The notes under the pieces: generated by a model
Databases searched by the model: none
Told to the model about the DNA's origin: nothing
The model's input: the letters and a program-made list of their open reading frames with translations, nothing else
In this document: positions 1 to 64,000 of the stretch, one piece after another
Layout of the letters: the number at the start of each line of letters is the position of its first letter
How positions within the stretch are numbered: position 1 is the first letter of the stretch
Position numbers and translations under genes: made by a program
Origin: Lachnospiraceae bacterium
Lineage (GTDB): Bacteria > Bacillota > Clostridia > Lachnospirales > Lachnospiraceae
Assembly (NCBI GenBank): GCA_902362715.1
Contig: CABIXN010000008.1
Coordinates: 1-64,000 of the forward strand
Length of the DNA: 64,000 bases
Direction: 5' to 3'

Positions 1-2
1 AA

Positions 3-2279
3 ATGCTGAAAGAGGGCAAGCCGGCAGAGGAAGCATTTGGCGCTGCACTGGGAGCAACATCTGATAAACAGGACCGTGCCAATATGGTAGCCAAGCTGTT
101 AAATAAAACCTATGGGAAATCAAAGACGACTTATGATAATTTATCAGGGAGTATTTTGGATGCCAATAAAGCAGAAGCGGAACTGAAGGAAACTCAGGCA
201 GAGCTTGGGGAAACCCTCACTCCGTTGAATACAAGGTTCACAGAACTTAAAAATAAAGCCTTGAATGCCATGGCGCCGATGATAGAAAAGGTAGCAGATG
301 CATTTATAGAGCTGATAGATGGGATTGACTGGGATGCAGGAGCCAGGCTGATTGGAAATGTCATGGAAGTGGCCATGAAAGGTCTGGAATGGCTGATGGA
401 TAACATAGATCTGGTCTCCGGCATGGTAGCAGGGCTTGGAACCGCATGGCTGACGTATAAGACGTACGTTATGATTGCGGATGCAGCGCAGAAGATTTTG
501 AATGCTACAATGTCATCTAGTCCTTTAGGAGCCTTAAAACTGGGTATTTCTGCGATAGTAGGAGTTACTATGGCTGCGGTATCCTGGAGCAAACAATATG
601 CGGATGCACTGGAGGCGGAAATTGAGAAGACATACGGCCTTACTCAGGAAGAAAAAAAGCTGTTTGATGAAATTAATAATGTTTATGAAGCAAATCAGAG
701 AACCAATGAAGCGCGAAAAGAAAATTTCGATAAACTTGAACAGGAATATGTCTATTATGAACAATTAGCTGAGGAATTGCGTTCTATTACAGATGAAAAT
801 GGAAAGGTCAAAAAAGGATATGAGGACCGGGCTGCAGTTATTACTGGTATGCTGTCAGAGGCACTTGGGATTGAAATTGAGATCACAGATGGAGTGATTC
901 AAAAATATGGAGAATTAAGTGATTCTATAGATTTGATTATACAGAAAAAAGCGGCGGAGGCTCTACTGGAAGCTAATAGGGAAGCATATGCAGAAGCGTT
1001 GCAAAATCAGACAGATGCGTATATGCGGATGGCAGAGGCACAGGACGTTTTAGCAGAAAAGACAGCGAAAGCGGAAGAGGCAGAAGCGGCTCTGAAAGAA
1101 GCACAGGAAAAGTTGAAAATTGCTCAAATGCATGGTTCTCCGGCTGCCACAGAATTGAGCAAAGAAGTAGCAAAGCTGTCAATGGCTCATGATGAGGCAG
1201 AAGCTTCCGTGGCAGAAGCAGAGCAGAAGGTTAAAGACGCGGAAACGACATGGGAAAGCTATAATGCTACTATCCAGAACAACAAAGGTCTGGCAGCGGC
1301 TACTGTATCAGGAGATTCAACGAAGATTCAGCAGGCTATGCTGGATATGCAAAATTCTTTTATAACGGCTGAGTATGCATCGAAGGATAGCCTGGAGCGT
1401 CAGGTTTCCAATATGCAGGCTCTTTATAAAGAATTGAAAACCAAGATAGAGAAAGGGGCGCCTGGAGTAACCCAGGAAATGGTTGATAATGCCAAATATA
1501 TGGTAGATAAATCTGTGATTGAGCTTGGAAAATTTGAGAAGAAATCCGGAAAGCCTGCAATAAATGGGGTGAAAAATTTTGCGGGTTCTATTTATAATGA
1601 ATCCTGGAGAGCTATAGATAAAGCAGACTACCTGACAGGAAAGATTGAAGGCAAGTTGAATATAGACACAAAACCAAAAGGAAAACAGGTAACAGAAGGA
1701 CTGGCTGATGGAATGACAGCAACAGATGTTATAAGACAAGTAGTAAATGCTGCCTCATCCGTTGCAGGGGTCGTAAATTCTGCCTTGCGAAGTAAACTGG
1801 AGATTAATTCGCCGTCTAAAGTAGCAAGAAGGATTGGAAAGGGAGTACCGGAAGGATTGGCCTGTGGAATTGCTGATGATGAAAAACTTGTGAAGAAAGC
1901 ATCTGCTAATTTGGCGGATGCAGCTGTAAAACCTTTCGGCATGTTGAAAAAAGGAACATCTTCTCTTTTTGATGGAATCTTTTTAGGGGATTTTGAAACC
2001 GGCTATGAGCGTGGAATTTCTTCTTTTCAGGGAATTGACACTTCTGATCTGGTAGCGTCCATGCAGAGCAGAGCCTTTGAATTGTCTGCAAAATATCATC
2101 CAGTTATCGAGTATGAGGACGTCTTAAATGGGAGTGCCGGAGATGATATTCCCATTGTCATAAACAATACGTTCGAAGTGGACGGAGAACCTCTGGTAAC
2201 AAAAACCACAAAGGCAGCTATGAAACGAATTGGAAACGAACAAAGGCAAAGGGGGCGGTTTCAAGGTGCATATGTATAG
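3..2279 (+). CDS. Phage tail tape measure protein (5' partial)
   Basis: C-terminal part of a tail tape measure protein, the scaffold that sets siphovirus tail length and is threaded through the tail tube. The ORF runs in from the window edge; the ATG at base 3 is probably internal, so the true start lies outside. Visible are hydrophobic helices around residues 105-195, long Ala/Glu-rich coiled-coil segments (about 330-430) and, near residue 600, the SPSKV..RIG..V.EG...GI signature typical of tape measure C-termini. It overlaps the next gene by 8 bp and heads a tail module in canonical order (tape measure, distal tail, spike, baseplate). The family call is firm; full length is unknown. Confidence 0.88.
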   Translation: MLKEGKPAEEAFGAALGATSDKQDRANMVAKLLNKTYGKSKTTYDNLSGSILDANKAEAELKETQAELGETLTPLNTRFTELKNKALNAMAPMIEKVADAFIELIDGIDWDAGARLIGNVMEVAMKGLEWLMDNIDLVSGMVAGLGTAWLTYKTYVMIADAAQKILNATMSSSPLGALKLGISAIVGVTMAAVSWSKQYADALEAEIEKTYGLTQEEKKLFDEINNVYEANQRTNEARKENFDKLEQEYVYYEQLAEELRSITDENGKVKKGYEDRAAVITGMLSEALGIEIEITDGVIQKYGELSDSIDLIIQKKAAEALLEANREAYAEALQNQTDAYMRMAEAQDVLAEKTAKAEEAEAALKEAQEKLKIAQMHGSPAATELSKEVAKLSMAHDEAEASVAEAEQKVKDAETTWESYNATIQNNKGLAAATVSGDSTKIQQAMLDMQNSFITAEYASKDSLERQVSNMQALYKELKTKIEKGAPGVTQEMVDNAKYMVDKSVIELGKFEKKSGKPAINGVKNFAGSIYNESWRAIDKADYLTGKIEGKLNIDTKPKGKQVTEGLADGMTATDVIRQVVNAASSVAGVVNSALRSKLEINSPSKVARRIGKGVPEGLACGIADDEKLVKKASANLADAAVKPFGMLKKGTSSLFDGIFLGDFETGYERGISSFQGIDTSDLVASMQSRAFELSAKYHPVIEYEDVLNGSAGDDIPIVINNTFEVDGEPLVTKTTKAAMKRIGNEQRQRGRFQGAYV

Positions 2280-2973
2280 GTTTTCTACTGATATTTTAAA
2301 CTCTGCCGATTATTATATCTGGTTCCGGTCCTATCCGGTGATTGAAAGAGGACAGCAGAAGGTGACATATACAGAAGTTCCAGGAAGAGCAGGGACGCTG
2401 ACAACTAAAGATGGGAGCTGGACAGATACCGTTGTTACAATGGAACTGGATATCACTGTGCCGGTTTTTGAAAGCTGTTCTGTAGATCAGATTTACAGCC
2501 AGTTTCGGGAAAAGGTTCTGGACAGCCGTCTGCTGTATCTGGAAGAGATTTCAGGAAAGTTCTTCCAGATTAAGAATACAGAGACCACCGGGTATTCCAG
2601 AGAATCGGATATTACTATATCGGTAGATCTTACCATTACCTGTGATCCGGGAGAATATTTGATTTCCGGTACGCGGGAATACTCTCCGGATAAGGTTCTG
2701 AAAAACAGATATTCGGTATGCTGTCCAACCTATCTGATTACGGGAAATGGGGGATGCACGCTGACAGTCAATGGAAAGAAAATGACAGCCACAGTAGGGC
2801 AGAACCTGACGATCCACACGGAGCGGATGCTGGCCTGCCGGACAGATGGAACCTTACAGAATACAGCGGTAAAAGGGGCGTATAAAGACCTGTATCTGCA
2901 GCCGGGGGAAAATACAATCGCAATCACAAAGGGATTTGACTTAAAAGTAATTCCGAATTGGAGGTGCTTATAG
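2272..2973 (+). CDS. Distal tail protein (Dit-like)
   Basis: About 233 aa, matching the siphovirus distal tail (Dit) family, which forms the hub joining the tail tube to the baseplate. N-terminal features such as YPVIERGQQKVTYTEVPGR and a beta-rich first half are typical of Gram-positive phage Dit proteins. I chose ATG 2272 because AAGGTG lies about 4 bases upstream and overlap with the tape measure gene is then only 8 bp; a longer reading from 2230 would overlap by 50 bp without a better ribosome site. It directly precedes the tail spike gene, whose GTG start overlaps its stop codon. Function is by family and gene order. Confidence 0.82.
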   Translation: MYRFSTDILNSADYYIWFRSYPVIERGQQKVTYTEVPGRAGTLTTKDGSWTDTVVTMELDITVPVFESCSVDQIYSQFREKVLDSRLLYLEEISGKFFQIKNTETTGYSRESDITISVDLTITCDPGEYLISGTREYSPDKVLKNRYSVCCPTYLITGNGGCTLTVNGKKMTATVGQNLTIHTERMLACRTDGTLQNTAVKGAYKDLYLQPGENTIAITKGFDLKVIPNWRCL

Positions 2974-5699
2974 TGATAGAACTATACAGTCCGGATAACG
3001 CAGACTTTGAGCATAACGGAGATATGACGCTGCTTCCAGAGAGCGCATCTGTGCATGTGATTTTAAATGGGGCCTGGACAGCATCGCTTACACATCCGAT
3101 TGATGATGAGGGTCGCTGGAAGTATATTGTAGAGGATGCTGTGGTAAAGCTGCCGTCTTTTAATGGAAATCAGTTGTTCCGGATCAAGCAAAAAGAAAAG
3201 TCAGACAGTGGGATTACAGTCACCATGGAGCCGATCTTTATGGACGCTCTTGGTGATTGTTTCTTAGTTGATGTCCGGCCGACCGGAAAGAATGGCCAGG
3301 AAGCCTTGAATAGTATGACAGCAGTCAATAAAAAGTATTCCGGAACGTCCAACATCACAACAACAGCCACTGCTTATTACGAATATATGAATCTGATTGA
3401 AGCAATCAACGGGGACAATGAGAACAGTTTTGTGAACCGCTGGGGCGGAGAAATCCTGTTTGATAATTATAAGGTGGTTATTGATAAAAGAGTGGGCGGC
3501 GATTATGGAGTGGAACTGCGGTATGGGAAGAATATCCCCCAGGATGGATTTACAGAAGATGTTGATCTCAGAGAAGTAGTAACCCGTATTTATCCCAAAG
3601 CCTATAATGGTTATAAAATGGCAGGCACTGGATATGTGGACAGCCCACTGATCAACAGCTATCCAACAATCAAAGCAGTAACCATTACTTTTGACGATGT
3701 AAAGATGGAAGCAGACGCCCAGGAGGACGATGCGGAAAAAGGAGTGATTATCTGCAAAAATCAGGCGGAACTGAATACGGCCTTGAAACAACGCTGCCAG
3801 GAACAGTATGAGGCCGGGATAGATCAACCGAAAGTGTCAATAGAAGCAGATATGATTCTGCTTTCGGATACAGATCAGTATCAGGAGTATGCGGTGCTGG
3901 AGACGGTGCTGCTTGGGGATACCATTCATTGTCATCATGAACGGCTGGACCTTACCACAGAAGCCAGAGTGGTGGAGCTTGTTTATGATGCAGTTCTGCA
4001 AAAGGTTTCTTCCGTGGTGCTGGGAGATTTTACATATAATTATTTCAACGGAGTTTCCAGTAGTGTAAACCGGATTGATCAGGCAATCCGCCCAGACGGA
4101 ACGGTAATGGCTGATAAAATCGCCGGATTTATCAATGGCGCCATGGCAAGTCTGACGGCACAGTATAATGCTGCGAAAAAACAGGATGTGCTGGCGATAT
4201 TATTTGAAAACCTGGATGATAGTAATTCTCTATATGGGGCACTGGCATTAGGCACACAGGGGCTTATGATTTCCAAGCGCCGGACGGCAGACGGGCGCAG
4301 CTGGGACTGGACGACAGCGATAACGGCGGCGGGAATGATAGCCACCTACATCGTTGCAGGAGTATTATCAGATCAAAAAGGACTTAATTACTGGAACCTG
4401 GATACCGGAGAGTTACGTGTGGTAGCTACAGAGTTTTCTCTGGCTGGAAAAACAATTGATCAGATTGCCGGCGAACAGGTGAATGACTTTGCCAGCAGTG
4501 TATATGATCCTGAAATCGCAGAGCTTCAGAAACAGATTGATGGTAAGATCGAAACATATTATTACGACTATGCCCCAACGCTTAACAATGTTCCGGCATC
4601 TGAATGGAACACAGAAGCGGAACGTCTGAAACATGAGGGAGATCTTTTTTACTGGAAATCCAAAGGATATGCATACCGGTTCTTCAAAAACGGATCAACC
4701 TGGAGCTGGCAGATGGTACAGGATACAGATGTTACGAAGGCGTTAGAAGCTGCAGCAGAAGCGCAGGATACCGCAGACCATAAACGAAGGGTATTTATTA
4801 CAACCCCGGTTCCCCCTTATGATGTGGGGGATCTCTGGACGCAGGGCGCAGCTGGTGACATTATGAGATGTAAAACGGCAAGGGCATCCGGCTCTTATTT
4901 ATCCTCTGACTGGATAAAAGCAAGTAAGTATACAGACGATTCGGCGGTAACAGCGCTGAATGATGCCTTAGATCAGGAAGAGGTATTCAACCGGTTGACG
5001 AATCATGGACAGATACAGGGAATTTATATGTCCGGAGGAAAGTTATACTTAAATGCTACCTATATGCAGATCGGGAAGATTACGGATAAAAGTGGAAATA
5101 ACTGGTGGAATTTAGACACCGGGGAACTGCACGCAGGAAAGGCAACCTTTGAGAATATTTCCGGAACGGATGGGATTCGTATTAACGGAGGGAGAATCCG
5201 GGTTGTTTACGATGGAGATGAAATCGGATATATCGGAGCCAATAATCTTTCCAAAGATGCCAGTAAAAAAGGACTGGTATTTGATCTGGAAGATGATGGG
5301 GATTATATGACCTGGGCGTATAAAAAAACAGCAAGTGCAAACGTATATACAACGGTGCTTACCTTTGCAAGAAGCGGTGTATCAGGATTTACGGGAAATG
5401 CGTTAAATGCTGGCTGTAACCTGGATATGCAGAATTATAAGATCCAGCAGGCAATCATAGATGGGTTTAATTGTAGCAAATCTTTTCAAATTCCCAATAA
5501 TGTAGACTGCAATATTTATTCTGATATAGATTTTCACAATTGGTCCTTAAAGAATTTGAAAGTGGAAAACCTATCGGCGATTGATGGAAAAGGGACTTGG
5601 ACGGGAACAATTCCTATTTATTATGAAAAAGGAGGTTCTTATTATACAAGTACAATTAGTGTGGTAGATGGATTAATTGTCTCTGCACCAAAAGCATAG
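2973..5699 (+). CDS. Phage tail spike / prophage endopeptidase-type minor structural protein
   Basis: About 908 aa. The N-terminal ~370 residues match the phage minor structural / tail-associated endopeptidase family (Tal-like), beginning with IELYSPD and continuing through a baseplate-hub-like fold. The C-terminal half has a repeated 'WNLDTGEL' module (about residues 475 and 710), common in Firmicute tail spikes, and ends in a region that probably contacts host surface polymers. GTG 2973 is preferred over an upstream reading because GGAGG at 2960-2964 lies 8 bases before it and the start overlaps the Dit stop. Receptor binding or wall cleavage is inferred from position and family; no catalytic residues were identified. 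Confidence 0.8.
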   Translation: MIELYSPDNADFEHNGDMTLLPESASVHVILNGAWTASLTHPIDDEGRWKYIVEDAVVKLPSFNGNQLFRIKQKEKSDSGITVTMEPIFMDALGDCFLVDVRPTGKNGQEALNSMTAVNKKYSGTSNITTTATAYYEYMNLIEAINGDNENSFVNRWGGEILFDNYKVVIDKRVGGDYGVELRYGKNIPQDGFTEDVDLREVVTRIYPKAYNGYKMAGTGYVDSPLINSYPTIKAVTITFDDVKMEADAQEDDAEKGVIICKNQAELNTALKQRCQEQYEAGIDQPKVSIEADMILLSDTDQYQEYAVLETVLLGDTIHCHHERLDLTTEARVVELVYDAVLQKVSSVVLGDFTYNYFNGVSSSVNRIDQAIRPDGTVMADKIAGFINGAMASLTAQYNAAKKQDVLAILFENLDDSNSLYGALALGTQGLMISKRRTADGRSWDWTTAITAAGMIATYIVAGVLSDQKGLNYWNLDTGELRVVATEFSLAGKTIDQIAGEQVNDFASSVYDPEIAELQKQIDGKIETYYYDYAPTLNNVPASEWNTEAERLKHEGDLFYWKSKGYAYRFFKNGSTWSWQMVQDTDVTKALEAAAEAQDTADHKRRVFITTPVPPYDVGDLWTQGAAGDIMRCKTARASGSYLSSDWIKASKYTDDSAVTALNDALDQEEVFNRLTNHGQIQGIYMSGGKLYLNATYMQIGKITDKSGNNWWNLDTGELHAGKATFENISGTDGIRINGGRIRVVYDGDEIGYIGANNLSKDASKKGLVFDLEDDGDYMTWAYKKTASANVYTTVLTFARSGVSGFTGNALNAGCNLDMQNYKIQQAIIDGFNCSKSFQIPNNVDCNIYSDIDFHNWSLKNLKVENLSAIDGKGTWTGTIPIYYEKGGSYYTSTISVVDGLIVSAPKA

Positions 5700-5709
5700 G
5701 AAGTATTTT

Positions 5710-5862
5710 ATGAAAATGAAATTAGTAATGGAAGAAGCGGAAATAGAGTTAAACAATACAATGGATAAAGCGCAGATTCTGCCAGGAGCAGATGCGGATT
5801 TCAAAGAAGATATGGTTATGAAGGAGATTATGGAACGATTTATGGAGAAAGCGGGTGAATAA
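5710..5862 (+). CDS. Small phage tail-module protein
   Basis: A 50-residue acidic, Met/Glu-rich helical protein between the spike and baseplate genes. ATG 5710 has AGGAAG about 8 bases upstream; the longer reading from 5677 would overlap the spike gene. Small ORFs at this position are common in Firmicute prophages (XkdX-like or hypothetical), but I do not recognise a specific family. Its stop lies at the start of the next gene, suggesting translational coupling. Confidence 0.6.
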   Translation: MKMKLVMEEAEIELNNTMDKAQILPGADADFKEDMVMKEIMERFMEKAGE

Positions 5863-5863
5863 C

Positions 5864-7879
5864 ATGGTAATTGATGTAGATGTATATGTGTTAGACAACA
5901 AATTAAAAGAAACCATTGATTATGTCCAGGGAACAAACGCTCTGGGCATTTCTTTTCATTTTCTGGATTATGATATCCCTTCCGGTGCATCGGCCAAAGT
6001 TTACGCCGCAAAACCATCTACAAAGGCAGTTTACAATACTGCAGCCATATCCGGGAATGATGTCAATGTGGATGTAACAGATCAGATGTTTTCAGAGGTT
6101 GGTCTGACAAAGCTTCAGGTACAGATCGTAAAAGGCGCCGACACCCTGGTGACCTTTGTCCAGCTGGTACGGGTACATAAAAACTATGTAGCCGGCGACG
6201 TTCCGGAATCTGACAATGAGTCAAATTTTATAGATGACTATTTGGATGACATCAAAGACGCCACCAGCAAAGCCAATACAGCTACAGATAAAGCAAACAC
6301 GGCAGCGGGCCGGGCAGAGGATGCCCTGGAGGCCATTGAGGGAGCAGTAAAAGGTACGCTTATTAACGATGAGACATCGTCTAAAGTAACTGTGTACAGC
6401 GGTGATAAGGTGGAGCATCTGGCGAATCTATTTAGTTTTAACAACTTACATGATTCGAATACAAGCCATATAGTAGATGGCAATAAAATAACTATAACCA
6501 GTAAAACTACAGGCAAATCGTGTCTGGTTTACAAAGATATACAGTTAAAAAAGGGATATTATACAATTGCATGGCAATCAACACGCAGTGGGAATAGTGG
6601 CGGTGGTATTTATGTCGACTTGAGATATTCAGACGGAACTACGGAGGCAGGGACCAATGGATATTCTGGGCTATTAAATACTTTTGCAACATTTCACATG
6701 AAAGAAAATGCTACAGCAAGAATTATGATGTATTCGGGTTTGACTACCGGTGCTGTATCCGGAGACACGGCCACATTCGAAGTATTTTTGGTTGAGGGAG
6801 TCTATGATTTTAGCCAAGAAAGGCCAATGCTAAATAGTGTTAAGGATGTGACAGAGTTACTCTTGGATGAGCGGACAAATGCGGCGAATTTGTTCGATAT
6901 GAATAAGATATCAGATGGTGAAACAGGGACAGTAAAAATAAGTGATGGAAAAATAATTGTGACAAGTGAAGCTGTTACAGCAGCTCAGGGTGGTATTGTA
7001 AATATTAAGGATATGATTAAATCAAATACATGGTACACGTTGACTTGGAGTTCAACAAGATCTGGGGGTTATGGCGGTGGCGTGCTTATAGATTACAATG
7101 ATGGCACTGGGAATAAAAGAATTGCCGAAAAACCAAATGAATTGAATGGTAGTTTAATATTTTTCAGTGGAGAATCAGATAAAGCAAAAAGTTTTAGAAT
7201 TGCGCTCTTATCTGGAATTACGGATAAATCCAAGGTAGGTGATACAGCCACCTTTGAAGATGTGTTACTAATGGAGGGTACCCAATACGCTCCGGCTAAT
7301 CTGCATAATGTCAAAGATCTAGCGCAGCTTACGGCGGCTGTGGATAATCGGTCAGCTATTAATCTGTTTGATTATAAAGGTGCCAATGGAATAACGTTTA
7401 TAAGAGCAACGGGAAGTGTTTCTGAAAATAAAATAACTGTAAAGTCAACAGATAATAGTAACTATGCATATGCGTCTTATAGGACGAAGGATCTGAAGCC
7501 TAATACGAACTATACTATATCTGCAAAATCAACAAGAACAGGAACTACTGGCGGAGGGATAAGATGTACGTTAATGACCGGTACGACAGCAGTATCTTTG
7601 GGAAATGCGAGAAATTGTCTTAATCCAGTTGTTGCTTTTAATACAAAAGATATTGATAAAGCAGATTTTTTATTAATTTCATTTGAAGCAAGTGATATTT
7701 CAACTGTTGGCGGCGTTGTCGGAGAATCAGCTACATTTACCGACATCATGCTTGTTGAGGGAGACTTCGCTCCCGGCAGCTATGTACCGAGTATTGGCGC
7801 AGATAATTTTAGCCAGGCAATTGCTGATCTCCAAGCACAGATTGTAGTGCTTGAGGCAGTCATATTAAATAATATATAA
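5864..7879 (+). CDS. BppU-like upper baseplate protein with three tandem C-terminal domains
   Basis: About 671 aa. Residues 1-110 match the BppU N-terminal domain (DUF2479) of upper baseplate proteins. A short Ala-rich coiled coil (about 120-165) follows, then three tandem domains of 120-150 residues. Each starts with an NLF(D/S) motif, contains ST-R-(S/T)-G..GGG in the middle and ends in (G/E)(D/S)(T/S)ATF...L.EG, so they are clearly homologous and probably beta-sandwich carbohydrate-binding units. ATG 5864 follows GGGTGA by about 6 bases; GTG 5855 is an alternative. No holin or amidase follows, so the prophage appears truncated downstream. Confidence 0.8.
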   Translation: MVIDVDVYVLDNKLKETIDYVQGTNALGISFHFLDYDIPSGASAKVYAAKPSTKAVYNTAAISGNDVNVDVTDQMFSEVGLTKLQVQIVKGADTLVTFVQLVRVHKNYVAGDVPESDNESNFIDDYLDDIKDATSKANTATDKANTAAGRAEDALEAIEGAVKGTLINDETSSKVTVYSGDKVEHLANLFSFNNLHDSNTSHIVDGNKITITSKTTGKSCLVYKDIQLKKGYYTIAWQSTRSGNSGGGIYVDLRYSDGTTEAGTNGYSGLLNTFATFHMKENATARIMMYSGLTTGAVSGDTATFEVFLVEGVYDFSQERPMLNSVKDVTELLLDERTNAANLFDMNKISDGETGTVKISDGKIIVTSEAVTAAQGGIVNIKDMIKSNTWYTLTWSSTRSGGYGGGVLIDYNDGTGNKRIAEKPNELNGSLIFFSGESDKAKSFRIALLSGITDKSKVGDTATFEDVLLMEGTQYAPANLHNVKDLAQLTAAVDNRSAINLFDYKGANGITFIRATGSVSENKITVKSTDNSNYAYASYRTKDLKPNTNYTISAKSTRTGTTGGGIRCTLMTGTTAVSLGNARNCLNPVVAFNTKDIDKADFLLISFEASDISTVGGVVGESATFTDIMLVEGDFAPGSYVPSIGADNFSQAIADLQAQIVVLEAVILNNI

Positions 7880-7893
7880 AAGAAAAATATTTT

Positions 7894-7959
7894 GAATAGA
7901 ATATTGTCAGCAAAGCTGACCCGAATCGCGTACCAAGTCTCGCGAGAGTGAGACTTGAA
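7894..7959 (+). repeat. Dispersed structured repeat, copy A
   Basis: A 66-bp copy of an element also found at 18159-18224 and 61902-61962. It holds a perfect hairpin GTCAGC-aaa-GCTGAC, a conserved linker CCGAATCGCG, and a second hairpin AAGTCTC..GAGACTT. Unlike the other two copies, it has no upstream strand complementary to the linker, so it looks 5'-truncated. It sits exactly between the last prophage gene and the truncated hicB. Confidence 0.8.
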
Positions 7960-8301
7960 TATTCCGTATTCTTTCTGGACTTGGAAGGCTGCTATACTTG
8001 TGGAGATGATTTACAGGATGCGATCGTAATGGCAGAAGATATTCTGGCATTTTATTTGTATGATGAAGAAGCAGAAGGAAATGTGATACCGGAAGCATCT
8101 TCTCCTGATCATATAACATGTGAAAAAGGTGAGTTTGTGAATTATATTGCCTGTGATACCATTGAATATGCAAAAATGCATAATACCAGAGCGGTGAAAA
8201 AGACATTAACAATACCAGAGTGGTTGAATGCTGCGGCAACAAGAGCCGGAATAAACTTTTCGCAGGTATTGCAGGAAGCATTGTTGGAAAAAGTAAAATA
8301 G
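7948..8301 (+). pseudogene. hicB: HicB-type antitoxin, 5'-truncated
   Basis: The reading frame contains the HicB partial RNase-H-like fold (SVFFLDLEGCYTCGDDLQDA) followed by a C-terminal helix region (KKTLTIPEWLNAAATRAGI) resembling the ribbon-helix-helix part of HicB antitoxins. HicB proteins normally begin with about 12-16 residues (first beta-strand and turn) before this point; here that DNA is replaced by repeat copy A, and the only start is a GTG inside the repeat. No HicA mRNA interferase lies beside it. It is therefore probably a remnant created by recombination at the prophage boundary, though expression from the GTG cannot be excluded. Confidence 0.7.
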
Positions 8302-8384
8302 AAAGTAACATCACATTAGGGGAGTCTGAAAACGTGTTAGGAAATTGTGGTTTATCAACAGTTCCTCCCTGGGATACTTTTAAG

Positions 8385-8423
8385 AAACCTCCTGTATCAG
8401 AGCAGTGGATACAGGAGGTTTTT
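8385..8423 (+). terminator. Rho-independent terminator
   Basis: Perfect 14-bp stem AAACCTCCTGTATC / GATACAGGAGGTTT with a 9-base loop followed by a T run. It closes the prophage/hicB region and, being nearly symmetric, may also act on the convergent subtilase gene. Confidence 0.85.
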
Positions 8424-8484
8424 GATTGTCATAAGAGACGCGGCCGGAGAAATTCTGGCTCAGAATAAATGAATTTCTCAGGAA

Positions 8485-11400
8485 TTATGTCGTTTTAAGT
8501 AAGCGCCTGATTCCTGCGGCTGCTGCCAGCATAGCGACTGCTAATATGCTGAATGCGGCAGCGGCAGGATAATTATAATCGGCAGTTTGGGGAGTCGAAT
8601 TCACTTTATCTATATTCTGATGATCTTTGGATGACTGATTTGGCTCTTGTCTGTCGTTGGGATTTGGTTTATTATCGCCGGGCTCTGGTTTTTTGCTGTC
8701 ATCATCAGAGGTTTGTCCGCCGCCTCCATCTGGTTTTGGGTCATCGCCGCCTGGTTTTTGTTCATCGTCCGGATTTTCGGGCTTGCTGCTGTCATCTGCA
8801 AGATCTCCAGGCTGAGGATTTTGGGTTTCCATGGCAGTGGCCCTGAAAATATATCGTTCCGGATTTGTATAGCTGCATGCCAGCACATAGAGTTTGTCCT
8901 GGTAGGCAGCAGCGGCGCTGAAAGAAGTTGTACCGTTATCCAGCAGCTTCTCATATACGGTGGTTTCTCCTGTTTTTGGATTTACAAGGTAAGTATCAAA
9001 GGCAGGCGTGCCGCTGCTTTTCTTTCCGGTTAATGCAAAAGATGATTTTAGTCCCGCATTGGAAAATGCAACCATGGTCTGACCTTCCGCCAGATGCTCC
9101 ACGGTCAGCTCTTTTCCTGTGTAAAGTCCGGTATGATTGTTTTTTTGAATCAATTCCACCCCGTAAATATCAGATACAAGCAGACTTCCGTTACAGGTAC
9201 TGACGGCAGGATTGGCGCGGGGAGAAAGCATTTCACCGGCTTTTTCAGTCTTTTTTGTATCCGGGTCAATGATCTGGATATCTGAAATATCTTCATATGC
9301 ACCGGCGGTTTCGTTTAATCTGACGCCTCCTATGCACATCAGAGTACCGTTGTGATTGATAAGTAAGGTTTTCGGCGGAAGATCAATTTCTGCTTTTGTA
9401 AAGGTCTCATCATTACTTTCATCATAAAAATACAGCTGTTCATTTAAGTATCCGAAGGAATTTTGGGTATATCCGGCTATGGCCAGCGTTCCGTTCCAGG
9501 TGCAGGCGGTCAGTCCAAACAGCTCCTCCGGGAGGTTTATGGTTTTCCATGTTTTATCAGAAATACTGTAAGCCCAGATCTTATGTGCCGGCTGTTCATT
9601 CAGATGATCGGGGAGACAGAAAATCTGGTTATGATATCCCGCAAGGCTGAACGTGGTTATCTGGGCCAGATCCGGGTCGTCCGGAAGAGGGAGCTCCTCT
9701 TCAAAGTACGCTGTCTGTGTGGCTTTTCCAAGGTCAAAGGACTGATGGCCTTCCCCGGCGGCTGTTGTAACGGATATTTCTGTCATGCCTCCTGAAAATC
9801 CTGCCGGTTTTTTCAGAATCAGGATTTCGCCGTCCTGAGTGTCTGAGACAATATTCTGGCTGTTATCTAATATTTCTGCATCCATGCCGCCGATTTTTGC
9901 GGAAGAAACCGAACCAAAAAAGTAGCCGTCCACCACGATAGAATCCCCCTGGTCGGTCGCTTTATTTAACACCGGATATGGCTCCTTCCGGCCAAGATCA
10001 ATCATGCCGCCGGATACACATTTATCCGAAAAGGTGTCATATTTGGTAACGGTTCCGGTTACTCTGGCTGCCAGTTTTGCCCCGGATTCGTTGTAAATGT
10101 CTGCCAGTATTGCGGCTGCACCGGCTGCTGCGGGGGCCGCCATGGAAGTTCCGTTCATATAAGCGTAAGGAATGGCTTTCTGGCTGTCTCCGATACCAAT
10201 AGCATCCAGATAAACACTGCCTGTGGCTGCTCCTGCATTCATAGCTGCATCATGGTCAGAGAAAACAAGGGAAAACATTGCCAGATCAAACATCAGACGG
10301 AAGTTTTTATAGTCAGTGTTTTGGGGAAGTACTGCAGTGCAAGTATCCCAGGATCCGTCCAGGGTAGAATCGGGAGAGATATTTACCGGTTCCCAGGGAT
10401 TTTGCTGATCAGTAGTCTTTACATAAAGTCTGACATTGGCACCGTTTTGTCCCTGGGCAGAAAGTTTAAAACTAATGCTTTTATCTCCTGATACAGAGTC
10501 GGCTTTACTGGAAAGGTCTATAGGCTGACTGTACAGGCGTATGGTTTCAGTTGTATTCTTTTTAATCTGAAGACTTTGGTTTCCCTCATACACTTTTTCC
10601 TCTGAGAGGGATATAAGATCGGAAGTACCTTGCGTGTCACTGGGATCTTCAGTAAGTACAAGTGACGGAGCATCACTTTCAAAGTCCTCATACCAGACAG
10701 GCTGATCGTCTGTTTCCGGATAATAAACGCTTTGATTTAAGGGCACTGTTGAGAGAATCTGAGTTCCCGGGGCAAACACATCTGTAGTCATTTTCCCGTA
10801 TTCAGTGTAACAGGAAGCAGTTTTGCCGGGAGCGGCAGCATTTACCACAACAATATAAGGATTATTTAAAAATCCGCTTGCCATGCTGTCAGAAATATCA
10901 TTATCATATCCAGAGTTACCGGAAGCAATCAGAGTAATGGCTCCGGCTTTTCCGGCTTCCGTAATAGCAAGCTCCACTGCCTTAGAAATGCCGGTCCCGC
11001 CCCAGGAGAGATTGACAGCTCTTACGTTAATGCCTTCCCTTAAGGCCTGTGCAACATAGTTAAATCCGCGGATTTTAGAAACAATTTCATTGTTTGTTTC
11101 AATGGCCATAATTTCAGCCTGTTCACTGACACCGGATACACCGGCATTATTCCAGGCAGCAGCGGCGATTCCGGCGCAATGTGTTCCGTGGCCGTTGCTA
11201 TCAGAGACGTCATCTGCGGGGCCTTCTCCGGTAAGATTAATGCCGTGGCTGCCTCCGGGCAGTGAAGAGTTGGCGGGACGCGTCCACAATTTATCTTTTA
11301 AGTCCGGATGGTTTAAATCCACACCGGTATCTAAAATTGCAATAACAACGTTATCGCCGCCGCCCTGGCCGGGGGAGTTCCATCCGGGAATACCGATATT

Positions 11401-11913
11401 AAAATCCGTTTCGTTCTCAAAAGGGTTGTCCCCGTCAGATTGATTCTGGTAACCCCACTGCCACTGGGTTAAATCGGGATCTGCGGCTGACATGCTGTAA
11501 TTTTCAGTGATATAGTTTGGTTCTGCAAAAATTACCTGAGGGTAAGATTCCAGTTCCTCAATCAGCTGTGCTGTTGACATGCTTTTGTCTGTGATATGTA
11601 CAAGGGACAGGGAAGAGCTGTCAGAGGCATGTCCTTTGGCAGATTTTTCAGACTTTGTTTTTTCTGCAACTGTGCGGTCAGAAGTATACGTATCTGAAGA
11701 CAGAGACATAAGAAGTTCAGAATCGGACAAAAGACCGGGAAGTGAGCTGCGGCTGCGGGCAGTATCTGTTTTCAGGCAGACGATGGCTTCCCCTTTTACA
11801 TAACTGCCAGAGATTGCCCGCTCAGAATCGGATGACTTTGCAGCCAGTCCGGTAAGGGGCAGTGCTGAAACCGTCAGCAGTGCACATAACAATAGTGTCA
11901 ATAATTTTTTCAT
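8485..11913 (-). CDS. Secreted multidomain subtilisin-like serine protease (S8), surface-anchored
   Basis: 1142 aa. Signal peptide at residues 1-25, an inhibitor_I9-like propeptide to about 140, then an S8 catalytic domain with Asp195 (ILDTGVD), His242 (NGHGTHCAG), oxyanion Asn333 (ASGNSG) and Ser590 (NGTSMAAP). A ~170-residue beta-rich insertion (about 405-575) lies between the oxyanion Asn and the catalytic Ser. An IPT-like segment (about 650-730) and kelch-like beta-propeller repeats (about 740-1010) follow, then a Pro/Asp/Lys-rich wall-spanning stretch and a C-terminal TPQTA-like sorting motif, hydrophobic helix and basic tail. It lies downstream of the van cluster but has its own promoter. 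All catalytic residues are present; substrate unknown. Confidence 0.88.
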   Translation of the reverse strand: MKKLLTLLLCALLTVSALPLTGLAAKSSDSERAISGSYVKGEAIVCLKTDTARSRSSLPGLLSDSELLMSLSSDTYTSDRTVAEKTKSEKSAKGHASDSSSLSLVHITDKSMSTAQLIEELESYPQVIFAEPNYITENYSMSAADPDLTQWQWGYQNQSDGDNPFENETDFNIGIPGWNSPGQGGGDNVVIAILDTGVDLNHPDLKDKLWTRPANSSLPGGSHGINLTGEGPADDVSDSNGHGTHCAGIAAAAWNNAGVSGVSEQAEIMAIETNNEIVSKIRGFNYVAQALREGINVRAVNLSWGGTGISKAVELAITEAGKAGAITLIASGNSGYDNDISDSMASGFLNNPYIVVVNAAAPGKTASCYTEYGKMTTDVFAPGTQILSTVPLNQSVYYPETDDQPVWYEDFESDAPSLVLTEDPSDTQGTSDLISLSEEKVYEGNQSLQIKKNTTETIRLYSQPIDLSSKADSVSGDKSISFKLSAQGQNGANVRLYVKTTDQQNPWEPVNISPDSTLDGSWDTCTAVLPQNTDYKNFRLMFDLAMFSLVFSDHDAAMNAGAATGSVYLDAIGIGDSQKAIPYAYMNGTSMAAPAAAGAAAILADIYNESGAKLAARVTGTVTKYDTFSDKCVSGGMIDLGRKEPYPVLNKATDQGDSIVVDGYFFGSVSSAKIGGMDAEILDNSQNIVSDTQDGEILILKKPAGFSGGMTEISVTTAAGEGHQSFDLGKATQTAYFEEELPLPDDPDLAQITTFSLAGYHNQIFCLPDHLNEQPAHKIWAYSISDKTWKTINLPEELFGLTACTWNGTLAIAGYTQNSFGYLNEQLYFYDESNDETFTKAEIDLPPKTLLINHNGTLMCIGGVRLNETAGAYEDISDIQIIDPDTKKTEKAGEMLSPRANPAVSTCNGSLLVSDIYGVELIQKNNHTGLYTGKELTVEHLAEGQTMVAFSNAGLKSSFALTGKKSSGTPAFDTYLVNPKTGETTVYEKLLDNGTTSFSAAAAYQDKLYVLACSYTNPERYIFRATAMETQNPQPGDLADDSSKPENPDDEQKPGGDDPKPDGGGGQTSDDDSKKPEPGDNKPNPNDRQEPNQSSKDHQNIDKVNSTPQTADYNYPAAAAFSILAVAMLAAAAGIRRLLKTT

Positions 11914-11943
11914 AACATACTCCTTTTAAATGATGATACATCC

Positions 11944-11972
11944 ATTATAGAGGAAGATAGAATTCTTCGCAA
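11944..11972 (-). promoter_or_regulatory. Sigma-A promoter for the subtilase gene
   Basis: On the minus strand TTGCGA, 17 bases, then a perfect TATAAT. It lies about 30 bases upstream of the subtilase start codon, so the protease can be expressed independently of the vanT genes. Confidence 0.7.
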
Positions 11973-11974
11973 AG

Positions 11975-12001
11975 AAAAAAGCCCGGAAGACAGGGGTTTT
12001 T
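11975..12001 (-). terminator. Weak terminator after the van operon
   Basis: On the minus strand a short imperfect hairpin (AAAACCCC / GGGcTTTTTT, one mismatch) followed by six T residues, just downstream of the racemase stop. It would separate vanT from the subtilase transcript but may be leaky. Confidence 0.45.
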
Positions 12002-12028
12002 AATATGTCTGATCTTCTGAGCTTATTT

Positions 12029-13225
12029 TTAGGGGAAATCTTTAGGATTTAGGGAGGGATTCTTTTTATTTACCGGTATTCTGTGAATCCGGCTGCCGAT
12101 CCTGCTTAACAGCTCGTTGGTGATAGAGCCGGACCGCACAGCTAGTTCTTCAGCAGTGAGAGTAAGAGCACCTTCGGAACCGATAAGGGTTGCTTTATCA
12201 TTCACAGAAGCCATTGGAATGTCTGAAATATCTACAGTCATCTGGTCCATGCAGATACGGCCAATGACAGGAGCTGCTTTCCCGTGGATGATGACATATC
12301 CCTGATTGGACAGACTTCGGGGATAGCCATCTGCATAGCCCACAGGAAGTACAGCGATCCGCTCCGGACGTTTTGCTCTGTGAGTGCGCCCGTATCCAAC
12401 CGATTCTCCGGCAGGAATCTCCCGAATGGAGGCAATATGTGTGTACCAGGATAAAACCGGACGCATAGAGGGAAGCAGACAGGAATCCTTGTTAGTATCA
12501 CTGTAGCAGCCGTAAAGCAGGATTCCGGGGCGTGCAAAGTCGCAGGGAAGTCCAGGATAATTAATAACGCCGTAACTGCTCTGGATATGAATGGGAACCT
12601 GTATACCGGAAGCTTTTAGTGTTTTATCTAATTCTAAAAACTGCTGAATCTGAAAATCTGCATATTTGATATCGGAAGGCTCTGTGCTGTCAGCGGTACA
12701 CAGGTGGGTGAACATACCTGTGACATTGATATCCGGCTGCTCAAATAATCTGCAGATTTCTGTAAAATGCTCCGGTGTAATTCCAAGCCTGTGCATTCCG
12801 GTGTCAATTTTTAAATGAACGTCCAGGTAAAAACCGGATTGAGCCAGTGCCCGGGCATGGGACAGATCTGTGACAGTCTGTGTCAGCTGATAATAGGAAA
12901 TCTGGGAAGCAAAAGACGCGGGAGTATAGCCAAGAATCAGAATATTTCCGCATATCCCGGCCTTTCTTAAATGAATTCCTTCTTCTAGTGTGGCAACTGC
13001 AAAGTCAGTGACACCTATGCTGTTTAGATGTCTGGATACGATGACATCGCCGTGGCCGTAAGCGTTTGCCTTAACTACAGCCATCAGGCGGCAGGAATCG
13101 GGGAGCAGGCTGCGGATAATGGCTGTATTTTCTGTCAGGGCTTTAAAGTCAATTTCAGCCCAGGATCTAGCTCTTATAAGAGAGGTGTTTGTTGTTTCGT
13201 TTTTAAGTATTGTTGTATTTTCCAT
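12029..13225 (-). CDS. vanTr: Serine/alanine racemase (VanT racemase domain as a separate protein)
   Basis: 398 aa, PLP-dependent fold-type III racemase. The PLP lysine lies in VVKANAYGHG and the catalytic C-terminal region includes CMDQMTVDIS. In vanC/E/G clusters this activity makes D-Ser for the D-Ala-D-Ser precursor. The start is ATG 13225, preceded by GGCGGTGAT; an upstream in-frame extension to 13348 overlaps the membrane gene too far. VanT is usually one ~700-aa protein with an N-terminal membrane acyltransferase-like domain; here the two halves are separate genes overlapping by about 52 bp in different frames. A housekeeping alanine racemase is the alternative, but its position at the end of the van operon argues for VanT. 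Confidence 0.85.
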   Translation of the reverse strand: MENTTILKNETTNTSLIRARSWAEIDFKALTENTAIIRSLLPDSCRLMAVVKANAYGHGDVIVSRHLNSIGVTDFAVATLEEGIHLRKAGICGNILILGYTPASFASQISYYQLTQTVTDLSHARALAQSGFYLDVHLKIDTGMHRLGITPEHFTEICRLFEQPDINVTGMFTHLCTADSTEPSDIKYADFQIQQFLELDKTLKASGIQVPIHIQSSYGVINYPGLPCDFARPGILLYGCYSDTNKDSCLLPSMRPVLSWYTHIASIREIPAGESVGYGRTHRAKRPERIAVLPVGYADGYPRSLSNQGYVIIHGKAAPVIGRICMDQMTVDISDIPMASVNDKATLIGSEGALTLTAEELAVRSGSITNELLSRIGSRIHRIPVNKKNPSLNPKDFP

Positions 13226-14196
13226 ATAATCACCGCCAGTATGCAGGAGCCAAAAGCTGCTGCAAGATAATGTATAAGACTCTGCTGAATCAATACCGAC
13301 TCCAGATGAGTGATCTTTGCTCCGGTACGGACAAGAACAATCATCCATGGATGGATTACATAAATAAGCAGAGAAATATCTCTAAAACATGCACATTTGG
13401 GCCAGTGCCGGGTTAAAAGCCAGGAAAACAGACAGTACATGGCCGGAATTAAAAAGAGGTACATGCTGTCATGCCGCTGAAGCTGTCCATGATGGAGCAG
13501 AAATCCTTCTAATGTCATAAGCATCAGAAAAATAAGGAACCAGTACAGCGCATTTTTCCCCTTTGGAGGCCTGCGAAGATGCAGCACCCATCCCAGGCAG
13601 AGGAAGAAGGGAACCAGAAAGATTCCGTTTCTGGTGTAGCTGCTAAATTGAAAGATTCCGTCATAAAACTGATGCAGAATCGGAAGCTTTTCTGACAGAC
13701 CGTAATAGCTGTCGCCTCCAAGACCTGCCAGGTACAGAATGAAACTGATGATCAGACAGCCCTTTGGAGAGAAAAATCTTTGCAGAAGCAGTACGATTAA
13801 CAGGCCTGCTATAACAGCCGGAAAGTACCAGAGATGGTAAAAGGTTCCGTCAAACATTAATTTCTGAATAAAGCCAAATGCAGTAAGTCCTTCAAACTGA
13901 TGCCCGTAAAAGTTAAGAGGCAGGTAAAGGAGAATGGACCCGCCATAAAGCAGCAGAAGTTTTTTAAGAGCCGGAATCACTGCCCTGGGTTCCTTGGCTG
14001 CTTTTGGCAGCAGAAAAAATCCAGTTACCATAATAAAAAATGGTACCGCTGTTCTTGCCAGGATTCTTGTAAACCAGAAATCTGCGGATTGCGAAAAAGA
14101 GGTAAAAATGGAAGTATGAATAGAAACTACCAGAAAGGCTGCAATTATTCGGAATCCGTCCAGGCCGGAGTAATCTTTTCCGGATACTGTATTCAT
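13174..14196 (-). CDS. vanTm: Acyltransferase-3 membrane domain protein (VanT membrane half)
   Basis: 340 aa with about ten predicted transmembrane segments. The opening GLDGFRIIAAFLVVSIHTS is characteristic of the acyltransferase-3 family, with the usual His after the first helix. In VanT this module is thought to serve uptake of L-Ser for racemisation. It overlaps vanXY by 4 bp and the racemase by about 52 bp, so the genes are translationally coupled. It ends in a basic tail (IQQYLKTKQQTPLL) where single-chain VanT would continue into the racemase. Confidence 0.82.
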   Translation of the reverse strand: MNTVSGKDYSGLDGFRIIAAFLVVSIHTSIFTSFSQSADFWFTRILARTAVPFFIMVTGFFLLPKAAKEPRAVIPALKKLLLLYGGSILLYLPLNFYGHQFEGLTAFGFIQKLMFDGTFYHLWYFPAVIAGLLIVLLLQRFFSPKGCLIISFILYLAGLGGDSYYGLSEKLPILHQFYDGIFQFSSYTRNGIFLVPFFLCLGWVLHLRRPPKGKNALYWFLIFLMLMTLEGFLLHHGQLQRHDSMYLFLIPAMYCLFSWLLTRHWPKCACFRDISLLIYVIHPWMIVLVRTGAKITHLESVLIQQSLIHYLAAAFGSCILAVIIWKIQQYLKTKQQTPLL

Positions 14197-14762
14197 GAAA
14201 CAATCCTCTCGTCTAAAGAGAGATATTCTTCCAGAACAATTCCACGGCGGGTAATTTCTTCTGCATAGGGAACACCTACATAACGGAAATGCCAGGGTTC
14301 TTCTGAGATTTTCGTAATGTGTTCTTTCCCTTCAGGGTATCGGAGAATAAATCCGTAAGAGGCAGCCAGCAGGCGAAATCTGCCGTAGATACCGGAGGAG
14401 GGAAAGTCCGGACAGATGAAATCAATATCAGGAATATTTGCGGCCAGGTCAATGGCAAGACCGGTCTGGTGTTCACTGCATCCTGGGAGAGCCACATACT
14501 GTCTGGTAAACAAATATCCGTTGTCCTTCATGGACTGTTTCCAGATCATACGCTGTTCCTGCATGGTGCGGAATCCGCTGACCGGAACAATTTTATCAAA
14601 TGCGTCCAGTCTGGTTAAAAGAGCCTGGAGCGCCTTTGCAGCCTTAGTTTCCAGTAGAATATCCGGATAATCCGGGTGGGCCGGGAGAAGCTCTGTGTCT
14701 TCTGGAATCATAAGTGCCGGGTGGGCCGGGTTTACAAGCTGAAGATAAAAGGACTGTTTCAT
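14193..14762 (-). CDS. vanXY: D,D-dipeptidase/D,D-carboxypeptidase VanXY
   Basis: 189 aa. Zinc-peptidase signature SEHQTGLAIDL (Ser-x-His-x3-Gly-x-Ala-x-Asp) and downstream EPWHFRYVG (Glu-x-x-His) supply the metal ligands and catalytic Glu of the VanX/VanY family. VanXY enzymes hydrolyse D-Ala-D-Ala and remove terminal D-Ala from pentapeptide precursors, clearing vancomycin targets. There is no signal peptide or membrane anchor, as in cytoplasmic VanXY. The gene overlaps vanG and vanTm by 4 bp each. Confidence 0.9.
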   Translation of the reverse strand: MKQSFYLQLVNPAHPALMIPEDTELLPAHPDYPDILLETKAAKALQALLTRLDAFDKIVPVSGFRTMQEQRMIWKQSMKDNGYLFTRQYVALPGCSEHQTGLAIDLAANIPDIDFICPDFPSSGIYGRFRLLAASYGFILRYPEGKEHITKISEEPWHFRYVGVPYAEEITRRGIVLEEYLSLDERIVS

Positions 14763-15835
14763 AATTCAGACACCTCCGTTTCTATGAGCTTTTGTACCAG
14801 ATCTTTAAATGAGATTCCCGCGCCTTTCATCATATTTGGAAAGCGGCTGTGGGAAGTAAATCCGGGAATGGTATTGATCTCGTTAAATACAATTTCTCCC
14901 GATGGGGTTAAAAAGCAGTCCACCCGGGCAAAGCCGCTGCAGTGCATAGTGCGGTAAAGAGTTTTGGCAGTTTCTTTGATACGTCTGGCAGTTACCTCAT
15001 CAATCCGGGCCGGCATATGAATCTTAGAAGTTTTTAACTGATACTTTTCGGTATAATCAAAAAATCCGGAAGATAATTGGATTTCATCCACTTCACCGGT
15101 GAAAAGGATTTCATTTCCCATCACTGCGCATCCTACTTCGAATCCGTCTACGGCTTCTTCGATAATAACAGCGGTATCATATGTAAAGGCTGTAACAACA
15201 GCGTCAGCCAGCAAAGCCGGGTCCGTGACCTTTGTGATGCCAAAAGAAGAACCGGCATTCAGAGGTTTTACAAACAGCGGATATGTCAGATGGGAAGCCT
15301 TAAGGGCCAGCTGCTTTTGGGAGCCCATTTCATAAATTACTGTGGACTTAGGAACGCTGATTCCCGCTGCGGCAGCAAGCTTGTGGGCAGTATCTTTGTT
15401 CATACACAGGGCAGAGGATAAAAGTCCGCATCCGATACATGGGATGCCGGCGAGAGCTAAAAGTCCCTGAATAGTTCCGTCCTCTCCGAATTTTCCGTGC
15501 AGTATAGGGAGCGCTGCGTCCAGGTAAACAGTCTGAATCCCATAAGTGGTAAACTCAAGCAGGCCGTGGGTTGTACGGTCCGGTGAGATAATTGCCGGGC
15601 AGCAGGTGCCGTTTTCCCAGATATCAGCGGCTATCTGCTTAGGAGAGCCGTAAAAGCGGTACCATTCCCCTTCTTTTGTAATTCCCAGCAGTACAATATT
15701 ATATTTTTCTGTGTCAATATGGGAGATCACTGCTGAGGCAGACTGCAGAGAAACGTCATATTCACTGGAACAGCCGCCAAATATAACAGCAATGGTTTTC
15801 TTTGATGTTGTATAAGTTTCTGATGTATGGTTCAT
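14759..15835 (-). CDS. vanG: D-alanine--D-serine ligase, VanG type
   Basis: 358 aa ATP-grasp ligase of the Ddl/Van family. It has an N-terminal VIFGGCSSEYDVS motif, ATP-grasp lysines and glutamates (LFVKPLNAGSSFGITKV), an omega-loop region FFDYTEKYQLKTSKI and the metal site FNEINTIPGF. The omega-loop spacing and the neighbourhood (vanXY, split vanT, vanRS) place it with VanG/VanC/VanE rather than housekeeping Ddl. The product would be D-Ala-D-Ser for UDP-MurNAc-pentapeptide, giving reduced vancomycin affinity. A 186-bp gap after vanS carries the probable VanR-controlled promoter. Substrate preference is inferred, not shown. Confidence 0.88.
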   Translation of the reverse strand: MNHTSETYTTSKKTIAVIFGGCSSEYDVSLQSASAVISHIDTEKYNIVLLGITKEGEWYRFYGSPKQIAADIWENGTCCPAIISPDRTTHGLLEFTTYGIQTVYLDAALPILHGKFGEDGTIQGLLALAGIPCIGCGLLSSALCMNKDTAHKLAAAAGISVPKSTVIYEMGSQKQLALKASHLTYPLFVKPLNAGSSFGITKVTDPALLADAVVTAFTYDTAVIIEEAVDGFEVGCAVMGNEILFTGEVDEIQLSSGFFDYTEKYQLKTSKIHMPARIDEVTARRIKETAKTLYRTMHCSGFARVDCFLTPSGEIVFNEINTIPGFTSHSRFPNMMKGAGISFKDLVQKLIETEVSEL

Positions 15836-15873
15836 ATGGAATCCTTCCTTTCTGAAAAAATGATATCAGATCC

Positions 15874-15901
15874 GGATGACGGTCAGATGACTTCTAGATG
15901 A
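15874..15901 (-). promoter_or_regulatory. Three phased direct repeats, probable VanR operator of vanG
   Basis: Read on the minus strand: TCATCT-n5-TCATCT-n5-TCATCC, an exact 11-bp period (plus-strand GGATGA 15874, AGATGA 15885, AGATGA 15896). The array resembles a Pho box (CTGTCAT repeats every 11 bp), as expected for a PhoB/OmpR-type regulator such as VanR. The last repeats would overlap the -35 position of a promoter whose -10 may be TATCAT. Confidence 0.65.
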
Positions 15902-16021
15902 CAGTTTTGTCACTTTCATAGAAAAACCGCATCCGGTGTTGATACATTTAGTGTAATCAAAACTAGATACGGTTTTATTGCAATTACCTGTGAAAAATCT
16001 TATGGTTTTCTTAACAGGCAC

Positions 16022-17170
16022 TTATGATTTTGTGTGATAGTCTGTCTGAGGAAGAAATACGGTAAATGTAGTGGCGTCCATATTGCTTTCTACAGAGATG
16101 GTACCGTGATGTGCCGTAACAATTTCTTTGGCAATGGCAAGTCCGAGACCCGAGCCGCCGGTCTGGGTGGAACGGGAGCTGTCCAGCCGGTAAAATTTTT
16201 CAAAAATGGTTTCCTTTTGGTGTTCCGGTATGGGATCTCCCTGGTTTGTAAAAGTCAAGGTGACGCCGTCCTGGCCGGAGCGGGCGCAGACCGCAATATC
16301 GGAATCCTGATAGCTGTAGGCGGCGGCATTTTTAAAAATATTGTTAAATACCCTGGCCAGCTTGTCTGCATCACCGTAAAGAATCAGGCCGGATGGAACA
16401 TCCACGGAAATACTTTTTTTCATAGGTTCCAGAACCGGGAAAAATTCATCGGCCATCTGCAGCAGCATGGTCTCTAGATGGATACGGCCGGGATTTACCA
16501 CAATGGAATGGAGATTGTAGCGGGTAATCTCAAAAAATTCCTGAATCAGCTGTTCCAGCCGGTAAGATTTTTCCAGTGTAATACTAATATATTTTTTTCT
16601 CAGGTCTTCCGGAAGGGTGGGCGCTTCATCCAAAAGACACAGATAACCGATTACGGACGCCAGGGGGGTTTTTAAGTCATGGGCCAGATAAGTAATCAGA
16701 TCATTTTTCTGCTGATTTTCCTGCTCCAGCAGCCTCTCCTGCTCCAGCGTCTTTGTCCGCAGCTGGCTGATAGGCAGGCGGATGGAAGAAAATTCTTTGG
16801 AAATCAGTTCCAGACTGGCTGTATCAGAAGATAGATACTCTTCAACCTGCTGTGACAGCAGCTGAATAGAGGCCTGCACTTTTCGTCTGGCATAAAATTT
16901 TGAGACCAGCCAGATGGCCAAAGACACGGTCAGCGCCAGAAAGAATACTGTTTTTATAATAAAATATTTAAAGCCTGTAAGTATTAATCCGCTGTTAAGC
17001 TGACCGGTATTTGGATCCTGGGTCTGCCAGATAAATTTTCTGGAAAACCAGTCAGTGAAAATACCGTTAAAAGATCTGTCGAACAGATAATAAATGAAAA
17101 AACAAAGCACCAGTATTCCCGCAATGATCAGAAGAACCGTTTTGATATTGGAGTGTTTTTTAAGTTTCAT
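16022..17170 (-). CDS. vanS: Sensor histidine kinase VanS
   Basis: 382 aa with two transmembrane helices (about residues 9-28 and 63-87), a short extracytoplasmic loop, a HAMP/linker helix and a HisKA domain with the H-box LAHDLKTPLASVIGYL. The HATPase_c domain has the N-box NIFKNAAAY and the G-boxes TNQGDPIP and TGGSGLGLAIAKEI. The small sensor loop is typical of VanS. It overlaps vanR by 11 bp, so the pair is cotranscribed and coupled. The phospho-donor role to VanR follows from architecture and context; the inducing ligand cannot be read from sequence. Confidence 0.88.
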   Translation of the reverse strand: MKLKKHSNIKTVLLIIAGILVLCFFIYYLFDRSFNGIFTDWFSRKFIWQTQDPNTGQLNSGLILTGFKYFIIKTVFFLALTVSLAIWLVSKFYARRKVQASIQLLSQQVEEYLSSDTASLELISKEFSSIRLPISQLRTKTLEQERLLEQENQQKNDLITYLAHDLKTPLASVIGYLCLLDEAPTLPEDLRKKYISITLEKSYRLEQLIQEFFEITRYNLHSIVVNPGRIHLETMLLQMADEFFPVLEPMKKSISVDVPSGLILYGDADKLARVFNNIFKNAAAYSYQDSDIAVCARSGQDGVTLTFTNQGDPIPEHQKETIFEKFYRLDSSRSTQTGGSGLGLAIAKEIVTAHHGTISVESNMDATTFTVFLPQTDYHTKS

Positions 17171-17858
17171 CTATTTTATACCCCACTCCCCACACTGTTT
17201 TAATATACTTTGGCCTCTCTGCGGAATCATGCATTTTCGCTCTCAGATGCCGGATATGAACCATAACCGTATTTACAGCGTTTTTATAGTATTTTTCACC
17301 CCAGACTTTTTGAAACAGCTCCTCGGAACTAACCACTTGTCCCAGATTTTCGCACAGAATCCGGAGAATATCAAATTCCGTGGGTGTCAGTGAGAGAGGC
17401 TGTTCATTTAACGTATATGCATGGCTGGCAGTGTTGATGCAAAGTCCCCGGATGGAGAGCTCGCTGCTTTTTGTCTGGCTGGCCGCAGCGTCATAGTGGT
17501 TGGCTCTGCGAAGATGTGCTTTGACGCGGGCTACCAGTTCCAGCGGGCGAAAGGGCTTTGTAATATAGTCGTCTGCTCCAAGGGTAAAGCCGTTGATCTG
17601 ATCAATTTCCCCATCTTTTGCAGTCAGCATCAGCACCGGGAACGTATATTGCTCCCTGATCTTTTGACAAATCGTAAATCCGTCAATATCGGGAAGCATA
17701 ACATCTAAAATTGCAAGATCCAGATGGGTTGTTTGGATACAGTTCAGTGCGTCGGTACCGTTATGGAATTTGTATACAGTAAAATTTTCGTTTTTCAGAT
17801 AAAGTTCAATTAAATTTGCAATTGCGTGTTCATCGTCTACAACTAGAATATCAGGCAT
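17160..17858 (-). CDS. vanR: OmpR/PhoB-family response regulator VanR
   Basis: 232 aa. The receiver domain has acidic DDEHAI, phospho-acceptor Asp in LAILDVMLPDIDG and Lys in ITKPF. The C-terminal winged-helix Trans_reg_C domain includes TPTEFDILRILCENLGQVV and ends in VWGVGYKI. It is first in the operon, with SD-like AAAGGAG just upstream. It probably activates vanG-vanXY-vanT through the 11-bp repeats in front of vanG. Confidence 0.9.
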   Translation of the reverse strand: MPDILVVDDEHAIANLIELYLKNENFTVYKFHNGTDALNCIQTTHLDLAILDVMLPDIDGFTICQKIREQYTFPVLMLTAKDGEIDQINGFTLGADDYITKPFRPLELVARVKAHLRRANHYDAAASQTKSSELSIRGLCINTASHAYTLNEQPLSLTPTEFDILRILCENLGQVVSSEELFQKVWGEKYYKNAVNTVMVHIRHLRAKMHDSAERPKYIKTVWGVGYKIDET

Positions 17859-17920
17859 AAAAAACTCCTTTCAATTTTAAGGCTGATATCTTCATTTTGT
17901 GCAGATGTCAGCTGTTTCAA

Positions 17921-17929
17921 ATTATAGCA
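17921..17929 (-). promoter_or_regulatory. Extended -10 promoter for vanRS
   Basis: On the minus strand TG-C-TATAAT, an extended -10 element about 60 bases before the vanR start. No good -35 hexamer was seen 16-18 bases upstream, consistent with an extended -10 promoter. The 380-bp gap 17859-18238 also holds the divergent leader described separately. Confidence 0.6.
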
Positions 17930-18005
17930 TATCTCATAAAAATTATGTTGCATTAATGGGTACATTCTCTTAAGATTTTATGAAGCGAGGGAAGGCTGTC
18001 ATTCA

Positions 18006-18034
18006 TTGACAGGATTTTTTTGGTTTGATATTAT
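18006..18034 (+). promoter_or_regulatory. Sigma-A promoter for the 18.2-kb leader and small membrane protein
   Basis: TTGACA, 17-base spacer, TATTAT. The -35 lies in an inverted repeat CTGTCA-ttcat-TGACAG (17996-18012) that could be an operator. Predicted transcript start is about 18041, giving a leader of roughly 200 nt. Confidence 0.7.
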
Positions 18035-18040
18035 GAAGCA

Positions 18041-18238
18041 GATATATCAGATGCGGGATGATTTTTGCATCTGCAGGCGGTGAGTAACAAATTGGTATCA
18101 GTGCCGGGTGTTAATCCCCCCATCTGATCTACGCTCCGCCAGGAGGTGCGGTGATTGGGAATAGAATGTTGTCAGCAAGGCTGACCCGAATCACGCACCA
18201 GGTCTTGCAAGAACGAGACTTGAACAGGAGGAATTATT
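18041..18238 (+). ncRNA. Structured 5' leader of unknown class
   Basis: About 200 nt between promoter and first gene with several strong pairings: CAGATGC/GCATCTG, then GGCGG/CCGCC enclosing ATCAG/CTGAT and GGG/CCC. A long imperfect stem GGTGCGGTGATTGGG / CCCGAATCACGCACC follows, enclosing the GTCAGC/GCTGAC hairpin of repeat copy B. The ribosome site AGGAGG immediately follows the last hairpin, so folding could control translation. I cannot match it to a known riboswitch. Confidence 0.45.
18159..18224 (+). repeat. Dispersed structured repeat, copy B
   Basis: 66 bp, same length and layout as copy A with about 10 substitutions. The hairpin is GTCAGC-aag-GCTGAC, the linker CCGAATCACGCACC pairs with an upstream strand beginning GGTGCG, and a second weaker hairpin ends GAGACTTGAA. 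It ends 1 base before the ribosome site of the small membrane protein. Confidence 0.8.
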
Positions 18239-18388
18239 ATGCAGATAGCAGGTTTAGATTTAAGTATCGGGGCAATTATTATAATATTGCTTGTTTTAAG
18301 CATTGGCGCAGGAGCGGTGTCATTTTTTGCGGCCTTTATGGTCCAGAAGTTTCACAGAAAAAAAGAAGAGAAAAAAGGAAAGAAATAA
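18239..18388 (+). CDS. 49-aa small membrane protein
   Basis: A short ORF with a strong AGGAGG ribosome site 7 bases before ATG. The N-terminal segment (IAGLDLSIG) leads into one hydrophobic helix (about residues 10-34, IIIILLVLSIGAGAVSFFAAF), followed by a highly basic cytoplasmic tail ending KKEEKKGKK. The layout is that of a single-pass membrane peptide. It is first in a unit with the isochorismatase-like gene 21 bp downstream and lies behind its own promoter and structured leader. Family and function unknown. Confidence 0.65.
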   Translation: MQIAGLDLSIGAIIIILLVLSIGAGAVSFFAAFMVQKFHRKKEEKKGKK

Positions 18389-18409
18389 AGCTTGATCAGG
18401 GAGGCAGTT

Positions 18410-18937
18410 ATGGATATTCTAATCGTCGTGGATATGCAGAATGATTTTGTTACAGGTGCTCTGGGAAGTGATGATGCCAGAGCCATAGTTCCCCGGGCAG
18501 TGAGAAAAATCCAGAGTTTTTCCGGGGAAATAATATTTACACGGGATACCCACGGAGACAATTATCTGGAAACACTGGAGGGAAAAAAGCTTCCGGTGAA
18601 ACATTGTATTGCCCATACAAAAGGCTGGGAACTGATTCCGGAGATTCAGAAATTCTGCCATAAGGAGCCTGTTGACAAGCCGGCATTTGGCAGCTTTCTT
18701 CTGGGGGAGACTCTTCGGAAACTCAATGAGCAGGAGCGGATAAGGACCGTTACGCTGATTGGGCTTTGCACGGATATTTGTGTAATTTCCAATGCCGTGA
18801 TTGCAAAGGCGTCTCTGCCGGATGTAGAGATCATTGTAGATGCAGCCTGCTGTGCGGGAAGTACAAAAGAAGGGCATCAGTGCGCGCTAGAGGCAATGAG
18901 CCGCTGTCAGATACGTATTGAAAATCAGCAGCTATAG
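18410..18937 (+). CDS. Isochorismatase-family cysteine hydrolase (nicotinamidase-like)
   Basis: 175 aa. It opens with IVVDMQNDFVTGALG (catalytic Asp and metal-site region), has KPAFGSF (active-site Lys) and LIGLCTDICVISNA, where the nucleophilic Cys lies in C-T-D-I-C. These features fit the isochorismatase/nicotinamidase (PncA-like) superfamily; nicotinamide is the likely substrate class but others cannot be excluded. ATG 18410 is chosen because GGGAGG lies 7 bases upstream. It follows the 49-aa membrane ORF and probably shares its transcript. Confidence 0.8.
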   Translation: MDILIVVDMQNDFVTGALGSDDARAIVPRAVRKIQSFSGEIIFTRDTHGDNYLETLEGKKLPVKHCIAHTKGWELIPEIQKFCHKEPVDKPAFGSFLLGETLRKLNEQERIRTVTLIGLCTDICVISNAVIAKASLPDVEIIVDAACCAGSTKEGHQCALEAMSRCQIRIENQQL

Positions 18938-18985
18938 CCTTAGCATCCTGCAATAAGCCAAAATGTGTTAGTTGTTTTTTGGAGC

Positions 18986-19903
18986 TTATATGATTTTTTT
19001 CTTTTTAAAATATAGAATTTCCCCGATAATGACAGCTAGACTGATAATGATAACTACTCCATAGCCGTATTTTGTATCAAGTTCCGGCATATGAGTAAAA
19101 TTCATGCCATACCAGCCGGCGATAAGTGTCAGCGGGAAAAAAATAGAAGTCAGCACAGTCATAAACTGCATATTTTTATTCTGACGGTGATCTATTTCTG
19201 CCTGATAGACTTCTCTGAGTGTCTGGCAGTATTCAATCAGCTGTACAGTTGTATCGTGGAGACGTCCGGTCCGGTCTCCAAATAAGCGTATATATCCCAT
19301 CCGCTCATCATCGAAATATCCTTTTTCATTTTCTTCCAGCTCTCTGGAAAGATCTTCCATCTGCTCATAATAGCACCGGATTTTTGTAAGCTCTCTTCGA
19401 TAAGAAAATAACTGGGGAAGCATGTTGTGGATTTTTCCGTGCATGACTTTTTCTTCCAGTGAAATCAGATGCTTTTCGTAATGTTCCAGCATTTCAAGGT
19501 CGTCTTTAATAAAATAGTGGAGAAAGCCGTAAAGAAACAGCTCCGGAGTAATTTCCTGGTGCTGGTATTTTTGTACTATTTTACAGATAATACGATCGGC
19601 CAGAGTTCCGCTGTCTATAATCACAATACTTTTTTCATTAATATAAAATACAAGCTCATAGGCAGTTTTTGAATGTTTTTCTTTATCCGGAAACAGAATG
19701 GTGCCAAAAATATATTTGGAGTAGATTTCTGTTTTACAGGAATGAACCTTTGTATATTCAAAGCCGGTGTATTCCGGAAAGCCAAGAGCCTTTTTTTGCT
19801 CTTCCCATTCTTCGGGAGTAAGAATAGCTGTAAAGTAGGAGCCATTGGCATCCTTTGGGTGTGTCAGTCTCTTTAGCTGGCCGTTTAGCTGATAAAACAT
19901 CAT
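18986..19903 (-). CDS. corA: CorA-family divalent cation transporter
   Basis: About 305 aa with a long cytoplasmic alpha/beta and coiled-coil part. Two C-terminal transmembrane helices are joined by the diagnostic YGMNF (GMN) motif, and the protein ends in a Lys-rich tail. CorA proteins are pentameric Mg2+ (or Co2+/Ni2+) channels. ATG 19903 is chosen for its strong AAGGAGG site 7 bases upstream; an in-frame extension to 19960 lacks one. No Mg-box was recognised upstream. Confidence 0.85.
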   Translation of the reverse strand: MMFYQLNGQLKRLTHPKDANGSYFTAILTPEEWEEQKKALGFPEYTGFEYTKVHSCKTEIYSKYIFGTILFPDKEKHSKTAYELVFYINEKSIVIIDSGTLADRIICKIVQKYQHQEITPELFLYGFLHYFIKDDLEMLEHYEKHLISLEEKVMHGKIHNMLPQLFSYRRELTKIRCYYEQMEDLSRELEENEKGYFDDERMGYIRLFGDRTGRLHDTTVQLIEYCQTLREVYQAEIDHRQNKNMQFMTVLTSIFFPLTLIAGWYGMNFTHMPELDTKYGYGVVIIISLAVIIGEILYFKKKKII

Positions 19904-20134
19904 AATGAAAACCTCCTTGGTATGTATGACTTGATTTCTGGGGTACTGCGAATCACGCACAGGTTCAGTATATACCTGTAATACCGGTAATTATACAAAA
20001 AAGGAAAAAACGGTTAAAAATTTTTAAAACTAGTTTGTGAGATCAATTCCCGGGGCAATTTAAAAGGGACTATTTACATCTTTTTAAAATCTGAGTAAAC
20101 TTAAAATAATATCTATCGTTAAGGATGTGAAGCT

Positions 20135-21031
20135 ATGAATGATTTGCAGATTGAATATTTTCTTGCCTCAGCTAGGAATTTAAGTTTTTCGAAAGCTGCA
20201 CAGGAGCTGTTTGTGTCTCAGCCGGCAGTGAGCAGGCAGGTAATTGCGCTGGAAGAGGAGCTTGGATGTCCGCTTTTTGAGCGCAGAAATAAGGGGATTT
20301 TGCTCACCGGAAACGGAAAACTGTTTTATGATTTTTTTGAAGAGTACAAAACCTCGCTGAACAATCTGAAAATGCGTGCGCAGCTGTCTATGGAAAATAA
20401 AAACCGGATTATCCGGCTGGGGGTTATGAATAATTCTAATATTTCACATATACTAATACCGCTGCAGGAGATTTTTTACCGGCGGTTTCCTGATGTAAAA
20501 CTGGAAGTCAACAGCTATGAGCCAAGAAAAGCGGTGGAAGCGCTGCAGGCCGGGAAAGAGGATGTGGTTTTGACAATTGAGCCAAAAGTTTTAAATATAG
20601 ATGGCATTGCCTCCGAAATTATCACAGAGCTGCCAAGGGTGCTGCTTTATCATAAGAAGACACAGCAGAAAAATCCCGGAAAGGAATTAACGCCCAATGA
20701 TTTTAAAGGAGAGGCGTTTTTAACTGTTTCAGATGAAGAATTTGATTATGTGACGGATTTAATCCGGGGATTTTGCCGTCCCTATGGATTTGTGCCCAAG
20801 GTGCAGCTTGTACACAGCACCGACGCTATGATTCTAGGGGTTCAGTGCGGACTGGGGGTGGCGATTTCAGATATCTGGTGCAGAGCCCTTGATAATGCAA
20901 GCTTTGGGTATCTGGAACTGGATTCCTCCCACCAGGTAAATCTGTTATGGAAAAATGATAAGGATGATCCGGCGCTGCGTGCATTTGTGGCACTTTTAAG
21001 AGAAATGGTTTCTGTAAAAAACAGTCCGTGA
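20135..21031 (+). CDS. LysR-family transcriptional regulator
   Basis: 298 aa with an N-terminal winged HTH (LQIEYFLASARNLSFSKAAQ, then VSQPAVSRQVIALEEELG) and a type-2 periplasmic-binding-like effector domain. It lies between divergent corA and downstream rny, with AAGGATGTG before the start. LysR regulators often control a divergent neighbour, here corA, but no LysR box (T-N11-A) was confirmed. Effector unknown. Confidence 0.88.
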   Translation: MNDLQIEYFLASARNLSFSKAAQELFVSQPAVSRQVIALEEELGCPLFERRNKGILLTGNGKLFYDFFEEYKTSLNNLKMRAQLSMENKNRIIRLGVMNNSNISHILIPLQEIFYRRFPDVKLEVNSYEPRKAVEALQAGKEDVVLTIEPKVLNIDGIASEIITELPRVLLYHKKTQQKNPGKELTPNDFKGEAFLTVSDEEFDYVTDLIRGFCRPYGFVPKVQLVHSTDAMILGVQCGLGVAISDIWCRALDNASFGYLELDSSHQVNLLWKNDKDDPALRAFVALLREMVSVKNSP

Positions 21032-21081
21032 ATCAGAAACATATTTCGGACAGGCATTCTCACGGTTGTATGCGTTTTGGC

Positions 21082-21110
21082 TTGACACAATGCACAAAAA
21101 AGTATAAAAT
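21082..21110 (+). promoter_or_regulatory. Sigma-A promoter of rny
   Basis: TTGACA, 17-base spacer, TAAAAT, about 75 bases before the rny start codon. It lies in the 156-bp gap after the LysR gene. Confidence 0.7.
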
Positions 21111-21187
21111 TTATATGTTGTAGTTATGACATATATAATTTTTTAGTTGTTATATGTACAATGAAAATTAAATAAGGAGGTGCTCCT

Positions 21188-22744
21188 GTGCCAGGTATCA
21201 TTGCAGTAGTAATTACAGCAGTGGTCGTTGCAGTTGTTGCTTCTGTCATCTCAGTTTTTGCCACCAAGTCCCACATCCAGAAAGTATCTGATGAGAAAAT
21301 TGGAAGTGCGGAAGATCGGGCAAGAACCATTATTGATGATGCTGTGAAATCAGCAGAGGCGAAAAAGCGTGAGGCGATGCTTGAGGTCAAGGAAGAGTCC
21401 ATTAAAACCAAGAATGAACTCGACAGAGAAATTAAAGACCGGAGAGCAGAGATTCAGCGCAATGAACGCCGGATTGTGCAGAAAGAAGAAAATCTGGACA
21501 AGAAGCTGGAGGCTATCGAGAAAAAAGAGGCCGGATTTGCAGCAAAAGAAGAAGAAATTAAACGACAAAAAGCTGAAGTTGCCAAATTAAATGAAGAAAG
21601 AGTACAGGAACTAGAAAGAATCTCTGGACTTACCTCCGAACAGGCAAAAGAATATCTTTTAAAAACCGTCGAAGAAGATGTTAAACTTGATACTGCTAAA
21701 TTAATCAAAGAATTAGAGACGAAAGCAAAAGAGGAAGCGGGAAAGAAAGCCAAAGAATATGTGGTGACAGCGATTCAGAAATGTGCTGCAGATCATGTGG
21801 CGGAAACTACGATCTCAGTAGTACAGCTTCCAAATGACGAGATGAAAGGGCGTATTATTGGACGAGAGGGACGTAATATCAGAACCCTTGAGACCATGAC
21901 GGGAGTGGATCTGATTATTGATGATACTCCGGAAGCGGTTATCTTGTCAGGCTTTGATCCAATCCGCCGTGAGGTTGCGCGGATTGCTCTAGAAAAGCTG
22001 ATTGTGGACGGGCGTATTCATCCGGCCAGAATCGAAGAAATGGTTGAGAAAGCACAAAAAGAAGTTGAAACAATGATTCGCGAAGAAGGTGAGGCGGCAT
22101 CGTTAGAGGTTGGGGTTCATGGAATCCATCCGGAGCTGATTCGTCTGCTGGGCAGAATGAAGTTCCGGACAAGTTATGGACAGAATGCATTGAAGCATTC
22201 CATTGAAGTTGCCCAGATCACCGGACTTTTAGCAGCTGAAGTAGGTGTGGATGTAAGAATCGCTAAACGTGCAGGTTTATTACACGACATCGGAAAATCT
22301 GTTGATCATGAAATGGAAGGCTCTCACATTCAGATCGGTGTGGATCTGTGCAGAAAGTTCAAAGAGTCTGCAACTGTGATCAATGCGGTGGAATCACATC
22401 ACGGTGATGTGGAACCGGAAACACTGATTGCATGTCTGGTACAGGCTGCTGATACGATTTCAGCGGCAAGACCCGGTGCAAGAAGAGAGACATTAGAAAC
22501 ATATTCAAACAGATTGAAACAGCTAGAAGATATTACAAATAGTTTTAAAGGTGTAGATAAATCTTTTGCAATTCAGGCAGGTAGAGAGATTCGAATTATG
22601 GTTATACCAGAACAGGTATCTGATGCAGATATGGTATTAATGGCCCGGGATATATCAAAGCAGATTGAAGCGGAATTAGAATATCCAGGTCAGATTAAGG
22701 TAAATGTTATCAGGGAGTCGCGTGTAGTAGATTACGCTAAATAA
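21188..22744 (+). CDS. rny: Ribonuclease Y
   Basis: 518 aa with all Rny parts: N-terminal membrane helix (about residues 3-22), a long charged coiled coil (to about 190), a KH domain ([17 protein letters not shown]) and an HD domain ([19 protein letters not shown]). RNase Y is the membrane-anchored endonuclease starting mRNA decay in many Firmicutes. The start is GTG with AAGGAGG about 6 bases upstream. It has its own promoter and a terminator just after the stop, so it is monocistronic. Confidence 0.97.
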
Positions 22745-22774
22745 CAGACCATGAAAGTTCCAAACGATAAGAAA

Positions 22775-22809
22775 CCCGCAAATGACGTCTCGTCATTTGC
22801 GGGATTTTT
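22775..22809 (+). terminator. Rho-independent terminator of rny
   Basis: Perfect 12-bp stem CCCGCAAATGAC / GTCATTTGCGGG, 5-base loop, then ATTTTT. Confidence 0.92.
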
Positions 22810-23022
22810 GTGTTACAATATAAGTATGAGAACCTGATTCCGTAAAAACTACATGTTCAAAATTTGTTAAATATAGTGAAATTCAGAGGATTAATTAAGA
22901 AAAAATTAATGTGATATGACTAAAAAAGAAAAAGTTTTCAATTTGGGGAGCAAAATGGGTGTCAAATGAATCACATATATGAAGAGTTTTACATAGCGCA
23001 GAGAAGTAAGGCGGGAAACATA

Positions 23023-23499
23023 ATGAACAAGATTACAAATGATGAATTTGCGGATTATGTTGCAGCTTGTCAAAACGGAATGTACAGTTTTGCATTTGCA
23101 TTACTGAAACATGAAGCGGATGCGCAAGATGCAGTCAGTGAAGCAATAGTGAAGGCTTTTGAACACAAGCACAAATTACGGGAAAGGGAAAAGTTTAAAT
23201 CATGGATAATGGAAATTTTAATGAATGTTATACGGGCAATGATTAGAAAACAAAATAAATTGCTTGTGGTTCCAGATGTAGAAGCGTTAGAGACCAGTAT
23301 CATTTCTGAAAAGAATTATGATAATCTTTGGGACGCGGTTATGAACCTGGAAGCAAAATTTCGAATGGTTGTCATATTATACTATTTTGAATCTTTTTCA
23401 ACCATGGAAATCAGTGAAATTATTAAGGTTCCAGAAGGGACCGTCAGGTCAAGGCTGGCCAGGGCAAGGAATAAGTTGAAAAGTTTAATTGAGCTTTGA
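23023..23499 (+). CDS. ECF-type RNA polymerase sigma factor
   Basis: 158 aa from ATG 23023; the frame also opens at 22966. Region 2 includes DAQDAVSEAIVKAFEHKHKL and FKSWIMEILMN, and region 4 ends in EISEIIKVPEGTVRSRLARA, the sigma-70 region 4 HTH. I prefer 23023 because the product then has normal ECF length and an AAGGCGGG-like ribosome site. The next gene starts 18 bp on and encodes a membrane protein with a short cytoplasmic N-terminus, the classic sigma/anti-sigma arrangement. An autoregulated promoter was not identified. Confidence 0.82.
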   Translation: MNKITNDEFADYVAACQNGMYSFAFALLKHEADAQDAVSEAIVKAFEHKHKLREREKFKSWIMEILMNVIRAMIRKQNKLLVVPDVEALETSIISEKNYDNLWDAVMNLEAKFRMVVILYYFESFSTMEISEIIKVPEGTVRSRLARARNKLKSLIEL

Positions 23500-23517
23500 T
23501 AGCTACAGGAGAATGAC

Positions 23518-24681
23518 ATGGACAATAATATAGATGATAAATTAAGGGAAATGGCCCAAAATTCTCATATTTCTATGCCGGAAAATTTTGAAAATGACAT
23601 GGATCGTCTGGTAAAACAACTCTGCGCCGAATCCAGACGTGTTAAAGTCAGAAATCATTTTCGAAAAATGGTGTTAATTCCTATGTGTGGCATTTTATTT
23701 ACATCTGCAGGTGTTTGTGCCGCAGTCAACTACCGGTATCAGAGAATGGAGGCTATGAGTTACGATGAACGGATTGCTTACGTTCATGAATTACAAAGTA
23801 CGGATATCCAGGCAGATAGCTATAACAGAGATCTGACAGAGAAAGAAAAGAAGCGGTTAGACATTTTGAAGAAAGAGTATAGTTTATATGGAAAATTTCC
23901 CACTTCAGAATTATTGCGGCTTGCAAATAATAAATGGGTAGTTTCAAACAAACTCTGTTTTGTAAGCACAACCAGTACATTTTATTTTCCTGATCGTCAG
24001 ATGAACGATGAAGAGCTGTTACAGCTGATAGACTTTTACTATAAACGAGATTATAGTATCTATTCCTATGCCTCTGCCAAAAAAACAGAAGTGTTCCAGG
24101 AAGCAAGTAAGATATCAGAAGATGAGGCGGTGGAGATTGGAATAGATAGGATTAAAGATATTTTTGGAGAGGATGTGTCAGGGTATAAATCTGAGATATT
24201 TACAATTGGAGGAACTCCTGATGAGGGAGAGAAAATGTATGTAATTGAATATTCTGGTGAAGAGAATCAATTATACAATATTAATATTTATGCAAATAGT
24301 GGTGCCTTTTATGAAATAAGAGAAGAAAAAGAAAGTACATATGAGAAAGGGATAAGGATTGATAAGAAAGATTTTTTCCGGTACTATAATCAAGTTAAGA
24401 ATGAGTATCTAAATATGATTGTTGATGGTAAAAACCTTACGCAATCTTATATGGAATATTATGAAGTAGATGGACAGAATAAATTGTATAATGGAATACT
24501 TTGCTTTTATTTTGTTTTAGACGATAATAGAGCATGTATTATTGATTATAGTATTTCTGATCAATCTGTTTATAGAATCGCGCATTTGGACAATTATGAT
24601 GCATTTGTGTCAAATGAAGAAGATGCTTTAAAATATTTTGAGAAAAATGGAATTAAAAAAGAGAAATTGTATTGTGAGTAA
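23518..24681 (+). CDS. Probable membrane anti-sigma factor
   Basis: 387 aa. The ~50-residue cytoplasmic N-terminus (DDKLREMAQNSHISMPENFE) resembles anti-sigma domains that pair with such ECF factors. One transmembrane helix follows at about 52-70, then a large extracytoplasmic domain with no recognised motif. The location 18 bp after the ECF sigma gene supports an anti-sigma role. There is no zinc-binding HxxxCxxC motif, so it is not a ZAS-type protein. Codon use is AT-rich toward the 3' half, as in the following SH3 gene. Confidence 0.65.
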   Translation: MDNNIDDKLREMAQNSHISMPENFENDMDRLVKQLCAESRRVKVRNHFRKMVLIPMCGILFTSAGVCAAVNYRYQRMEAMSYDERIAYVHELQSTDIQADSYNRDLTEKEKKRLDILKKEYSLYGKFPTSELLRLANNKWVVSNKLCFVSTTSTFYFPDRQMNDEELLQLIDFYYKRDYSIYSYASAKKTEVFQEASKISEDEAVEIGIDRIKDIFGEDVSGYKSEIFTIGGTPDEGEKMYVIEYSGEENQLYNINIYANSGAFYEIREEKESTYEKGIRIDKKDFFRYYNQVKNEYLNMIVDGKNLTQSYMEYYEVDGQNKLYNGILCFYFVLDDNRACIIDYSISDQSVYRIAHLDNYDAFVSNEEDALKYFEKNGIKKEKLYCE

Positions 24682-24746
24682 TTAAAGGATTATTTATATA
24701 ATTTAGAAAAAGTGATGTTTAGTATAATAAAGAAAAGAGGAATAAT

Positions 24747-25103
24747 ATGAGTAAAAAGTTGAGAAAAGTGATAGTTGTTATTAGTTTAATAGCAGTTTTT
24801 ACATTACAATGTGGATTTGATTTTTCAAATAGAGATGTAAAAAGTGTTAACTATGATGTTGAAGAGCAGTCTGATTTTAATATTCAACCAAGATACGCTT
24901 ACGCATATGTTAATGCAAATGGTTTAAGAGTTAGAAGTAGTGCATCAACAAGTGGGACCATAGTAGGTTTACTGTATAGTGGTGATAAAGTAAAAGTAGA
25001 CCGTACAGTTACAAACTCAGAAGGTACTTGGTGTTATATAAGAGCAGTGGCCAATGGAGTGTCTGGTTATGTAAGTAAACAGTATCTTTCATTTACAGAA
25101 TAG
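24747..25103 (+). CDS. Secreted bacterial SH3-domain protein
   Basis: 118 aa. An N-terminal hydrophobic signal (VIVVISLIAVFTLQCGF) ends in a possible lipobox (LQC). The C-terminal SH3_3 domain (about 50-115) shows the typical NGLRVRSSASTSG..VG.L..GD motif and a final GYVSKQYL. Bacterial SH3 domains bind peptidoglycan. It follows the sigma/anti-sigma pair and could belong to that cell-envelope regulon (inference). Confidence 0.78.
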   Translation: MSKKLRKVIVVISLIAVFTLQCGFDFSNRDVKSVNYDVEEQSDFNIQPRYAYAYVNANGLRVRSSASTSGTIVGLLYSGDKVKVDRTVTNSEGTWCYIRAVANGVSGYVSKQYLSFTE

Positions 25104-25219
25104 GAAAATACATGAATAAACATCACTTTCTATATACAAAATTAGGGTAAGGCAATGGCTTTACCCTGCTACTAACCAGAAAAAACTATGAATGAAGCGT
25201 ACAGAAGAGGAGAATAAAT

Positions 25220-25588
25220 ATGGTATATATGACAAACAGTGAATTATTAATTATGAAATGTGTTTGGGATTACGGTGGAGAAATCCCAATGTCACAGTTA
25301 ATCAAAGACCTGGCGGAGAAGTACAATAAAAGCTGGAAGAGAACAACGGTACGTACGTTTATTACACGTCTGGAAAATAAAGAATGTTTATATACATACA
25401 GGACCGGCAGAAATGCATTTGTTCAGGCGCTGCTTCGTAAAGAGGATTTTCGTACACAGCGGGCAAAGCAGATTGTAGAGTTCTGGTATGAAGGTTCTGC
25501 ACTTGAGCTGGTATCCTATGTGTTTAAAAATAAAGAGATAACGGATGAGGAGAAGGGGAAAGTAAAACGCTATTTGAATGAACTGTAA
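25220..25588 (+). CDS. BlaI/MecI/CopY-family transcriptional repressor
   Basis: 122 aa winged-helix protein with MTNSELLIMKCVWDYGGEIPMSQL and a recognition region WKRTTVRTFITRLENKECL, matching the BlaI/MecI family. AGAGGAG lies before ATG 25220; the second ATG at 25229 is also possible. No BlaR1 sensor-protease gene is next to it, so it is an orphan repressor here or acts with a distant partner. It lies 116 bp after the SH3 gene. Confidence 0.85.
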   Translation: MVYMTNSELLIMKCVWDYGGEIPMSQLIKDLAEKYNKSWKRTTVRTFITRLENKECLYTYRTGRNAFVQALLRKEDFRTQRAKQIVEFWYEGSALELVSYVFKNKEITDEEKGKVKRYLNEL

Positions 25589-25706
25589 CATGCAGTTTTC
25601 CAGGAGAGAATATCAAATTAAGTTTATCTGGATTTTAGAATATATCTGATTATTTTAGTATTTTCATTTTTATTTCATTCCTGTTCTTTTGAATATTTTA
25701 TTAGAT

Positions 25707-25760
25707 TAATGCGCTAAGTTCTGTCTGTAAATTTGCAGAGGATTAGCGCATTAGTTTTGC
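25707..25760 (+). terminator. Hairpin terminator in the 25.6-26.0 kb gap
   Basis: Perfect 11-bp stem TAATGCGCTAA / TTAGCGCATTA with a 25-base loop, followed by GTTTTG. It probably ends the BlaI transcript. The rest of the 390-bp gap is AT-rich with no ORF; near its end TGATGTAA occurs twice (about 25914-25932) before the next gene. Confidence 0.6.
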
Positions 25761-25979
25761 GTTAGATTATATGGGATATAGAAATACTTAGGTTAAAACA
25801 AAAAATCCATGCATTAGCAAAACTAGAACGTATTGTTATTTCTGTAATTTTTTGAAAGCGTAGAAACAGAACAATTTTATATCATATAAAATATATTCAC
25901 ATTGGTCCCAAAATGATGTAAAATATGATGTAACCGATGAATGGTTTGATTTCAGATTTTAGATTTTAGGAGGTCCTTT

Positions 25980-26771
25980 ATGTCAACAATGGAAAAAATG
26001 GTTATTTTTCACAACTTACTGGATGAAAATGCAAGGCCGGCTATGGAGCGCTGGTTTCGTAGATCTCATGTGCCGGATGTGCTGACGCAGTATCCGTGGA
26101 CAAACCGCTATCTTTTATACCGCCCGGTTCCGGCTCCAAAGGGCGCTGAGGATGCAGGACTTTATACTTACCGGATTCATGAAAACTGGGCGTATGATAT
26201 AAAACTGCGCCGGGGTCATAAAGGTTTAATCGGAATGACGCCGGAACCTTGCAGTAATGTGATCAAAGCAGATATTATTCATATTCCTGCAGAACCAACA
26301 GAAGATTTTCTGGGAGCTGACTGGTCTTATGAACAGCATCCTATTTTACGCTGGGTGATTGCATATCGTTATCCGGAAGGTGCAGATAAGGAAGCTTGTG
26401 ATAAATTCTTTTTGGAAACCCAGGCGCAGGAAATTATGAAGATGCCGGGGCTCATACGGTTTTTTAGTCATAAAGCCATTGAGTTTGAGGGAAGCGCACT
26501 GCCAATTACAACAGATGATAATAAAGAGGAAGGTTCCGATAAGCTGAAAAATATGATGCGGCATTGGGACAGGCTGTCTGAATTGTGGTTTGAATGTAAT
26601 GATGACTGGACAAATGCAGTGATTAACAATCCACCTGCTTTTACGAAGCCGGAGTGGGCAACTTCTGATAAATTTCCGTTTCTGGAACCGGGAGTGGATT
26701 TTGTTCATACGTTTCTTCTAGAATCACCAGATTGTGATTTTACAAAAACATTTACACCATTATATTATTAA
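25980..26771 (+). CDS. EthD-like dimeric alpha/beta-barrel protein
   Basis: 263 aa. Two ferredoxin-like halves are suggested: EKMVIFHNLLDENARPAMERWFRRSHVPDV near the start and RWVIAYRYPEGADKEACDKFF in the middle, each followed by a ligand-pocket-like stretch. This fits the EthD / dimeric alpha-beta barrel superfamily, often small cofactor-binding or hydroxyl-compound-converting enzymes. AGGAGG precedes the start and a terminator follows, so it is monocistronic. The reaction cannot be named. Confidence 0.5.
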   Translation: MSTMEKMVIFHNLLDENARPAMERWFRRSHVPDVLTQYPWTNRYLLYRPVPAPKGAEDAGLYTYRIHENWAYDIKLRRGHKGLIGMTPEPCSNVIKADIIHIPAEPTEDFLGADWSYEQHPILRWVIAYRYPEGADKEACDKFFLETQAQEIMKMPGLIRFFSHKAIEFEGSALPITTDDNKEEGSDKLKNMMRHWDRLSELWFECNDDWTNAVINNPPAFTKPEWATSDKFPFLEPGVDFVHTFLLESPDCDFTKTFTPLYY

Positions 26772-26776
26772 GAAGG

Positions 26777-26814
26777 ATTCAGGGTATATCAAAAACTATG
26801 CCCTGAATTTTTTT
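26777..26814 (+). terminator. Rho-independent terminator
   Basis: Stem ATTCAGGGtAT / ATgCCCTGAAT with an about 10-base loop and a run of seven T residues, directly after the EthD-like gene. Confidence 0.85.
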
Positions 26815-26923
26815 GTTCTTAATTAAAAAATGAGATCTTGAGATATTAAAATCAGTCCTTTTTTGGGATTATATAAAAATATTTGAAAAAAGTTAAAAAT
26901 ATAAAAAAATATCAGAAAATATA

Positions 26924-26952
26924 TTGACAAAATGAATTAAAGTGAGTACAAT
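26924..26952 (+). promoter_or_regulatory. Near-consensus sigma-A promoter
   Basis: TTGACA, exactly 17 bases, TACAAT. It drives the ~335-nt unit that follows and is one of the strongest promoters in the window. Confidence 0.8.
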
Positions 26953-27063
26953 AAAGACAACAAAAGAAGAGAAGTAAAAAAACAAAGGAAGTTTGGTCCT
27001 GGCGGGAAAGCCGCAGAAGAAATTTACATTCGAATCTGATTTAAGTAACAGGAGGACGGTCCA

Positions 27064-27072
27064 ATGGGATAG
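27064..27072 (+). other. Two-codon ORF (Met-Gly-stop) with consensus ribosome site
   Basis: ATG GGA TAG preceded by AGGAGG at 27050-27055, 8-base spacing. Initiation here would be followed by immediate termination. Confidence 0.4.
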
Positions 27073-27161
27073 TTAGCTGACAGATAAAATCCACTCACGA
27101 TAGTGTTTATATAGATGATACCGGATGATATTACAGTAAATACTAAAAAGGAGTGATTCCA

Positions 27162-27182
27162 ATGAAAGGCAGAGACCCATAG
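27162..27182 (+). other. Six-codon ORF (MKGRDP) with consensus ribosome site
   Basis: ATG 27162 follows AAGGAG by 8 bases; stop TAG. Its stop codon abuts the boxA-like TTCTTTGAAAAT. Confidence 0.4.
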
Positions 27183-27194
27183 TTCTTTGAAAAT
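27182..27194 (+). promoter_or_regulatory. boxA-like antitermination element
   Basis: GTTCTTTGAAAAT closely matches the Bacillus-type boxA (TGTTCTTTGAAAAC) that binds NusB/NusE in rRNA operons. Finding it in a short non-rRNA unit is unusual; the match may be chance in AT-rich DNA. Confidence 0.4.
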
Positions 27195-27220
27195 CAAATA
27201 AGGAAAAGGAGGTTAATTAA

Positions 27221-27244
27221 GTGAAACTTCTGAATTATAGTTAA
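27221..27244 (+). other. Seven-codon ORF (GTG start, MKLLNYS) with consensus ribosome site
   Basis: GTG 27221 follows AAGGAGG by 8 bases; the stop TAA lies within the first bases of the terminator stem. Confidence 0.4.
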
Positions 27245-27291
27245 GAGAGCTGTCTGATGACGAGAAAGTCGGGCAGCTCTCTTAAATTTTG
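27241..27291 (+). terminator. Rho-independent terminator of the tiny-ORF unit
   Basis: Perfect 12-bp stem TTAAGAGAGCTG / CAGCTCTCTTAA with a 21-base loop that itself can pair (GAC/GTC), then ATTTTG. Confidence 0.75.
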
Positions 27292-27422
27292 TTATTCAGA
27301 ATGCTGTGATCTGTAAAGGAAAATCATATTATACTTAAATATGATAAAAAAATTTTTTTGATACTGGATTTTCAAATCGGAGTCTGCAATAATAAAAACA
27401 GACAATGGTGAGGAGATGGATT

Positions 27423-28229
27423 ATGAAATACAAGAGAGTTGGAAAGATCACTGCAAAATGGGGAGCTGCTGCGCTGACGGCAGTTATTTTAAGTATGGCT
27501 GCGGGCTGCGGAACGCTGCTGCCGGCAGTAACAGAGCAGACAGAGATTGGGTCAGCAGTTGAGGCATCGAATAGGAGCGATGAAGAGTTATATAAGGATG
27601 CAGTAAAGGATGCAATGACAGTGGAGACAGAAGAGATTCTTCCTGTAGTGAGTCTTGCAGAAGGGGAACCCTATGCTGTTTACAATCATGATAAAACGAG
27701 ACTGCTGTTATTTACTTATCACAAATATCCGGAAAGCTATCCCGACGGACAGGAGGTAACTATTGACTGGGGAGATGTCTGGACATTTACCGGCGGAGAG
27801 ATGGCAGACTGGTATGCGGTAAATAAAAAAGATTTAAGAGATCCGGGAAAACGTTTCCGGCAGCTTTTAGGGCTGCCCACAGACAATATGGCAACACATT
27901 TTACCGGATTATGGGTAAAACCGGAGGATGTCATCCGGCCGGCTTATGTAACGGATATTACAGAAAAAAACATGTCAGACAGCTTTACATCAAATCCAGA
28001 TGCGGAATATAAGGAATGGTTTGATGATAATATTATAGATAGTTATTTTGACGGCTCCTATCCGTGGACCCGGCTGGGCTATACTTATGACTGGGCTTTT
28101 GAGAGCGGCAGTGATTATGGATTGTCAGAATTTTTAATACGAGACGGGGCCCGGGCAGAGGTGGCCTATACTTGTACAAGGGAGGAGTTCCAGGAAAGGC
28201 TGGATTTGGGCAGCTGGCTGCCAGACTAA
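27423..28229 (+). CDS. Putative lipoprotein of unknown function
   Basis: 268 aa. A basic N-terminus and hydrophobic segment end in MAAGCG, a lipobox with the Cys at about residue 24. The mature part is soluble and acidic, with YAVYNHDKTRLLLFTYHKYPE and a Trp-rich centre. I recognise no family. ATG 27423 is chosen because the signal then has normal length and GGTGAGGAG lies upstream. A winged-helix gene follows 25 bp later, so the two are probably co-transcribed. Confidence 0.6.
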   Translation: MKYKRVGKITAKWGAAALTAVILSMAAGCGTLLPAVTEQTEIGSAVEASNRSDEELYKDAVKDAMTVETEEILPVVSLAEGEPYAVYNHDKTRLLLFTYHKYPESYPDGQEVTIDWGDVWTFTGGEMADWYAVNKKDLRDPGKRFRQLLGLPTDNMATHFTGLWVKPEDVIRPAYVTDITEKNMSDSFTSNPDAEYKEWFDDNIIDSYFDGSYPWTRLGYTYDWAFESGSDYGLSEFLIRDGARAEVAYTCTREEFQERLDLGSWLPD

Positions 28230-28254
28230 AGGAAGAGACAGGAGGAATAAGGTC

Positions 28255-29088
28255 ATGGCAGATCAGACAGAGATTTTAAAGTTTCGGATTTTAATGTGCT
28301 TTGTTACAATGTCAGAGGAGGGATGCAATGTCACAAATCTGGCAAAGGTAATTGCCGTGGAGAAATATACGGTAAGCCGGATTCTTACGGCACTGGAAAG
28401 AGAAGGGATGCTTGACCGGAGCAGCCGTCGGAGACCAAAGCTCACAGGTAAAGGCAGAACAGAAGCTTTAAAATATAAAAACAGAATGGAAATAGCTATG
28501 AATCATCTGAAATATGAAGGTGTTTTAGAGAGCGTTGCCAGAAAAGATGCTTTTTATCTGGCCAGGTATTGTTCTGAGGAAACGTTTCAGGCGATTCAGA
28601 ACGGGGAAGAGCGGCATCGTATGAAGTATATTTTCAAAGATCAGAGAAATTTTACCGGAGAACAGTTGTGTCAGCAGCTGCATGAAGGTAATTACCGGCT
28701 TCCTTTTGTGATTTACAAAGAAGATGCCAGGAATCAGCCTCCGGTATCTATGGCCAATGAAGGGTTTGAACATCCCTGTGAATTGATGGTGAGAAAAAAA
28801 CGGGGAGTGATACGGCTGAAGGCTAGTTCAGTGGCCCATGGCTCTGCGGCTGACGGAAGGAAAATGCATGGAAAAATAGAAAATCTGAAGTATGAATGCG
28901 GGGGAGCTTTTTGGGATGCAGAACATATTGGTGATTTTCTGCAGTTTCCGGCAGATAGTATGCATTTTATGAATCTTGGCAGTTATCCTGATAGTTTGTA
29001 TCATGGAACGGTAAAACTGAAAATGAGAAGTTCTGCAGGGACGGCCCATATGCCTGAGAGTGTGGCGGTTTTTACCGTGATATTTTAA
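28255..29088 (+). CDS. Winged-helix DNA-binding protein with unknown C-terminal domain
   Basis: 277 aa. The N-terminal ~75 residues form a MarR-like winged helix (VTNLAKVIAVEKYTVSRIL, then LEREGMLDRSSRRRPKLTGKG). The remaining ~200 residues include a predicted beta-rich region with no recognised motif. Ribosome site AGGAGG lies upstream. It follows the lipoprotein gene closely. Its partner or target is unknown. Confidence 0.6.
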   Translation: MADQTEILKFRILMCFVTMSEEGCNVTNLAKVIAVEKYTVSRILTALEREGMLDRSSRRRPKLTGKGRTEALKYKNRMEIAMNHLKYEGVLESVARKDAFYLARYCSEETFQAIQNGEERHRMKYIFKDQRNFTGEQLCQQLHEGNYRLPFVIYKEDARNQPPVSMANEGFEHPCELMVRKKRGVIRLKASSVAHGSAADGRKMHGKIENLKYECGGAFWDAEHIGDFLQFPADSMHFMNLGSYPDSLYHGTVKLKMRSSAGTAHMPESVAVFTVIF

Positions 29089-29152
29089 GGGTAAAGTTTA
29101 GAAAATGATACATTTCGGCAATATATCAGCAGTAAGTGAGAAATAAACTCAA

Positions 29153-29184
29153 CAGCAGAAGATGCAGTAATGCAACTTCTGCTG
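29153..29184 (+). other. Stem-loop after the winged-helix gene
   Basis: CAGCAGAAG / CTTCTGCTG (9 bp) with inner TGCA/TGCA pairing and a GTAA loop. There is no T run directly after it, so it is a hairpin of uncertain role; the true terminator may be at 29290. Confidence 0.5.
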
Positions 29185-29289
29185 GCTGCTTTAAATATCT
29201 TAGAATCTGATTGATAATAATCAATAATGTTGCATCTGCGCTACAAAAAAGAAGATAAGACAGGTAGTATTTATGATACAGTAAGATAG

Positions 29290-29312
29290 AAAAATGCCCC
29301 AGGGCATTTTTT
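29290..29312 (+). terminator. Compact hairpin terminator
   Basis: AAAATGCCC-ca-GGGCATTTT followed by TT. It is near symmetric and could work in both directions; it separates the winged-helix gene from the ABC operon. Confidence 0.7.
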
Positions 29313-29325
29313 AAATCCATATCAG

Positions 29326-29339
29326 TTAGTTATAACTAA
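29326..29339. promoter_or_regulatory. Perfect palindrome TTAGTTATAACTAA, probable operator
   Basis: A 14-bp perfect palindrome 29 bases before the ABC operon start. Palindromes of this type are typical of Crp/Fnr- or MarR-like regulator sites; the binding protein is unknown. Confidence 0.5.
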
Positions 29340-29367
29340 TAAAAGTAAGCGAAAGGAAACTAATAAA

Positions 29368-31128
29368 ATGATGATGGACAAAAGACTGATTCATATGTTG
29401 AAAGCGGATAAAAAGTATATTGCCGGAAATATTTTACTGCAGTGGATATCCCTTCTGGCAAATATCACTTTTATTTTTTCTGTGGCTGCGTTTTTGCAGA
29501 TGCTGTATGAGGGGGAATTTAGAACAGAAGTCTGGCTCAGACTGATAATAACGGCTGTGGAAGCTGTTGCTGTCCGGTTTTTCTGTGCCAGAGGAAGCGC
29601 AAAAATGTCGTATCTGTCATCTAAAAATGTCAGAAAAACATTAAGGCAGAACATATACAGGAAGTTGTTAAAGCTTGGAATGTCATATCAGGAGAAGGTA
29701 TCTTCGGCGGAAACTGTCCAGATGGCAGTGGAAGGAGTAGATCAGCTGGAAACTTATTTTGGGGCTTATCTTCCACAGTTTTTTTACAGTCTGCTGGCTC
29801 CGGTGACGCTGTTTGTGACACTGGCATTTGTTAATGTTCGCTCGGCGGTTATACTGCTGATCTGCGTTCCTTTAATTCCGGCGGCCATTGCCGGAGTACA
29901 GACCTTTGCCAAAAAACTGCTGTCAAAATACTGGGGACAGTACACGTCTTTGGGGGACCATTTCCTGGAAAATCTTCAGGGGCTTACTACATTGAAGATT
30001 TATCAGGCGGATGAAGCTAGAAATCAGGAGATGAACCAGGAGGCTGAAAAGTTTCGGAAGATTACTATGAAAGTACTGACCATGCAGTTAAATTCCATTA
30101 CTATTATGGATTTAGTGGCTTATGGCGGAGCGGCCCTTGGAATTTTGATATCTGTCCGTCAGTTTCAGGCCGGAAATGTAAATTTAGCGGGAGCGCTGGC
30201 GATTATTCTGCTGGCAGCTGAGTTTTTTATTCCTATGCGCCAGCTGGGCAGTTTTTTTCATATAGCAATGAATGGAATGGCTGCCAGTGACAGAATTTTT
30301 AAATTGCTGGAGATAAAAGAAGCAGAACAAAAGGAAGTCTGCGATTTCCCGAAAAAAGGCTGCTGCATATCAGCACGTCATCTTTATTTTACTTATGATG
30401 GAGAACGTGAGATTTTAAAAGATATTTCTTTTGATATTCCGGAAGGGAGTTTTACAGCTGTTGTAGGGGAAAGCGGAAGCGGTAAATCTACAATTGCATC
30501 TATATTGATGGGAAGGAACCATGTGCAGCAGGGAACGCTGAAAGCAGGGGACTGTAATTATGACCGGATCCGGGAAGAGGAGCTTATGAAACAGATCACT
30601 TATGTGGGGCATAACAGCTATCTGTTTCGGGGGACGGTAAGAGAAAATCTGTTAATGGGAAATCATCAGGCTTCCCAGGAAGAGATGTGGGAGGTTTTGG
30701 ACCGGATGCGTCTGAGCGGATTTTTGAGAGCAGAACAGGGGCTTGACACCATGCTTACGGAAAATGGCAGTAATTTTTCGGGAGGCCAGCGTCAGAGGCT
30801 GGCTCTGGCAAGAGCATTGCTTCATAACAGCCCGGTATATATATTTGATGAAGCATCTTCAAATATTGATGCTGAAAGTGAAGACGATATCTTACAGCAG
30901 ATTTATTCGCTGGCCAGAACAAAAACGGTTCTGATGATTACCCACCGTTTATCAAATGTAAAAAATGCGGATTGGATTTATGTGATGCAGAAAGGAAAGA
31001 TCGCAGAACAGGGATGCCATGAACAGCTTCTGGGTCAGAATGGAGTTTACGCAGATCTCTGGGAAACACAGCAGGATCTGGAAAACTATGGAAGGAGTGT
31101 GCAGCAGTGGAAAAAAGAAGTAGTTTAA
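29368..31128 (+). CDS. CydD-like ABC transporter, permease-ATPase fusion
   Basis: 586 aa. Six transmembrane helices (about 15-300) are followed by an ABC domain with Walker A GESGSGKST (about 370), signature FSGGQRQRLALARALL, Walker B VYIFDEASS and a switch His in MITHRLSN. The family includes CydDC cysteine/glutathione exporters. It overlaps the next half-transporter by 22 bp, giving an ABC heterodimer. Lipid or peptide export is an alternative; the operon partners (YgbA, YbaN) favour redox or NO stress. Confidence 0.82.
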   Translation: MMMDKRLIHMLKADKKYIAGNILLQWISLLANITFIFSVAAFLQMLYEGEFRTEVWLRLIITAVEAVAVRFFCARGSAKMSYLSSKNVRKTLRQNIYRKLLKLGMSYQEKVSSAETVQMAVEGVDQLETYFGAYLPQFFYSLLAPVTLFVTLAFVNVRSAVILLICVPLIPAAIAGVQTFAKKLLSKYWGQYTSLGDHFLENLQGLTTLKIYQADEARNQEMNQEAEKFRKITMKVLTMQLNSITIMDLVAYGGAALGILISVRQFQAGNVNLAGALAIILLAAEFFIPMRQLGSFFHIAMNGMAASDRIFKLLEIKEAEQKEVCDFPKKGCCISARHLYFTYDGEREILKDISFDIPEGSFTAVVGESGSGKSTIASILMGRNHVQQGTLKAGDCNYDRIREEELMKQITYVGHNSYLFRGTVRENLLMGNHQASQEEMWEVLDRMRLSGFLRAEQGLDTMLTENGSNFSGGQRQRLALARALLHNSPVYIFDEASSNIDAESEDDILQQIYSLARTKTVLMITHRLSNVKNADWIYVMQKGKIAEQGCHEQLLGQNGVYADLWETQQDLENYGRSVQQWKKEVV

Positions 31129-32765
31129 GTATTTGTTTGAGGCTTTTAAAACTGGTGAAACCTCTGGCAGGATTTATGGTTCTTGCAGTGGGTATGGGGA
31201 TCGCAGGACATCTTTGCGCCTCCTTTCTTACTGTTCTTGGTGTGTTTGCCGTGCTTTCTGTTCTTCAGGTTACGACAGCTTTGAGTTTAAAGATAATTTT
31301 TATACTGTTAGCGGTGTTTGCTGTATGCAGAGGATTTCTTAGATATGGGGAACAGGCGTGCAATCATTTTATTGCATTTAAGCTGCTGGCTTTGATTCGT
31401 GATAAGGTATTCAGGGCTCTTCGCAGGCTCTGCCCGGCGAAACTGGAAGGAAAGGAAAAGGGCAATCTGATTTCGGTAATTACTTCGGATATTGAACTGC
31501 TGGAGGTATTTTACGCACATACAATCTCACCGGTGTTGATTGCAGTCTGCACATCAGTTTTTATGTGCCTTTTTATTGGCCGTTACCATTGGGCCCTGGG
31601 AGGTCTTGCCGCCGCCTCCTATTTCATTCTTGGATGCGTATTACCCGGGATTACTTCCCGGATGAGCGGAGGGCATGGGGCCGACTTTAGAAAACAGACC
31701 GGAGAGCTTGGAAGCTATGTGCTGGACAGCTTAAGAGGGCTGGAGGAAAACATTCAATATCAGATGGGAGAGGAGCGGCTTAAGGAAATGAATGAACGGG
31801 CAGATAAGCTGTCTGAGGAAGAAAAACACATGAAGAAGCTGGCCGGGAATAATCAGGCGGTGATTCATACAGCGGTTCTTGTTCTCAGCCTGGCTATGCT
31901 TTTAAGTTCTTCGTTTTTATTTCAAAAGCAGCTGATTGGCTTTGAAGGGATACTGATTTCAACAGTGGCGCTTATGAGTTCCTTTGGCCCGGTGATTGCA
32001 CTGGCCAATCTTTCGAGTACTCTGCAAAGTACCATGGCGGCAGGTAACAGGGTGCTGGATATTCTAGATGAGATGCCTTTGACAGAAGATATTACAGATC
32101 AGCCGGAACAGGTGTTTTCCGGAGCAAGACTTCAGCATGTAGAATTTGGATATGGAGATGAAAAAATTTTATCTGATATATCATTGTCAATTTCTAAAAA
32201 TCAAATTATCGGTATTACTGGTAAAAGCGGAAGCGGTAAATCTACACTGCTGAAGCTGCTGATGCGTTTCTGGGAGCGCGATCAGGGAAGCATAACCATT
32301 TCCGGTACAGATATTAACTGTATTAATACCCTGAATCTTAGAAATATGGAAAGTTTTGTTACTCAGGAGACGTATCTGTTTCATGACAGCATTGAAAATA
32401 ATATACGAATTGCAAAACCCGATGCCAGCCGGGAGGAAATAGAAAAAGCCTGCCGGAAAGCATCAGTTCACGATTTTATTATAAGCCTTCCAAATGGATA
32501 TCAGACAAATGCAGGTGAGCTGGGAGATGCGCTCTCCGGGGGAGAGCGGCAGAGAATCGGGCTGGCAAGGGCTTTTTTGCATGAAGCACCGTTTATCTTG
32601 CTGGATGAACCAACCAGTAATCTGGACAGTCTGAATGAAGGGGCTGTGTTAAAAGCGCTGTGCCAGGAAAGAAGCGGTAAAACCATGGTTTTGGTTTCCC
32701 ACCGGCCTTCAACTATGAAAATTGCAGATTATGTCTGCCCGATAGAACACGGGAGGGTAAGCTGA
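31107..32765 (+). CDS. CydC-like ABC transporter, permease-ATPase fusion
   Basis: 552 aa with the same layout as its partner: six helices, then an ABC domain with Walker A GKSGSGKST, signature LSGGERQRIGLARAFL and Walker B ILLDEPTSNLDS, and His in LVSHRPST. Overlap with the upstream gene and adjoining stop/start with the downstream one indicate one operon. Together they would form a heterodimeric exporter for reduced thiols or a related small molecule (inference from CydDC family likeness). Confidence 0.82.
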   Translation: MEKRSSLSICLRLLKLVKPLAGFMVLAVGMGIAGHLCASFLTVLGVFAVLSVLQVTTALSLKIIFILLAVFAVCRGFLRYGEQACNHFIAFKLLALIRDKVFRALRRLCPAKLEGKEKGNLISVITSDIELLEVFYAHTISPVLIAVCTSVFMCLFIGRYHWALGGLAAASYFILGCVLPGITSRMSGGHGADFRKQTGELGSYVLDSLRGLEENIQYQMGEERLKEMNERADKLSEEEKHMKKLAGNNQAVIHTAVLVLSLAMLLSSSFLFQKQLIGFEGILISTVALMSSFGPVIALANLSSTLQSTMAAGNRVLDILDEMPLTEDITDQPEQVFSGARLQHVEFGYGDEKILSDISLSISKNQIIGITGKSGSGKSTLLKLLMRFWERDQGSITISGTDINCINTLNLRNMESFVTQETYLFHDSIENNIRIAKPDASREEIEKACRKASVHDFIISLPNGYQTNAGELGDALSGGERQRIGLARAFLHEAPFILLDEPTSNLDSLNEGAVLKALCQERSGKTMVLVSHRPSTMKIADYVCPIEHGRVS

Positions 32766-33115
32766 TGACAAAAGATATTAAGAAAAAAACAGAGCAGGAG
32801 AAGCGGATGGTATCTGATATGATTTTTCTGTACTGCAGAAAAAAGCATGGGGCCCGGCAGACCTTGTGTTCAGAGTGCAGAGAGCTGAAGCATTATGCAC
32901 AAGTGCGCAGTGATCATTGTCCATTTATGGAAACAAAAACATTTTGTTCCAACTGTACGGTCCATTGCTACAGCCCCCAAATGCGGGAAAAGATACGGAA
33001 AGTTATGGCTTTTTCAGGACCGCGCATGATTCTTTATCATCCTGTGGCGGCAATCAGACATTTAATTACCAGTAAAAGAGAAAAGAGAGAATGGAGGAAT
33101 GTCAATGAAAATTAA
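32765..33115 (+). CDS. ygbA: YgbA-like nitrous-oxide-stimulated promoter family protein
   Basis: 116 aa. It contains the Cys-rich core CRKKHGARQTLCSECRELKHYA..R...CPF....FCSNCTVHCY, characteristic of the YgbA_NO family (a nitrosative-stress protein in enteric bacteria, NsrR regulated). The conserved Cys pairs suggest metal or iron-sulfur binding. It begins at the last base of the ABC gene (stop/start overlap) and overlaps YbaN. Its role here is inferred from family name only. Confidence 0.85.
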   Translation: MTKDIKKKTEQEKRMVSDMIFLYCRKKHGARQTLCSECRELKHYAQVRSDHCPFMETKTFCSNCTVHCYSPQMREKIRKVMAFSGPRMILYHPVAAIRHLITSKREKREWRNVNEN

Positions 33116-33533
33116 AAAACTAATACTAATGGCAGTAGGGTGTCTTTCACTGGCAGTGGGATGTGTGGGGGTTGTGCTTCCCCTGCTTCCGGCGTTTCCA
33201 TTTTTCCTGCTGACGGTTATCTGCTTTACAAAAAGTTCGCAAAAGCTTCATAATTGGTTTGTGGGAACAAAAATGTACAGAAATTCCCTGGAGCCTTTTC
33301 TAAATAAAAAAGGTATGACAATGAAGACTAAGCTTTCTGTTATGGCCAGTGTTACTGCCCTGATGTCTATTGGGTTTATCATGATGAGCCGGATTCCGGT
33401 GGGACGTATTATTTTAGCGGGTGTCTGGGTGTTTCATATGATATTCTTTTTGTTTAAGGTTAAGACAATCAGACCGGAATCCAAAGAAAAGGATGAGCAG
33501 GATGCTTTGGCAGAAGAGGTGTTTGAGCAGTAA
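33105..33533 (+). CDS. ybaN: YbaN/DUF454-family membrane protein
   Basis: 142 aa. It has a GC.SL..G..GVVLPLLPAFPFFLLT core and two further hydrophobic helices, as in the DUF454 (YbaN) family of inner-membrane proteins. ATG 33105 is chosen because GGAGG at 33093-33097 is 7 bases upstream, whereas ATG 33099 would touch it. It is last in the CydDC-YgbA-YbaN operon. Molecular function unknown. Confidence 0.85.
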   Translation: MKIKKLILMAVGCLSLAVGCVGVVLPLLPAFPFFLLTVICFTKSSQKLHNWFVGTKMYRNSLEPFLNKKGMTMKTKLSVMASVTALMSIGFIMMSRIPVGRIILAGVWVFHMIFFLFKVKTIRPESKEKDEQDALAEEVFEQ

Positions 33534-33681
33534 GAGCGTGGTAATAAAAGAACAGGACTTATTTACAGCGGTAATAAAATCATAAGTACTAAAAGTCTCC
33601 TTTTCCGGAAAATTCATGAAAGATTAAGATTATTCAATTAAAAATATGATAAAATGACAGGGTGGAAAGGAGTACATAAAA

Positions 33682-34062
33682 ATGAGTGGAAGACGAAGAA
33701 GGCGCAGAAGAAAATGGCCGGTTATATTGATTGTTATAGTTGTAATTATCCTGCTTTTGCTTTTGGCAGGCGGAAAGTTTTTAAAACACACCATTGCGAA
33801 GACAGCGGCCAGACAGATGATTACTCAGCAGGTTCAGGAAAGCGGCAGCAGTGAAGCTTCAGATATTTTAAACCGGATGTCAGATGAGGATCTGGATACA
33901 GCCACCGGCATTGCAGAAAAATATATTTCCCTTGGAAAGATGAATGAATATATGCAGGCATGGCAGAGCGGTGATCTGTCCAAAATAAAAGAGGAATTAA
34001 AGCAGTCGATGAGTCAGGAGGATCTAGATACGTTAAGGTCACTTTATGAGAAATACCGGTAA
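33682..34062 (+). CDS. Single-pass membrane protein of unknown function
   Basis: 126 aa. A very basic N-terminus (MSGRRRRRRRKW) precedes one hydrophobic helix (about 14-31), then an acidic helical domain with DEDLDTATGIAEKYI and a second similar EDLDTLRSLYEKY, hinting at a duplicated helical motif. Ribosome site AAGGAG at about 33666. It is followed by a terminator at 34156. The topology is N-in with an extracytoplasmic helical domain. Confidence 0.6.
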   Translation: MSGRRRRRRRKWPVILIVIVVIILLLLLAGGKFLKHTIAKTAARQMITQQVQESGSSEASDILNRMSDEDLDTATGIAEKYISLGKMNEYMQAWQSGDLSKIKEELKQSMSQEDLDTLRSLYEKYR

Positions 34063-34155
34063 ACATTGACTGTGGTCAGAAAAGAATGATTCATGTAAGA
34101 TAAGCGGAAAGCAAAAAAGAAATCCCAAGGGGCTGTAAAAAAACTCCCCTAAAAG

Positions 34156-34193
34156 AAAAATCGCCCAGACCGTGAGGTCTGAGCGATTTTTTT
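34156..34193 (+). terminator. Rho-independent terminator
   Basis: AAAAATCGC-c-CAGACC-gtga-GGTCTG-a-GCGATTTTT with a T run. It marks the left edge of the accessory island. Confidence 0.9.
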
Positions 34194-34258
34194 ATAAAAC
34201 TTATACAACGATTAAACATAAGGACGACAGGGAGTAAAAACCTTGCCGTCTTTATATT

Positions 34259-34582
34259 TTACATTTTCTCTTTATAATCTTTTCCCCAAGCTTCCATTGC
34301 AGAAATAATTGGTCGCATTGATTCCCCAAGTTCTGAAAGAGAATATTCTACTCTCGGTGGAACTTCGGCGTAAACTGTACGAATGACAATTCCATCGCTT
34401 TCCATAGAACGCAGACTGTCCGTTAATACTTTTTGGCTGATACCTTCAAGGGATTTTTGCAATTCATTAAATCGCCACGGACGGGCAAGCAGATTTCTCA
34501 TTATCAGCAATTTCCATTTACTTCCTATCATTTGAACAGTAGTAGCCACAGGGCAAGCTGGCAGTTCTTCTTTTTTTATCAT
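34259..34582 (-). CDS. HxlR-family transcriptional regulator
   Basis: 107 aa winged-helix protein with the HxlR pattern CPVATTVQMIGSKWKLLIMRNLL, RFNELQKSLEGISQKVLTDSLR and YSLSELGESM. The Cys at about residue 10 (PACPV) is the redox-reactive position of many HxlR/YodB-type sensors. The ATG at 34580-34582 has GAGGTG upstream. It is divergent from the ACGX operon across a 256-bp gap carrying a CGTAC-tt-GTACG palindrome, so it is the likely regulator of that operon (inference). Confidence 0.88.
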   Translation of the reverse strand: MIKKEELPACPVATTVQMIGSKWKLLIMRNLLARPWRFNELQKSLEGISQKVLTDSLRSMESDGIVIRTVYAEVPPRVEYSLSELGESMRPIISAMEAWGKDYKEKM

Positions 34583-34752
34583 AGCAAGCACCTCTAATCG
34601 AATGTTACATCAAATTGTAATGTTATACTCATATTTTACTGTGAATCGCTAAAAAAGCAATAGAGCAGTCTTAATTTCTAAAAAATATTATCCTTAAAAT
34701 GCCTGTAAACACGCAAAAGTTACAAAAAGGTGCGTATCCCAATAAAAAAGTG

Positions 34753-34764
34753 CGTACTTGTACG
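34753..34764. promoter_or_regulatory. Palindrome CGTACTTGTACG, probable HxlR operator
   Basis: Perfect 5-bp arms CGTAC and GTACG separated by TT, in the gap between HxlR and the ACGX precursor. A half-related GTGCGTATCCC lies about 20 bp earlier. AT-rich promoter-like DNA surrounds it. Confidence 0.55.
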
Positions 34765-34838
34765 AGCAGAATTTATTAGTACAATTATAGATACAGGGAG
34801 CCAAAAACTCGCTGAATATACTAATGGAGGTCAATATT

Positions 34839-35030
34839 ATGGCACTCAAAGACATTTTAGGTTGGAACAAAAAAGAGGAAGCACCTGCTTCTGCTTGTGG
34901 AACAGCTTGCGGAGCATCTGACAAGCCTAATGAAACTCCTGCCGCTTGCGGTTCAGCCTGCGGAGCATCCGATAAGCCTGCTGAAACACCTGCTGCTTGC
35001 GGTTCAGCCTGCGGAGCAAGTGATAAATAA
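34839..35030 (+). CDS. ACGX-repeat RiPP precursor peptide
   Basis: 63 aa. A 19-residue leader-like N-terminus (MALKDILGWNKKEEAPASA) is followed by three copies of a 17-residue unit ACGxACGASDKPxETPA, giving six cysteines at 20, 24, 37, 41, 54 and 58 (spacing 4-13-4-13-4). The DNA repeats every 51 bp. GGAGG lies 8 bases before ATG. The following radical SAM/SPASM enzyme makes this the substrate: the predicted product carries thioether or other Cys-derived crosslinks (ranthipeptide-like), inferred from family knowledge. An intercistronic hairpin follows, as is usual to raise precursor levels. Biological role unknown. Confidence 0.85.
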   Translation: MALKDILGWNKKEEAPASACGTACGASDKPNETPAACGSACGASDKPAETPAACGSACGASDK

Positions 35031-35045
35031 TTGTTCCAAACTGGG

Positions 35046-35075
35046 GTTCCCGATGAATGTGCATTCGTCGGGAAC
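35046..35075 (+). terminator. Intercistronic hairpin, partial terminator
   Basis: GTTCCCGA-t-GAATG-tg-CATTC-g-TCGGGAAC followed by ATTTAACAA. It lies between precursor and maturase and could act as an attenuator favouring precursor mRNA. Confidence 0.7.
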
Positions 35076-35123
35076 ATTTAACAATAACACGGATTATCCG
35101 TTTATTATATGAGGTAAATTACT

Positions 35124-36155
35124 ATGAAACAATATTTTTCTTTTCAATGGCACATTACAGATGAATGTGACCAAAGGTGTAAGCATTGCTATATCTTTTC
35201 TGAAAACAACTGCAAAAAGCTCGATATGATGAACCTCGAACAAATGCAGGATACTTTCTATAACTGCCTTGATTTTTGTAAGGTATATGACCGTTTGCCG
35301 TATTTTTATATCACAGGTGGTGACCCGATTTTACACCCAGACTTTTGGAGTCTGCTTGAGCTTATGAACGAAAATGAAATACCGTTTAGCATTCTCGGTA
35401 ACCCATTTCATTTAACAGATGATATTTGCAGAAAGCTAAAAGAATACGGCTGTCAAAAATATCAGCTTTCACTTGACGGTATGCGTGAAACACACGATTG
35501 GTTTCGTAAGCCAGGCTCATTTGATTGTACTTTAGAGAAAATCGGTTGTATCAATCGTGCAGGTATTCGTTCAGTGGTTATGACAACAGTATCAGGAACA
35601 AATATCAAAGAAGTACCAGATATTATTGATACGGCTGTAAAGGCTGACGTAAATGTATTTGCGTTTGCTCGCTACTGCCCAACAAGCGAAGAAAAGGATA
35701 CAGGGATGACCCCGCAGGAATACCGCAAATTGCTTGTCGCTTGCGATAAAAAGTTTAAGGAATATGAAGCGAATGGATGTCAGACATACTTTAACAAGAA
35801 AGACCATTTATGGACTCTGTATGAGTATGAAACAGGTGAGTTTAAAGTTTCCGAAGCTATCGAGGATGGAATGATATACGGAGGCTGTAACTGTGGTAAC
35901 TGTCATTTGACAATAGTTCCGACGGGAGATGTTTTCGCCTGCCGAAGAGTACAAAACAGTAAGGTGGGAAATGTATTTGAGGACAGACTTGCTGATGTGT
36001 GGATTTGTGAAATGGAAAACTACCGTGACTATACAAAATTTGAAAAATGCTCAAAATGTGAGCTTTTAGCGTGGTGTCGTGGCTGCCCTGCTGTGGCAAG
36101 CGGAAAAGACGGTAATTTTTATGCGGCAGACCCGCAATGTTGGAAGGAAGTGTGA
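35124..36155 (+). CDS. Radical SAM/SPASM maturase, ACGX system
   Basis: 343 aa. The N-terminal radical SAM cluster is Cys15-x3-Cys19-x2-Cys22 in DECDQRCKHCY, with a GGDP motif (about 70). A C-terminal SPASM region has clusters GGCNCGNCHLTIVPTGDVFACRR and CSKCELLAWCRGCPA, supplying auxiliary iron-sulfur ligands. It is adjacent to a repeat precursor with paired cysteines and followed by a nitroreductase, the typical ACGX arrangement. The enzyme would act on the Cys-x3-Cys units, most likely forming thioethers (inference). Confidence 0.88.
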   Translation: MKQYFSFQWHITDECDQRCKHCYIFSENNCKKLDMMNLEQMQDTFYNCLDFCKVYDRLPYFYITGGDPILHPDFWSLLELMNENEIPFSILGNPFHLTDDICRKLKEYGCQKYQLSLDGMRETHDWFRKPGSFDCTLEKIGCINRAGIRSVVMTTVSGTNIKEVPDIIDTAVKADVNVFAFARYCPTSEEKDTGMTPQEYRKLLVACDKKFKEYEANGCQTYFNKKDHLWTLYEYETGEFKVSEAIEDGMIYGGCNCGNCHLTIVPTGDVFACRRVQNSKVGNVFEDRLADVWICEMENYRDYTKFEKCSKCELLAWCRGCPAVASGKDGNFYAADPQCWKEV

Positions 36156-36158
36156 ATT

Positions 36159-36734
36159 ATGTTAATGGATATTATTAAAGCTCGTCATTCTATCCGAAAG
36201 TACACGGATAAGCAAATCAGCCGTGAGGATATGGAGAAAATTATGGAAGCTGGTAATTTTGCTCCTAATGCAGGCGGCGGTCAGCGTAGTATTTTAATCG
36301 GAGTTCACAACAAAGATTTAGTAACCAAAATAGGAATAATGAACCTTTCAAAATTTGACCGTAGTAACCTTGCAGGCTCTTATGTTTCAAGGGAACAGCC
36401 GAGTGTAATTGATGATGAACATATTGAAAACGGCTTTTACGATGCACCCAGTGTTGTAGCAATTTTCGGGCAGAATGGATTTTTATTTCGGGAAGCAGAC
36501 GCTTTTTGCTGTGCCGAAAATATGGTTTTACAGGCAACAGAACTTGGCATTGCGTCCTGCATAATTTCTCGTGGAGCAGACACATTTTTAAGTGCAGAGG
36601 GGAAAAAAATACTTAAACAGTGGGAAATTCCCGAAAACTATTCTGCGATTTGCTTTGTTATTCTCGGATATATCGACGGTGAGCAGCCACACACAAAACC
36701 AAGAAAAGTGGGAAGAGTCAAAATCGTGGGATAA
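36159..36734 (+). CDS. Nitroreductase-family flavoprotein
   Basis: 191 aa with the nitroreductase signature IKARHSIRKYTDKQISREDMEKIMEAGNFAPN for FMN contacts, and AENMVLQATELGIASC in the middle. It begins 4 bases after the radical SAM gene stop, so it is in the same operon. It could modify the ACGX peptide, as flavin oxidoreductases do in other RiPP pathways, or serve redox defence under HxlR control; sequence alone does not decide. Confidence 0.85.
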   Translation: MLMDIIKARHSIRKYTDKQISREDMEKIMEAGNFAPNAGGGQRSILIGVHNKDLVTKIGIMNLSKFDRSNLAGSYVSREQPSVIDDEHIENGFYDAPSVVAIFGQNGFLFREADAFCCAENMVLQATELGIASCIISRGADTFLSAEGKKILKQWEIPENYSAICFVILGYIDGEQPHTKPRKVGRVKIVG

Positions 36735-36761
36735 ATATCTGAAACGAAAGAAAACGAAATA

Positions 36762-37091
36762 ATGGAATATAGAAAAGCAAACGATGCGATTTATCTTCGG
36801 ATTGATAAAAATGAAAAAATAGTTGAAACAATCAAGACGGTGTGTGCAAAAGAAATGATTTACGGAGGACATTTTCAAGGAATTGGAGCTTGTGATACAG
36901 CAACGCTCTCAACTTATTTGCCCGATAAAAATGATTTTACAGACCATACCATTTCTGGAATGATTGAGATGATTTCTCTTATGGGGAATATCACTGTTGA
37001 TAATAATAATGAGCCTTTTGTGCATAGTCACGCTGTTTTCTCATACTTGAATAATAACGGGGAAATTGTTAAGGTATTGATACAAGAATAA
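36762..37091 (+). CDS. PPC (DUF296) domain protein, C-terminally short
   Basis: 109 aa with the PPC/DUF296 fold: GGHFQGIGACDTATLSTY and HSHAVFSYLNNNGEI. The domain normally runs about 130-140 aa and continues with GGHL...; here it stops after GEIVKVLIQE, so the final strand and helix are missing. It may be a truncated or decaying gene. PPC proteins in bacteria are nucleoid- or ligand-binding proteins of unclear role. It sits between nitroreductase and macrodomain genes. Confidence 0.65.
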   Translation: MEYRKANDAIYLRIDKNEKIVETIKTVCAKEMIYGGHFQGIGACDTATLSTYLPDKNDFTDHTISGMIEMISLMGNITVDNNNEPFVHSHAVFSYLNNNGEIVKVLIQE

Positions 37092-37112
37092 GTCTGCAAC
37101 GGAGAATAAAAT

Positions 37113-37886
37113 ATGACACAGGTTGAAAGAAGAAATTATTTAATAAAAGAATTGTTTGCAGAACACCCCGAATATGCAAATATGGAGATACCAGAAAGCG
37201 AAGAAGCACAAAAAGGTCTTTTGCGTTCGCTCCTTAATATCCGTTTGCCACATAAAATTAGCGAGCAATTTCTTACTGTGCAAGATGACTATTTGCAGGA
37301 AGAAACCAAACTAAAAGGTATTACAGACCTTGCAAGTCTTAAGTCATTTGAGAACAACCTTTATCTTTGGCAGGGCGATATTACAACGCTGAAATGCGAC
37401 GCCATCGTTAATGCTGCAAATAACGGAATGACGGGGTGTTATCAACCCTGCCACGCTTGTATTGATAATTGTATTCATACTTTTGCAGGCATTCAGCTTC
37501 GTTTAGAGTGTGCGGAACTGATGCAACGTCAAGGCTTTAAAGAACCGACAGGTACAGCAAAAATCACTTCTGCTTATAATTTGCCTTGCAAATATATAAT
37601 ACATACTGTCGGTCCGATTGTGAGTGGAACAGTTACTCAAAAGGACTGCGATTTGCTTCGGAGCTGTTACCGTGCCTGTTTGGAGCTTGCGGAGAAAAAG
37701 GAAGTTCGGAGTATTGCGTTTTGCTGTATTTCAACAGGAGTATTTCATTTTCCAAATGATATAGCAGCTGAAATTGCAGTTGCTACCGTTAAAGAATACC
37801 TTGAAAAATGTAAAAATGAAATGAAGGTGATATTTAATGTTTTTAAAGATGAGGATTACAAAATCTACAGAGCCTTACTTGGATAA
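37113..37886 (+). CDS. Zinc-dependent macrodomain ADP-ribosyl hydrolase (Zn-Macro)
   Basis: 257 aa. After an ~80-residue helical N-terminus, the macrodomain has WQGDITTLKCDAIVNAANN and a metal-site cluster GCYQPCHACIDNCIH, with IIHTVGPIV and the ADP-ribose loop CISTGVFHFPN. The Cys/His insert is the mark of zinc-containing macrodomains encoded beside macrodomain-linked sirtuins, where they remove the mono-ADP-ribosylation added by the sirtuin. It overlaps the sirtuin gene by 50 bp, strong evidence for coupled function. Confidence 0.87.
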   Translation: MTQVERRNYLIKELFAEHPEYANMEIPESEEAQKGLLRSLLNIRLPHKISEQFLTVQDDYLQEETKLKGITDLASLKSFENNLYLWQGDITTLKCDAIVNAANNGMTGCYQPCHACIDNCIHTFAGIQLRLECAELMQRQGFKEPTGTAKITSAYNLPCKYIIHTVGPIVSGTVTQKDCDLLRSCYRACLELAEKKEVRSIAFCCISTGVFHFPNDIAAEIAVATVKEYLEKCKNEMKVIFNVFKDEDYKIYRALLG

Positions 37887-38703
37887 TATCAAAAAACTGA
37901 AAGAAAAAATCGAAACAACCGACACGATTGTCATAGGTGCAGGAGCAGGTCTTTCTACTTCGGCAGGTTTTATCTATGATGGCGAGAGATTTCATAAATA
38001 TTTTGCTGACTTTGAAGAAAAGTACGGCTTTCACGATATGTATTCAGGTGGTTTTTACCCATATAAAACATTAGAAGAATATTGGGCATATTGGAGTTGC
38101 TACATTGCGGTCAACCGATATGATGATGCACCAAAGCCTGTATATAATGAATTACTTAAGCTTGTGAACGATAAAGATTATTTCGTTATCACTACAAATG
38201 TTGACCATTGTTTTCAAAAAGCAGGATTTGATAAAAAACGCTTATTTTATACGCAGGGAGATTACGGCTTGTTTCAATGCAGCGTGCCTTGCCATAATAA
38301 AACATACGATAATGAAGAGGTCATTAGAAATATGATGGCACAGCAAAGAAATATGAAAGTACCTACAGAACTTTTACCCAAGTGTCCTGTCTGCGGCAAG
38401 CCTATGACAATGAATTTGCGTTCTGATAATAAGTTTGTTGAGGACAAGGGATGGCATACTGCAGCCGAGCGTTATTCAAATTTTCTTCGTTCACGGCAAA
38501 ATGGGAATATACTATTTCTGGAACTTGGTGTTGGATATAATACGCCTGTTATCATTAAATATCCCTTCTGGCAGATGACAGCACAGAATCCCAGGGCAGT
38601 TTATGTCTGCTTAAATTTGATGGATGCGGCGGCGCCGCAGGAGATTGCAAGACGTTCCATCTGTATTCAGGGGGATATTGGGAAGGTGCTGGAGTTATTA
38701 TAG
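37837..38703 (+). CDS. Macrodomain-linked sirtuin (SirTM), putative mono-ADP-ribosyltransferase
   Basis: 288 aa SIR2-fold protein with TIVIGAGAGLSTSAGF (NAD-binding GAGxS), VITTNVDHCFQKAGF, a zinc-type CSVPC ... CPVC and GVGYNTPVIIKYPFW near the end. SirTM proteins linked to Zn-Macros act as ADP-ribosyltransferases in redox-stress modules. Ribosome site AAGGTG precedes 37837. The last ~50 codons (from 38557) are duplicated downstream twice, and GC/codon use shifts inside this end, so the 3' end appears to have been replaced by an inserted module. No GcvH-L or LplA2 gene is in the window. Confidence 0.85.
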   Translation: MFLKMRITKSTEPYLDNIKKLKEKIETTDTIVIGAGAGLSTSAGFIYDGERFHKYFADFEEKYGFHDMYSGGFYPYKTLEEYWAYWSCYIAVNRYDDAPKPVYNELLKLVNDKDYFVITTNVDHCFQKAGFDKKRLFYTQGDYGLFQCSVPCHNKTYDNEEVIRNMMAQQRNMKVPTELLPKCPVCGKPMTMNLRSDNKFVEDKGWHTAAERYSNFLRSRQNGNILFLELGVGYNTPVIIKYPFWQMTAQNPRAVYVCLNLMDAAAPQEIARRSICIQGDIGKVLELL

Positions 38704-38722
38704 ACAACAGATTTATTTAAAG
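38557..38722 (+). repeat. Direct repeat, sirtuin 3' end, copy 1
   Basis: 166 bp matching 40266-40431 with only about 4 substitutions and no gaps. It encodes the sirtuin C-terminus (KYPFWQMTAQNPRAVYVCLN onward), its stop codon and 20 bp beyond. The third copy at 41956-42141 is more diverged. Confidence 0.9.
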
Positions 38723-38737
38723 ATTCATATTTACTTT

Positions 38738-38767
38738 CGTGCTACAGTTATGTATAATTGTAGCACG
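38738..38767. promoter_or_regulatory. Inverted repeat over the abiE promoter, probable AbiEi operator
   Basis: Perfect 9-bp arms CGTGCTACA / TGTAGCACG with a 12-base spacer containing TATAAT. AbiEi antitoxins autorepress by binding inverted repeats in their own promoter, which fits. Confidence 0.75.
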
Positions 38768-38782
38768 AAAGGAAGCGATTGA

Positions 38783-39376
38783 ATGAAACAGTTTGAGAAG
38801 TTGGAAATCCTCTTGAATGAGCAGGGGGGAATGATTCAGACATCGGAGGCAGTAAAACGAGGCATTTCAAAACCGGTATTTTATAACTATGTAAAAGAAA
38901 AAAAATTAGAGCAGGCGGCGCATGGAATCTATGTATCATCTGATGCTTGGATTGATGCCATGTATCTGATTCATATGCGGTGTAGTCACGGGGTGTTTTC
39001 CCACGAGACTGCTTTGTTTTTTTATGACCTTACAGACCGTGAGCCTTCGCCCTATTCCATTACAGTTAAGCGGGGATATAGTACTACCCGTTTAAAAGCA
39101 GATGGGCTTTCTGTTTACACCATTAAGCAGGAACTGCACGAGATTGGGAAGAGTACGGCACAAACCCCTTTCGGTCATACGGTTCCAGTGTATGATATGG
39201 AGCGAACCATTTGTGATTTGCTGCGCTGCCGGAGCAGCATTGAGATGCAGACATTTCAAAGTGCGCTCAAAATGTATGCCCGCAGAAAAGATAAAGACTT
39301 GCGGAGACTGATGCAATATGCAGGACTATTCCGGGTTGAGAAGATTTTGCGTCAGTATTTGGAGGTGCTTTTATGA
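38783..39376 (+). CDS. abiEi: AbiEi-type antitoxin / transcriptional regulator
   Basis: 197 aa. N-terminal winged helix (GGMIQTSEAVKRGISKPVFYNYV) is followed by the AbiEi C-terminal domain with HETALFFYDLTDREP and VYDMERTICDLLRCR. It overlaps the toxin gene by 4 bp and sits behind a palindromic promoter, as expected of the type IV AbiE system (phage abortive infection in lactococci and streptococci). It would repress the operon and counter AbiEii. Confidence 0.9.
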   Translation: MKQFEKLEILLNEQGGMIQTSEAVKRGISKPVFYNYVKEKKLEQAAHGIYVSSDAWIDAMYLIHMRCSHGVFSHETALFFYDLTDREPSPYSITVKRGYSTTRLKADGLSVYTIKQELHEIGKSTAQTPFGHTVPVYDMERTICDLLRCRSSIEMQTFQSALKMYARRKDKDLRRLMQYAGLFRVEKILRQYLEVLL

Positions 39377-40227
39377 TAAAGACTGCAAGACAGTTAAAAG
39401 ATTTGATTCGCAATCTCTCGAAGGAAAAATCTGCGGATGCGCAAATTCTGATGCGAAATTACATGATGGAGCGTTTTTTGGAGCGTATTTCTCTTTCGGA
39501 ATATCGGGATAATTTTATTTTGAAGGGTGGAATGCTGGTTGCGGCAATGGTGGGACTGGATGCCCGGTCTACAATGGACTTGGATGCAACGGTCAAAGGA
39601 ACCAATGTGAATGTCACGGACATTGAAAATCTGATTGCATCCATCATAACAGTTCCTATTGATGACGGTGTGACCTTTCAGTTAAAAAGTATTTCCGAAA
39701 TTATGGACGAGGCCGAGTATCCGGGAAGTCGAGTCAGCATGGCGGCAGCTTTTGATGGAGTGGTGACGCCTCTGAAGATTGATATTTCTACCGGAGACGC
39801 TATTACTCCCAGGGAGGTCAAATATAGCTTTAAGCTCATGCTGGAAGAGCGCTCTATTGATATTTGGGCGTATAATCTGGAAACCGTACTGGCAGAGAAG
39901 CTGGAGACAATCATTACCCGGGCAACAACGAATACCCGCATGAGAGACTTCTACGATATTTACATTCTGAAACAGCTTCATGGAAGGTCGTTGAACACGG
40001 AGGTTTTCCGTGATGCGTTGTTGTCCACCGCCCACAAGCGAGAGACAGAGAAGTATCTGGCTGATGCAAAAGCAGTATTTCAAGAGGTGAAAGACAGCCA
40101 TGTGATGCAGAATCTTTGGACTGCTTATCGGAAGAAGTTTTCTTATGCAGCTGAATTGGAATGGGATTCGGTCGTGGCGGCGGTTTGTTTCCTGTATGCC
40201 TTAACAGAGAATGGCGGAACAAAATGA
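39373..40227 (+). CDS. abiEii: AbiEii-type nucleotidyltransferase toxin
   Basis: 284 aa. The nucleotidyltransferase core has FILKGGMLVAAMVG and ARSTMDLDATVKG, the GGxx..DLD pattern of AbiEii-family toxins, plus conserved downstream Lys/Tyr residues (AEKLETIITR, RDFYDIYIL). All catalytic Asp residues appear present. Its stop overlaps the start of the second sirtuin-end copy, so the duplicated fragment begins exactly at its end. Confidence 0.9.
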   Translation: MIKTARQLKDLIRNLSKEKSADAQILMRNYMMERFLERISLSEYRDNFILKGGMLVAAMVGLDARSTMDLDATVKGTNVNVTDIENLIASIITVPIDDGVTFQLKSISEIMDEAEYPGSRVSMAAAFDGVVTPLKIDISTGDAITPREVKYSFKLMLEERSIDIWAYNLETVLAEKLETIITRATTNTRMRDFYDIYILKQLHGRSLNTEVFRDALLSTAHKRETEKYLADAKAVFQEVKDSHVMQNLWTAYRKKFSYAAELEWDSVVAAVCFLYALTENGGTK

Positions 40228-40412
40228 AAATGGTGGGCAATAAACATAACACCCCGGGCATTATAAAATATCCCTTCTGGCAGATGACAGCACAGAATCC
40301 CGGGGCAGTTTATGCCTGCTTAAATTTGATGGATGCGGCGGCACCGCAGGAGATTGCAAGACGTTCCATCTGTATTCAGGGGGATATTGGGAAGGTGCTG
40401 GAGTTATTATAG
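40224..40412 (+). pseudogene. Sirtuin 3'-end fragment, copy 2
   Basis: 63 codons starting ATG 40224 (overlapping the AbiEii stop as ATGA) and encoding GNKHNTPGIIKYPFWQ then the same C-terminal sequence as the sirtuin. DNA 40266-40431 is nearly identical to 38557-38722. There is no SIR2 catalytic part, so it is a non-functional duplicated gene end, although it may be translated by coupling. The GNKHNTP beginning is shared with copy 3, not with the intact gene. Confidence 0.85.
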
Positions 40413-40431
40413 ACAACAGATTCATTTAAAG
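40266..40431 (+). repeat. Direct repeat, sirtuin 3' end, copy 2
   Basis: Second member of the 166-bp direct repeat that flanks the abiE pair (first member 38557-38722). Confidence 0.9.
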
Positions 40432-40435
40432 TTTG

Positions 40436-40530
40436 TGTTTGTTTTCGTACTACAGTTATGTATAATGGCAACGCGAAAGAAAGTGATAAGCAAGGATATA
40501 GCACTGCCTGTTTAAAAGAAGATTGCTTAT
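40436..40530 (+). pseudogene. Remnant of a second abiE promoter and abiEi
   Basis: TACTACAGTTATGTATAAT matches the abiE promoter region (38741 on), with a mutated right arm of the inverted repeat. A few bases later GGATATAGCACTGCCTG and TTTAAAAG match the middle of abiEi (about 39073-39098). The intervening abiEi DNA is deleted. This shows a second abiE unit once stood behind copy 2. Confidence 0.7.
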
Positions 40531-40552
40531 TCTGCTCATTCTAACCAATCTA

Positions 40553-40581
40553 TTGACAAGAACGGTCAGAATGGGTAGAAT
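40553..40581 (+). promoter_or_regulatory. Sigma-A promoter with repeats for the AlbA-domain gene
   Basis: TTGACA, 17 bases, TAGAAT. An imperfect inverted repeat CATTCTaACC / GGTcAGAATG spans the -35, and GGGTAGAAT occurs twice at the -10, suggesting autoregulation. Confidence 0.65.
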
Positions 40582-40611
40582 GTGGGTAGAATAAAATTTG
40601 GAGGCGGTCAA

Positions 40612-41925
40612 ATGATTTTTCAGGAAAGCGAAACAGTTGAGTTGAAGGCAATCGTGGTGGAAGATATAAAAAAAGAAATCATTGCTTTTGCAAACTGCGA
40701 GGGTGGGAAAATATATATCGGTGTTCAGGATGACGGAACAGTGTCAGGATTGGATAATCCGGATGAAACTTCTTTACAAATCAGCAATATGGTTCGGGAT
40801 GCAATCAAGCCGGATTTGACCATGTTTCTTCACTATGAAACAGTGACGGCAGACGGAAAGAAAATCGTTGCAGTTGATATTCAGCAAGGAACTGAAAGGC
40901 CATATTATATTGCTAAAAAAGGTCTGCGCCCTGAAGGCGTTTATGTCCGTCAGGGCTATTCCTCTGTTCCAGCCACAAATACAGCAATCCGGCGCATGAT
41001 TAAAGAAACAGATGGAGACCGCTTTGAGGAAATGCGGTCTTTGGAGCAGAATTTAACTTTTGAAAGTGCGAAAAAAACATTTGCAGAGCGAAATGTAAAG
41101 TTTGGACCTGCACAAATGAAAACACTTGGATTAATAACACAGGATGGCGTCTATACAAATCTGGGGCTGCTGCTTTCAGATCAGTGTGTGCATACAATCA
41201 AGGCTGCTGTTTTTCAGGGCACAAAGCAAAGTGAGTTTAAGGATCGGAAAGAATTTTCTGGTTCTTTGTTTCAGCAGATGGATGAAGTCTATGATTTTAT
41301 TGATTTTCACAATCAGACACATTCAACCTTTGATAAACTGTATCGTATTGACAGGCGGGATTATCCCGAAACTGCTGTCAGAGAGGCACTTATGAATCTT
41401 CTGGTTCATCGTGAATATTCATTCCGTGCCAGTACATTCGTCAGTCTTTATGCAGACAGGATTGAATTTACTTCTATCGGCGGTTTAGTAAGCGGCGTGA
41501 CTTTAAAGGATGTAACAATGGGTATATCTGTCTGCCGAAACATAAAACTTGCAAATGTATTTTACCGTTTGGAACTGATAGAAGCTTATGGAACGGGACT
41601 TATAAAAATCATGGATGCATATGAGGGAACAGGGATGACACCGCAGATTGAAACATCTGAAAATGCATTTAAGATTATTCTCCCGAACTTGAACGCAAGG
41701 CCTGAACCGGAAAAAGCCATACAGGTCAGAACCAGGAAAGATACCTCAGAAGAAAAGGTGATTGCTCTGACAAAAGAACGGGGTTTTGTTACAAGAAAAG
41801 AAGTTGAAATATTGCTTGGTATCAGACAATCATCATGCGGACGTTTGTTAAAAAAAATGATAGAAAACGGTCTGCTGATTCAAGACGGCAAAGGAAAGAA
41901 TACCCGCTACTGCCTTCCGCAGTAA
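40612..41925 (+). CDS. AlbA_2/Schlafen-type putative transcriptional regulator (COG2865)
   Basis: 437 aa. The N-terminal AlbA_2 domain has ESETVELKAIVVEDIKKEI and FANCEGGKIYIGVQDDGTV. A middle region ends in a HATPase_c_4-like part (ETAVREALMNLLVHREYS, IEFTSIGGLV..GVT), and a C-terminal winged helix follows (VTRKEVEILLGIRQSSCGRLL). ATG 40612 has GGAGG 7-8 bases upstream. Related proteins are common in genomic islands, sometimes in defence neighbourhoods. Here it occupies the space between sirtuin-end copies 2 and 3. Function is not established. Confidence 0.82.
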   Translation: MIFQESETVELKAIVVEDIKKEIIAFANCEGGKIYIGVQDDGTVSGLDNPDETSLQISNMVRDAIKPDLTMFLHYETVTADGKKIVAVDIQQGTERPYYIAKKGLRPEGVYVRQGYSSVPATNTAIRRMIKETDGDRFEEMRSLEQNLTFESAKKTFAERNVKFGPAQMKTLGLITQDGVYTNLGLLLSDQCVHTIKAAVFQGTKQSEFKDRKEFSGSLFQQMDEVYDFIDFHNQTHSTFDKLYRIDRRDYPETAVREALMNLLVHREYSFRASTFVSLYADRIEFTSIGGLVSGVTLKDVTMGISVCRNIKLANVFYRLELIEAYGTGLIKIMDAYEGTGMTPQIETSENAFKIILPNLNARPEPEKAIQVRTRKDTSEEKVIALTKERGFVTRKEVEILLGIRQSSCGRLLKKMIENGLLIQDGKGKNTRYCLPQ

Positions 41926-41955
41926 AGAAGATATTAAGGAGAGATTTACTTCAAA

Positions 41956-42141
41956 ATGGCGGGCAATAAACATAACACCCCTGTTATTATTAAGTATCCA
42001 TTTTGGCAGATGACAGTATCAAATCCCAAAGCTACATACGCTTGTGTGAATTTCGGTGAAGCTGTTTGCCCTAATGAAATCAAGGAACAGTCGATTTGTA
42101 TTAACGGCGATATAGGTACTGTTCTTTCAGATTTGAGGTGA
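41956..42141 (+). pseudogene. Sirtuin 3'-end fragment, copy 3
   Basis: 62 codons starting with AGNKHNTPVIIKYPFWQMT, colinear with the sirtuin C-terminus but diverged (TVSNPKATYACVNFGEAVCP) and AT-richer, like the sirtuin gene body. It may be the original gene end left behind after modules were inserted. It has no catalytic SIR2 domain. Confidence 0.8.
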
Positions 42142-42153
42142 ATTGATTAGAGT

Positions 42154-42282
42154 ATGTATGTCTTCAGGTCTTCAGATTTTTTCTTGGAAGAAGCTGATGC
42201 TTGGCGAGATGAAGCGTGGGAAATTATAAGAAGTCGCTCCGACGTAAGGTTCTTTCTGCTGACAAAAAGACCACAAAGAGTG
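42154..42282 (+). pseudogene. DUF5131 (Gp37/Gp68-like) fragment
   Basis: The frame encodes SDFFLEEADAWRDEAWEII and FFLLTKRPQRV, a segment characteristic of the DUF5131 phage-associated family, but nothing before or after. The downstream part of the same frame is a different gene, so this is an in-frame fusion of two remnants. Confidence 0.65.
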
Positions 42283-42468
42283 ATAAAAGCAGATTGGATA
42301 TTTGGTCCTATTTGCGGCAATAAAACTCGTGACCGTATAAGAGAAGATACAGTATTGGAGGACTATCCTCTCTACTGCCCAAAATGTAAGCAAGAAAGTT
42401 TAATTGAAGCCGAGAACCTACGTATAAGTGTCATCAAAGCGCCAGACGCAAAGACGCAGAGCCGATGA
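42280..42468 (+). CDS. Cys-rich KTR family protein
   Basis: About 62 aa: DWIFGPICGNKTRDRIREDT, then YPLYCPKCKQESLIEAENL and a final PDAKTQSR. This is the small zinc-ribbon-like Cys_rich_KTR protein common in Tn916-type conjugative elements. One Cys of the usual first CPxCGNKTR pair is replaced (FGPICG). A GTG start at 42280 is possible. A strong hairpin follows. It suggests a former integrative element at this site. Confidence 0.75.
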   Translation: MIKADWIFGPICGNKTRDRIREDTVLEDYPLYCPKCKQESLIEAENLRISVIKAPDAKTQSR

Positions 42469-42502
42469 TATGTGAGAAGCCTCATATATTATCGGCTCTT
42501 TC
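42458..42502 (+). terminator. Rho-independent terminator after the KTR gene
   Basis: AGAGCCGAT-g-ATATGtGAG-aag-CCTCATAT-at-TATCGGCTCT followed by TTCTTG; the stem is about 18 bp. Confidence 0.8.
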
Positions 42503-42559
42503 TTGTATACCTATACAATAAAACCACCTGATCTGCGAGTGGTTCCCCGTTCGGCTTTA

Positions 42560-42868
42560 GCCCTAGATAACAAAACCTCCAATGTTATAATAAGTGTGGG
42601 TCCTAAACCGCACTACATATAACAAAGGAGGTATCCAAAATGGATAAAAATACTTTATCACACACAACGTGGGAGTGTAAATATCACATTGTATTTGCAC
42701 CCAAATTTAGAAGATAAAGGCAAATAATAAGTCCTTGTAAGGACTAAGCCGGTGAATAAGGTGCGGTTGGGACTCTTATTTTCGTAGGGCCTTTGAGGCC
42801 CAAGCCGGCAATAGTCCCTTACAGGGACAGAGCAAACCACCAGCTAAGCTGGTGGTGCTGATTTTTTA
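42560..42868 (+). mobile_element. Internally deleted IS200-like element
   Basis: It contains a TnpA start (MDKNTLSHTTWECKYHIVFAPKFRR), then a stop and about 120 bp of subterminal DNA with short palindromes (GTCCTTGTAAGGAC, GGGCCTTTGAGGCCC). A terminal hairpin ACCACCAGC-taa-GCTGGTGGT lies at 42836-42856. The rest of the ~150-aa transposase is missing. Left boundary is approximate. It lies directly against a tRNA gene and looks like a non-autonomous derivative that another IS200 copy could move. Confidence 0.7.
42640..42717 (+). pseudogene. tnpA: IS200-type TnpA N-terminal fragment
   Basis: 25 codons with AAGGAGG ribosome site upstream. CKYHIVFAPKFRR is the conserved TnpA start; a TAA follows immediately. 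The catalytic HUH motif and Tyr are absent. Confidence 0.8.
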
Positions 42869-42869
42869 G

Positions 42870-42943
42870 TAGCGAGAGGGGGATTTGAACCCTCGACACT
42901 ACGGGTATGAACCGTATGCTCTAGCCAACTGAGCTATCTCGCC
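42870..42943 (-). tRNA. tRNA-Met (CAT)
   Basis: 74 nt on the minus strand with acceptor GGCGAGA/TCTCGCT, D arm TAGCTCAGTTGGCTAGAGC, anticodon loop TTCATAC (CAT) and T loop TTCAAAT. CCA is not encoded. It is probably elongator Met; a k2C-modified Ile cannot be excluded. Sequence is identical to the third tRNA of the cluster. Confidence 0.9.
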
Positions 42944-42966
42944 AAATTTTTAATTTGCGTAAAAAA

Positions 42967-43039
42967 TGGGACCTACAGGGCTCGAACCTGTGACCCTCTG
43001 CTTGTAAGGCAGATGCTCTCCCAGCTGAGCTAAGATCCC
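42967..43039 (-). tRNA. tRNA-Val (TAC)
   Basis: 73 nt on the minus strand with acceptor GGGATCT/AGGTCCC, anticodon loop CTTACAA (TAC) and T loop TTCGAGC. Confidence 0.92.
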
Positions 43040-43045
43040 ATTTAA

Positions 43046-43119
43046 TAGCGAGAGGGGGATTTGAACCCTCGACACTACGGGTATGAACCGTATGCTCTAG
43101 CCAACTGAGCTATCTCGCC
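43046..43119 (-). tRNA. tRNA-Met (CAT), second copy
   Basis: Identical to 42870-42943. The three tRNAs form one minus-strand cluster; a hairpin GGGTTGT/ACAACCC lies just upstream (about 43130-43147). Confidence 0.9.
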
Positions 43120-43275
43120 ATAATTTTACGGGTTGTTGGACAACCCGCCTAAATAATATACAATTAAATACCATTAGAAGTCAAGTGTTTTTTGAAAAAA
43201 ATCCCAAAACTTTTAAGCTTTTAAGCTGGCCAGTTGTAAAAGTAAATTTCTCCGTTTTATTGTTTTCATATTATT

Positions 43276-43842
43276 TTACTTTAATTTTAAAAGCCAGAAG
43301 GTTGTACGGTTTGTAGAGGAATCTTCGATGTTTTCAGCCACCAGCTCCAGATTCCATGCCTGGCCGGCCCGGATGCTGCAGATTACAGCAGTGGTGTCTG
43401 GCAGGATTCCTTTCGCAAGCCATTCTGCTCCGATGGCTGTATCTTCGATTTCCTTTTCCAAAAGCTGCGGATAATTTCCAGCTCTTGTCTGCTGTGTCTG
43501 AGACAGCGCCTGAGGGTGGGAGGCAACTTCTGTAAGGTGCTCCATTGGTGTTTCGGCTGATAATTTGAAAAGACAGTGGTGGATCGGAAGCACAAAGGTC
43601 TCTAGGTGTTCATACTGAATGTGTGAAAAGGTTTCCACGAATTCAGAAACCGGTCCGGCACTGGAATTTTCCACCCCAAGCACGCCGTAATCAATGGTGC
43701 CCTGCTGGAGTTCCTTTAAAATATTACGCGCGCAGATTAACGGAATATAAGATACGTCGGTTATTTCTGCCTGTTTGGCAAGTTCTCGGGCAGCGATTTC
43801 GGAAAAACTGCCGGGAATGCCCATATAGCCAATTTTTTTCAT
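43276..43842 (-). CDS. Prephenate-dehydratase-like protein without ACT domain
   Basis: 188 aa of the prephenate dehydratase / type-2 periplasmic-binding fold: IGYMGIPGSFSEIAA, DYGVLGVENSSAGPV, and HPQALSQ (catalytic-site region). In bona fide PheA the catalytic TRF tripeptide follows; here the end reads TNRTTF, with Thr in place of the Arg. The ACT regulatory domain is missing. ATG 43842 follows AAGGAG by 7 bases. It may be a divergent dehydratase or a ligand-binding relative; an aminotransferase gene lies divergent to it. Confidence 0.7.
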   Translation of the reverse strand: MKKIGYMGIPGSFSEIAARELAKQAEITDVSYIPLICARNILKELQQGTIDYGVLGVENSSAGPVSEFVETFSHIQYEHLETFVLPIHHCLFKLSAETPMEHLTEVASHPQALSQTQQTRAGNYPQLLEKEIEDTAIGAEWLAKGILPDTTAVICSIRAGQAWNLELVAENIEDSSTNRTTFWLLKLK

Positions 43843-44007
43843 AATAATCTCCTTATATTGCAAATATGTATTCATTGTTTTGACTGGAATTTCTTATCGA
43901 ATATTATAACCTATATTTTCTAAAAATCCAGTATATTCATGAGATGATTGTTGTGATGAGAAAAAAATTATTGTAAAATAAAATACGTCAGAAAAGAGGA
44001 TGAAATT

Positions 44008-45180
44008 ATGTTGAAATTAAATAGAAAAATAGCGCAGCTGAAACCGTCAAAGTCTGTGACTTTAATGGCCAAAACAAAAGCCATGCAGCAAAGAGACAAA
44101 AGTATTATAAATCTGACCGGCGGCGAGCCGGATTTTGCAACGCCGGAAAAAATCTGTGAGGAGGCGTACCTCCAGATGAAATCGGGGTTTACTCACTATA
44201 CAGATGGGCCAGGAATCCCAAAGCTTCGGCAGGCACTGGCAGAAAAGCTGCGGACAGAAAACCATGCCCCGTATCAGGAAGATCAGATTCTGGTGACGCC
44301 GGGGGCCAAGTATGCGGTATATCTGGCAGTTCAGGCAGTTTTAAATCCCGGGGATGAGGCAATTTGGCTGGCTCCGGGCTGGGTATCTTATCCGTCCATC
44401 ATAGAGGCCAGCGGAGGTGTCCCGGTAGCTGTTCATTTAAAGTGGGAAGAAAATTATCAGATTACCTTTGACGCTTTGGAAGAGGCTTATTCGGAAAAGA
44501 CAAGACTTTTGATTATCAATTATCCCAATAATCCCACGGGAAAAGTGTTGTCTCCTTCAGACAGAGAAGCCATTGCCCAGTTTATGCGAAGTCATCCGGA
44601 TGTGCTGCTGCTGTCAGATGAAATATATGAGCATATTATTTATACGGGATATGAGGCTGTAAGTATGGCTTCCGTGCCGGATTTGTTTGAGCGGACAATT
44701 ATTGTCAATGGATTTTCAAAAAGTTTTGCCATGACAGGTTGGCGGCTTGGTTATCTTGCCTGCAGTTATGAGATTTTCAGCGTTGTCATGAAGTTGTTTC
44801 AGCATACGATCAGCTGCACCAGCGGTTTTTTGCAGATGGCTGCAGTGACAGCTTTGGGCTGCAGTGAGGATACGGAAAAGATGCGCAGGGAATACGAGAA
44901 GCGCAGAAATCTGCTGTATGAAGGAATCCGGCGGCTGCCGGGAGCAGATATGCTTAAGCCCGAGGGGGCATTTTATGCCTGGGTGAAGTTTGATCTTGGC
45001 ATGAATAGTGAGGAGGTATGTAACTATCTTTTGGAGGAAGGAAAGATTGCAGGAGTTCCCGGGATTGCTTACGGTGAGGAAGAGAAGGTATGTGTTCGTT
45101 TTTCCTATGCGGCAAGCGAGACGGAGCTGCGCCGGATGCTGAAGAATCTGGAAGCGTTACTGACGAAAAAGAAAAGATAA
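44008..45180 (+). CDS. PLP-dependent class I/II aminotransferase (aspartate-aminotransferase-like)
   Basis: 390 aa fold-type I aminotransferase: NLTGGEPDFATPEKI, YPNNPTGKV, LLSDEIYEHI and the PLP lysine in NGFSKSFAMTGWRLGY, with Arg for carboxylate binding near VCVRFSYA. GAGGATG-type ribosome site. Substrate is not fixed by sequence; aromatic or aspartate amino donors are likely, and the divergent prephenate-dehydratase-like gene would fit aromatic metabolism. The next gene starts 13 bp later. Confidence 0.85.
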   Translation: MLKLNRKIAQLKPSKSVTLMAKTKAMQQRDKSIINLTGGEPDFATPEKICEEAYLQMKSGFTHYTDGPGIPKLRQALAEKLRTENHAPYQEDQILVTPGAKYAVYLAVQAVLNPGDEAIWLAPGWVSYPSIIEASGGVPVAVHLKWEENYQITFDALEEAYSEKTRLLIINYPNNPTGKVLSPSDREAIAQFMRSHPDVLLLSDEIYEHIIYTGYEAVSMASVPDLFERTIIVNGFSKSFAMTGWRLGYLACSYEIFSVVMKLFQHTISCTSGFLQMAAVTALGCSEDTEKMRREYEKRRNLLYEGIRRLPGADMLKPEGAFYAWVKFDLGMNSEEVCNYLLEEGKIAGVPGIAYGEEEKVCVRFSYAASETELRRMLKNLEALLTKKKR

Positions 45181-45192
45181 GAGGAAGATGCC

Positions 45193-45828
45193 ATGAAGAC
45201 AGCCGGGCTGATTTTAGCGGCGGGAATGTCCAGCAGAATGGGAAGTTTTAAACCGCTTATAGAACTGAATGGAAAGAAAATGATTGACTGGACCATCGAA
45301 AACATGCTGCAGGGCGGGGCAGAAAAAGTAATTGTAGTCATTGGAAACAAAAGAGCACAGATGCAGCGCTGGCTTTTAAAGTATGATATCAGCCTTGTGC
45401 AGCCGGTTTTTAATGGGGATTTTGCCAGCGGGGAAATTCTAGATTCTATCAAGTGTGGTGTCAGGGAATTAAAGCGCCAGGAATTTGAACGGTTCTTTTT
45501 GCTGCTGGCAGATCTGCCGGCAGTGTCTGTCAATACCTTTGAGCGTTTGTCAAAGGTGTATGATCAGTGTGGGAAAAAGATTGCAATAGCCTCGGTTCAT
45601 GGGAAAAGGAGACATCCTCAGCTGATTTCCATGGAAATGGCAGAGCATATTCTTGATTATGAAGGGAAGGGGGGGCTTCGGGGGTTTTGGAGATATGTGG
45701 AAGGGGAAATTGCGGATGTAAAAATAAATGATCCGGGATGTGAAATGGATGCGGATACACCTGAGGATTTGATATGTTTAAAATCCTATATGCAGAAAAT
45801 AAAAAAGAAGGGAAAACCTGTGGAATGA
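45193..45828 (+). CDS. MobA/MocA-like nucleotidyltransferase
   Basis: 211 aa with the N-terminal signature GLILAAGMSSRMGSFKPL and DLPAVSVNTFERL in the middle, typical of NTP-transferase (MobA-like) enzymes that activate cofactors or sugars. It lies 13 bp after the aminotransferase. It could act in molybdenum cofactor cytidylylation (MocA) or another CDP/CTP transfer; no cofactor genes are nearby to decide. Confidence 0.75.
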   Translation: MKTAGLILAAGMSSRMGSFKPLIELNGKKMIDWTIENMLQGGAEKVIVVIGNKRAQMQRWLLKYDISLVQPVFNGDFASGEILDSIKCGVRELKRQEFERFFLLLADLPAVSVNTFERLSKVYDQCGKKIAIASVHGKRRHPQLISMEMAEHILDYEGKGGLRGFWRYVEGEIADVKINDPGCEMDADTPEDLICLKSYMQKIKKKGKPVE

Positions 45829-45865
45829 ACTATCATCATTCACCCAGGCATTCTCTTCTTTTTTA

Positions 45866-47416
45866 TTAATGGAAGGTAATTTTGTCGATTAGGTGCTCTC
45901 TTAGATAGGAGCCCATAAAGTGCATATATTTTTTTTCGTATTGCAGGAATGTGCTGCTTTGCTGGCCGGCAGGAAGGGAAGCATGATAAGTCTGCAGCCG
46001 TTTCATCAGCATATAGGATTTTATAATCAGTTCATCTGTATGGTACTGCCGCTCATCCGGGTCCGGATAGCTGTTTTCGTTGATTTGGGTCAGATCAGAG
46101 CGAAGATCATTTAACCGTTCAATTAAAATTGCCATGTCTTTTCTGGTCCGGATAGGAAAGATAAATTTATTTGCAAGAAGCGCAATCAGTCCTCCAATAC
46201 CTGTATAAATCAGTCGTTCCAGCAAAACAACGCTGATGGTAGCCTCAATAGACTGAATGGCCAGGGCCGAGCAGGTGATATAAATGACCATGAAAGAGTA
46301 ACTGGTGGAGCCGTAAATCATAAAATTTGCAAAGGTCATAAGGGCTGCGCGTCCGGGAAACTGCCGGATAACGGAAAACAGGAAAAAGCATACGATAATT
46401 CCGATAAGCGTTCCAACCACCCGCTGGCGGATGCGGACCTTTGTATTTTCATACACAGGGATCATCATGAAGAATACTGAGATCACAAGCCAGTAACTGT
46501 TTTCCCACTGGCTGATATAGGCGAAAGCCAGGCAGGGAGTGATCACAATTACAAGTCTGAGTGCAAAACGAAACCGAAAGGCCCGGATAGACGGAATGCG
46601 GTTTCTAAAATGGAGCCGTTTGTAGTCCGCTGAGGGGGTCTGTTTTTCAAATTGTGTAGTAAAGCATTTGAGCATTCCGGAAATATCTGCGAATTTTTCC
46701 CGGTTAAAATCTTCACCTGTGGAAAAATTGATAACCTGGAACAGTGCAGCATACCGGCAGTACCAGTTGATTCTGCCGGTGAGACGAAGGCTTGCCCGGT
46801 TGTAATTGTAAATTTCATCACAGATTTGTTTATTAATATTAGAAAGCTCCTGATGCAGAAATTCCAGTTTTGTGGTATCATGTATTTCAAAGGCTTTTAA
46901 TTGTTCCTGGCAGTTTTTTAGTCCCTTTTGAATAAAACTGCAAAGAGGATTTCTGACAGCTCTTGGTTTGGCAAGAATGATAAGAAATACAAAAATAATC
47001 AGAAATGATACGGTAAGTCCTTCGATTCGTGTAAGCAGAAGCTGTGGTGTTTTTACCGGAGCAATCTGAAAAAATATCAGGGCCATTCCTGCAGGGAAAT
47101 AGTTTGTGGGATTGTATTCGTCAATCAGGCAGTAGGCCAGCCAGAACAGGGCGCAGGCATTTACAATGATACATAGCGGGATATTAATTACCGCAATAAA
47201 AGCCAGGGCTGTCATAATCAGATAGATCAGATATGTCTTGCACATGCAGGAGTAATGGCTGCTCATGTTTCTGAATCTGAGAAAAGACAACGTTACAAAA
47301 GGGCCGATCATGGTGTTTTCCATGCCGAAAAAATAATAGTTAACAAAGAAAATAAGCGTTACCACGATAGTGGGAGCAAACGCTTTTAAGCAAAAATTTT
47401 TAATGGTTTTTATCAT
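45866..47416 (-). CDS. FUSC-family membrane protein (aromatic acid exporter-like)
   Basis: 516 aa with two blocks of hydrophobic helices (about 10-165 and 280-420) separated and followed by cytoplasmic helical domains, the FUSC / fusaric-acid-resistance-like layout. It includes RIRQRVVGTLIGIIVCFFLF. ATG 47416 is preferred because AGAGGAG abuts an earlier ATG at 47425. Transport of aromatic acids is a family inference. Confidence 0.8.
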   Translation of the reverse strand: MIKTIKNFCLKAFAPTIVVTLIFFVNYYFFGMENTMIGPFVTLSFLRFRNMSSHYSCMCKTYLIYLIMTALAFIAVINIPLCIIVNACALFWLAYCLIDEYNPTNYFPAGMALIFFQIAPVKTPQLLLTRIEGLTVSFLIIFVFLIILAKPRAVRNPLCSFIQKGLKNCQEQLKAFEIHDTTKLEFLHQELSNINKQICDEIYNYNRASLRLTGRINWYCRYAALFQVINFSTGEDFNREKFADISGMLKCFTTQFEKQTPSADYKRLHFRNRIPSIRAFRFRFALRLVIVITPCLAFAYISQWENSYWLVISVFFMMIPVYENTKVRIRQRVVGTLIGIIVCFFLFSVIRQFPGRAALMTFANFMIYGSTSYSFMVIYITCSALAIQSIEATISVVLLERLIYTGIGGLIALLANKFIFPIRTRKDMAILIERLNDLRSDLTQINENSYPDPDERQYHTDELIIKSYMLMKRLQTYHASLPAGQQSSTFLQYEKKYMHFMGSYLREHLIDKITFH

Positions 47417-47515
47417 TTTTATCATCTCCTCTTTTATCTTAGACTGGAAAAATCAAAAAAGTCAAGAAGTGTTAATTTTATGACGAGATGAATAGAGAGA
47501 ATAAGGGAGCGGATT

Positions 47516-48001
47516 ATGAGAGTAGGAACAGGTTATGATGTACATAGGCTTACAGCGGGAAGAGATCTGATTCTTGGCGGAGTTAAAATTCCCCATGAGC
47601 TGGGACTCCTTGGACATTCGGATGCAGATGTGCTGCTGCATGCAGTGATGGATGCGCTGCTTGGAGCAGCGGCCCTAGGAGATATCGGCAGGCATTTTCC
47701 GGATACAGAGGAACAGTACCGGGGGATTTCTAGTATGAAGCTGCTGGCTTATGTCAGCCGATTGCTCAGAGAAAAAGGGTACAGAATAGAAAATATAGAT
47801 GCCACGGTAATTGCTCAGAAACCAAAACTGCGGCCCTATATTGCACAGATGGAGCAGAATATGGCAAAGGTTCTTGGAGTTTCACAAAGTCAGATTAATG
47901 TAAAGGCTACAACCGAGGAGGGACTTGGCTTCACCGGAAGCCAGGAGGGAATCGCTGCTCAGGCGGTCTGCTGTCTGGAACCGTCCGGGGTGCAGATATA
48001 A
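47516..48001 (+). CDS. ispF: 2-C-methyl-D-erythritol 2,4-cyclodiphosphate synthase
   Basis: 161 aa with the metal ligands DVH (GTGYDVHRL), [21 protein letters not shown] and the later [11 protein letters not shown], all IspF signatures. It catalyses the cyclodiphosphate step of the MEP isoprenoid pathway. No other MEP gene is adjacent. Ribosome site AGGGAG at about 47503. Confidence 0.96.
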
Positions 48002-48024
48002 AGATCTGCAAAACCCGGATATGG

Positions 48025-49047
48025 ATGCAGCAAAGATATGTAGAAAGAAAGGATAGAGAAACAGTATTACAGATGGAACTACGATATTTGGCGCAGGATG
48101 AAAAACATTTGTCCCGGGAGTTATATGAAGTATGCTTTCCGGAGGATACAGAAGAATTTGTGAACTATTATTATGAACAGAAATGTAAGGATAATGAAAT
48201 TCTTGTACTGGAAGAGCATGAAAAAGTATACGCTATGATACATCTGAATCCTTTTACTGTATCTATGAATCAGAACAGCTGCCGTGTCCACTATATTGTT
48301 GCAGTTGCCACGGATGAAAGCTGCCGGAGACGAGGATACATGCTGGAGCTGATGAATCAGGCATTCCATGATTTGTATGGCAGAAAAGAACCCTTTACCT
48401 TTTTGATTCCTGCAAATCCGGATTATTATTACTCCTGCGGATTTGAATACTGGGAGAGTCAGCTTAAGTTAAAACAGGACCAGGGAGATATCTGGCAGGG
48501 ACAAAAGGTTGCAGCGGCAAAAAAAGAGGACTGCAGAGAGCTCGCCCTGTTTTCCAATGAAGTATTGGGGAACAGATTTGATTTATATGTTGAGAAGGAT
48601 GAGGCATATTATCAACGTCTGATTCTGGAGCAGAAAAGCCAGAACGGGCAGATTGTGGTGATGAGAGAGACATCCCGGGAGAATGGAAGGCCGGAGGGGG
48701 CGGTCAGCGGAATTTTCGGGTTTGACAGAGAATGCGGCGTTGAAATCCGTGAGCCTATTATGAGAACTTCCTGTACAGAATATGTCCATCCGCTGATGAT
48801 GGGACGTATTATTCATCTTGAGAGTTTTTGTGCGGCTATGAAAAGCAGGGAGCCTGTGGAAATTAACACAGAGATAAGGGATACAATGATTCCTGAAAAT
48901 AATGGCTGTTACCGGATACGGATTGATGAGAACGGCGGCAGGGCTGTGCGTATTCATTCCCATGAACCGGAGCTGTCAATGGATATAGCGGAAATTGGAC
49001 AGCTGTTGTTTCATAAAATGAGAATATATATCAATGAGATTGTATAG
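48025..49047 (+). CDS. GNAT-family N-acetyltransferase
   Basis: About 340 aa. The N-terminal GNAT core includes VHYIVAVATDESCRRRGYMLELMNQAF, with the acetyl-CoA loop RRRGY. A C-terminal ~150-residue beta-rich part resembles the sterol-carrier-like end of Eis-type acetyltransferases. Start is uncertain: no clear ribosome site at 48025, and ATG 48073 would give 324 aa. Substrate unknown. Confidence 0.78.
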   Translation: MQQRYVERKDRETVLQMELRYLAQDEKHLSRELYEVCFPEDTEEFVNYYYEQKCKDNEILVLEEHEKVYAMIHLNPFTVSMNQNSCRVHYIVAVATDESCRRRGYMLELMNQAFHDLYGRKEPFTFLIPANPDYYYSCGFEYWESQLKLKQDQGDIWQGQKVAAAKKEDCRELALFSNEVLGNRFDLYVEKDEAYYQRLILEQKSQNGQIVVMRETSRENGRPEGAVSGIFGFDRECGVEIREPIMRTSCTEYVHPLMMGRIIHLESFCAAMKSREPVEINTEIRDTMIPENNGCYRIRIDENGGRAVRIHSHEPELSMDIAEIGQLLFHKMRIYINEIV

Positions 49048-49062
49048 TAAGGAGAGAGCGCT

Positions 49063-49941
49063 ATGGCATTTGAGGCAGCACTGATTATTATGGCAGCAGG
49101 TATGGGAAGCCGGTTTGGGGGACTAAAACAGGTAGAGCCGGTAGGCCCCCGGGGAGAAGCTATTTTGGATTTTTCTGTTTATGATGCAAAAAAGGCAGGA
49201 TTTACGAAAGTGGTTTTTGTTATTAAGCATCAAATAGAAGAAGAGTTTAAGCGTCTGGTGGGTGAGCGGATTGCAAAACAGATTCCTGTGGAATATGTAT
49301 TTCAGGAAACAGATAAGCTTCCGAAAGGGTATGTGTGCCCGCAAGGCAGAGAGAAGCCCTGGGGAACAGCACAGGCAGTCTGGTGCTGCCGGGAAGCTGT
49401 GAATATTCCCTTTGCGGTTATTAATGCAGATGATTTTTATGGAGCATCTTCTTATCGAAAAATTATAGAGGCATTAAAGGGCGGCAGTGAGTGCTGCATG
49501 GTGGGATTCCGTCTCAGCAATACAACTACAGAAAACGGCTATGTATCCAGAGGCGTCTGCCGGATAGAAGGCGGCAGGCTGGCCGAAATTAATGAGTGTA
49601 CAAAGATAGATGCAGAGTGCCGCTGTGAGCAGGAAGACGGGACGAAAGTACAGCTGCCCAAAGATGCGGTAGTTTCCATGAACATGTGGGGAATGCGTCC
49701 GGATGTATTCCGGTTTTTTGAAAGTGAATTTTTAAGGTTTCTGGATGAAAATCTTGACAGCAAAAAAGCAGAGTTTTATCTTCCTTCCGTAATAGATCAG
49801 CTGATTTCCACCGGCAGAAAACAGGTTCAGGTTCTGGTGGCAGAGGATAAATGGTATGGAGTTACCTATCGGGAAGATAAAGAGATGGTAGTGAAAGCAA
49901 TACAAAAGTTAGTGGAAGAAGGCAATTATGAAGGACTTTAA
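49063..49941 (+). CDS. Sugar-phosphate nucleotidyltransferase
   Basis: 292 aa with AALIIMAAGMGSRFGGLKQ at the N-terminus, NADDFYGASS (metal-binding Asp) and GTAQAVWCC, a nucleotidyltransferase fold. GGAGAG ribosome site. It overlaps by 14 bp the downstream kinase gene, indicating a sugar kinase / nucleotidyltransferase pair that converts a free amino sugar to its NDP form (inference). Confidence 0.8.
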   Translation: MAFEAALIIMAAGMGSRFGGLKQVEPVGPRGEAILDFSVYDAKKAGFTKVVFVIKHQIEEEFKRLVGERIAKQIPVEYVFQETDKLPKGYVCPQGREKPWGTAQAVWCCREAVNIPFAVINADDFYGASSYRKIIEALKGGSECCMVGFRLSNTTTENGYVSRGVCRIEGGRLAEINECTKIDAECRCEQEDGTKVQLPKDAVVSMNMWGMRPDVFRFFESEFLRFLDENLDSKKAEFYLPSVIDQLISTGRKQVQVLVAEDKWYGVTYREDKEMVVKAIQKLVEEGNYEGL

Positions 49942-51022
49942 AGATATTGTAGCAGAATTTCAGATTGAAGACAGTTATGTTTCCTCAAAAGCACTGGGAC
50001 ACGGGGCAATCAATGAAACCTATGAGGTTATCTGCAGCAGAGATCATTATGTATTGCAGGAAATTAATCCTATTGTATTTAAGCATCCGTCTGATGTTAT
50101 GAATAATCTGTTTTTAGTTACCGGTCATCTGCAGAAAAAAATCCGGGAAGAGGGGGGAGATCCACGCCGGGAAACGTTAGAGTTTATCCGCACCCGGGAG
50201 GGAAATACGCTGCTGCAGACGGAGGATAAAAAATTTTACCGTATGTATCGGATGATTCAGGGCGCTGAAGCTATGGAGCGGATTCAGACCGTGGAATGTG
50301 CAGAGCATGCGGCGGCGGCTTTCGGCAAATTTCAGAAACGCCTGGAGGATCTGGATATCAGCAGACTTTCTGAAACAATTACCAGATACCATGATACCAG
50401 ATATCAGATGAAGCAGCTGCTAAATGCTATTCGTGCAGATGTGTGTGCCAGGGCATCTGGGTGCCGGCAGCAGATCATGTTTGTGCTGGAGCGCTCAGAA
50501 AAACTGGGATTAATTTTGGATGAGATGGAGCTGGGAACCATTCCCAAACGGGTTACCCATAATGATACAAAATGTTCCAATATTCTTATGGAAAAGGATA
50601 CCAAAAAAGCAGTATGTGTGATTGATTTGGATACGGTTATGCCGGGCTCTGCCCTTTATGATTTCGGGGATGCAATCCGGTCAGGAGCATCCGAATCCGG
50701 AGAGAGAGGAAGCGGAGGCTTAGAGCTGAATCTGGAACTGTTTGAGGCATATACAAGAGGATACTTATCAGAGATGGCAGCAAGTCTGACAGAAAAAGAG
50801 AAGGAATTAATGGTGTATTCCGTCTGGCTGATGACTATGGAAAACGGCATTCGTTATCTGGCAGATTATCTTGGCGGCGACGTATATTTTTCACATATTG
50901 ATCATGAAACTGCAAATCTGGAGAAAGCGGTAAATCAGTTTTATCTTGTACTTGATATTGAGGAGAAGCGTGAACAGATGGATGAAATTGTCAGAACCTG
51001 TCTGAAAAAGTGGAAGGTATAA
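49928..51022 (+). CDS. NahK-like phosphotransferase (N-acetylhexosamine 1-kinase family)
   Basis: 364 aa aminoglycoside-phosphotransferase/choline-kinase fold. VTHNDTKCSNILM holds the catalytic Asp, VIDLDTVMPGSALYDFGDAI the metal-binding Asp, and QEINPIVFKHPSDVM resembles N-acetylhexosamine 1-kinases. It overlaps the nucleotidyltransferase gene, supporting sugar-1-phosphate formation followed by nucleotidylation. The exact sugar is not known. Confidence 0.75.
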   Translation: MKDFKDIVAEFQIEDSYVSSKALGHGAINETYEVICSRDHYVLQEINPIVFKHPSDVMNNLFLVTGHLQKKIREEGGDPRRETLEFIRTREGNTLLQTEDKKFYRMYRMIQGAEAMERIQTVECAEHAAAAFGKFQKRLEDLDISRLSETITRYHDTRYQMKQLLNAIRADVCARASGCRQQIMFVLERSEKLGLILDEMELGTIPKRVTHNDTKCSNILMEKDTKKAVCVIDLDTVMPGSALYDFGDAIRSGASESGERGSGGLELNLELFEAYTRGYLSEMAASLTEKEKELMVYSVWLMTMENGIRYLADYLGGDVYFSHIDHETANLEKAVNQFYLVLDIEEKREQMDEIVRTCLKKWKV

Positions 51023-51052
51023 AGATGCTTCAACGGCTGACGGAGAAAACGG

Positions 51053-51081
51053 TTGACAAAAAACGGTTTTCTGCATAAACT
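51053..51081 (+). promoter_or_regulatory. Sigma-A promoter of the cysE-cysS operon
   Basis: TTGACA, 17 bases, TAAACT, immediately before the T-box leader. Confidence 0.75.
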
Positions 51082-51099
51082 TAATTCTATATGAAAAAG

Positions 51100-51348
51100 G
51101 CTGAGAACGGAAAAGTACAGAATCGGGTGATGACAGAGAATAACTGCCGCTGGCTGGAAGCAGTTTCATCTAAAGATTTTGGAAGTGCCTCCGGGAGCCG
51201 GCAGAGTGAACGAGACTTGAATTAGTAGCTCTGCCCGTCTGGCACACGTTACGTGTATAAGTGGGAACTGCGTCAGAAGCAGTTCTAAGTAGAGTGGAAC
51301 CGCGGATTATCCGTCTCTTATGAGGCAGATAGTCCGTTTTCTTTTTTA
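51100..51348 (+). ncRNA. T-box leader (Cys-tRNA sensing)
   Basis: The conserved T-box AGAGTGGAACCGCGG is at 51291-51305, followed by the terminator stem GGA..ATC-n-GTCTC / GAGgCAGATAGTCC and a T run (to 51348). Stem I includes AACTGC / GCAGTT, exposing TGC (Cys), fitting the cysE-cysS target. Uncharged tRNA-Cys should promote readthrough. A 7-bp stem GGCAGAG / CTCTGCC (51200-51235) encloses GAACGAGACTTGAA, which matches the end of dispersed-repeat copy B over 14 bases. Confidence 0.88.
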
Positions 51349-51410
51349 CTCTATAGGAAATACTGTGTTGTGATAAAGTTGAAAAGTACCGATTCCTATA
51401 GAGTAAAAAA
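51342..51410. repeat. 18-bp inverted repeat after the T-box
   Basis: TTTTTTACTCTATAGGAA (51342-51359) and its exact complement TTCCTATAGAGTAAAAAA (51393-51410) flank 33 bp. The left arm includes the terminator T run. It could be a small MITE-like insertion or a second regulatory fold. Confidence 0.8.
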
Positions 51411-51463
51411 CGCTCCGCTGTGGAACGCACTGCGGCGGAATGGAGTCATGTCGCAAAAGCGCC

Positions 51464-51496
51464 CCGCCGCAGGCGGAGAATGTGCTTTGCACATTC
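51464..51496. repeat. Palindromic REP-like unit
   Basis: CCGCC-gca-GGCGG directly followed by GAATGTGC-ttt-GCACATTC. Two perfect hairpins side by side in the gap before cysE, with no coding role; resembles interspersed palindromic units of clostridial genomes (from memory, not verified). Confidence 0.6.
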
Positions 51497-51546
51497 TTGT
51501 TTATAGGATATCCACAGGAAATAATTTTAGTGAAAGAAGTGATAAT

Positions 51547-52236
51547 ATGGGATTTATACAGTTTGTGAAGGAAGAGATTCAGGTAATTAAAGACCGTGAT
51601 CCTGCTATTAAATCTACAATGGAAGTGTTTTTATATCCGGCATTCCGGGTTATGCTAAGTTACAGAAGAGCGCATAAACAATATTTAAAGGGACATTTTT
51701 TCAGGGCCCGCCTGATTTCACAGAGGGCTGCTAGAAGAACCGGTATTGAGATTCATCCCGGAGCCCAGATTGGAAAAGGCCTGTTTATCGACCACGGAAG
51801 CGGCGTTATTATCGGAGAGACGTCTATCATAGGGGATAATGTAACCCTGTACCAGGGAGTAACTCTGGGAGGTACAGGGAAAGAGACCGGAAAGCGCCAT
51901 CCCACACTGTGTGATAATGTCATGGTAAGCGCCGGCGCTAAAATCATAGGTTCATTTACCATTGGAGAAAATTCTAAAATCGGAGCCGGGGCCGTGGTAA
52001 TTAAAGAAGTGCCGCCAAACTGTACAGTTGTAGGGGTTCCTGGAAGAATTGTAAAGCAGGATAATGAAAAGGTTTGTCATCCTCAGGACAGTATGGATCA
52101 GATTCATCTGCCGGATCCTACCATGGAAGATATTCTGAATCTTCAGTGTGTCAATACAGAGTTATGCAGCCGCTTGTCAGAGCTTGAGCGGGAAGTGAAC
52201 GAATTGAAAAGGAGAGAAGAAAATGAAAGTTTATAA
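51547..52236 (+). CDS. cysE: Serine O-acetyltransferase
   Basis: 229 aa. The left-handed beta-helix of hexapeptide repeats is clear (IEIHPGAQIGKGLFIDHGSG, NVTLYQGVTLGGTGKETGKRHPT, AGAKIIGSFTIGENSKIGAGAVV). It makes O-acetyl-L-serine, the cysteine precursor. ATG 51547 is used: the upstream frame (from 51370) covers the palindromic DNA and is unlikely to be translated. It is the first gene after the Cys T-box and overlaps cysS by 14 bp. Confidence 0.94.
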   Translation: MGFIQFVKEEIQVIKDRDPAIKSTMEVFLYPAFRVMLSYRRAHKQYLKGHFFRARLISQRAARRTGIEIHPGAQIGKGLFIDHGSGVIIGETSIIGDNVTLYQGVTLGGTGKETGKRHPTLCDNVMVSAGAKIIGSFTIGENSKIGAGAVVIKEVPPNCTVVGVPGRIVKQDNEKVCHPQDSMDQIHLPDPTMEDILNLQCVNTELCSRLSELEREVNELKRREENESL

Positions 52237-53626
52237 TACACTGTCAAAACAGAAGGAAGAGTTCGTGCCTCTTAAAGAGGGAGAGGTTAAAATGTATGTC
52301 TGCGGACCTACGGTATACAATTATATCCATATCGGAAATGCACGTCCAATGATTGTTTTCGATACGGTACGCCGTTATCTGGAATATAAAGGATATGATG
52401 TGAATTATGTTTCCAATTTTACAGACGTGGATGATAAAATTATTAAACAGTCTATAGAGGAAGGGATTCCTGCAGAGGAAGTAGCAAAGCGTTACATTGA
52501 AGAATGCAAAAAAGATATGAAGGCCATGAATGTAAAACCAGCTACAACCCATCCACTGGCAACGGAAGAGATTCCAGGAATGCTTGAGATGATCTCCCGC
52601 CTGATTGAAAAAGGGTATGCCTATGCTGCGTCTGACGGAACTGTGTATTATCGTACAAGGAAATTCCGGGAATATGGAAAGTTATCTCATAAAAATATTG
52701 ATGATCTTCAGGCGGGGCACAGAGATATTAAGGTTACCGGAGATCTGAAAGAAGATGCGCTGGATTTTGTGCTCTGGAAACCTAAAAAGGATGGGGAACC
52801 GTACTGGGAATCTCCCTGGTGTCAGGGGCGTCCGGGCTGGCATATTGAGTGTTCTGTAATGTCTAAAAAATATCTGGGTGATGAAATTGATATTCATGCG
52901 GGAGGAGAAGATCTTGTATTTCCTCATCATGAAAATGAAATTGCTCAGAGTGAGGCTGCCAATGGAACGGAGTTTTCAAAATACTGGATGCACAATGCCT
53001 TTTTAAATATTGATAATAAGAAAATGTCTAAGTCTTTGGGGAACTTTTTCACGGTAAGAGAGATCAGTGAGAAATATGATCTGCAGGTTCTGCGTTTCTT
53101 TATGCTGTCCGCCCACTACAGAAGTCCGCTGAATTTCAGTGCAGATTTGATGGAAGCTGCAAAAAGCGGTCTTGAGCGTATCCGCACTGCGGCAGAAAAG
53201 TTAAAGTATCTGGCCGAAAAAGGAAGCGGGAATATGGCCGCAGAGGAAGCAGAAGCTTTAAAAAACACGGATGCATATGTGAAGAAATATGAAGCTGCCA
53301 TGGAAGATGATTTTAATACGGCAGATGCCATCGCTGCGGTGTTTGAACTGGTAAAATTCATCAATACAAATACCGGTGAGTCAAGCAGCAAAGCATATGT
53401 GGATGCATTATATCAAAGACTTTTTCAGCTGTGTGATGTTCTGGGAATTATTGTGGAGCAGGAAACAGAGATTTTAGATGGAGACATTGAGGCACTTATT
53501 GAGGAACGTCAGCAGGCAAGAAAGGATAAAAATTTCCAGAGAGCAGATGAGATTCGTGATCAGCTGCAGAATATGGGAATTATTTTAAAAGATACCAGGG
53601 AAGGAGTTACATGGAAAAGGGTATAG
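52223..53626 (+). CDS. cysS: Cysteinyl-tRNA synthetase
   Basis: 467 aa. Class I synthetase motifs YNYIHIGNARP (HIGH-like) and KMSKSLGN (KMSKS) are present, plus zinc ligands CGPTVY and WHIECSVMS and HAGGEDLVFPHHENE. Control by the T-box is consistent with charging tRNA-Cys. It overlaps cysE and mrnC. Confidence 0.97.
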   Translation: MKVYNTLSKQKEEFVPLKEGEVKMYVCGPTVYNYIHIGNARPMIVFDTVRRYLEYKGYDVNYVSNFTDVDDKIIKQSIEEGIPAEEVAKRYIEECKKDMKAMNVKPATTHPLATEEIPGMLEMISRLIEKGYAYAASDGTVYYRTRKFREYGKLSHKNIDDLQAGHRDIKVTGDLKEDALDFVLWKPKKDGEPYWESPWCQGRPGWHIECSVMSKKYLGDEIDIHAGGEDLVFPHHENEIAQSEAANGTEFSKYWMHNAFLNIDNKKMSKSLGNFFTVREISEKYDLQVLRFFMLSAHYRSPLNFSADLMEAAKSGLERIRTAAEKLKYLAEKGSGNMAAEEAEALKNTDAYVKKYEAAMEDDFNTADAIAAVFELVKFINTNTGESSSKAYVDALYQRLFQLCDVLGIIVEQETEILDGDIEALIEERQQARKDKNFQRADEIRDQLQNMGIILKDTREGVTWKRV

Positions 53627-54048
53627 ATTCATATATTAGGAATAAATTTCAGATTCCGGATGTAGACATCCGGACTTATTCCCCTCTGACGCTGGCTTTT
53701 ATTGGGGATGGAATCTATGATCTGGTGATAAGGACCATTGTTGTGGGACAGGGGAACACAAGGGCAAGCCAGCTGCACCAGCATACCAGTCATCTGGTGA
53801 AGGCTCATTCGCAGTCTGTCATGCTTGAGAGAATGCTGCCCATGCTTACAGCAAAAGAAGAGGCAGTATACAAAAGAGGAAGAAATGCAAAGTCTCCTAC
53901 AATGGCAAAAAATGCAACTATGGGAGACTACCGCAGGGCAACGGGATTTGAAGCTTTGATGGGGTATCTGTATCTGACAGATCAGATGGACCGGCTCCTT
54001 TGTCTGGTCCAGGCGGGATTGAAAGGATTAAATGAGGATATCATATGA
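53611..54048 (+). CDS. mrnC: Mini-ribonuclease III
   Basis: 145 aa RNase III-like domain without dsRNA-binding domain: LTLAFIGDGIYDLVIRT with the catalytic acidic residues and RGRNAKSPTMAKNA, as in MrnC that matures 23S rRNA ends. AAGGAG ribosome site; starts inside cysS. Confidence 0.94.
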   Translation: MEKGIDSYIRNKFQIPDVDIRTYSPLTLAFIGDGIYDLVIRTIVVGQGNTRASQLHQHTSHLVKAHSQSVMLERMLPMLTAKEEAVYKRGRNAKSPTMAKNATMGDYRRATGFEALMGYLYLTDQMDRLLCLVQAGLKGLNEDII

Positions 54049-54788
54049 GATACGAAGAATTGACAATTGAAGGAAGAAATGCGGTACTAGAAGCGTTTCG
54101 TTCCGGAAAAACCATTGATAAATTGTTTGTGCTAGACGGCTGCCAGGACGGGCCTGTGAAGACAATTACACGGGAGGCCAGAAAGCATGATACGATTATT
54201 CAGTTTGTTTCTAGAGAACGCTTAGACCAGCTGTCAGAGACCAGGAAGCATCAGGGAGTGATTGCAAAAGCAGCAGCTTATGAATATGCTTTGGTGGATG
54301 ATATGCTGAAAATGGCTGAGGAAAAAGGGGAGCCGCCGTTCTTAATTCTGCTGGATGGAATTGAAGATCCCCATAATCTTGGAGCAATTATACGTACTGC
54401 CAATCTGGCAGGCGCCCACGGGGTTATTATACCCAAACGGCGGGCAGCCGGACTGACAGCAGTTGTTGCAAAAACATCTGCAGGGGCGCTGAATTATACG
54501 CCTGTGGCCAAGGTTACCAATTTGACCGCCACAATGAAGGAACTAAAAGAGAAGGGGCTTTGGTTTGTCTGCGCGGATATGAACGGCGAGGTTATGTACA
54601 GCCAGAATCTCACAGGTCCAATTGGCCTTGTGATTGGAAATGAAGGTGAGGGCGTCAGCAAACTTGTAAAAGAAAATTGTGACTTTATTACTTCGGTTCC
54701 AATGCGGGGAGAAATTGATTCTCTGAATGCTTCGGTAGCTGCCGGTGTGCTGGCTTATGAAATTGTAAGGCAGCGTCTTCAAAAATAA
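54045..54788 (+). CDS. rlmB: 23S rRNA (guanosine-2'-O-)-methyltransferase RlmB-like (SpoU family)
   Basis: 247 aa. An N-terminal substrate-binding domain (EGRNAVLEAFRSGKTIDKLFV) is followed by a SpoU/TrmH knot with DGIEDPHNLGAIIRTANLAGAHGV, IGNEGEGVS and IDSLNASVAAGV motifs 1-3. ATGA overlap with mrnC. The order cysS-mrnC-rlmB is conserved in Firmicutes. Confidence 0.94.
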   Translation: MRYEELTIEGRNAVLEAFRSGKTIDKLFVLDGCQDGPVKTITREARKHDTIIQFVSRERLDQLSETRKHQGVIAKAAAYEYALVDDMLKMAEEKGEPPFLILLDGIEDPHNLGAIIRTANLAGAHGVIIPKRRAAGLTAVVAKTSAGALNYTPVAKVTNLTATMKELKEKGLWFVCADMNGEVMYSQNLTGPIGLVIGNEGEGVSKLVKENCDFITSVPMRGEIDSLNASVAAGVLAYEIVRQRLQK

Positions 54789-54803
54789 GTGGAAAGAGCA
54801 AAT

Positions 54804-55406
54804 ATGGACAAAGACAAATACCAAGATCAGGCGGATGAACAGCTGCTTATACGGTTAAAAGCCGGAGAATCTGATGTAATGGATTATCTGCTTGAAAAGT
54901 ATAAAAACCTGGTCAGAAAAAAAGCGAATGCCATGTTTTTGCTTGGCGGAGATACCGATGATCTGATTCAGGAGGGAATGATTGGTTTATTTAAGGCAAT
55001 ACGTGACTATGATGAAGAAAAAGGCGGAAACTTTTTTGGCTTTGCAGAGCTTTGCATTACAAGGCAGATTTATTCGGCGGTAGAGACTGCCGCCAGGAAA
55101 AAACATGGACCGTTAAATTCCTATATTTCACTATTTCCTGCGGAAGCAGAGGAGCGGGAGGTACAGCTTTGGAATGTGGAGCTTGAGGATCAGGATGAAA
55201 ATCCGGAAAATATGTTGATTCATCAGGAAAATCTGGATATGCTGCTGCAGAAAATTTCTGAATGTTTAAGTACCCTGGAACGGGAAGTGCTGGAGGAATA
55301 TCTGAAGGGAATGAACTACCGGCAGATTGCACACAAGTTTGGAAAGCCGGAGAAATCAATTGATAACGCCATGCAGCGCATTAAAAATAAAATAGCGGGT
55401 TTTTAA
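54804..55406 (+). CDS. sigH: RNA polymerase sigma factor SigH-like
   Basis: 200 aa. Region 2 includes YLLEKYKNLVRKKANAMFL, GDTDDLIQEGMIGLFKAIRDYD and FAELCITRQIYSAV; region 4 includes STLEREVLEEYLKGMNYRQIA. Matches the SigH (sigma-30) family, a standard neighbour of rlmB in clostridia; it starts sporulation or competence programmes where present. A GTG at 54789 is an alternative start. Confidence 0.88.
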   Translation: MDKDKYQDQADEQLLIRLKAGESDVMDYLLEKYKNLVRKKANAMFLLGGDTDDLIQEGMIGLFKAIRDYDEEKGGNFFGFAELCITRQIYSAVETAARKKHGPLNSYISLFPAEAEEREVQLWNVELEDQDENPENMLIHQENLDMLLQKISECLSTLEREVLEEYLKGMNYRQIAHKFGKPEKSIDNAMQRIKNKIAGF

Positions 55407-55624
55407 GATGGAAATTGTTTCCATTGAAAAAAAGTAATCAGGGATTTATTGTTGAAATTGTAAAAAAACAGTAAATTCCTTTTATATTTCCCTGATTCCT
55501 GAAGAAAGACAGGGAAAAATGGCTTGTAATTTACATAAGTGTCCTTTATAATCGAATTATGTTAATTTAAAATAGCGGTAACTGGGACAATTATGAAAAT
55601 CGGGATAGATTATGAGGTGAAAGC

Positions 55625-58600
55625 ATGAAGAAAAAGTTATTATGTCAATTGATGGCAATTACCATTGTTGGCACAATGATTTCCGGAGAAGTTGCAGCTG
55701 CGGCGCCGGAGGCCGTTACACAGCAGAGTGGAGCGGAAAATGTAAAAGCAGAGGAGCAGCAGTCTTCGGAAGCTTCAGCAGAAGATAAAAATGATACTGT
55801 ACAGTCAGACCAGAAGGATACTGAAAATAAAGACAATGCAGATGAAACTGCAGATGGAGCCGGGGAGCAGACTCCGGAATCTCAGCAGCCGGAAGAACCG
55901 GATACAGATGAAGATGAAAAACAGCAGGAACCGGCTGGGGATACAGAAGACAGCTCAGATGAGGAAGGGGACTCTGAGGCAGAGACGGAAAACGAAAAAA
56001 GTCCGGATGCAGAAGGTTCCATGGAAGATGCCAGTGATCTTAAAGATGCGGAAATTACAGAAGAAATTGTTGAACCCAATGGGGATACAAGGGCAAAAGC
56101 TGCAGCTTTTTCCGCTGAGGAAAGAGCTTATACCGAATACAGTGGTTCTTATAATTATGTAAAACCAAACGATAGTGTAAAGCTGTCTCCTTCTAATGTC
56201 AATGCGTCAGATGTAGTGGATGAGGCTCTGGGCATTATTTCACTAAATGAGGGAACCTACACAACTGTTACCAAAAAGGATGTCAAGGCACTGTCTATTG
56301 GAAAGCTTCAGTGGCATGGACAGAATGCCCTGGCTGTTCTGCGTGAAATTATTATGCAGGATAAAGATGACGGACGCAGACTGTTAGGGGACAGCCTGTA
56401 TAAGGAAGCAATGAATGTGAACACAAACTGGAACAACAGAGTGCTTACAGACTCCGAGGCTTCTAAGATAAAGGCGCTGTTAAATACTTCTCAGAGTATC
56501 AAAGTACAGGATGATATTGAACGGTCCTGTATTGCAGTGTATGTAAATAGTGGTATTGAAAGAGGTATCCGCAATGCGTCTGCGCTGGTATACTATGCGG
56601 ATCTGCAAAATCAGGGAGGCAGCGGAGGTGCTTCTAGGTGTGCGGCGAGAGCCTACAATCTTGTGGGAAGCTATTCTGCGATTACTCTGAATGAATTACA
56701 TATAGCATCTATGACGGATAGTGTTTTGGGCTACTGGGACAGCGGAAAGATGGATTTCAGATCCAGAAGGGCCAGAGTATATGGCTATGCGTCCGGACTG
56801 GGATGGACTTACTGCCAGTCAAAGGATTCCCAGATACCATATAAGACACTGTCATCCTCCAATCAGACCGGCACAAAATGGCTGCAGTGGGCATTAAACG
56901 AATATTGTGGAGCGGATCTTACCGTAAACGGAAAATACGATACGGAAACCATAGCGGCGGTTAAGAAATTTCAGGAAGATTCGAAACAGACAGCAGACGG
57001 CCTTGCGGGGACCAATACCATTGATGCTGTAATGGAAAAGATTATGGGCGCCGGCCGGGATTATAAACCGGGTTCGTCCTCAGGCACCGGCGGCTCTGAT
57101 AACACTAACACCGGGGATAATAATAACGGAAATACTTCTTATCCGGTGCCGACACGTACGTTAAAGTCCGGAAGCCAGGGAAATGACGTGAAATGGCTTC
57201 AGACTGCCCTGAATAAAGTGCTGGGTAAAAGTTTGGATGTAGACGGGGAATACGGATCCGGTACGAAAACTGCAGTGGCAGATTTTCAGAAAAAGACGGG
57301 TCTGTCTTCTGACGGAATTTTTGGAACAAATTCCAGAAATGAAATGACAGCGATGCTGGATGTGCAGAGTTCAAAGCCATCGGTATCTGTCAGCACCAGT
57401 AAAGGAACCAATACTGTAAAGTGGAGTAAGGTAGGAGATGCAACTGGTTATAAGGTATACCGGAAGACAGCCAGCGGCTCCTGGGAGCTTCTGACAACGA
57501 TCAAGTCGTTAAGTACCGTAAGCTATACGGATAAGACAGCAAAAGAAGGAACCACATATTATTATACAGCCAAGGCATACCGGACAACATCCAGCCTGAC
57601 TGTCAATGGTCAGTATGTGTCCAATGTGAAAATAACTACATCGAAAAAATCAGAGAGTTCTTCTTCTAATCAGGGAACCTCCTATCCGGTGCCGACACGT
57701 ACATTAAAGTCCGGAAGCCAGGGAAATGATGTAAAATGGCTTCAGACAGCATTAAATACAGTACTTGGAACAAAGATCAGCGTGGACGGAACATATGGTT
57801 CCGATACAAAAACGGCAGTGGCAGATTTCCAGAAGAAAACAGGACTGTCCTCTGACGGAATTTTTGGAACAAATTCTAGAAATAAAATGACAACGCTGTT
57901 AAATGTGCAGAAATCCAAACCCTCTGTATCTGTCAGTACAAAAAATGGCCAGAATACAGTAAAATGGAGCAAAGTAAGCAATGCCAGCGGATACCGTGTA
58001 TACCGGAAGACAGCCAGCGGTTCCTGGGAGCTTCTGACAACCATCAAGTCAGGAAGCACCGTAAGCTATACGGATAAAACAGCGAAAGCGGGAACCACAT
58101 ATTACTATACAGCGAAAGCATACCGGACAGATTCGAAACTGACTGTTTACGGACAGTATGTATCCAATGTTAAGATTACTACTTCTAAGACGGCAGGTAC
58201 GAGTTCTTCTTCAGGAAGCAGTACCTGGAAGAATCCTTATTCAGCACCCACCAGACTGCTGAATACAGGGAGCCGCGGAAATGATGTAAAATGGCTGCAG
58301 ACATCTTTAAATAAAATCTGTGGGACGAAGCTTACTGTAGATGGGATCTATGGATCCGGTACGAAAAATGCAGTAAAAACATTCCAGAAAAAATACAAAT
58401 TATCGGCAGACGGAATTTTTGGATCCAAATCTCTTGCTAAAATGAAAACACTGGTTGCCACAGCAAGTTCTGCTTCCGGCAGTTCTGGAAGTTCTTCTTC
58501 AGGAAGCGGCTCTGCCAGCAGCAGTACCTGGAAAAACCCCTATTCAGCGCCCACTAGACTGTTGAATACAGGAAGCCGTGGAAATGATGTAAAATGGCTG

Positions 58601-58765
58601 CAGACTTGTCTGAATAAAGTTTGCAATAGCAAGCTTACTGTAGATGGAATCTATGGCTCTGGAACGAAAAACGCAGTGAAAACATTCCAGAAAAAATACA
58701 AATTATCGGCAGATGGAATTTTTGGATCAAAATCTCTTGCAAAGATGAAATCGGTTATTAAATAG
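55625..58765 (+). CDS. Secreted peptidoglycan-binding protein with five PG_binding_1 and two Fn3 domains
   Basis: 1046 aa. Signal peptide about 1-27, then a ~125-residue acidic Glu/Asp/Ser-rich linker. A lysozyme/chitosanase-like domain (about 185-400) has LGIISLNEGTYTTVTKKDVKALSIGKLQWH, the Glu209 being a catalytic candidate. PG_binding_1 domains lie at about 415-470, 510-575, 692-758, 880-940 and 978-1045, with two Fn3 domains (585-672, 762-853). The PG repeats are very similar in pairs (for example GNDVKWLQT), showing recent duplication. It is monocistronic, with a terminator after it. Wall turnover is inferred. Confidence 0.82.
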   Translation: MKKKLLCQLMAITIVGTMISGEVAAAAPEAVTQQSGAENVKAEEQQSSEASAEDKNDTVQSDQKDTENKDNADETADGAGEQTPESQQPEEPDTDEDEKQQEPAGDTEDSSDEEGDSEAETENEKSPDAEGSMEDASDLKDAEITEEIVEPNGDTRAKAAAFSAEERAYTEYSGSYNYVKPNDSVKLSPSNVNASDVVDEALGIISLNEGTYTTVTKKDVKALSIGKLQWHGQNALAVLREIIMQDKDDGRRLLGDSLYKEAMNVNTNWNNRVLTDSEASKIKALLNTSQSIKVQDDIERSCIAVYVNSGIERGIRNASALVYYADLQNQGGSGGASRCAARAYNLVGSYSAITLNELHIASMTDSVLGYWDSGKMDFRSRRARVYGYASGLGWTYCQSKDSQIPYKTLSSSNQTGTKWLQWALNEYCGADLTVNGKYDTETIAAVKKFQEDSKQTADGLAGTNTIDAVMEKIMGAGRDYKPGSSSGTGGSDNTNTGDNNNGNTSYPVPTRTLKSGSQGNDVKWLQTALNKVLGKSLDVDGEYGSGTKTAVADFQKKTGLSSDGIFGTNSRNEMTAMLDVQSSKPSVSVSTSKGTNTVKWSKVGDATGYKVYRKTASGSWELLTTIKSLSTVSYTDKTAKEGTTYYYTAKAYRTTSSLTVNGQYVSNVKITTSKKSESSSSNQGTSYPVPTRTLKSGSQGNDVKWLQTALNTVLGTKISVDGTYGSDTKTAVADFQKKTGLSSDGIFGTNSRNKMTTLLNVQKSKPSVSVSTKNGQNTVKWSKVSNASGYRVYRKTASGSWELLTTIKSGSTVSYTDKTAKAGTTYYYTAKAYRTDSKLTVYGQYVSNVKITTSKTAGTSSSSGSSTWKNPYSAPTRLLNTGSRGNDVKWLQTSLNKICGTKLTVDGIYGSGTKNAVKTFQKKYKLSADGIFGSKSLAKMKTLVATASSASGSSGSSSSGSGSASSSTWKNPYSAPTRLLNTGSRGNDVKWLQTCLNKVCNSKLTVDGIYGSGTKNAVKTFQKKYKLSADGIFGSKSLAKMKSVIK

Positions 58766-58779
58766 TCAAAAAAACAGGA

Positions 58780-58826
58780 AAGAAGGCAGAACCCGTTTTT
58801 CTAAACAGCGGTTCTGCCTTCTTTTT
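58780..58826. terminator. Bidirectional terminator
   Basis: 14-bp stem AAGAAGGCAGAACC / GGTTCTGCCTTCTT with A and T runs on opposite sides; it can serve the wall protein on the plus strand and the membrane gene on the minus strand. Confidence 0.9.
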
Positions 58827-58837
58827 GCTAGTATTTG

Positions 58838-59392
58838 TTAAACCAGCCCGGTAAGAAGCGGGGAAGGGATTCCGTAAGTAAAGGATACCGGATCCATAAA
58901 AAGTGCAATATGGGGCGGCAGGTAAGTAAAAAGAATAAAAAGAAACAAAAAAACAAATAAGAGGCATACAATCGGCAGGGAATTTGTTTTACTGTAAGTT
59001 CGGGCCAGGTAATTTTTGGTACTCCACAGGTAAGCAGTTAACACTCCGGCGGCGAACAGCAGGATATCAATGACCAGGAAACTTCGTCCGATGATACCGC
59101 TGTAAGTATAAAATCCGGCGACAATAACAAGGAGTCCAAGCATCAGTCCAATAATACGGCAGGTGAAAAGGCCTGTGAAATCCGCTCTGGTTTTAAAGTG
59201 TTCAAAAAGAAAGAATAAAAAGCACGGATAAAACAGAAGCTTTAGATGCTCCCAGGTAGATTCATTAACAGCGCTGAAAAATCCTGCCGCCGGGGCCTGG
59301 CCTGTCCACTGAAAAATAAAGTGGAGTAAAGTTCCAAGAATTAATGAAAATAGAATGCCGAAAATAGTATAATGCTTTATAGATTTTTTCAT
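58838..59392 (-). CDS. DUF6512-like integral membrane protein
   Basis: 184 aa with about five hydrophobic helices. The N-terminal KHYTIFGILFSLILGTLLHF and FFSAVNESTWEHLKLLFYPC are typical of the DUF6512 family of small Lachnospiraceae membrane proteins. Convergent with the wall protein and divergent from the thiamin operon. Function unknown. Confidence 0.75.
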   Translation of the reverse strand: MKKSIKHYTIFGILFSLILGTLLHFIFQWTGQAPAAGFFSAVNESTWEHLKLLFYPCFLFFLFEHFKTRADFTGLFTCRIIGLMLGLLVIVAGFYTYSGIIGRSFLVIDILLFAAGVLTAYLWSTKNYLARTYSKTNSLPIVCLLFVFLFLFILFTYLPPHIALFMDPVSFTYGIPSPLLTGLV

Positions 59393-59491
59393 GGTGATAA
59401 CCTCCTATGACATAGTGTATGCATAAGGTATGCAGATTAGAACTTGATTTTTGCGGAATATTCCCGTATAATTAATAAAAATTACATAGCA

Positions 59492-59583
59492 AATATATCT
59501 GGGGTGCCCAAAACAGGCTGAGAGAAACCAAGGTTTCAACCCATATAACCTGATACGGATAATACTGGCGTAGGAAGATATAT
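59492..59583 (+). ncRNA. TPP riboswitch
   Basis: THI-box features: P1 ATATATCT / AGATATAT, GGGGTGC near the 5' side, CTGAGA, then ACCTGATACGGATAATACTGGCGTAGGAA, of which the core CTGATnnGGATAATACnnGCGTAGGAA is diagnostic. It precedes thiC by about 100 nt. Confidence 0.95.
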
Positions 59584-59628
59584 GAGAAACGGACTGAATA
59601 ACAGTTGAGATTTTGATATTAGAGCTGC

Positions 59629-59663
59629 AGAGGCATTTCCAGACAGGAGATGTCTCTTTTTTT
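59629..59663 (+). terminator. Expression-platform terminator of the TPP riboswitch
   Basis: AGAGGCAT-t-TCC-agaca-GGA-g-ATGTCTCT (one G-T pair) followed by seven T residues, between riboswitch and thiC. TPP binding should favour it. Confidence 0.8.
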
Positions 59664-59682
59664 CATCAAGAGAGGAGTAATT

Positions 59683-60990
59683 ATGACTTACACAACGCAA
59701 ATGGATGCTGCCCGGCAGGGGATTGTGACAAAGGAAATGAAGGCTGTGGCTGCATATGAACAGATGGAGGAGCAGCAGCTGCTGCAGTTTGTGGCGAAAG
59801 GACAGATCTGTATTCCCTGTAATAAGAAACATACGAGTATTACCCCCTATGGAATTGGTTCCATGCTCCGCACAAAAATCAATGTGAATCTTGGAATTTC
59901 CAGAGATTGTAAAGATATGGATATGGAAATGGAAAAAGTAAAAAGAGCTGTGGATATGGGGGCGGAATCTATTATGGATTTGAGTTCCTATGGAGATACA
60001 AGAGTGTTCAGACAGCGTCTCACCAGAGAATGTCCGGCGGTGATCGGCACAGTACCCATTTATGATGCAGTTGTATATTATCATAAGGCCCTGAAAGAGA
60101 TTACTGCCCAGGAGTGGCTTGATATTGTACGGATGCATGCAGAAGACGGCGTGGATTTTATGACCATTCACTGTGGTTTAAACCGGCATACTGCACAGCG
60201 TTTTAAAGAAAATAAACGGTTGATGAATATTGTATCCAGAGGCGGTTCTATTATGTTTGCCTGGATGGAAATGACCGGACAGGAAAATCCTTTTTATGAG
60301 TACTATGATGAAGTACTTGATATCTGCAGGCAGTATGATGTGACCATGAGTCTTGGAGATGCCTGCCGTCCGGGGTGTCTGGAAGATGGGACGGATATCG
60401 CCCAGATCGAAGAGCTGGTAACTCTTGGAGAACTGACAAGACGGGCATGGGAAAAAGATGTACAGGTTATGATTGAAGGTCCTGGGCATATGCCGATGAA
60501 TCAGATTGCCGCCAATATGGAAATTCAGAAGACAATCTGTAAAGGGGCACCGTTTTATGTATTAGGTCCCATTGTAACTGATATCGCGCCGGGGTATGAT
60601 CATATTACGTCTGCTATCGGAGGAGCTATTGCAGCGGCAGCAGGAGCGTCTTTCCTTTGTTATGTAACGCCTGCGGAGCACCTGCGTCTGCCTAATGTAG
60701 ATGACGTAAAGGAAGGAATTATCGCAACTAAAATAGCTGCTCATGCTGCCGATATTGCAAAAGGAGTGAAAGGCGCCATGGATTGGGATCACAAAATGGA
60801 TCAGGCAAGAAAAAAACTGGACTGGGAAGCTATGTTTGAGCTTGCCATTGATCCTAAAAAGGCCAGACGCTACAGAGAAGAGGCTAAACCGGAAAAAGAA
60901 GATACCTGCTCTATGTGCGGCAATTTCTGTGCGGTTAAAAATACTAACAGAATACTGGACGGTGAGATTGTCAGCATTTTTGATGAGTAG
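59683..60990 (+). CDS. thiC: Phosphomethylpyrimidine synthase
   Basis: 435 aa Thi[50 protein letters not shown] and the C-terminal iron-sulfur motif CSMCGNFC of the radical SAM domain (C-x2-C-x3-C spacing). It converts AIR to HMP-P in thiamin synthesis. ATG 59683 has AGAGGAG upstream; a longer frame from 59650 starts in the terminator. Confidence 0.96.
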
Positions 60991-61004
60991 GCAGGATTGG
61001 AAAA

Positions 61005-61691
61005 ATGAGAGAATATCTGAAAAAGGAAGAACTTGCAAAGCTTTGGATGGAAAAAGAGCTGCTGATTTTTGATTTTGACGGTACACTGCTGGATTCCATG
61101 CCTATGTGGGAGCATATTGGAACGGATTATCTCATATCTCAGGGAATAATGCCTCCACAGGATCTGGAAGAACGGCTGATATCTATGACACTAGAACAAA
61201 GCGGAGCGTTTTATATCCGGGAACTTGGACTGAAAAAAACATTAGATGAGTATCTGGAGGATATTTATCAGATGGCTGACCAAAAATACCGGCTGGAACT
61301 GGCATTAAAGCCAGGGGCTTTGGCATTTGTACAAAAGGCGGCTGAGGCAGGGAAAAAAATGTGTATTCTTACAACCACAGGCCGGCCGTGTGTGGAAGCG
61401 GCAGCGGCCCGCCATGGACTGGAGCATTTTCTTCCCTTTGAAAAAATATATACCTGCGGGGAACTGGGAATGGGAAAAACCACACCGGATATTTATCTTC
61501 ACACCATCAGACAGATGGGGAGTATACCTCAAAAAACGCTGGTTTTTGAGGACGCTCCCTTTGCCGTAAAAGGCGCAAAGCTCTCCGGGTGTACCGTGTG
61601 TTCCGTATTTGATTCTTCTGCCGGGAAGCAGGAGGCAGTTTTACAACAGTATGCAGATATCCGGATCCAGTCTTTTCTGGAACTGGTATAG
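61005..61691 (+). CDS. HAD-superfamily hydrolase
   Basis: 228 aa. HAD motif I IFDFDGTLLDSMP, motif II CILTTTGRP, a Lys in the loop and motif IV FEDAPFAVKGAK, with a helical cap (about 45-130) as in beta-phosphoglucomutase-like phosphatases. It starts 14 bp after thiC and is under the same riboswitch, so it may be a thiamin-pathway phosphatase (for example of a monophosphate intermediate); inference. Confidence 0.8.
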   Translation: MREYLKKEELAKLWMEKELLIFDFDGTLLDSMPMWEHIGTDYLISQGIMPPQDLEERLISMTLEQSGAFYIRELGLKKTLDEYLEDIYQMADQKYRLELALKPGALAFVQKAAEAGKKMCILTTTGRPCVEAAAARHGLEHFLPFEKIYTCGELGMGKTTPDIYLHTIRQMGSIPQKTLVFEDAPFAVKGAKLSGCTVCSVFDSSAGKQEAVLQQYADIRIQSFLELV

Positions 61692-61708
61692 GGCAGCATA
61701 AGATAAAA

Positions 61709-61738
61709 TTGACAGTATAAAAATGACTGTGTTATAAT
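61709..61738 (+). promoter_or_regulatory. Sigma-A promoter of the thiSFGH operon
   Basis: TTGACA, 18 bases, TATAAT. Transcript start about 61745, just before the riboswitch-like hairpin. Confidence 0.78.
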
Positions 61739-61752
61739 AGCGGACAGATTGG

Positions 61753-61819
61753 ATGCAGAGCATTCATGAAGGGGTACACCACCGCGGGTGTAGGCTTCAT
61801 GGATACTCTGCATTTTTAT
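61753..61819 (+). ncRNA. Probable HMP-PP riboswitch (thiS motif), terminator-embedded
   Basis: Long composite hairpin: ATGCAGAG/CTCTGCAT outer stem, CATGAAG/CTTCATG middle stem, TACACC/GGTGTA inner stem with ACCGCG loop, internal loops between, and a TTTTTATTT run. It begins at the transcript start of a thiS operon. The HMP-PP riboswitch class (formerly thiS motif) is known to have an aptamer embedded in a terminator stem upstream of thiS. I match architecture and position; exact consensus bases were not checked. Confidence 0.7.
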
Positions 61820-61901
61820 TTACAGAAAATGTCCGCAAAGGCTGAGAGTGCCTCTGGAACGGAGTGGTCAGGCATTCATTTGTGGTGGATGCCTGCACTG
61901 G

Positions 61902-61962
61902 GAATTATGTCAGCAAAGCTGACCCAAATCGTGCACACAGTCTTGCGAGAGCGAGACTTGAA
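61902..61962 (+). repeat. Dispersed structured repeat, copy C
   Basis: 61 bp with GTCAGC-aaa-GCTGAC, linker CCAAATCGTGCA pairing to upstream TGCACTGGG, and TCTTGCGAGAGCGAGACTTGAA. It lies between the thiS-motif hairpin and the thiS ribosome site; the rest of the leader (61820-61901) contains a further hairpin CAGGCAT/ATGCCTG. Confidence 0.78.
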
Positions 61963-61996
61963 AAAATTTGTTGATGGAAAGGAGTTTCGGAAAAAT

Positions 61997-62191
61997 ATGA
62001 GACTAAATGGTGTTGAAAAGGAAGAGTATCATAATCAGAGTGTTTTAACTATGCTGGAAAAAGAAAAATTTCAGATGGACAGGATTGCAGTAGAAGTAAA
62101 CGGAGAAATCCTGCCAAAGTCAAAGTACAATCAGACACTGGTTCATGCAGGGGATGTGATTGAAGTTGTAAGTTTTGTGGGAGGAGGCTGA
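61997..62191 (+). CDS. thiS: Sulfur carrier protein ThiS
   Basis: 64 aa with a beta-grasp fold pattern (RIAVEVNGEILPKSKYNQT, HAGDVIEVVSFVGGG) and the required C-terminal Gly-Gly for adenylation and thiocarboxylation. ATG 61997 follows AAAGGAG; the longer frame to 61766 runs through the riboswitch and repeat and is not coding. Confidence 0.9.
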   Translation: MRLNGVEKEEYHNQSVLTMLEKEKFQMDRIAVEVNGEILPKSKYNQTLVHAGDVIEVVSFVGGG

Positions 62192-62193
62192 TA

Positions 62194-62871
62194 ATGAGTC
62201 TGGCAGAGAGCATTTCAGATGGGATGGAACGGATCCAAAAAGAAATTGACCGTGTGCTTAAAAGCCGCCATGGAGTGGAGGCACAGGAACGGCTGTATCA
62301 GGCGAAGGTTGCAGTGGCAGGGGCAGGAGGCATGGGGTCTCATACGGCACTGTCACTGGCTAGAGCTGGCATCGGCCATATACATCTTATTGATTTTGAC
62401 AAGGTGGAACTTGGAAATCTTCACAGACAACAGTATTTTATGAGACATATTGGAATGCCTAAAGTGGAGGCATTAAAGTCTCTGATATTGGAAGTTAATC
62501 CGTTTTTAGATATCCGGACCTCAGAGGTGGTAGTAAGTGAAGAAAATATTTGTGAGTTATTTGTAGATGCGGACATTATTATTGAAGCCTTTGATCAGCC
62601 TGAGGCCAAGGCAATGCTGGTAAATGGAGTGTTAGAGCTTTTCCCTGAAAAGCAGCTGATTGCATGCTCTGGTATGGCAGGATACAGCGATGGAAATAAG
62701 ATCAGGACAAGAAAAGTAAGCAGAAATTTTTATTTGTGCGGAGATGAGGAAGCTGGTGTGGAAACGGAAGGGACACTTTTTTCCACCAGAGTCAGTATCT
62801 GTGCAGGTCATGCTGCTAATCAGGCCATAGAACTGATTTTGGATAAGAGAAAGAAACAAACGGAAGCTTAA
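62194..62871 (+). CDS. thiF: ThiF-family sulfur carrier adenylyltransferase
   Basis: 225 aa E1-like enzyme: VAGAGGMGSHTALSLARAGIG (nucleotide-binding), IDFDKVELGNLHRQQYF, and VSICAGHAANQAIELIL. It adenylates the ThiS C-terminus. It starts 3 bp after thiS. The short length is typical of clostridial ThiF. Confidence 0.92.
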   Translation: MSLAESISDGMERIQKEIDRVLKSRHGVEAQERLYQAKVAVAGAGGMGSHTALSLARAGIGHIHLIDFDKVELGNLHRQQYFMRHIGMPKVEALKSLILEVNPFLDIRTSEVVVSEENICELFVDADIIIEAFDQPEAKAMLVNGVLELFPEKQLIACSGMAGYSDGNKIRTRKVSRNFYLCGDEEAGVETEGTLFSTRVSICAGHAANQAIELILDKRKKQTEA

Positions 62872-62956
62872 GAAGAGAAATAAAATGAGTGTCACAAAAG
62901 GACCGGAAACATAATGGCTGGTATTATTATAAAAGGGAAGATGAGGGACTTTAAGT

Positions 62957-63730
62957 ATGGAAAAAAATGATAAGTTAGTATTAGGCGGACATGAATTTGA
63001 GTCAAGATTTATTCTGGGGTCCGGTAAATATTCACTGGAGCTGATCCGGGCTGCGGTGGAACAGGCGAAAGCGGAGATGATTACCCTGGCTCTAAGACGT
63101 GCAAATCAGGGGGGGATGGCAAATATTCTTGACTATATCCCAAAGAATGTTACCCTGCTTCCAAATACATCCGGGGCAAGGAATGCCCAGGAAGCGGTGC
63201 GCATTGCACGGCTTTCTAGAGAGCTTGGCTGTGGGGACTTTGTGAAAATTGAGATTATGAGAGATTCCAAATATCTGCTTCCCGATAATCAGGAAACTGT
63301 AAGGGCAACAGAGATTCTTGCAAAGGAAGGATTTATTGTTATGCCTTATATGTATCCGGATTTGAATACGGCCAGGGATTTAAAATCTGCCGGAGCTGCG
63401 TCTGTGATGCCGCTGGCGGCGCCCATCGGATCGAATAAGGGGCTTTGTACCAGAGAATTTATACAGATTCTTATTGATGAGATTGACCTGCCTGTAATTG
63501 TGGATGCCGGTATCGGACGTCCGTCTCAGGCATGTGAAGCAATGGAGATGGGGGCGGCGGCTGTGATGGCAAATACTGCAATTGCCACAGCCGGGGATAT
63601 TCCGGCTATGGCTGAGGCCTTTAAAGATGCGGTTTTAGCAGGCCGGAAGGCTTATCTGTCAGGGACCGGGAGAGTGATGGAGAGGGGAGCGTCTGCATCT
63701 TCTCCGCTGACAGGCTTTTTACGGGATTAG
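62957..63730 (+). CDS. thiG: Thiazole synthase
   Basis: 257 aa TIM-barrel Thi[64 protein letters not shown]. It joins the ThiS thiocarboxylate, dehydroglycine and DXP-derived intermediate to form the thiazole. The 86-bp gap after thiF holds no clear terminator. Confidence 0.96.
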
Positions 63731-63754
63731 AAACACAGGCAGGAGAACAGGATC

Positions 63755-64000
63755 ATGTCAGAGAATAAAATAAACGAGAGTATTGTAACAGATGAAATCC
63801 GGGAGCGGATGAAAGATAAAAGAATTGACCATATGACGTATCTTCCTGATATGCAGGTCATTGATTCAAATATTCAGGAAAAAACAATTTTGGCCATGGA
63901 AAACTATAATTATAATATGTATACAGCCGAAGATGTACAAAGGGCTCTTAACAAAGAGCACATCTCACCGGAGGATTTTGCCGCGCTTCTTTCACCGGCG
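63755..64000 (+). CDS. thiH: 2-iminoacetate synthase ThiH (3' partial)
   Basis: 82 codons to the window edge. The N-terminal region ends AEDVQRALNKEHISPEDFAALLSPA, matching the start of the ThiH/HydG-like radical SAM family; the CxxxCxxC motif lies beyond the window. AGGAGA precedes the ATG. Position after thiG supports ThiH, which supplies dehydroglycine from tyrosine. Confidence 0.8.
   Translation, partial: MSENKINESIVTDEIRERMKDKRIDHMTYLPDMQVIDSNIQEKTILAMENYNYNMYTAEDVQRALNKEHISPEDFAALLSPA

Follow-up and report, generated by a model that had tools for sequence, protein, structure and literature searches.

An extended operon built around class M sirtuins (SirTMs) has been described in Lactobacillales and Staphylococcaceae, where GcvH-L, LplA2, SirTM, Zn-Macro, OYE and LLM are encoded together and oxidative stress is the published setting (PMC4518038). 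Minimal operons in which the sirtuin and macrodomain are paired without GcvH-L are also described (PMC4518038, PMC11490716). According to the second of these accounts, SpyGcvH-L is modified on Asp27, Zn-Macros are the sole known hydrolases to cleave Cys-ADP-ribose, and their N-terminal helical bundle (residues 1-70 in SauMacro) is needed (PMC11490716). In the same account, MorMacro, a macrodomain of the paired type, could not demodify SpyGcvH-L, Zn-Macros from fusion proteins were likewise inactive on it, and the physiological substrates await identification (PMC11490716).

The NCBIfam models of the ACGX RiPP system (TIGR04340, TIGR04341) name a peptide and its maturase only, and a literature search judged by title found no paper on the family. 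The locus presented here, in a 64,000-nt stretch of a Lachnospiraceae contig (the window), matches both models above cut-off, and the links to an HxlR regulator, oxidoreductases and ADP-ribosylation come from the present comparison of loci. Like the extended SirTM operon as published, it holds a class M sirtuin with a Zn-Macro, flavin oxidoreductases, and a small protein with its modifying enzyme. It differs in that an ACGX peptide and a radical SAM/SPASM enzyme stand where GcvH-L and LplA2 are found, and in its divergent HxlR gene and the nitroreductase, MDR or PNPOx-ferredoxin genes of such loci in place of OYE and LLM. The published minimal pair also does without GcvH-L, whereas the present pair sits inside an operon of RiPP and oxidoreductase genes.

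Organisation of the locus

The initial annotation had placed an HxlR regulator, an ACGX peptide, a radical SAM/SPASM enzyme, a nitroreductase, a PCC gene, a Zn-macrodomain and a SirTM at 34259-38703, and every one of them was recovered in its place by Pfam, NCBIfam and structure matches:

34259..34591, - strand: HxlR-family regulator, divergent (PF01638, E 2.5e-31)
34730..34785, + strand: predicted operator and promoter (GTGCGTA at 34730; GTGCGTACTT at 34750-34759 overlying a -35-like CTTGTA; TACAAT at 34780-34785)
34839..35030, + strand: ACGX-repeat precursor peptide, 63 aa, three repeats, six Cys (TIGR04341, 61.6 bits, cut-off 28)
35043..35078, + strand: hairpin in the peptide-maturase gap, 15-pair stem
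35124..36155, + strand: radical SAM/SPASM maturase of the ACGX system (TIGR04340, 598.5 bits, cut-off 400)
36159..36734, + strand: nitroreductase-family flavoprotein (PF00881, E 1.6e-23)
36762..37091, + strand: PCC (DUF296) domain protein, C-terminally shortened (PF03479, E 5.2e-17, positions 3-88 of 117)
37113..37886, + strand: Zn-macrodomain ADP-ribosyl hydrolase by homology (8rsi, E 2.8e-77; 5kiv, E 3e-74)
37837..38703, + strand: class M sirtuin (solved class M sirtuin 5a3a, E 6.8e-74)

The earlier suggestion of a single transcription unit holds as far as the compact run of same-strand genes behind the divergent HxlR gene is concerned. From the peptide through the macrodomain, successive + strand genes are separated by 93 nt (with the hairpin inside), 3, 27 and 21 nt. 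Across 33500-39500, shuffled sequence has more promoter-like sites than the window (17.9 versus 13) and fewer terminator-like ones (4.5 versus 9). Of the nine terminator-like sites, one weak + strand site at 35089-35101 lies inside the unit, upstream of the maturase gene; it tempers the suggestion, since by sequence the operon interior may hold an additional transcription start or stop. No known RNA family was found in 33500-42700, and a search for a plasmid-borne copy of the operon gave no match.

The peptide, its maturase and the redox neighbours

The TIGR04341 peptide adjoins the TIGR04340 maturase, whose translation shows CX3CX2C (CDQRCKHC). In all, 71 ACGX peptides were compiled, that of the window included. 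The Asp of the ACGxACGxxDK repeats is conserved in 254/267 repeat units. This conservation was considered as a marker of an ADP-ribose site and was dropped, the residue being kept equally without a linked SirTM (65/69 units) and with one (134/139). Stems of at least 9 pairs occur in 57 of 66 peptide-maturase gaps of 60-240 nt, compared with 2-13 of 66 in ten dinucleotide shuffles. A 618-residue frame with a TIGR04340 match in another genome (G207), examined as a possibly telling fusion protein, proved to be a radical SAM protein of more distant relationship, sharing 42% identity with that of the window, and the other operon genes are not nearby.

In the same-strand runs 3' of the maturase at 81 loci, nitroreductase (44), PNPOx-ferredoxin (42), SirTM (34), macrodomain (25) and MDR (24) genes were counted, and every other gene kind occurred at most four times. 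With few exceptions, the genes running on from the maturase encode flavin/Fe-S oxidoreductases, SirTM or the macrodomain, and a redox enzyme is present in all 65 ACGX loci with 2.5 kb available. The PCC gene is sporadic, being found in 1/80 related ACGX loci and in one further locus (L111). Its product of 109 aa lacks the C-terminal part present in the two homologues found (L029 and L111), so the earlier description of the gene as truncated is a fair one.

The Zn-macrodomain and the class M sirtuin

The macrodomain scores 367 bits with NF003163 (cut-off 272), and its alignment to the solved homologues spans residues 5-256, covering the N-terminal helical bundle. The zinc loop that replaces the Gly-rich loop in Zn-Macros is present and is followed by Dx3H, with GCYQPCHACIDNCIH aligning to GCFIPMHNCIDNIIH of 8rsi. 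The sirtuin falls just under the Pfam SIR2 cut-off (22.7 versus 24). It carries GVGYNTP at the GVGx[NT]TP motif, and in the alignment to 5a3a the SpySirTM residues Asn118, Gln137, Arg192 and Asn258 match identical residues. The diagnostic residues of the class as given in PMC4518038 are therefore present, with Gln instead of the catalytic His together with Asn118 and Arg192 (SpySirTM numbering). A linked macrodomain gene, also a trait of the class, is found at 37113-37886, where the two reading frames overlap by 50 nt. Judged from these alignments, the catalytic residues of both enzymes are intact.

As the initial annotation had noted, a GcvH-like partner is lacking: Pfam GCV_H matches none of the operon genes in the window, and the same scan of the window's operon found no LplA2. 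In 10 genomes with the ACGX-SirTM link from one order (that of G016, discussed below), the contig bearing the linked SirTM shows no match to GCV_H, and full-length GcvH is absent from eight of them, six having nothing and two a short weak match, which in G142 is just above cut-off.

Recurrence of the ACGX-SirTM link

Conservation of the adjacency had been put forward as a check, separate promoters together with a lack of co-occurrence elsewhere making the link accidental; co-occurrence was found repeatedly in other genomes of two orders. Downstream sequence of 4 kb or more was available for 54 related ACGX loci, and in 34 of them a same-strand SirTM lies no more than 6 kb away. A macrodomain is also present in 24 of these 34 and is not nearby in the other 10; in the G016 genome none was found at E 1e-40. 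In two genome samples the link occurs at 15/34 ACGX loci (10/23 in the order of G016, 5/11 in that of G041), with gaps of 0.7-4.3 kb and one of 6.9 kb; as the centre genomes G016 and G041 were picked for their ACGX locus, the figure without both is 13/32. The binomial tail for 15/34 at an assumed chance of 1% is 1.6e-21. SirTM is also commoner in genomes with ACGX than in those without, at 9/10 versus 37/187 in one sample and 15/22 versus 99/272 in the other. On a SirTM tree of 122 rows the ACGX label takes 20 changes compared with 38.9 in shuffles, and well-supported branches force at least five changes of the link. The ACGX core has thus been joined repeatedly to SirTM/Zn-Macro. In Mantel comparisons, maturase distances correlate with those of SirTM (r 0.48) and the macrodomain (r 0.53; both p 0.0005), which may partly reflect common descent. 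The correlation with HxlR is weaker (r 0.19, p 0.06) and common descent may contribute to it as well, and HxlR distances do not track those of SirTM (r 0.05, p 0.28).

Each module also occurs alone. No intact SirTM lies within 6 kb in 20/54 ACGX loci, among which L029 has one about 7 kb away and L055 a remnant, and SirTM was not detected in 7/22 ACGX genomes of the order of G016. Conversely, ACGX is absent from the retrieved sequence at 70/80 sampled SirTM loci, some of these sequences ending at a contig edge. Neither module therefore requires the other. Nine ACGX genomes (5 and 4 in the two samples) carry SirTM solely on another contig, although contigs may be broken, and many of the relatives come from metagenome bins whose contigs are short.

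The idea of a phage-borne SirTM was considered and dropped. Three records were returned: one from a Staphylococcus phage, where the match is 42% and spans 92% of the query, and two unverified faecal scaffolds that match only in part. In one of these scaffolds (L223) a sirtuin remnant is accompanied by HxlR and transport genes and by a frame resembling carbon monoxide dehydrogenase (all named by eye), together with a phage-type integrase (Pfam). From this gene content it is taken for a piece of chromosome with a mobile element near.

The HxlR regulator and its predicted operator

The HxlR domain of the regulator scores 107.8 bits, above the cut-off of 20.8. A cysteine near the N-terminus, proposed earlier, is borne out by Cys-Pro-Val at residue 13 of the translation, which is retained in relatives. 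The motif is present in 54/62 HxlR genes divergent from an ACGX maturase (L001-L080 and the window); of the remaining eight, five keep the Cys with a different neighbour, and the other three comprise a fragment, a different HxlR and a gene whose start was misjudged. HypR and YodB are redox-sensing HxlR/DUF24 regulators. The regulator resembles them in its HxlR domain, N-terminal Cys-Pro and divergent orientation to an operon with a nitroreductase, and is unlike the redox HxlRs in scoring under both NCBIfam redox-model cut-offs (RrpB 117.3/175 bits, RrpA 84.1/185 bits).

One conserved predicted promoter-operator precedes the peptide gene. Its near-invariant element GTGCGTACTT is exact in 53 of 61 ACGX loci with an upstream divergent HxlR (window counted), has one change in seven and is absent in one. 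Between 31518 and 48946, GTGCGTA was found on either strand only at 34730 and 34750. In SirTM loci that have HxlR without ACGX, exact GTGCGTACTT stands beside HxlR in only 6/25.

Proposed function and alternative explanations

The reading that is favoured, with a probability of roughly 0.6, is that of a conserved redox/electrophile-stress operon linked to HxlR. Once its cysteine is oxidised or alkylated, HxlR would release GTGCGTACTT and one transcript would start, and the hairpin 3' of the peptide gene could make the peptide more abundant than the remaining products. The radical SAM enzyme would modify the Cys repeats of the peptide, which would remain intracellular and act as a thiol- or thioether-based redox/electrophile carrier served by flavin and Fe-S oxidoreductases. 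SirTM would add ADP-ribose to some member of the operon set and the Zn-macrodomain would remove it, such that NAD+ supply and stress might decide whether the modified member works. We read the design, by analogy, as matching the GcvH-L/LplA2/OYE/LLM/SirTM/Zn-Macro operon, with the peptide and radical SAM enzyme replacing GcvH-L and LplA2.

An accidental neighbourhood in a single genome could have arisen by horizontal transfer, and the G+C content is below that of most of the flanks; recurrence of the adjacency in two orders and the repeated changes on the SirTM tree make this extremely improbable, and conservation across genomes effectively excludes a chance neighbourhood. A more serious possibility, although at clearly less than even odds, is that only a regulon is shared: the ACGX/oxidoreductase and SirTM/macrodomain genes would be independent modules answering the same stress from the same HxlR promoter, with the latter acting on an unrelated protein. 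The separate occurrence of each module is consistent with this, as are the six ACGX-free loci with exact GTGCGTACTT and the genomes with SirTM on a separate contig. It is opposed by the correlation of maturase and SirTM distances and by the few other genes admitted, which make the operon narrow for mere co-regulation.

It is possible, though rather unlikely, that the ACGX peptide, before or after maturation, is itself the SirTM substrate on the repeat Asp or Cys, with reversal by the Zn-macrodomain. The peptide is the only constant small non-enzyme of the operon, like GcvH-L in its own, the two modules have been joined repeatedly, SpyGcvH-L is modified on an Asp and the repeats carry an Asp at a conserved position, and Zn-Macros act on Cys-ADP-ribose as described (PMC11490716). 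Against it, the Asp is no less conserved where no SirTM is linked, most sampled SirTM loci are without ACGX, and many ACGX loci and some ACGX genomes are without SirTM. It can be suggested only tentatively that the matured RiPP peptide replaces lipoyl-GcvH-L as an intracellular redox carrier gated by SirTM/Zn-macrodomain ADP-ribosylation. Modification of a flavin/Fe-S oxidoreductase, above all the PNPOx-ferredoxin protein, with the peptide merely co-regulated, appears unlikely. The PNPOx-ferredoxin gene adjoins SirTM both with and without ACGX, is present in 28/34 SirTM-linked versus 8/20 unlinked ACGX loci (p 0.0025), and it or a lone PNPOx is near SirTM in 29/70 non-ACGX SirTM loci; however, the other 41/70 have neither form nearby, and a Pfam scan found no PNPOx-ferredoxin gene in the window's operon.

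Sirtuin-tail copies downstream

Separately from the operon, the last ~190 nt of the sirtuin gene recur twice downstream, at 40227-40434 and 41953-42141, both of which the initial annotation missed:

38518..38725, + strand: sirtuin 3' end, first copy, within the gene
38783..40227, + strand: AbiEi/AbiEii gene pair (PADLOC; AbiEi E 1.4e-72, AbiEii E 3.4e-100)
40227..40434, + strand: sirtuin 3' end, second copy (94% identical DNA over 189 nt)
40582..41925, + strand: SLFN AlbA_2/HATPase_c_4 protein (PF04326, E 1.8e-23; PF13749, E 7.6e-16)
41953..42141, + strand: sirtuin 3' end, third copy, more diverged

This pattern of sirtuin-tail copies around defence-type genes is common to other genomes. Two scans of viral contigs for phage carriage of such cassettes gave no match.

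Biological implications

In gut bacteria, ADP-ribose-adding and ADP-ribose-removing enzymes are repeatedly found in one regulated gene set with a Cys-repeat peptide and the enzyme that modifies it. The nearly closed conserved operon, in which one small peptide accompanies five recurrent enzymes, provides a short list of candidate partners for SirTM/Zn-Macro. Furthermore, the ACGX RiPP family gains a regulator, a predicted operator and a likely setting in redox/electrophile stress. If the peptide is itself the SirTM substrate, it would be a RiPP working inside the cell under ADP-ribose control.

Gene content of the operon

The initial annotation described an HxlR-controlled ACGX operon joined to a zinc macrodomain and class M sirtuin (SirTM) pair, with a shortened gene for a PCC (DUF296) domain protein and no GcvH. 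This description was borne out, as each named gene could be identified by its frame, by profile or by alignment to a structure homologue.

Genes of the operon (window positions, strand, identity and basis)
34259-34591, minus: HxlR regulator (open frame and family match)
34839-35030, plus: ACGX peptide (61.6 bits against a cut-off of 28)
35124-36155, plus: radical SAM/SPASM enzyme, the maturase (598.5 bits against a cut-off of 400)
36159-36734, plus: nitroreductase (open frame and family match)
36762-37091, plus: PCC domain protein, shortened (open frame and family match)
37113-37886, plus: Zn-macrodomain (Zn-Macro-type zinc loop, Dx3H motif and Zn-Macro N-terminal bundle)
37837-38703, plus: class M sirtuin (aligned to SpySirTM, 5a3a)

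The plus-strand genes are separated by 93, 3, 27 and 21 nt in order, and the final pair overlaps by 50 nt. The sirtuin scores slightly below the Pfam cut-off; its residues 15-283 align to SpySirTM (E 6.8e-74) and retain Asn118, Gln137 and Arg192, described in PMC4518038 as required for ADP-ribosylation, as well as Asn258 and the GVGx[NT]TP motif of the class. Between 33500 and 39500, promoter-like sites are at chance level (13 vs 17.9 in shuffles), terminator-like sites are above it (9 vs 4.5) and one weak terminator-like site precedes the maturase gene, so a single transcript is unproven from sequence alone. The G+C content of 34000-38500 (0.37-0.41 per 500 nt) is below that of most flanks and there is little GC skew at the operon's left end, which would fit acquisition of the operon from elsewhere.

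Recurrence of the gene combination

The combination was examined in the best 80 of 477 maturase relatives in named genomes, which by record title come from Lachnospiraceae, Oscillospiraceae and other Clostridia and include many metagenome bins. Among these best 80, an ACGX peptide lies upstream in 71 of the 73 loci with at least 600 nt, a divergent HxlR gene is found in 56 of the 66 with at least 1500 nt, and all 65 that extend 2.5 kb or more downstream carry a nitroreductase, MDR-type dehydrogenase or PNPOx-ferredoxin gene. Isolates with the operon include L008 (Agathobaculum sp. Marseille-P7918), L052 (Pseudoflavonifractor sp. 60) and L076 (Pseudoflavonifractor sp. 524-17). A same-strand SirTM occurs within 6 kb in 34 of the 54 loci with at least 4 kb downstream, and a macrodomain in 24 of these 54, each time alongside SirTM. 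The 20 SirTM-less loci include L055, which has a SirTM remnant, and L029 (Yanshouia hominis), where SirTM is about 7 kb off, beyond an insertion. In the 12253-17848 stretch of L029, an insertion of about 5 kb interrupts the PCC gene and separates the ACGX half from the SirTM/macrodomain half. The macrodomain gene is not nearby in 10 of the 34 SirTM-linked loci; for L034, which carries SirTM, a macrodomain was not found anywhere in the genome (G016) at E 1e-40.

The contiguous same-strand run after the maturase in 81 loci (the 80 and the window) has a restricted content: nitroreductase (44), PNPOx-ferredoxin (42), SirTM (34), macrodomain (25), MDR (24) and ferredoxin-nitroreductase (4), with any other gene type in at most 3. 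The sole transporter-like cluster in these runs occurs in 2 of the 81 loci and no peptidase stands out, from which we infer that the ACGX peptide probably works intracellularly.

To reduce seeding bias, genomes were also sampled from the orders of G016 (Candidatus Choladousia; 294 genomes) and of G041, the genome of L029 (197 genomes). Maturases over the cut-off were found at 23 loci in 22 genomes of the G016 order, 10 of them with a same-strand SirTM within 5 kb, and at 11 loci in 10 genomes of the G041 order, 5 with SirTM within 7 kb; both central genomes were picked for carrying an ACGX locus, and omitting them leaves 9/22 and 4/10 linked. One of the ten linked loci, in G300, is decayed, with a stop in the maturase and another in the sirtuin. 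SirTM is more frequent in ACGX genomes than in others in both the G016 order (15/22 vs 99/272, p 0.005) and the G041 order (9/10 vs 37/187, p 9e-6). Nine ACGX genomes across the two orders have SirTM solely on another contig, and SirTM was not found in 7 of the 22 and 1 of the 10, respectively.

The history of the link was traced on a fast maximum-likelihood tree comprising 122 SirTM proteins, 50 of them labelled ACGX-linked. The label has to change 20 times, against 38.9 in shuffles, although some changes may be false because the unlinked label takes in loci truncated by a contig end; well-supported branches by themselves force at least 5 changes. The ACGX-linked SirTM of G267, 43% identical to that of the window, groups with strong support among proteins that are otherwise unlinked, and the linked SirTM of G148 falls in another such clade. 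Such repeated joining of ACGX and SirTM argues for a functional benefit. Maturase distances are correlated with SirTM distances (r 0.48) and macrodomain distances (r 0.53; p 0.0005 each) and barely with HxlR distances (r 0.19, p 0.06), while HxlR and SirTM distances are uncorrelated (r 0.05, p 0.28). Common descent may contribute to these correlations.

Peptide and regulatory features

The 71 peptides contain 2-15 Cys each, carried by one to roughly eight units with the pattern ACG(S/T)ACGA(G/A/S)DKP(E/A)E(K/T)P. The repeat Asp, kept in 254 of 267 units, was considered as evidence for ADP-ribosylation and rejected, as it is kept regardless of SirTM linkage (linked 134/139, unlinked 65/69, undecided 55/59). 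A hairpin lies between the peptide and maturase genes (35043-35078 in the window); stems of at least 9 pairs are present in 57 of 66 such gaps, compared to 2-13 of 66 in ten dinucleotide shuffles, and the hairpin could shield the peptide message or dampen the downstream genes.

The sequence GTGCGTACTT precedes the peptide in 53 of the 61 divergent-HxlR loci (window included), and another 7 have it with a single change; it lies mostly about 85-97 nt ahead of the start codon and before a TACAAT- or TATAAT-like box. The window has it at 34750 and a partial repeat of it at 34730; no additional copy was found up to the sirtuin. In a second set of 80 SirTM loci, exact copies stand beside HxlR in 7 of the 8 HxlR-bearing loci with ACGX and in 6 of the 25 without, so the ACGX and SirTM modules can share one regulon. 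Near its N-terminus, HxlR has Cys-Pro-Val in 54 of 62 genes divergent from an ACGX maturase, and Cys with a different neighbour in 5 more. Such cysteines in HypR and YodB sense electrophiles or disulfide stress. A nearby Rrf2 regulator replaces or accompanies HxlR in 18 of 70 SirTM loci without ACGX (L163, L166, L167, L184, L186, L187 and others), some with SnoaL-like or PNPOx genes.

Duplicated sirtuin tails and defence-type genes

Missing from the initial annotation is a duplication of the sirtuin 3' end (38518-42141). The last ~190 nt of the gene are copied at 40227-40434 (94% identity over 189 nt), after an AbiEi/AbiEii pair, and at 41953-42141, after an AlbA/HATPase gene. Both extra tails begin with GGYGGGCAATAAACATAACACCCC where the sirtuin itself has GGATATAATACGCC, a joint that falls within the GVGxNTP class-motif codons. 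The window-type joint also precedes an extra tail at L034, L070, L114, L127 and L156; L180 has a different joint, L159 an extra tail upstream and L129 a weak one, and L201 and L203 likewise have duplicated 3' ends. A pattern search allowing two mismatches located the joint at ten places in 7 of the 294 G016-order genomes, three of them consecutive in G266, and in none of the 197 sampled from the G041 order; a reversed pattern used as control had no match in either sample.

The tails are flanked by AbiE pairs, AlbA/HATPase proteins, AAA_14/DUF4143 proteins (the one scanned being PADLOC candidate defence PDC-S01) and a ToxN toxin, the last in G133. G278 and G266 have identical AAA_14 regions over about 1.25 kb, compared to 56-86% identity for tails and flanks. 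Together with the tail pattern, this indicates that defence-type genes are exchanged at the sirtuin 3' end, with a spare 3' end retained beyond them. Among the stretches inspected, none showed a complete recombinase gene between tails, but G133 has a recombinase-type fragment, a frame of 139 aa that matches DUF4368 (PF14287, E 8.6e-24), a domain from the C-terminal region of large serine recombinases, and stops 36 nt before the second tail. Homologous exchange between the repeated ends would be the plainer explanation, and a site-specific system that has since disappeared or works in trans the bolder one. In the window, 40425-40523, after the second tail, is similar to the region upstream of AbiEi and to part of that gene (repeats D4 and D8); the AlbA gene may therefore stand where a second AbiE copy once was. 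Further on, a 26-codon frame (42641-42718) looks by eye like an IS200/IS605 transposase start, has no Pfam match and adjoins minus-strand tRNA-Met, tRNA-Val and tRNA-Met genes within 42641-43120.

Proposed function

In the SirTM operon outlined in PMC4518038, a small carrier that is lipoylated and the ligase that modifies it are combined with flavin oxidoreductases and a SirTM/Zn-Macro switch. The window's operon shares the switch, but lacks that carrier and ligase, and a Cys-repeat peptide and radical SAM enzyme occupy their place. In the G016 order, full-length GcvH was found in 2 of the 10 linked genomes (G016 and G148), on a contig other than that of the linked SirTM. There is no match in 6 of the 10, and those in G142 and G300 are short and weak, that of G142 barely above the cut-off. 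MorMacro, a lone-pair Zn-Macro, and Zn-Macros of fusion proteins are reported in PMC11490716 to be inactive on SpyGcvH-L.

The simplest reading, to which we give a probability of about 0.6, sees the operon as a response to redox or electrophile stress: such stress would switch it on, and SirTM and the macrodomain would gate one of its members. That member could be the ACGX peptide, a special case that we consider unlikely, or an oxidoreductase, a special case slightly less likely still; a protein encoded elsewhere is a further candidate. The two modules may instead be merely co-regulated, a tentative possibility that we hold a little more probable than either special case and that is compatible with GTGCGTACTT standing beside HxlR with or without ACGX. 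No paper linking ACGX to SirTM, the macrodomain or HxlR was found by titles and abstract starts, with preprints and most subscription journals outside coverage. The gene families are already known, and their conserved combination is a novel form of SirTM/Zn-Macro operon.
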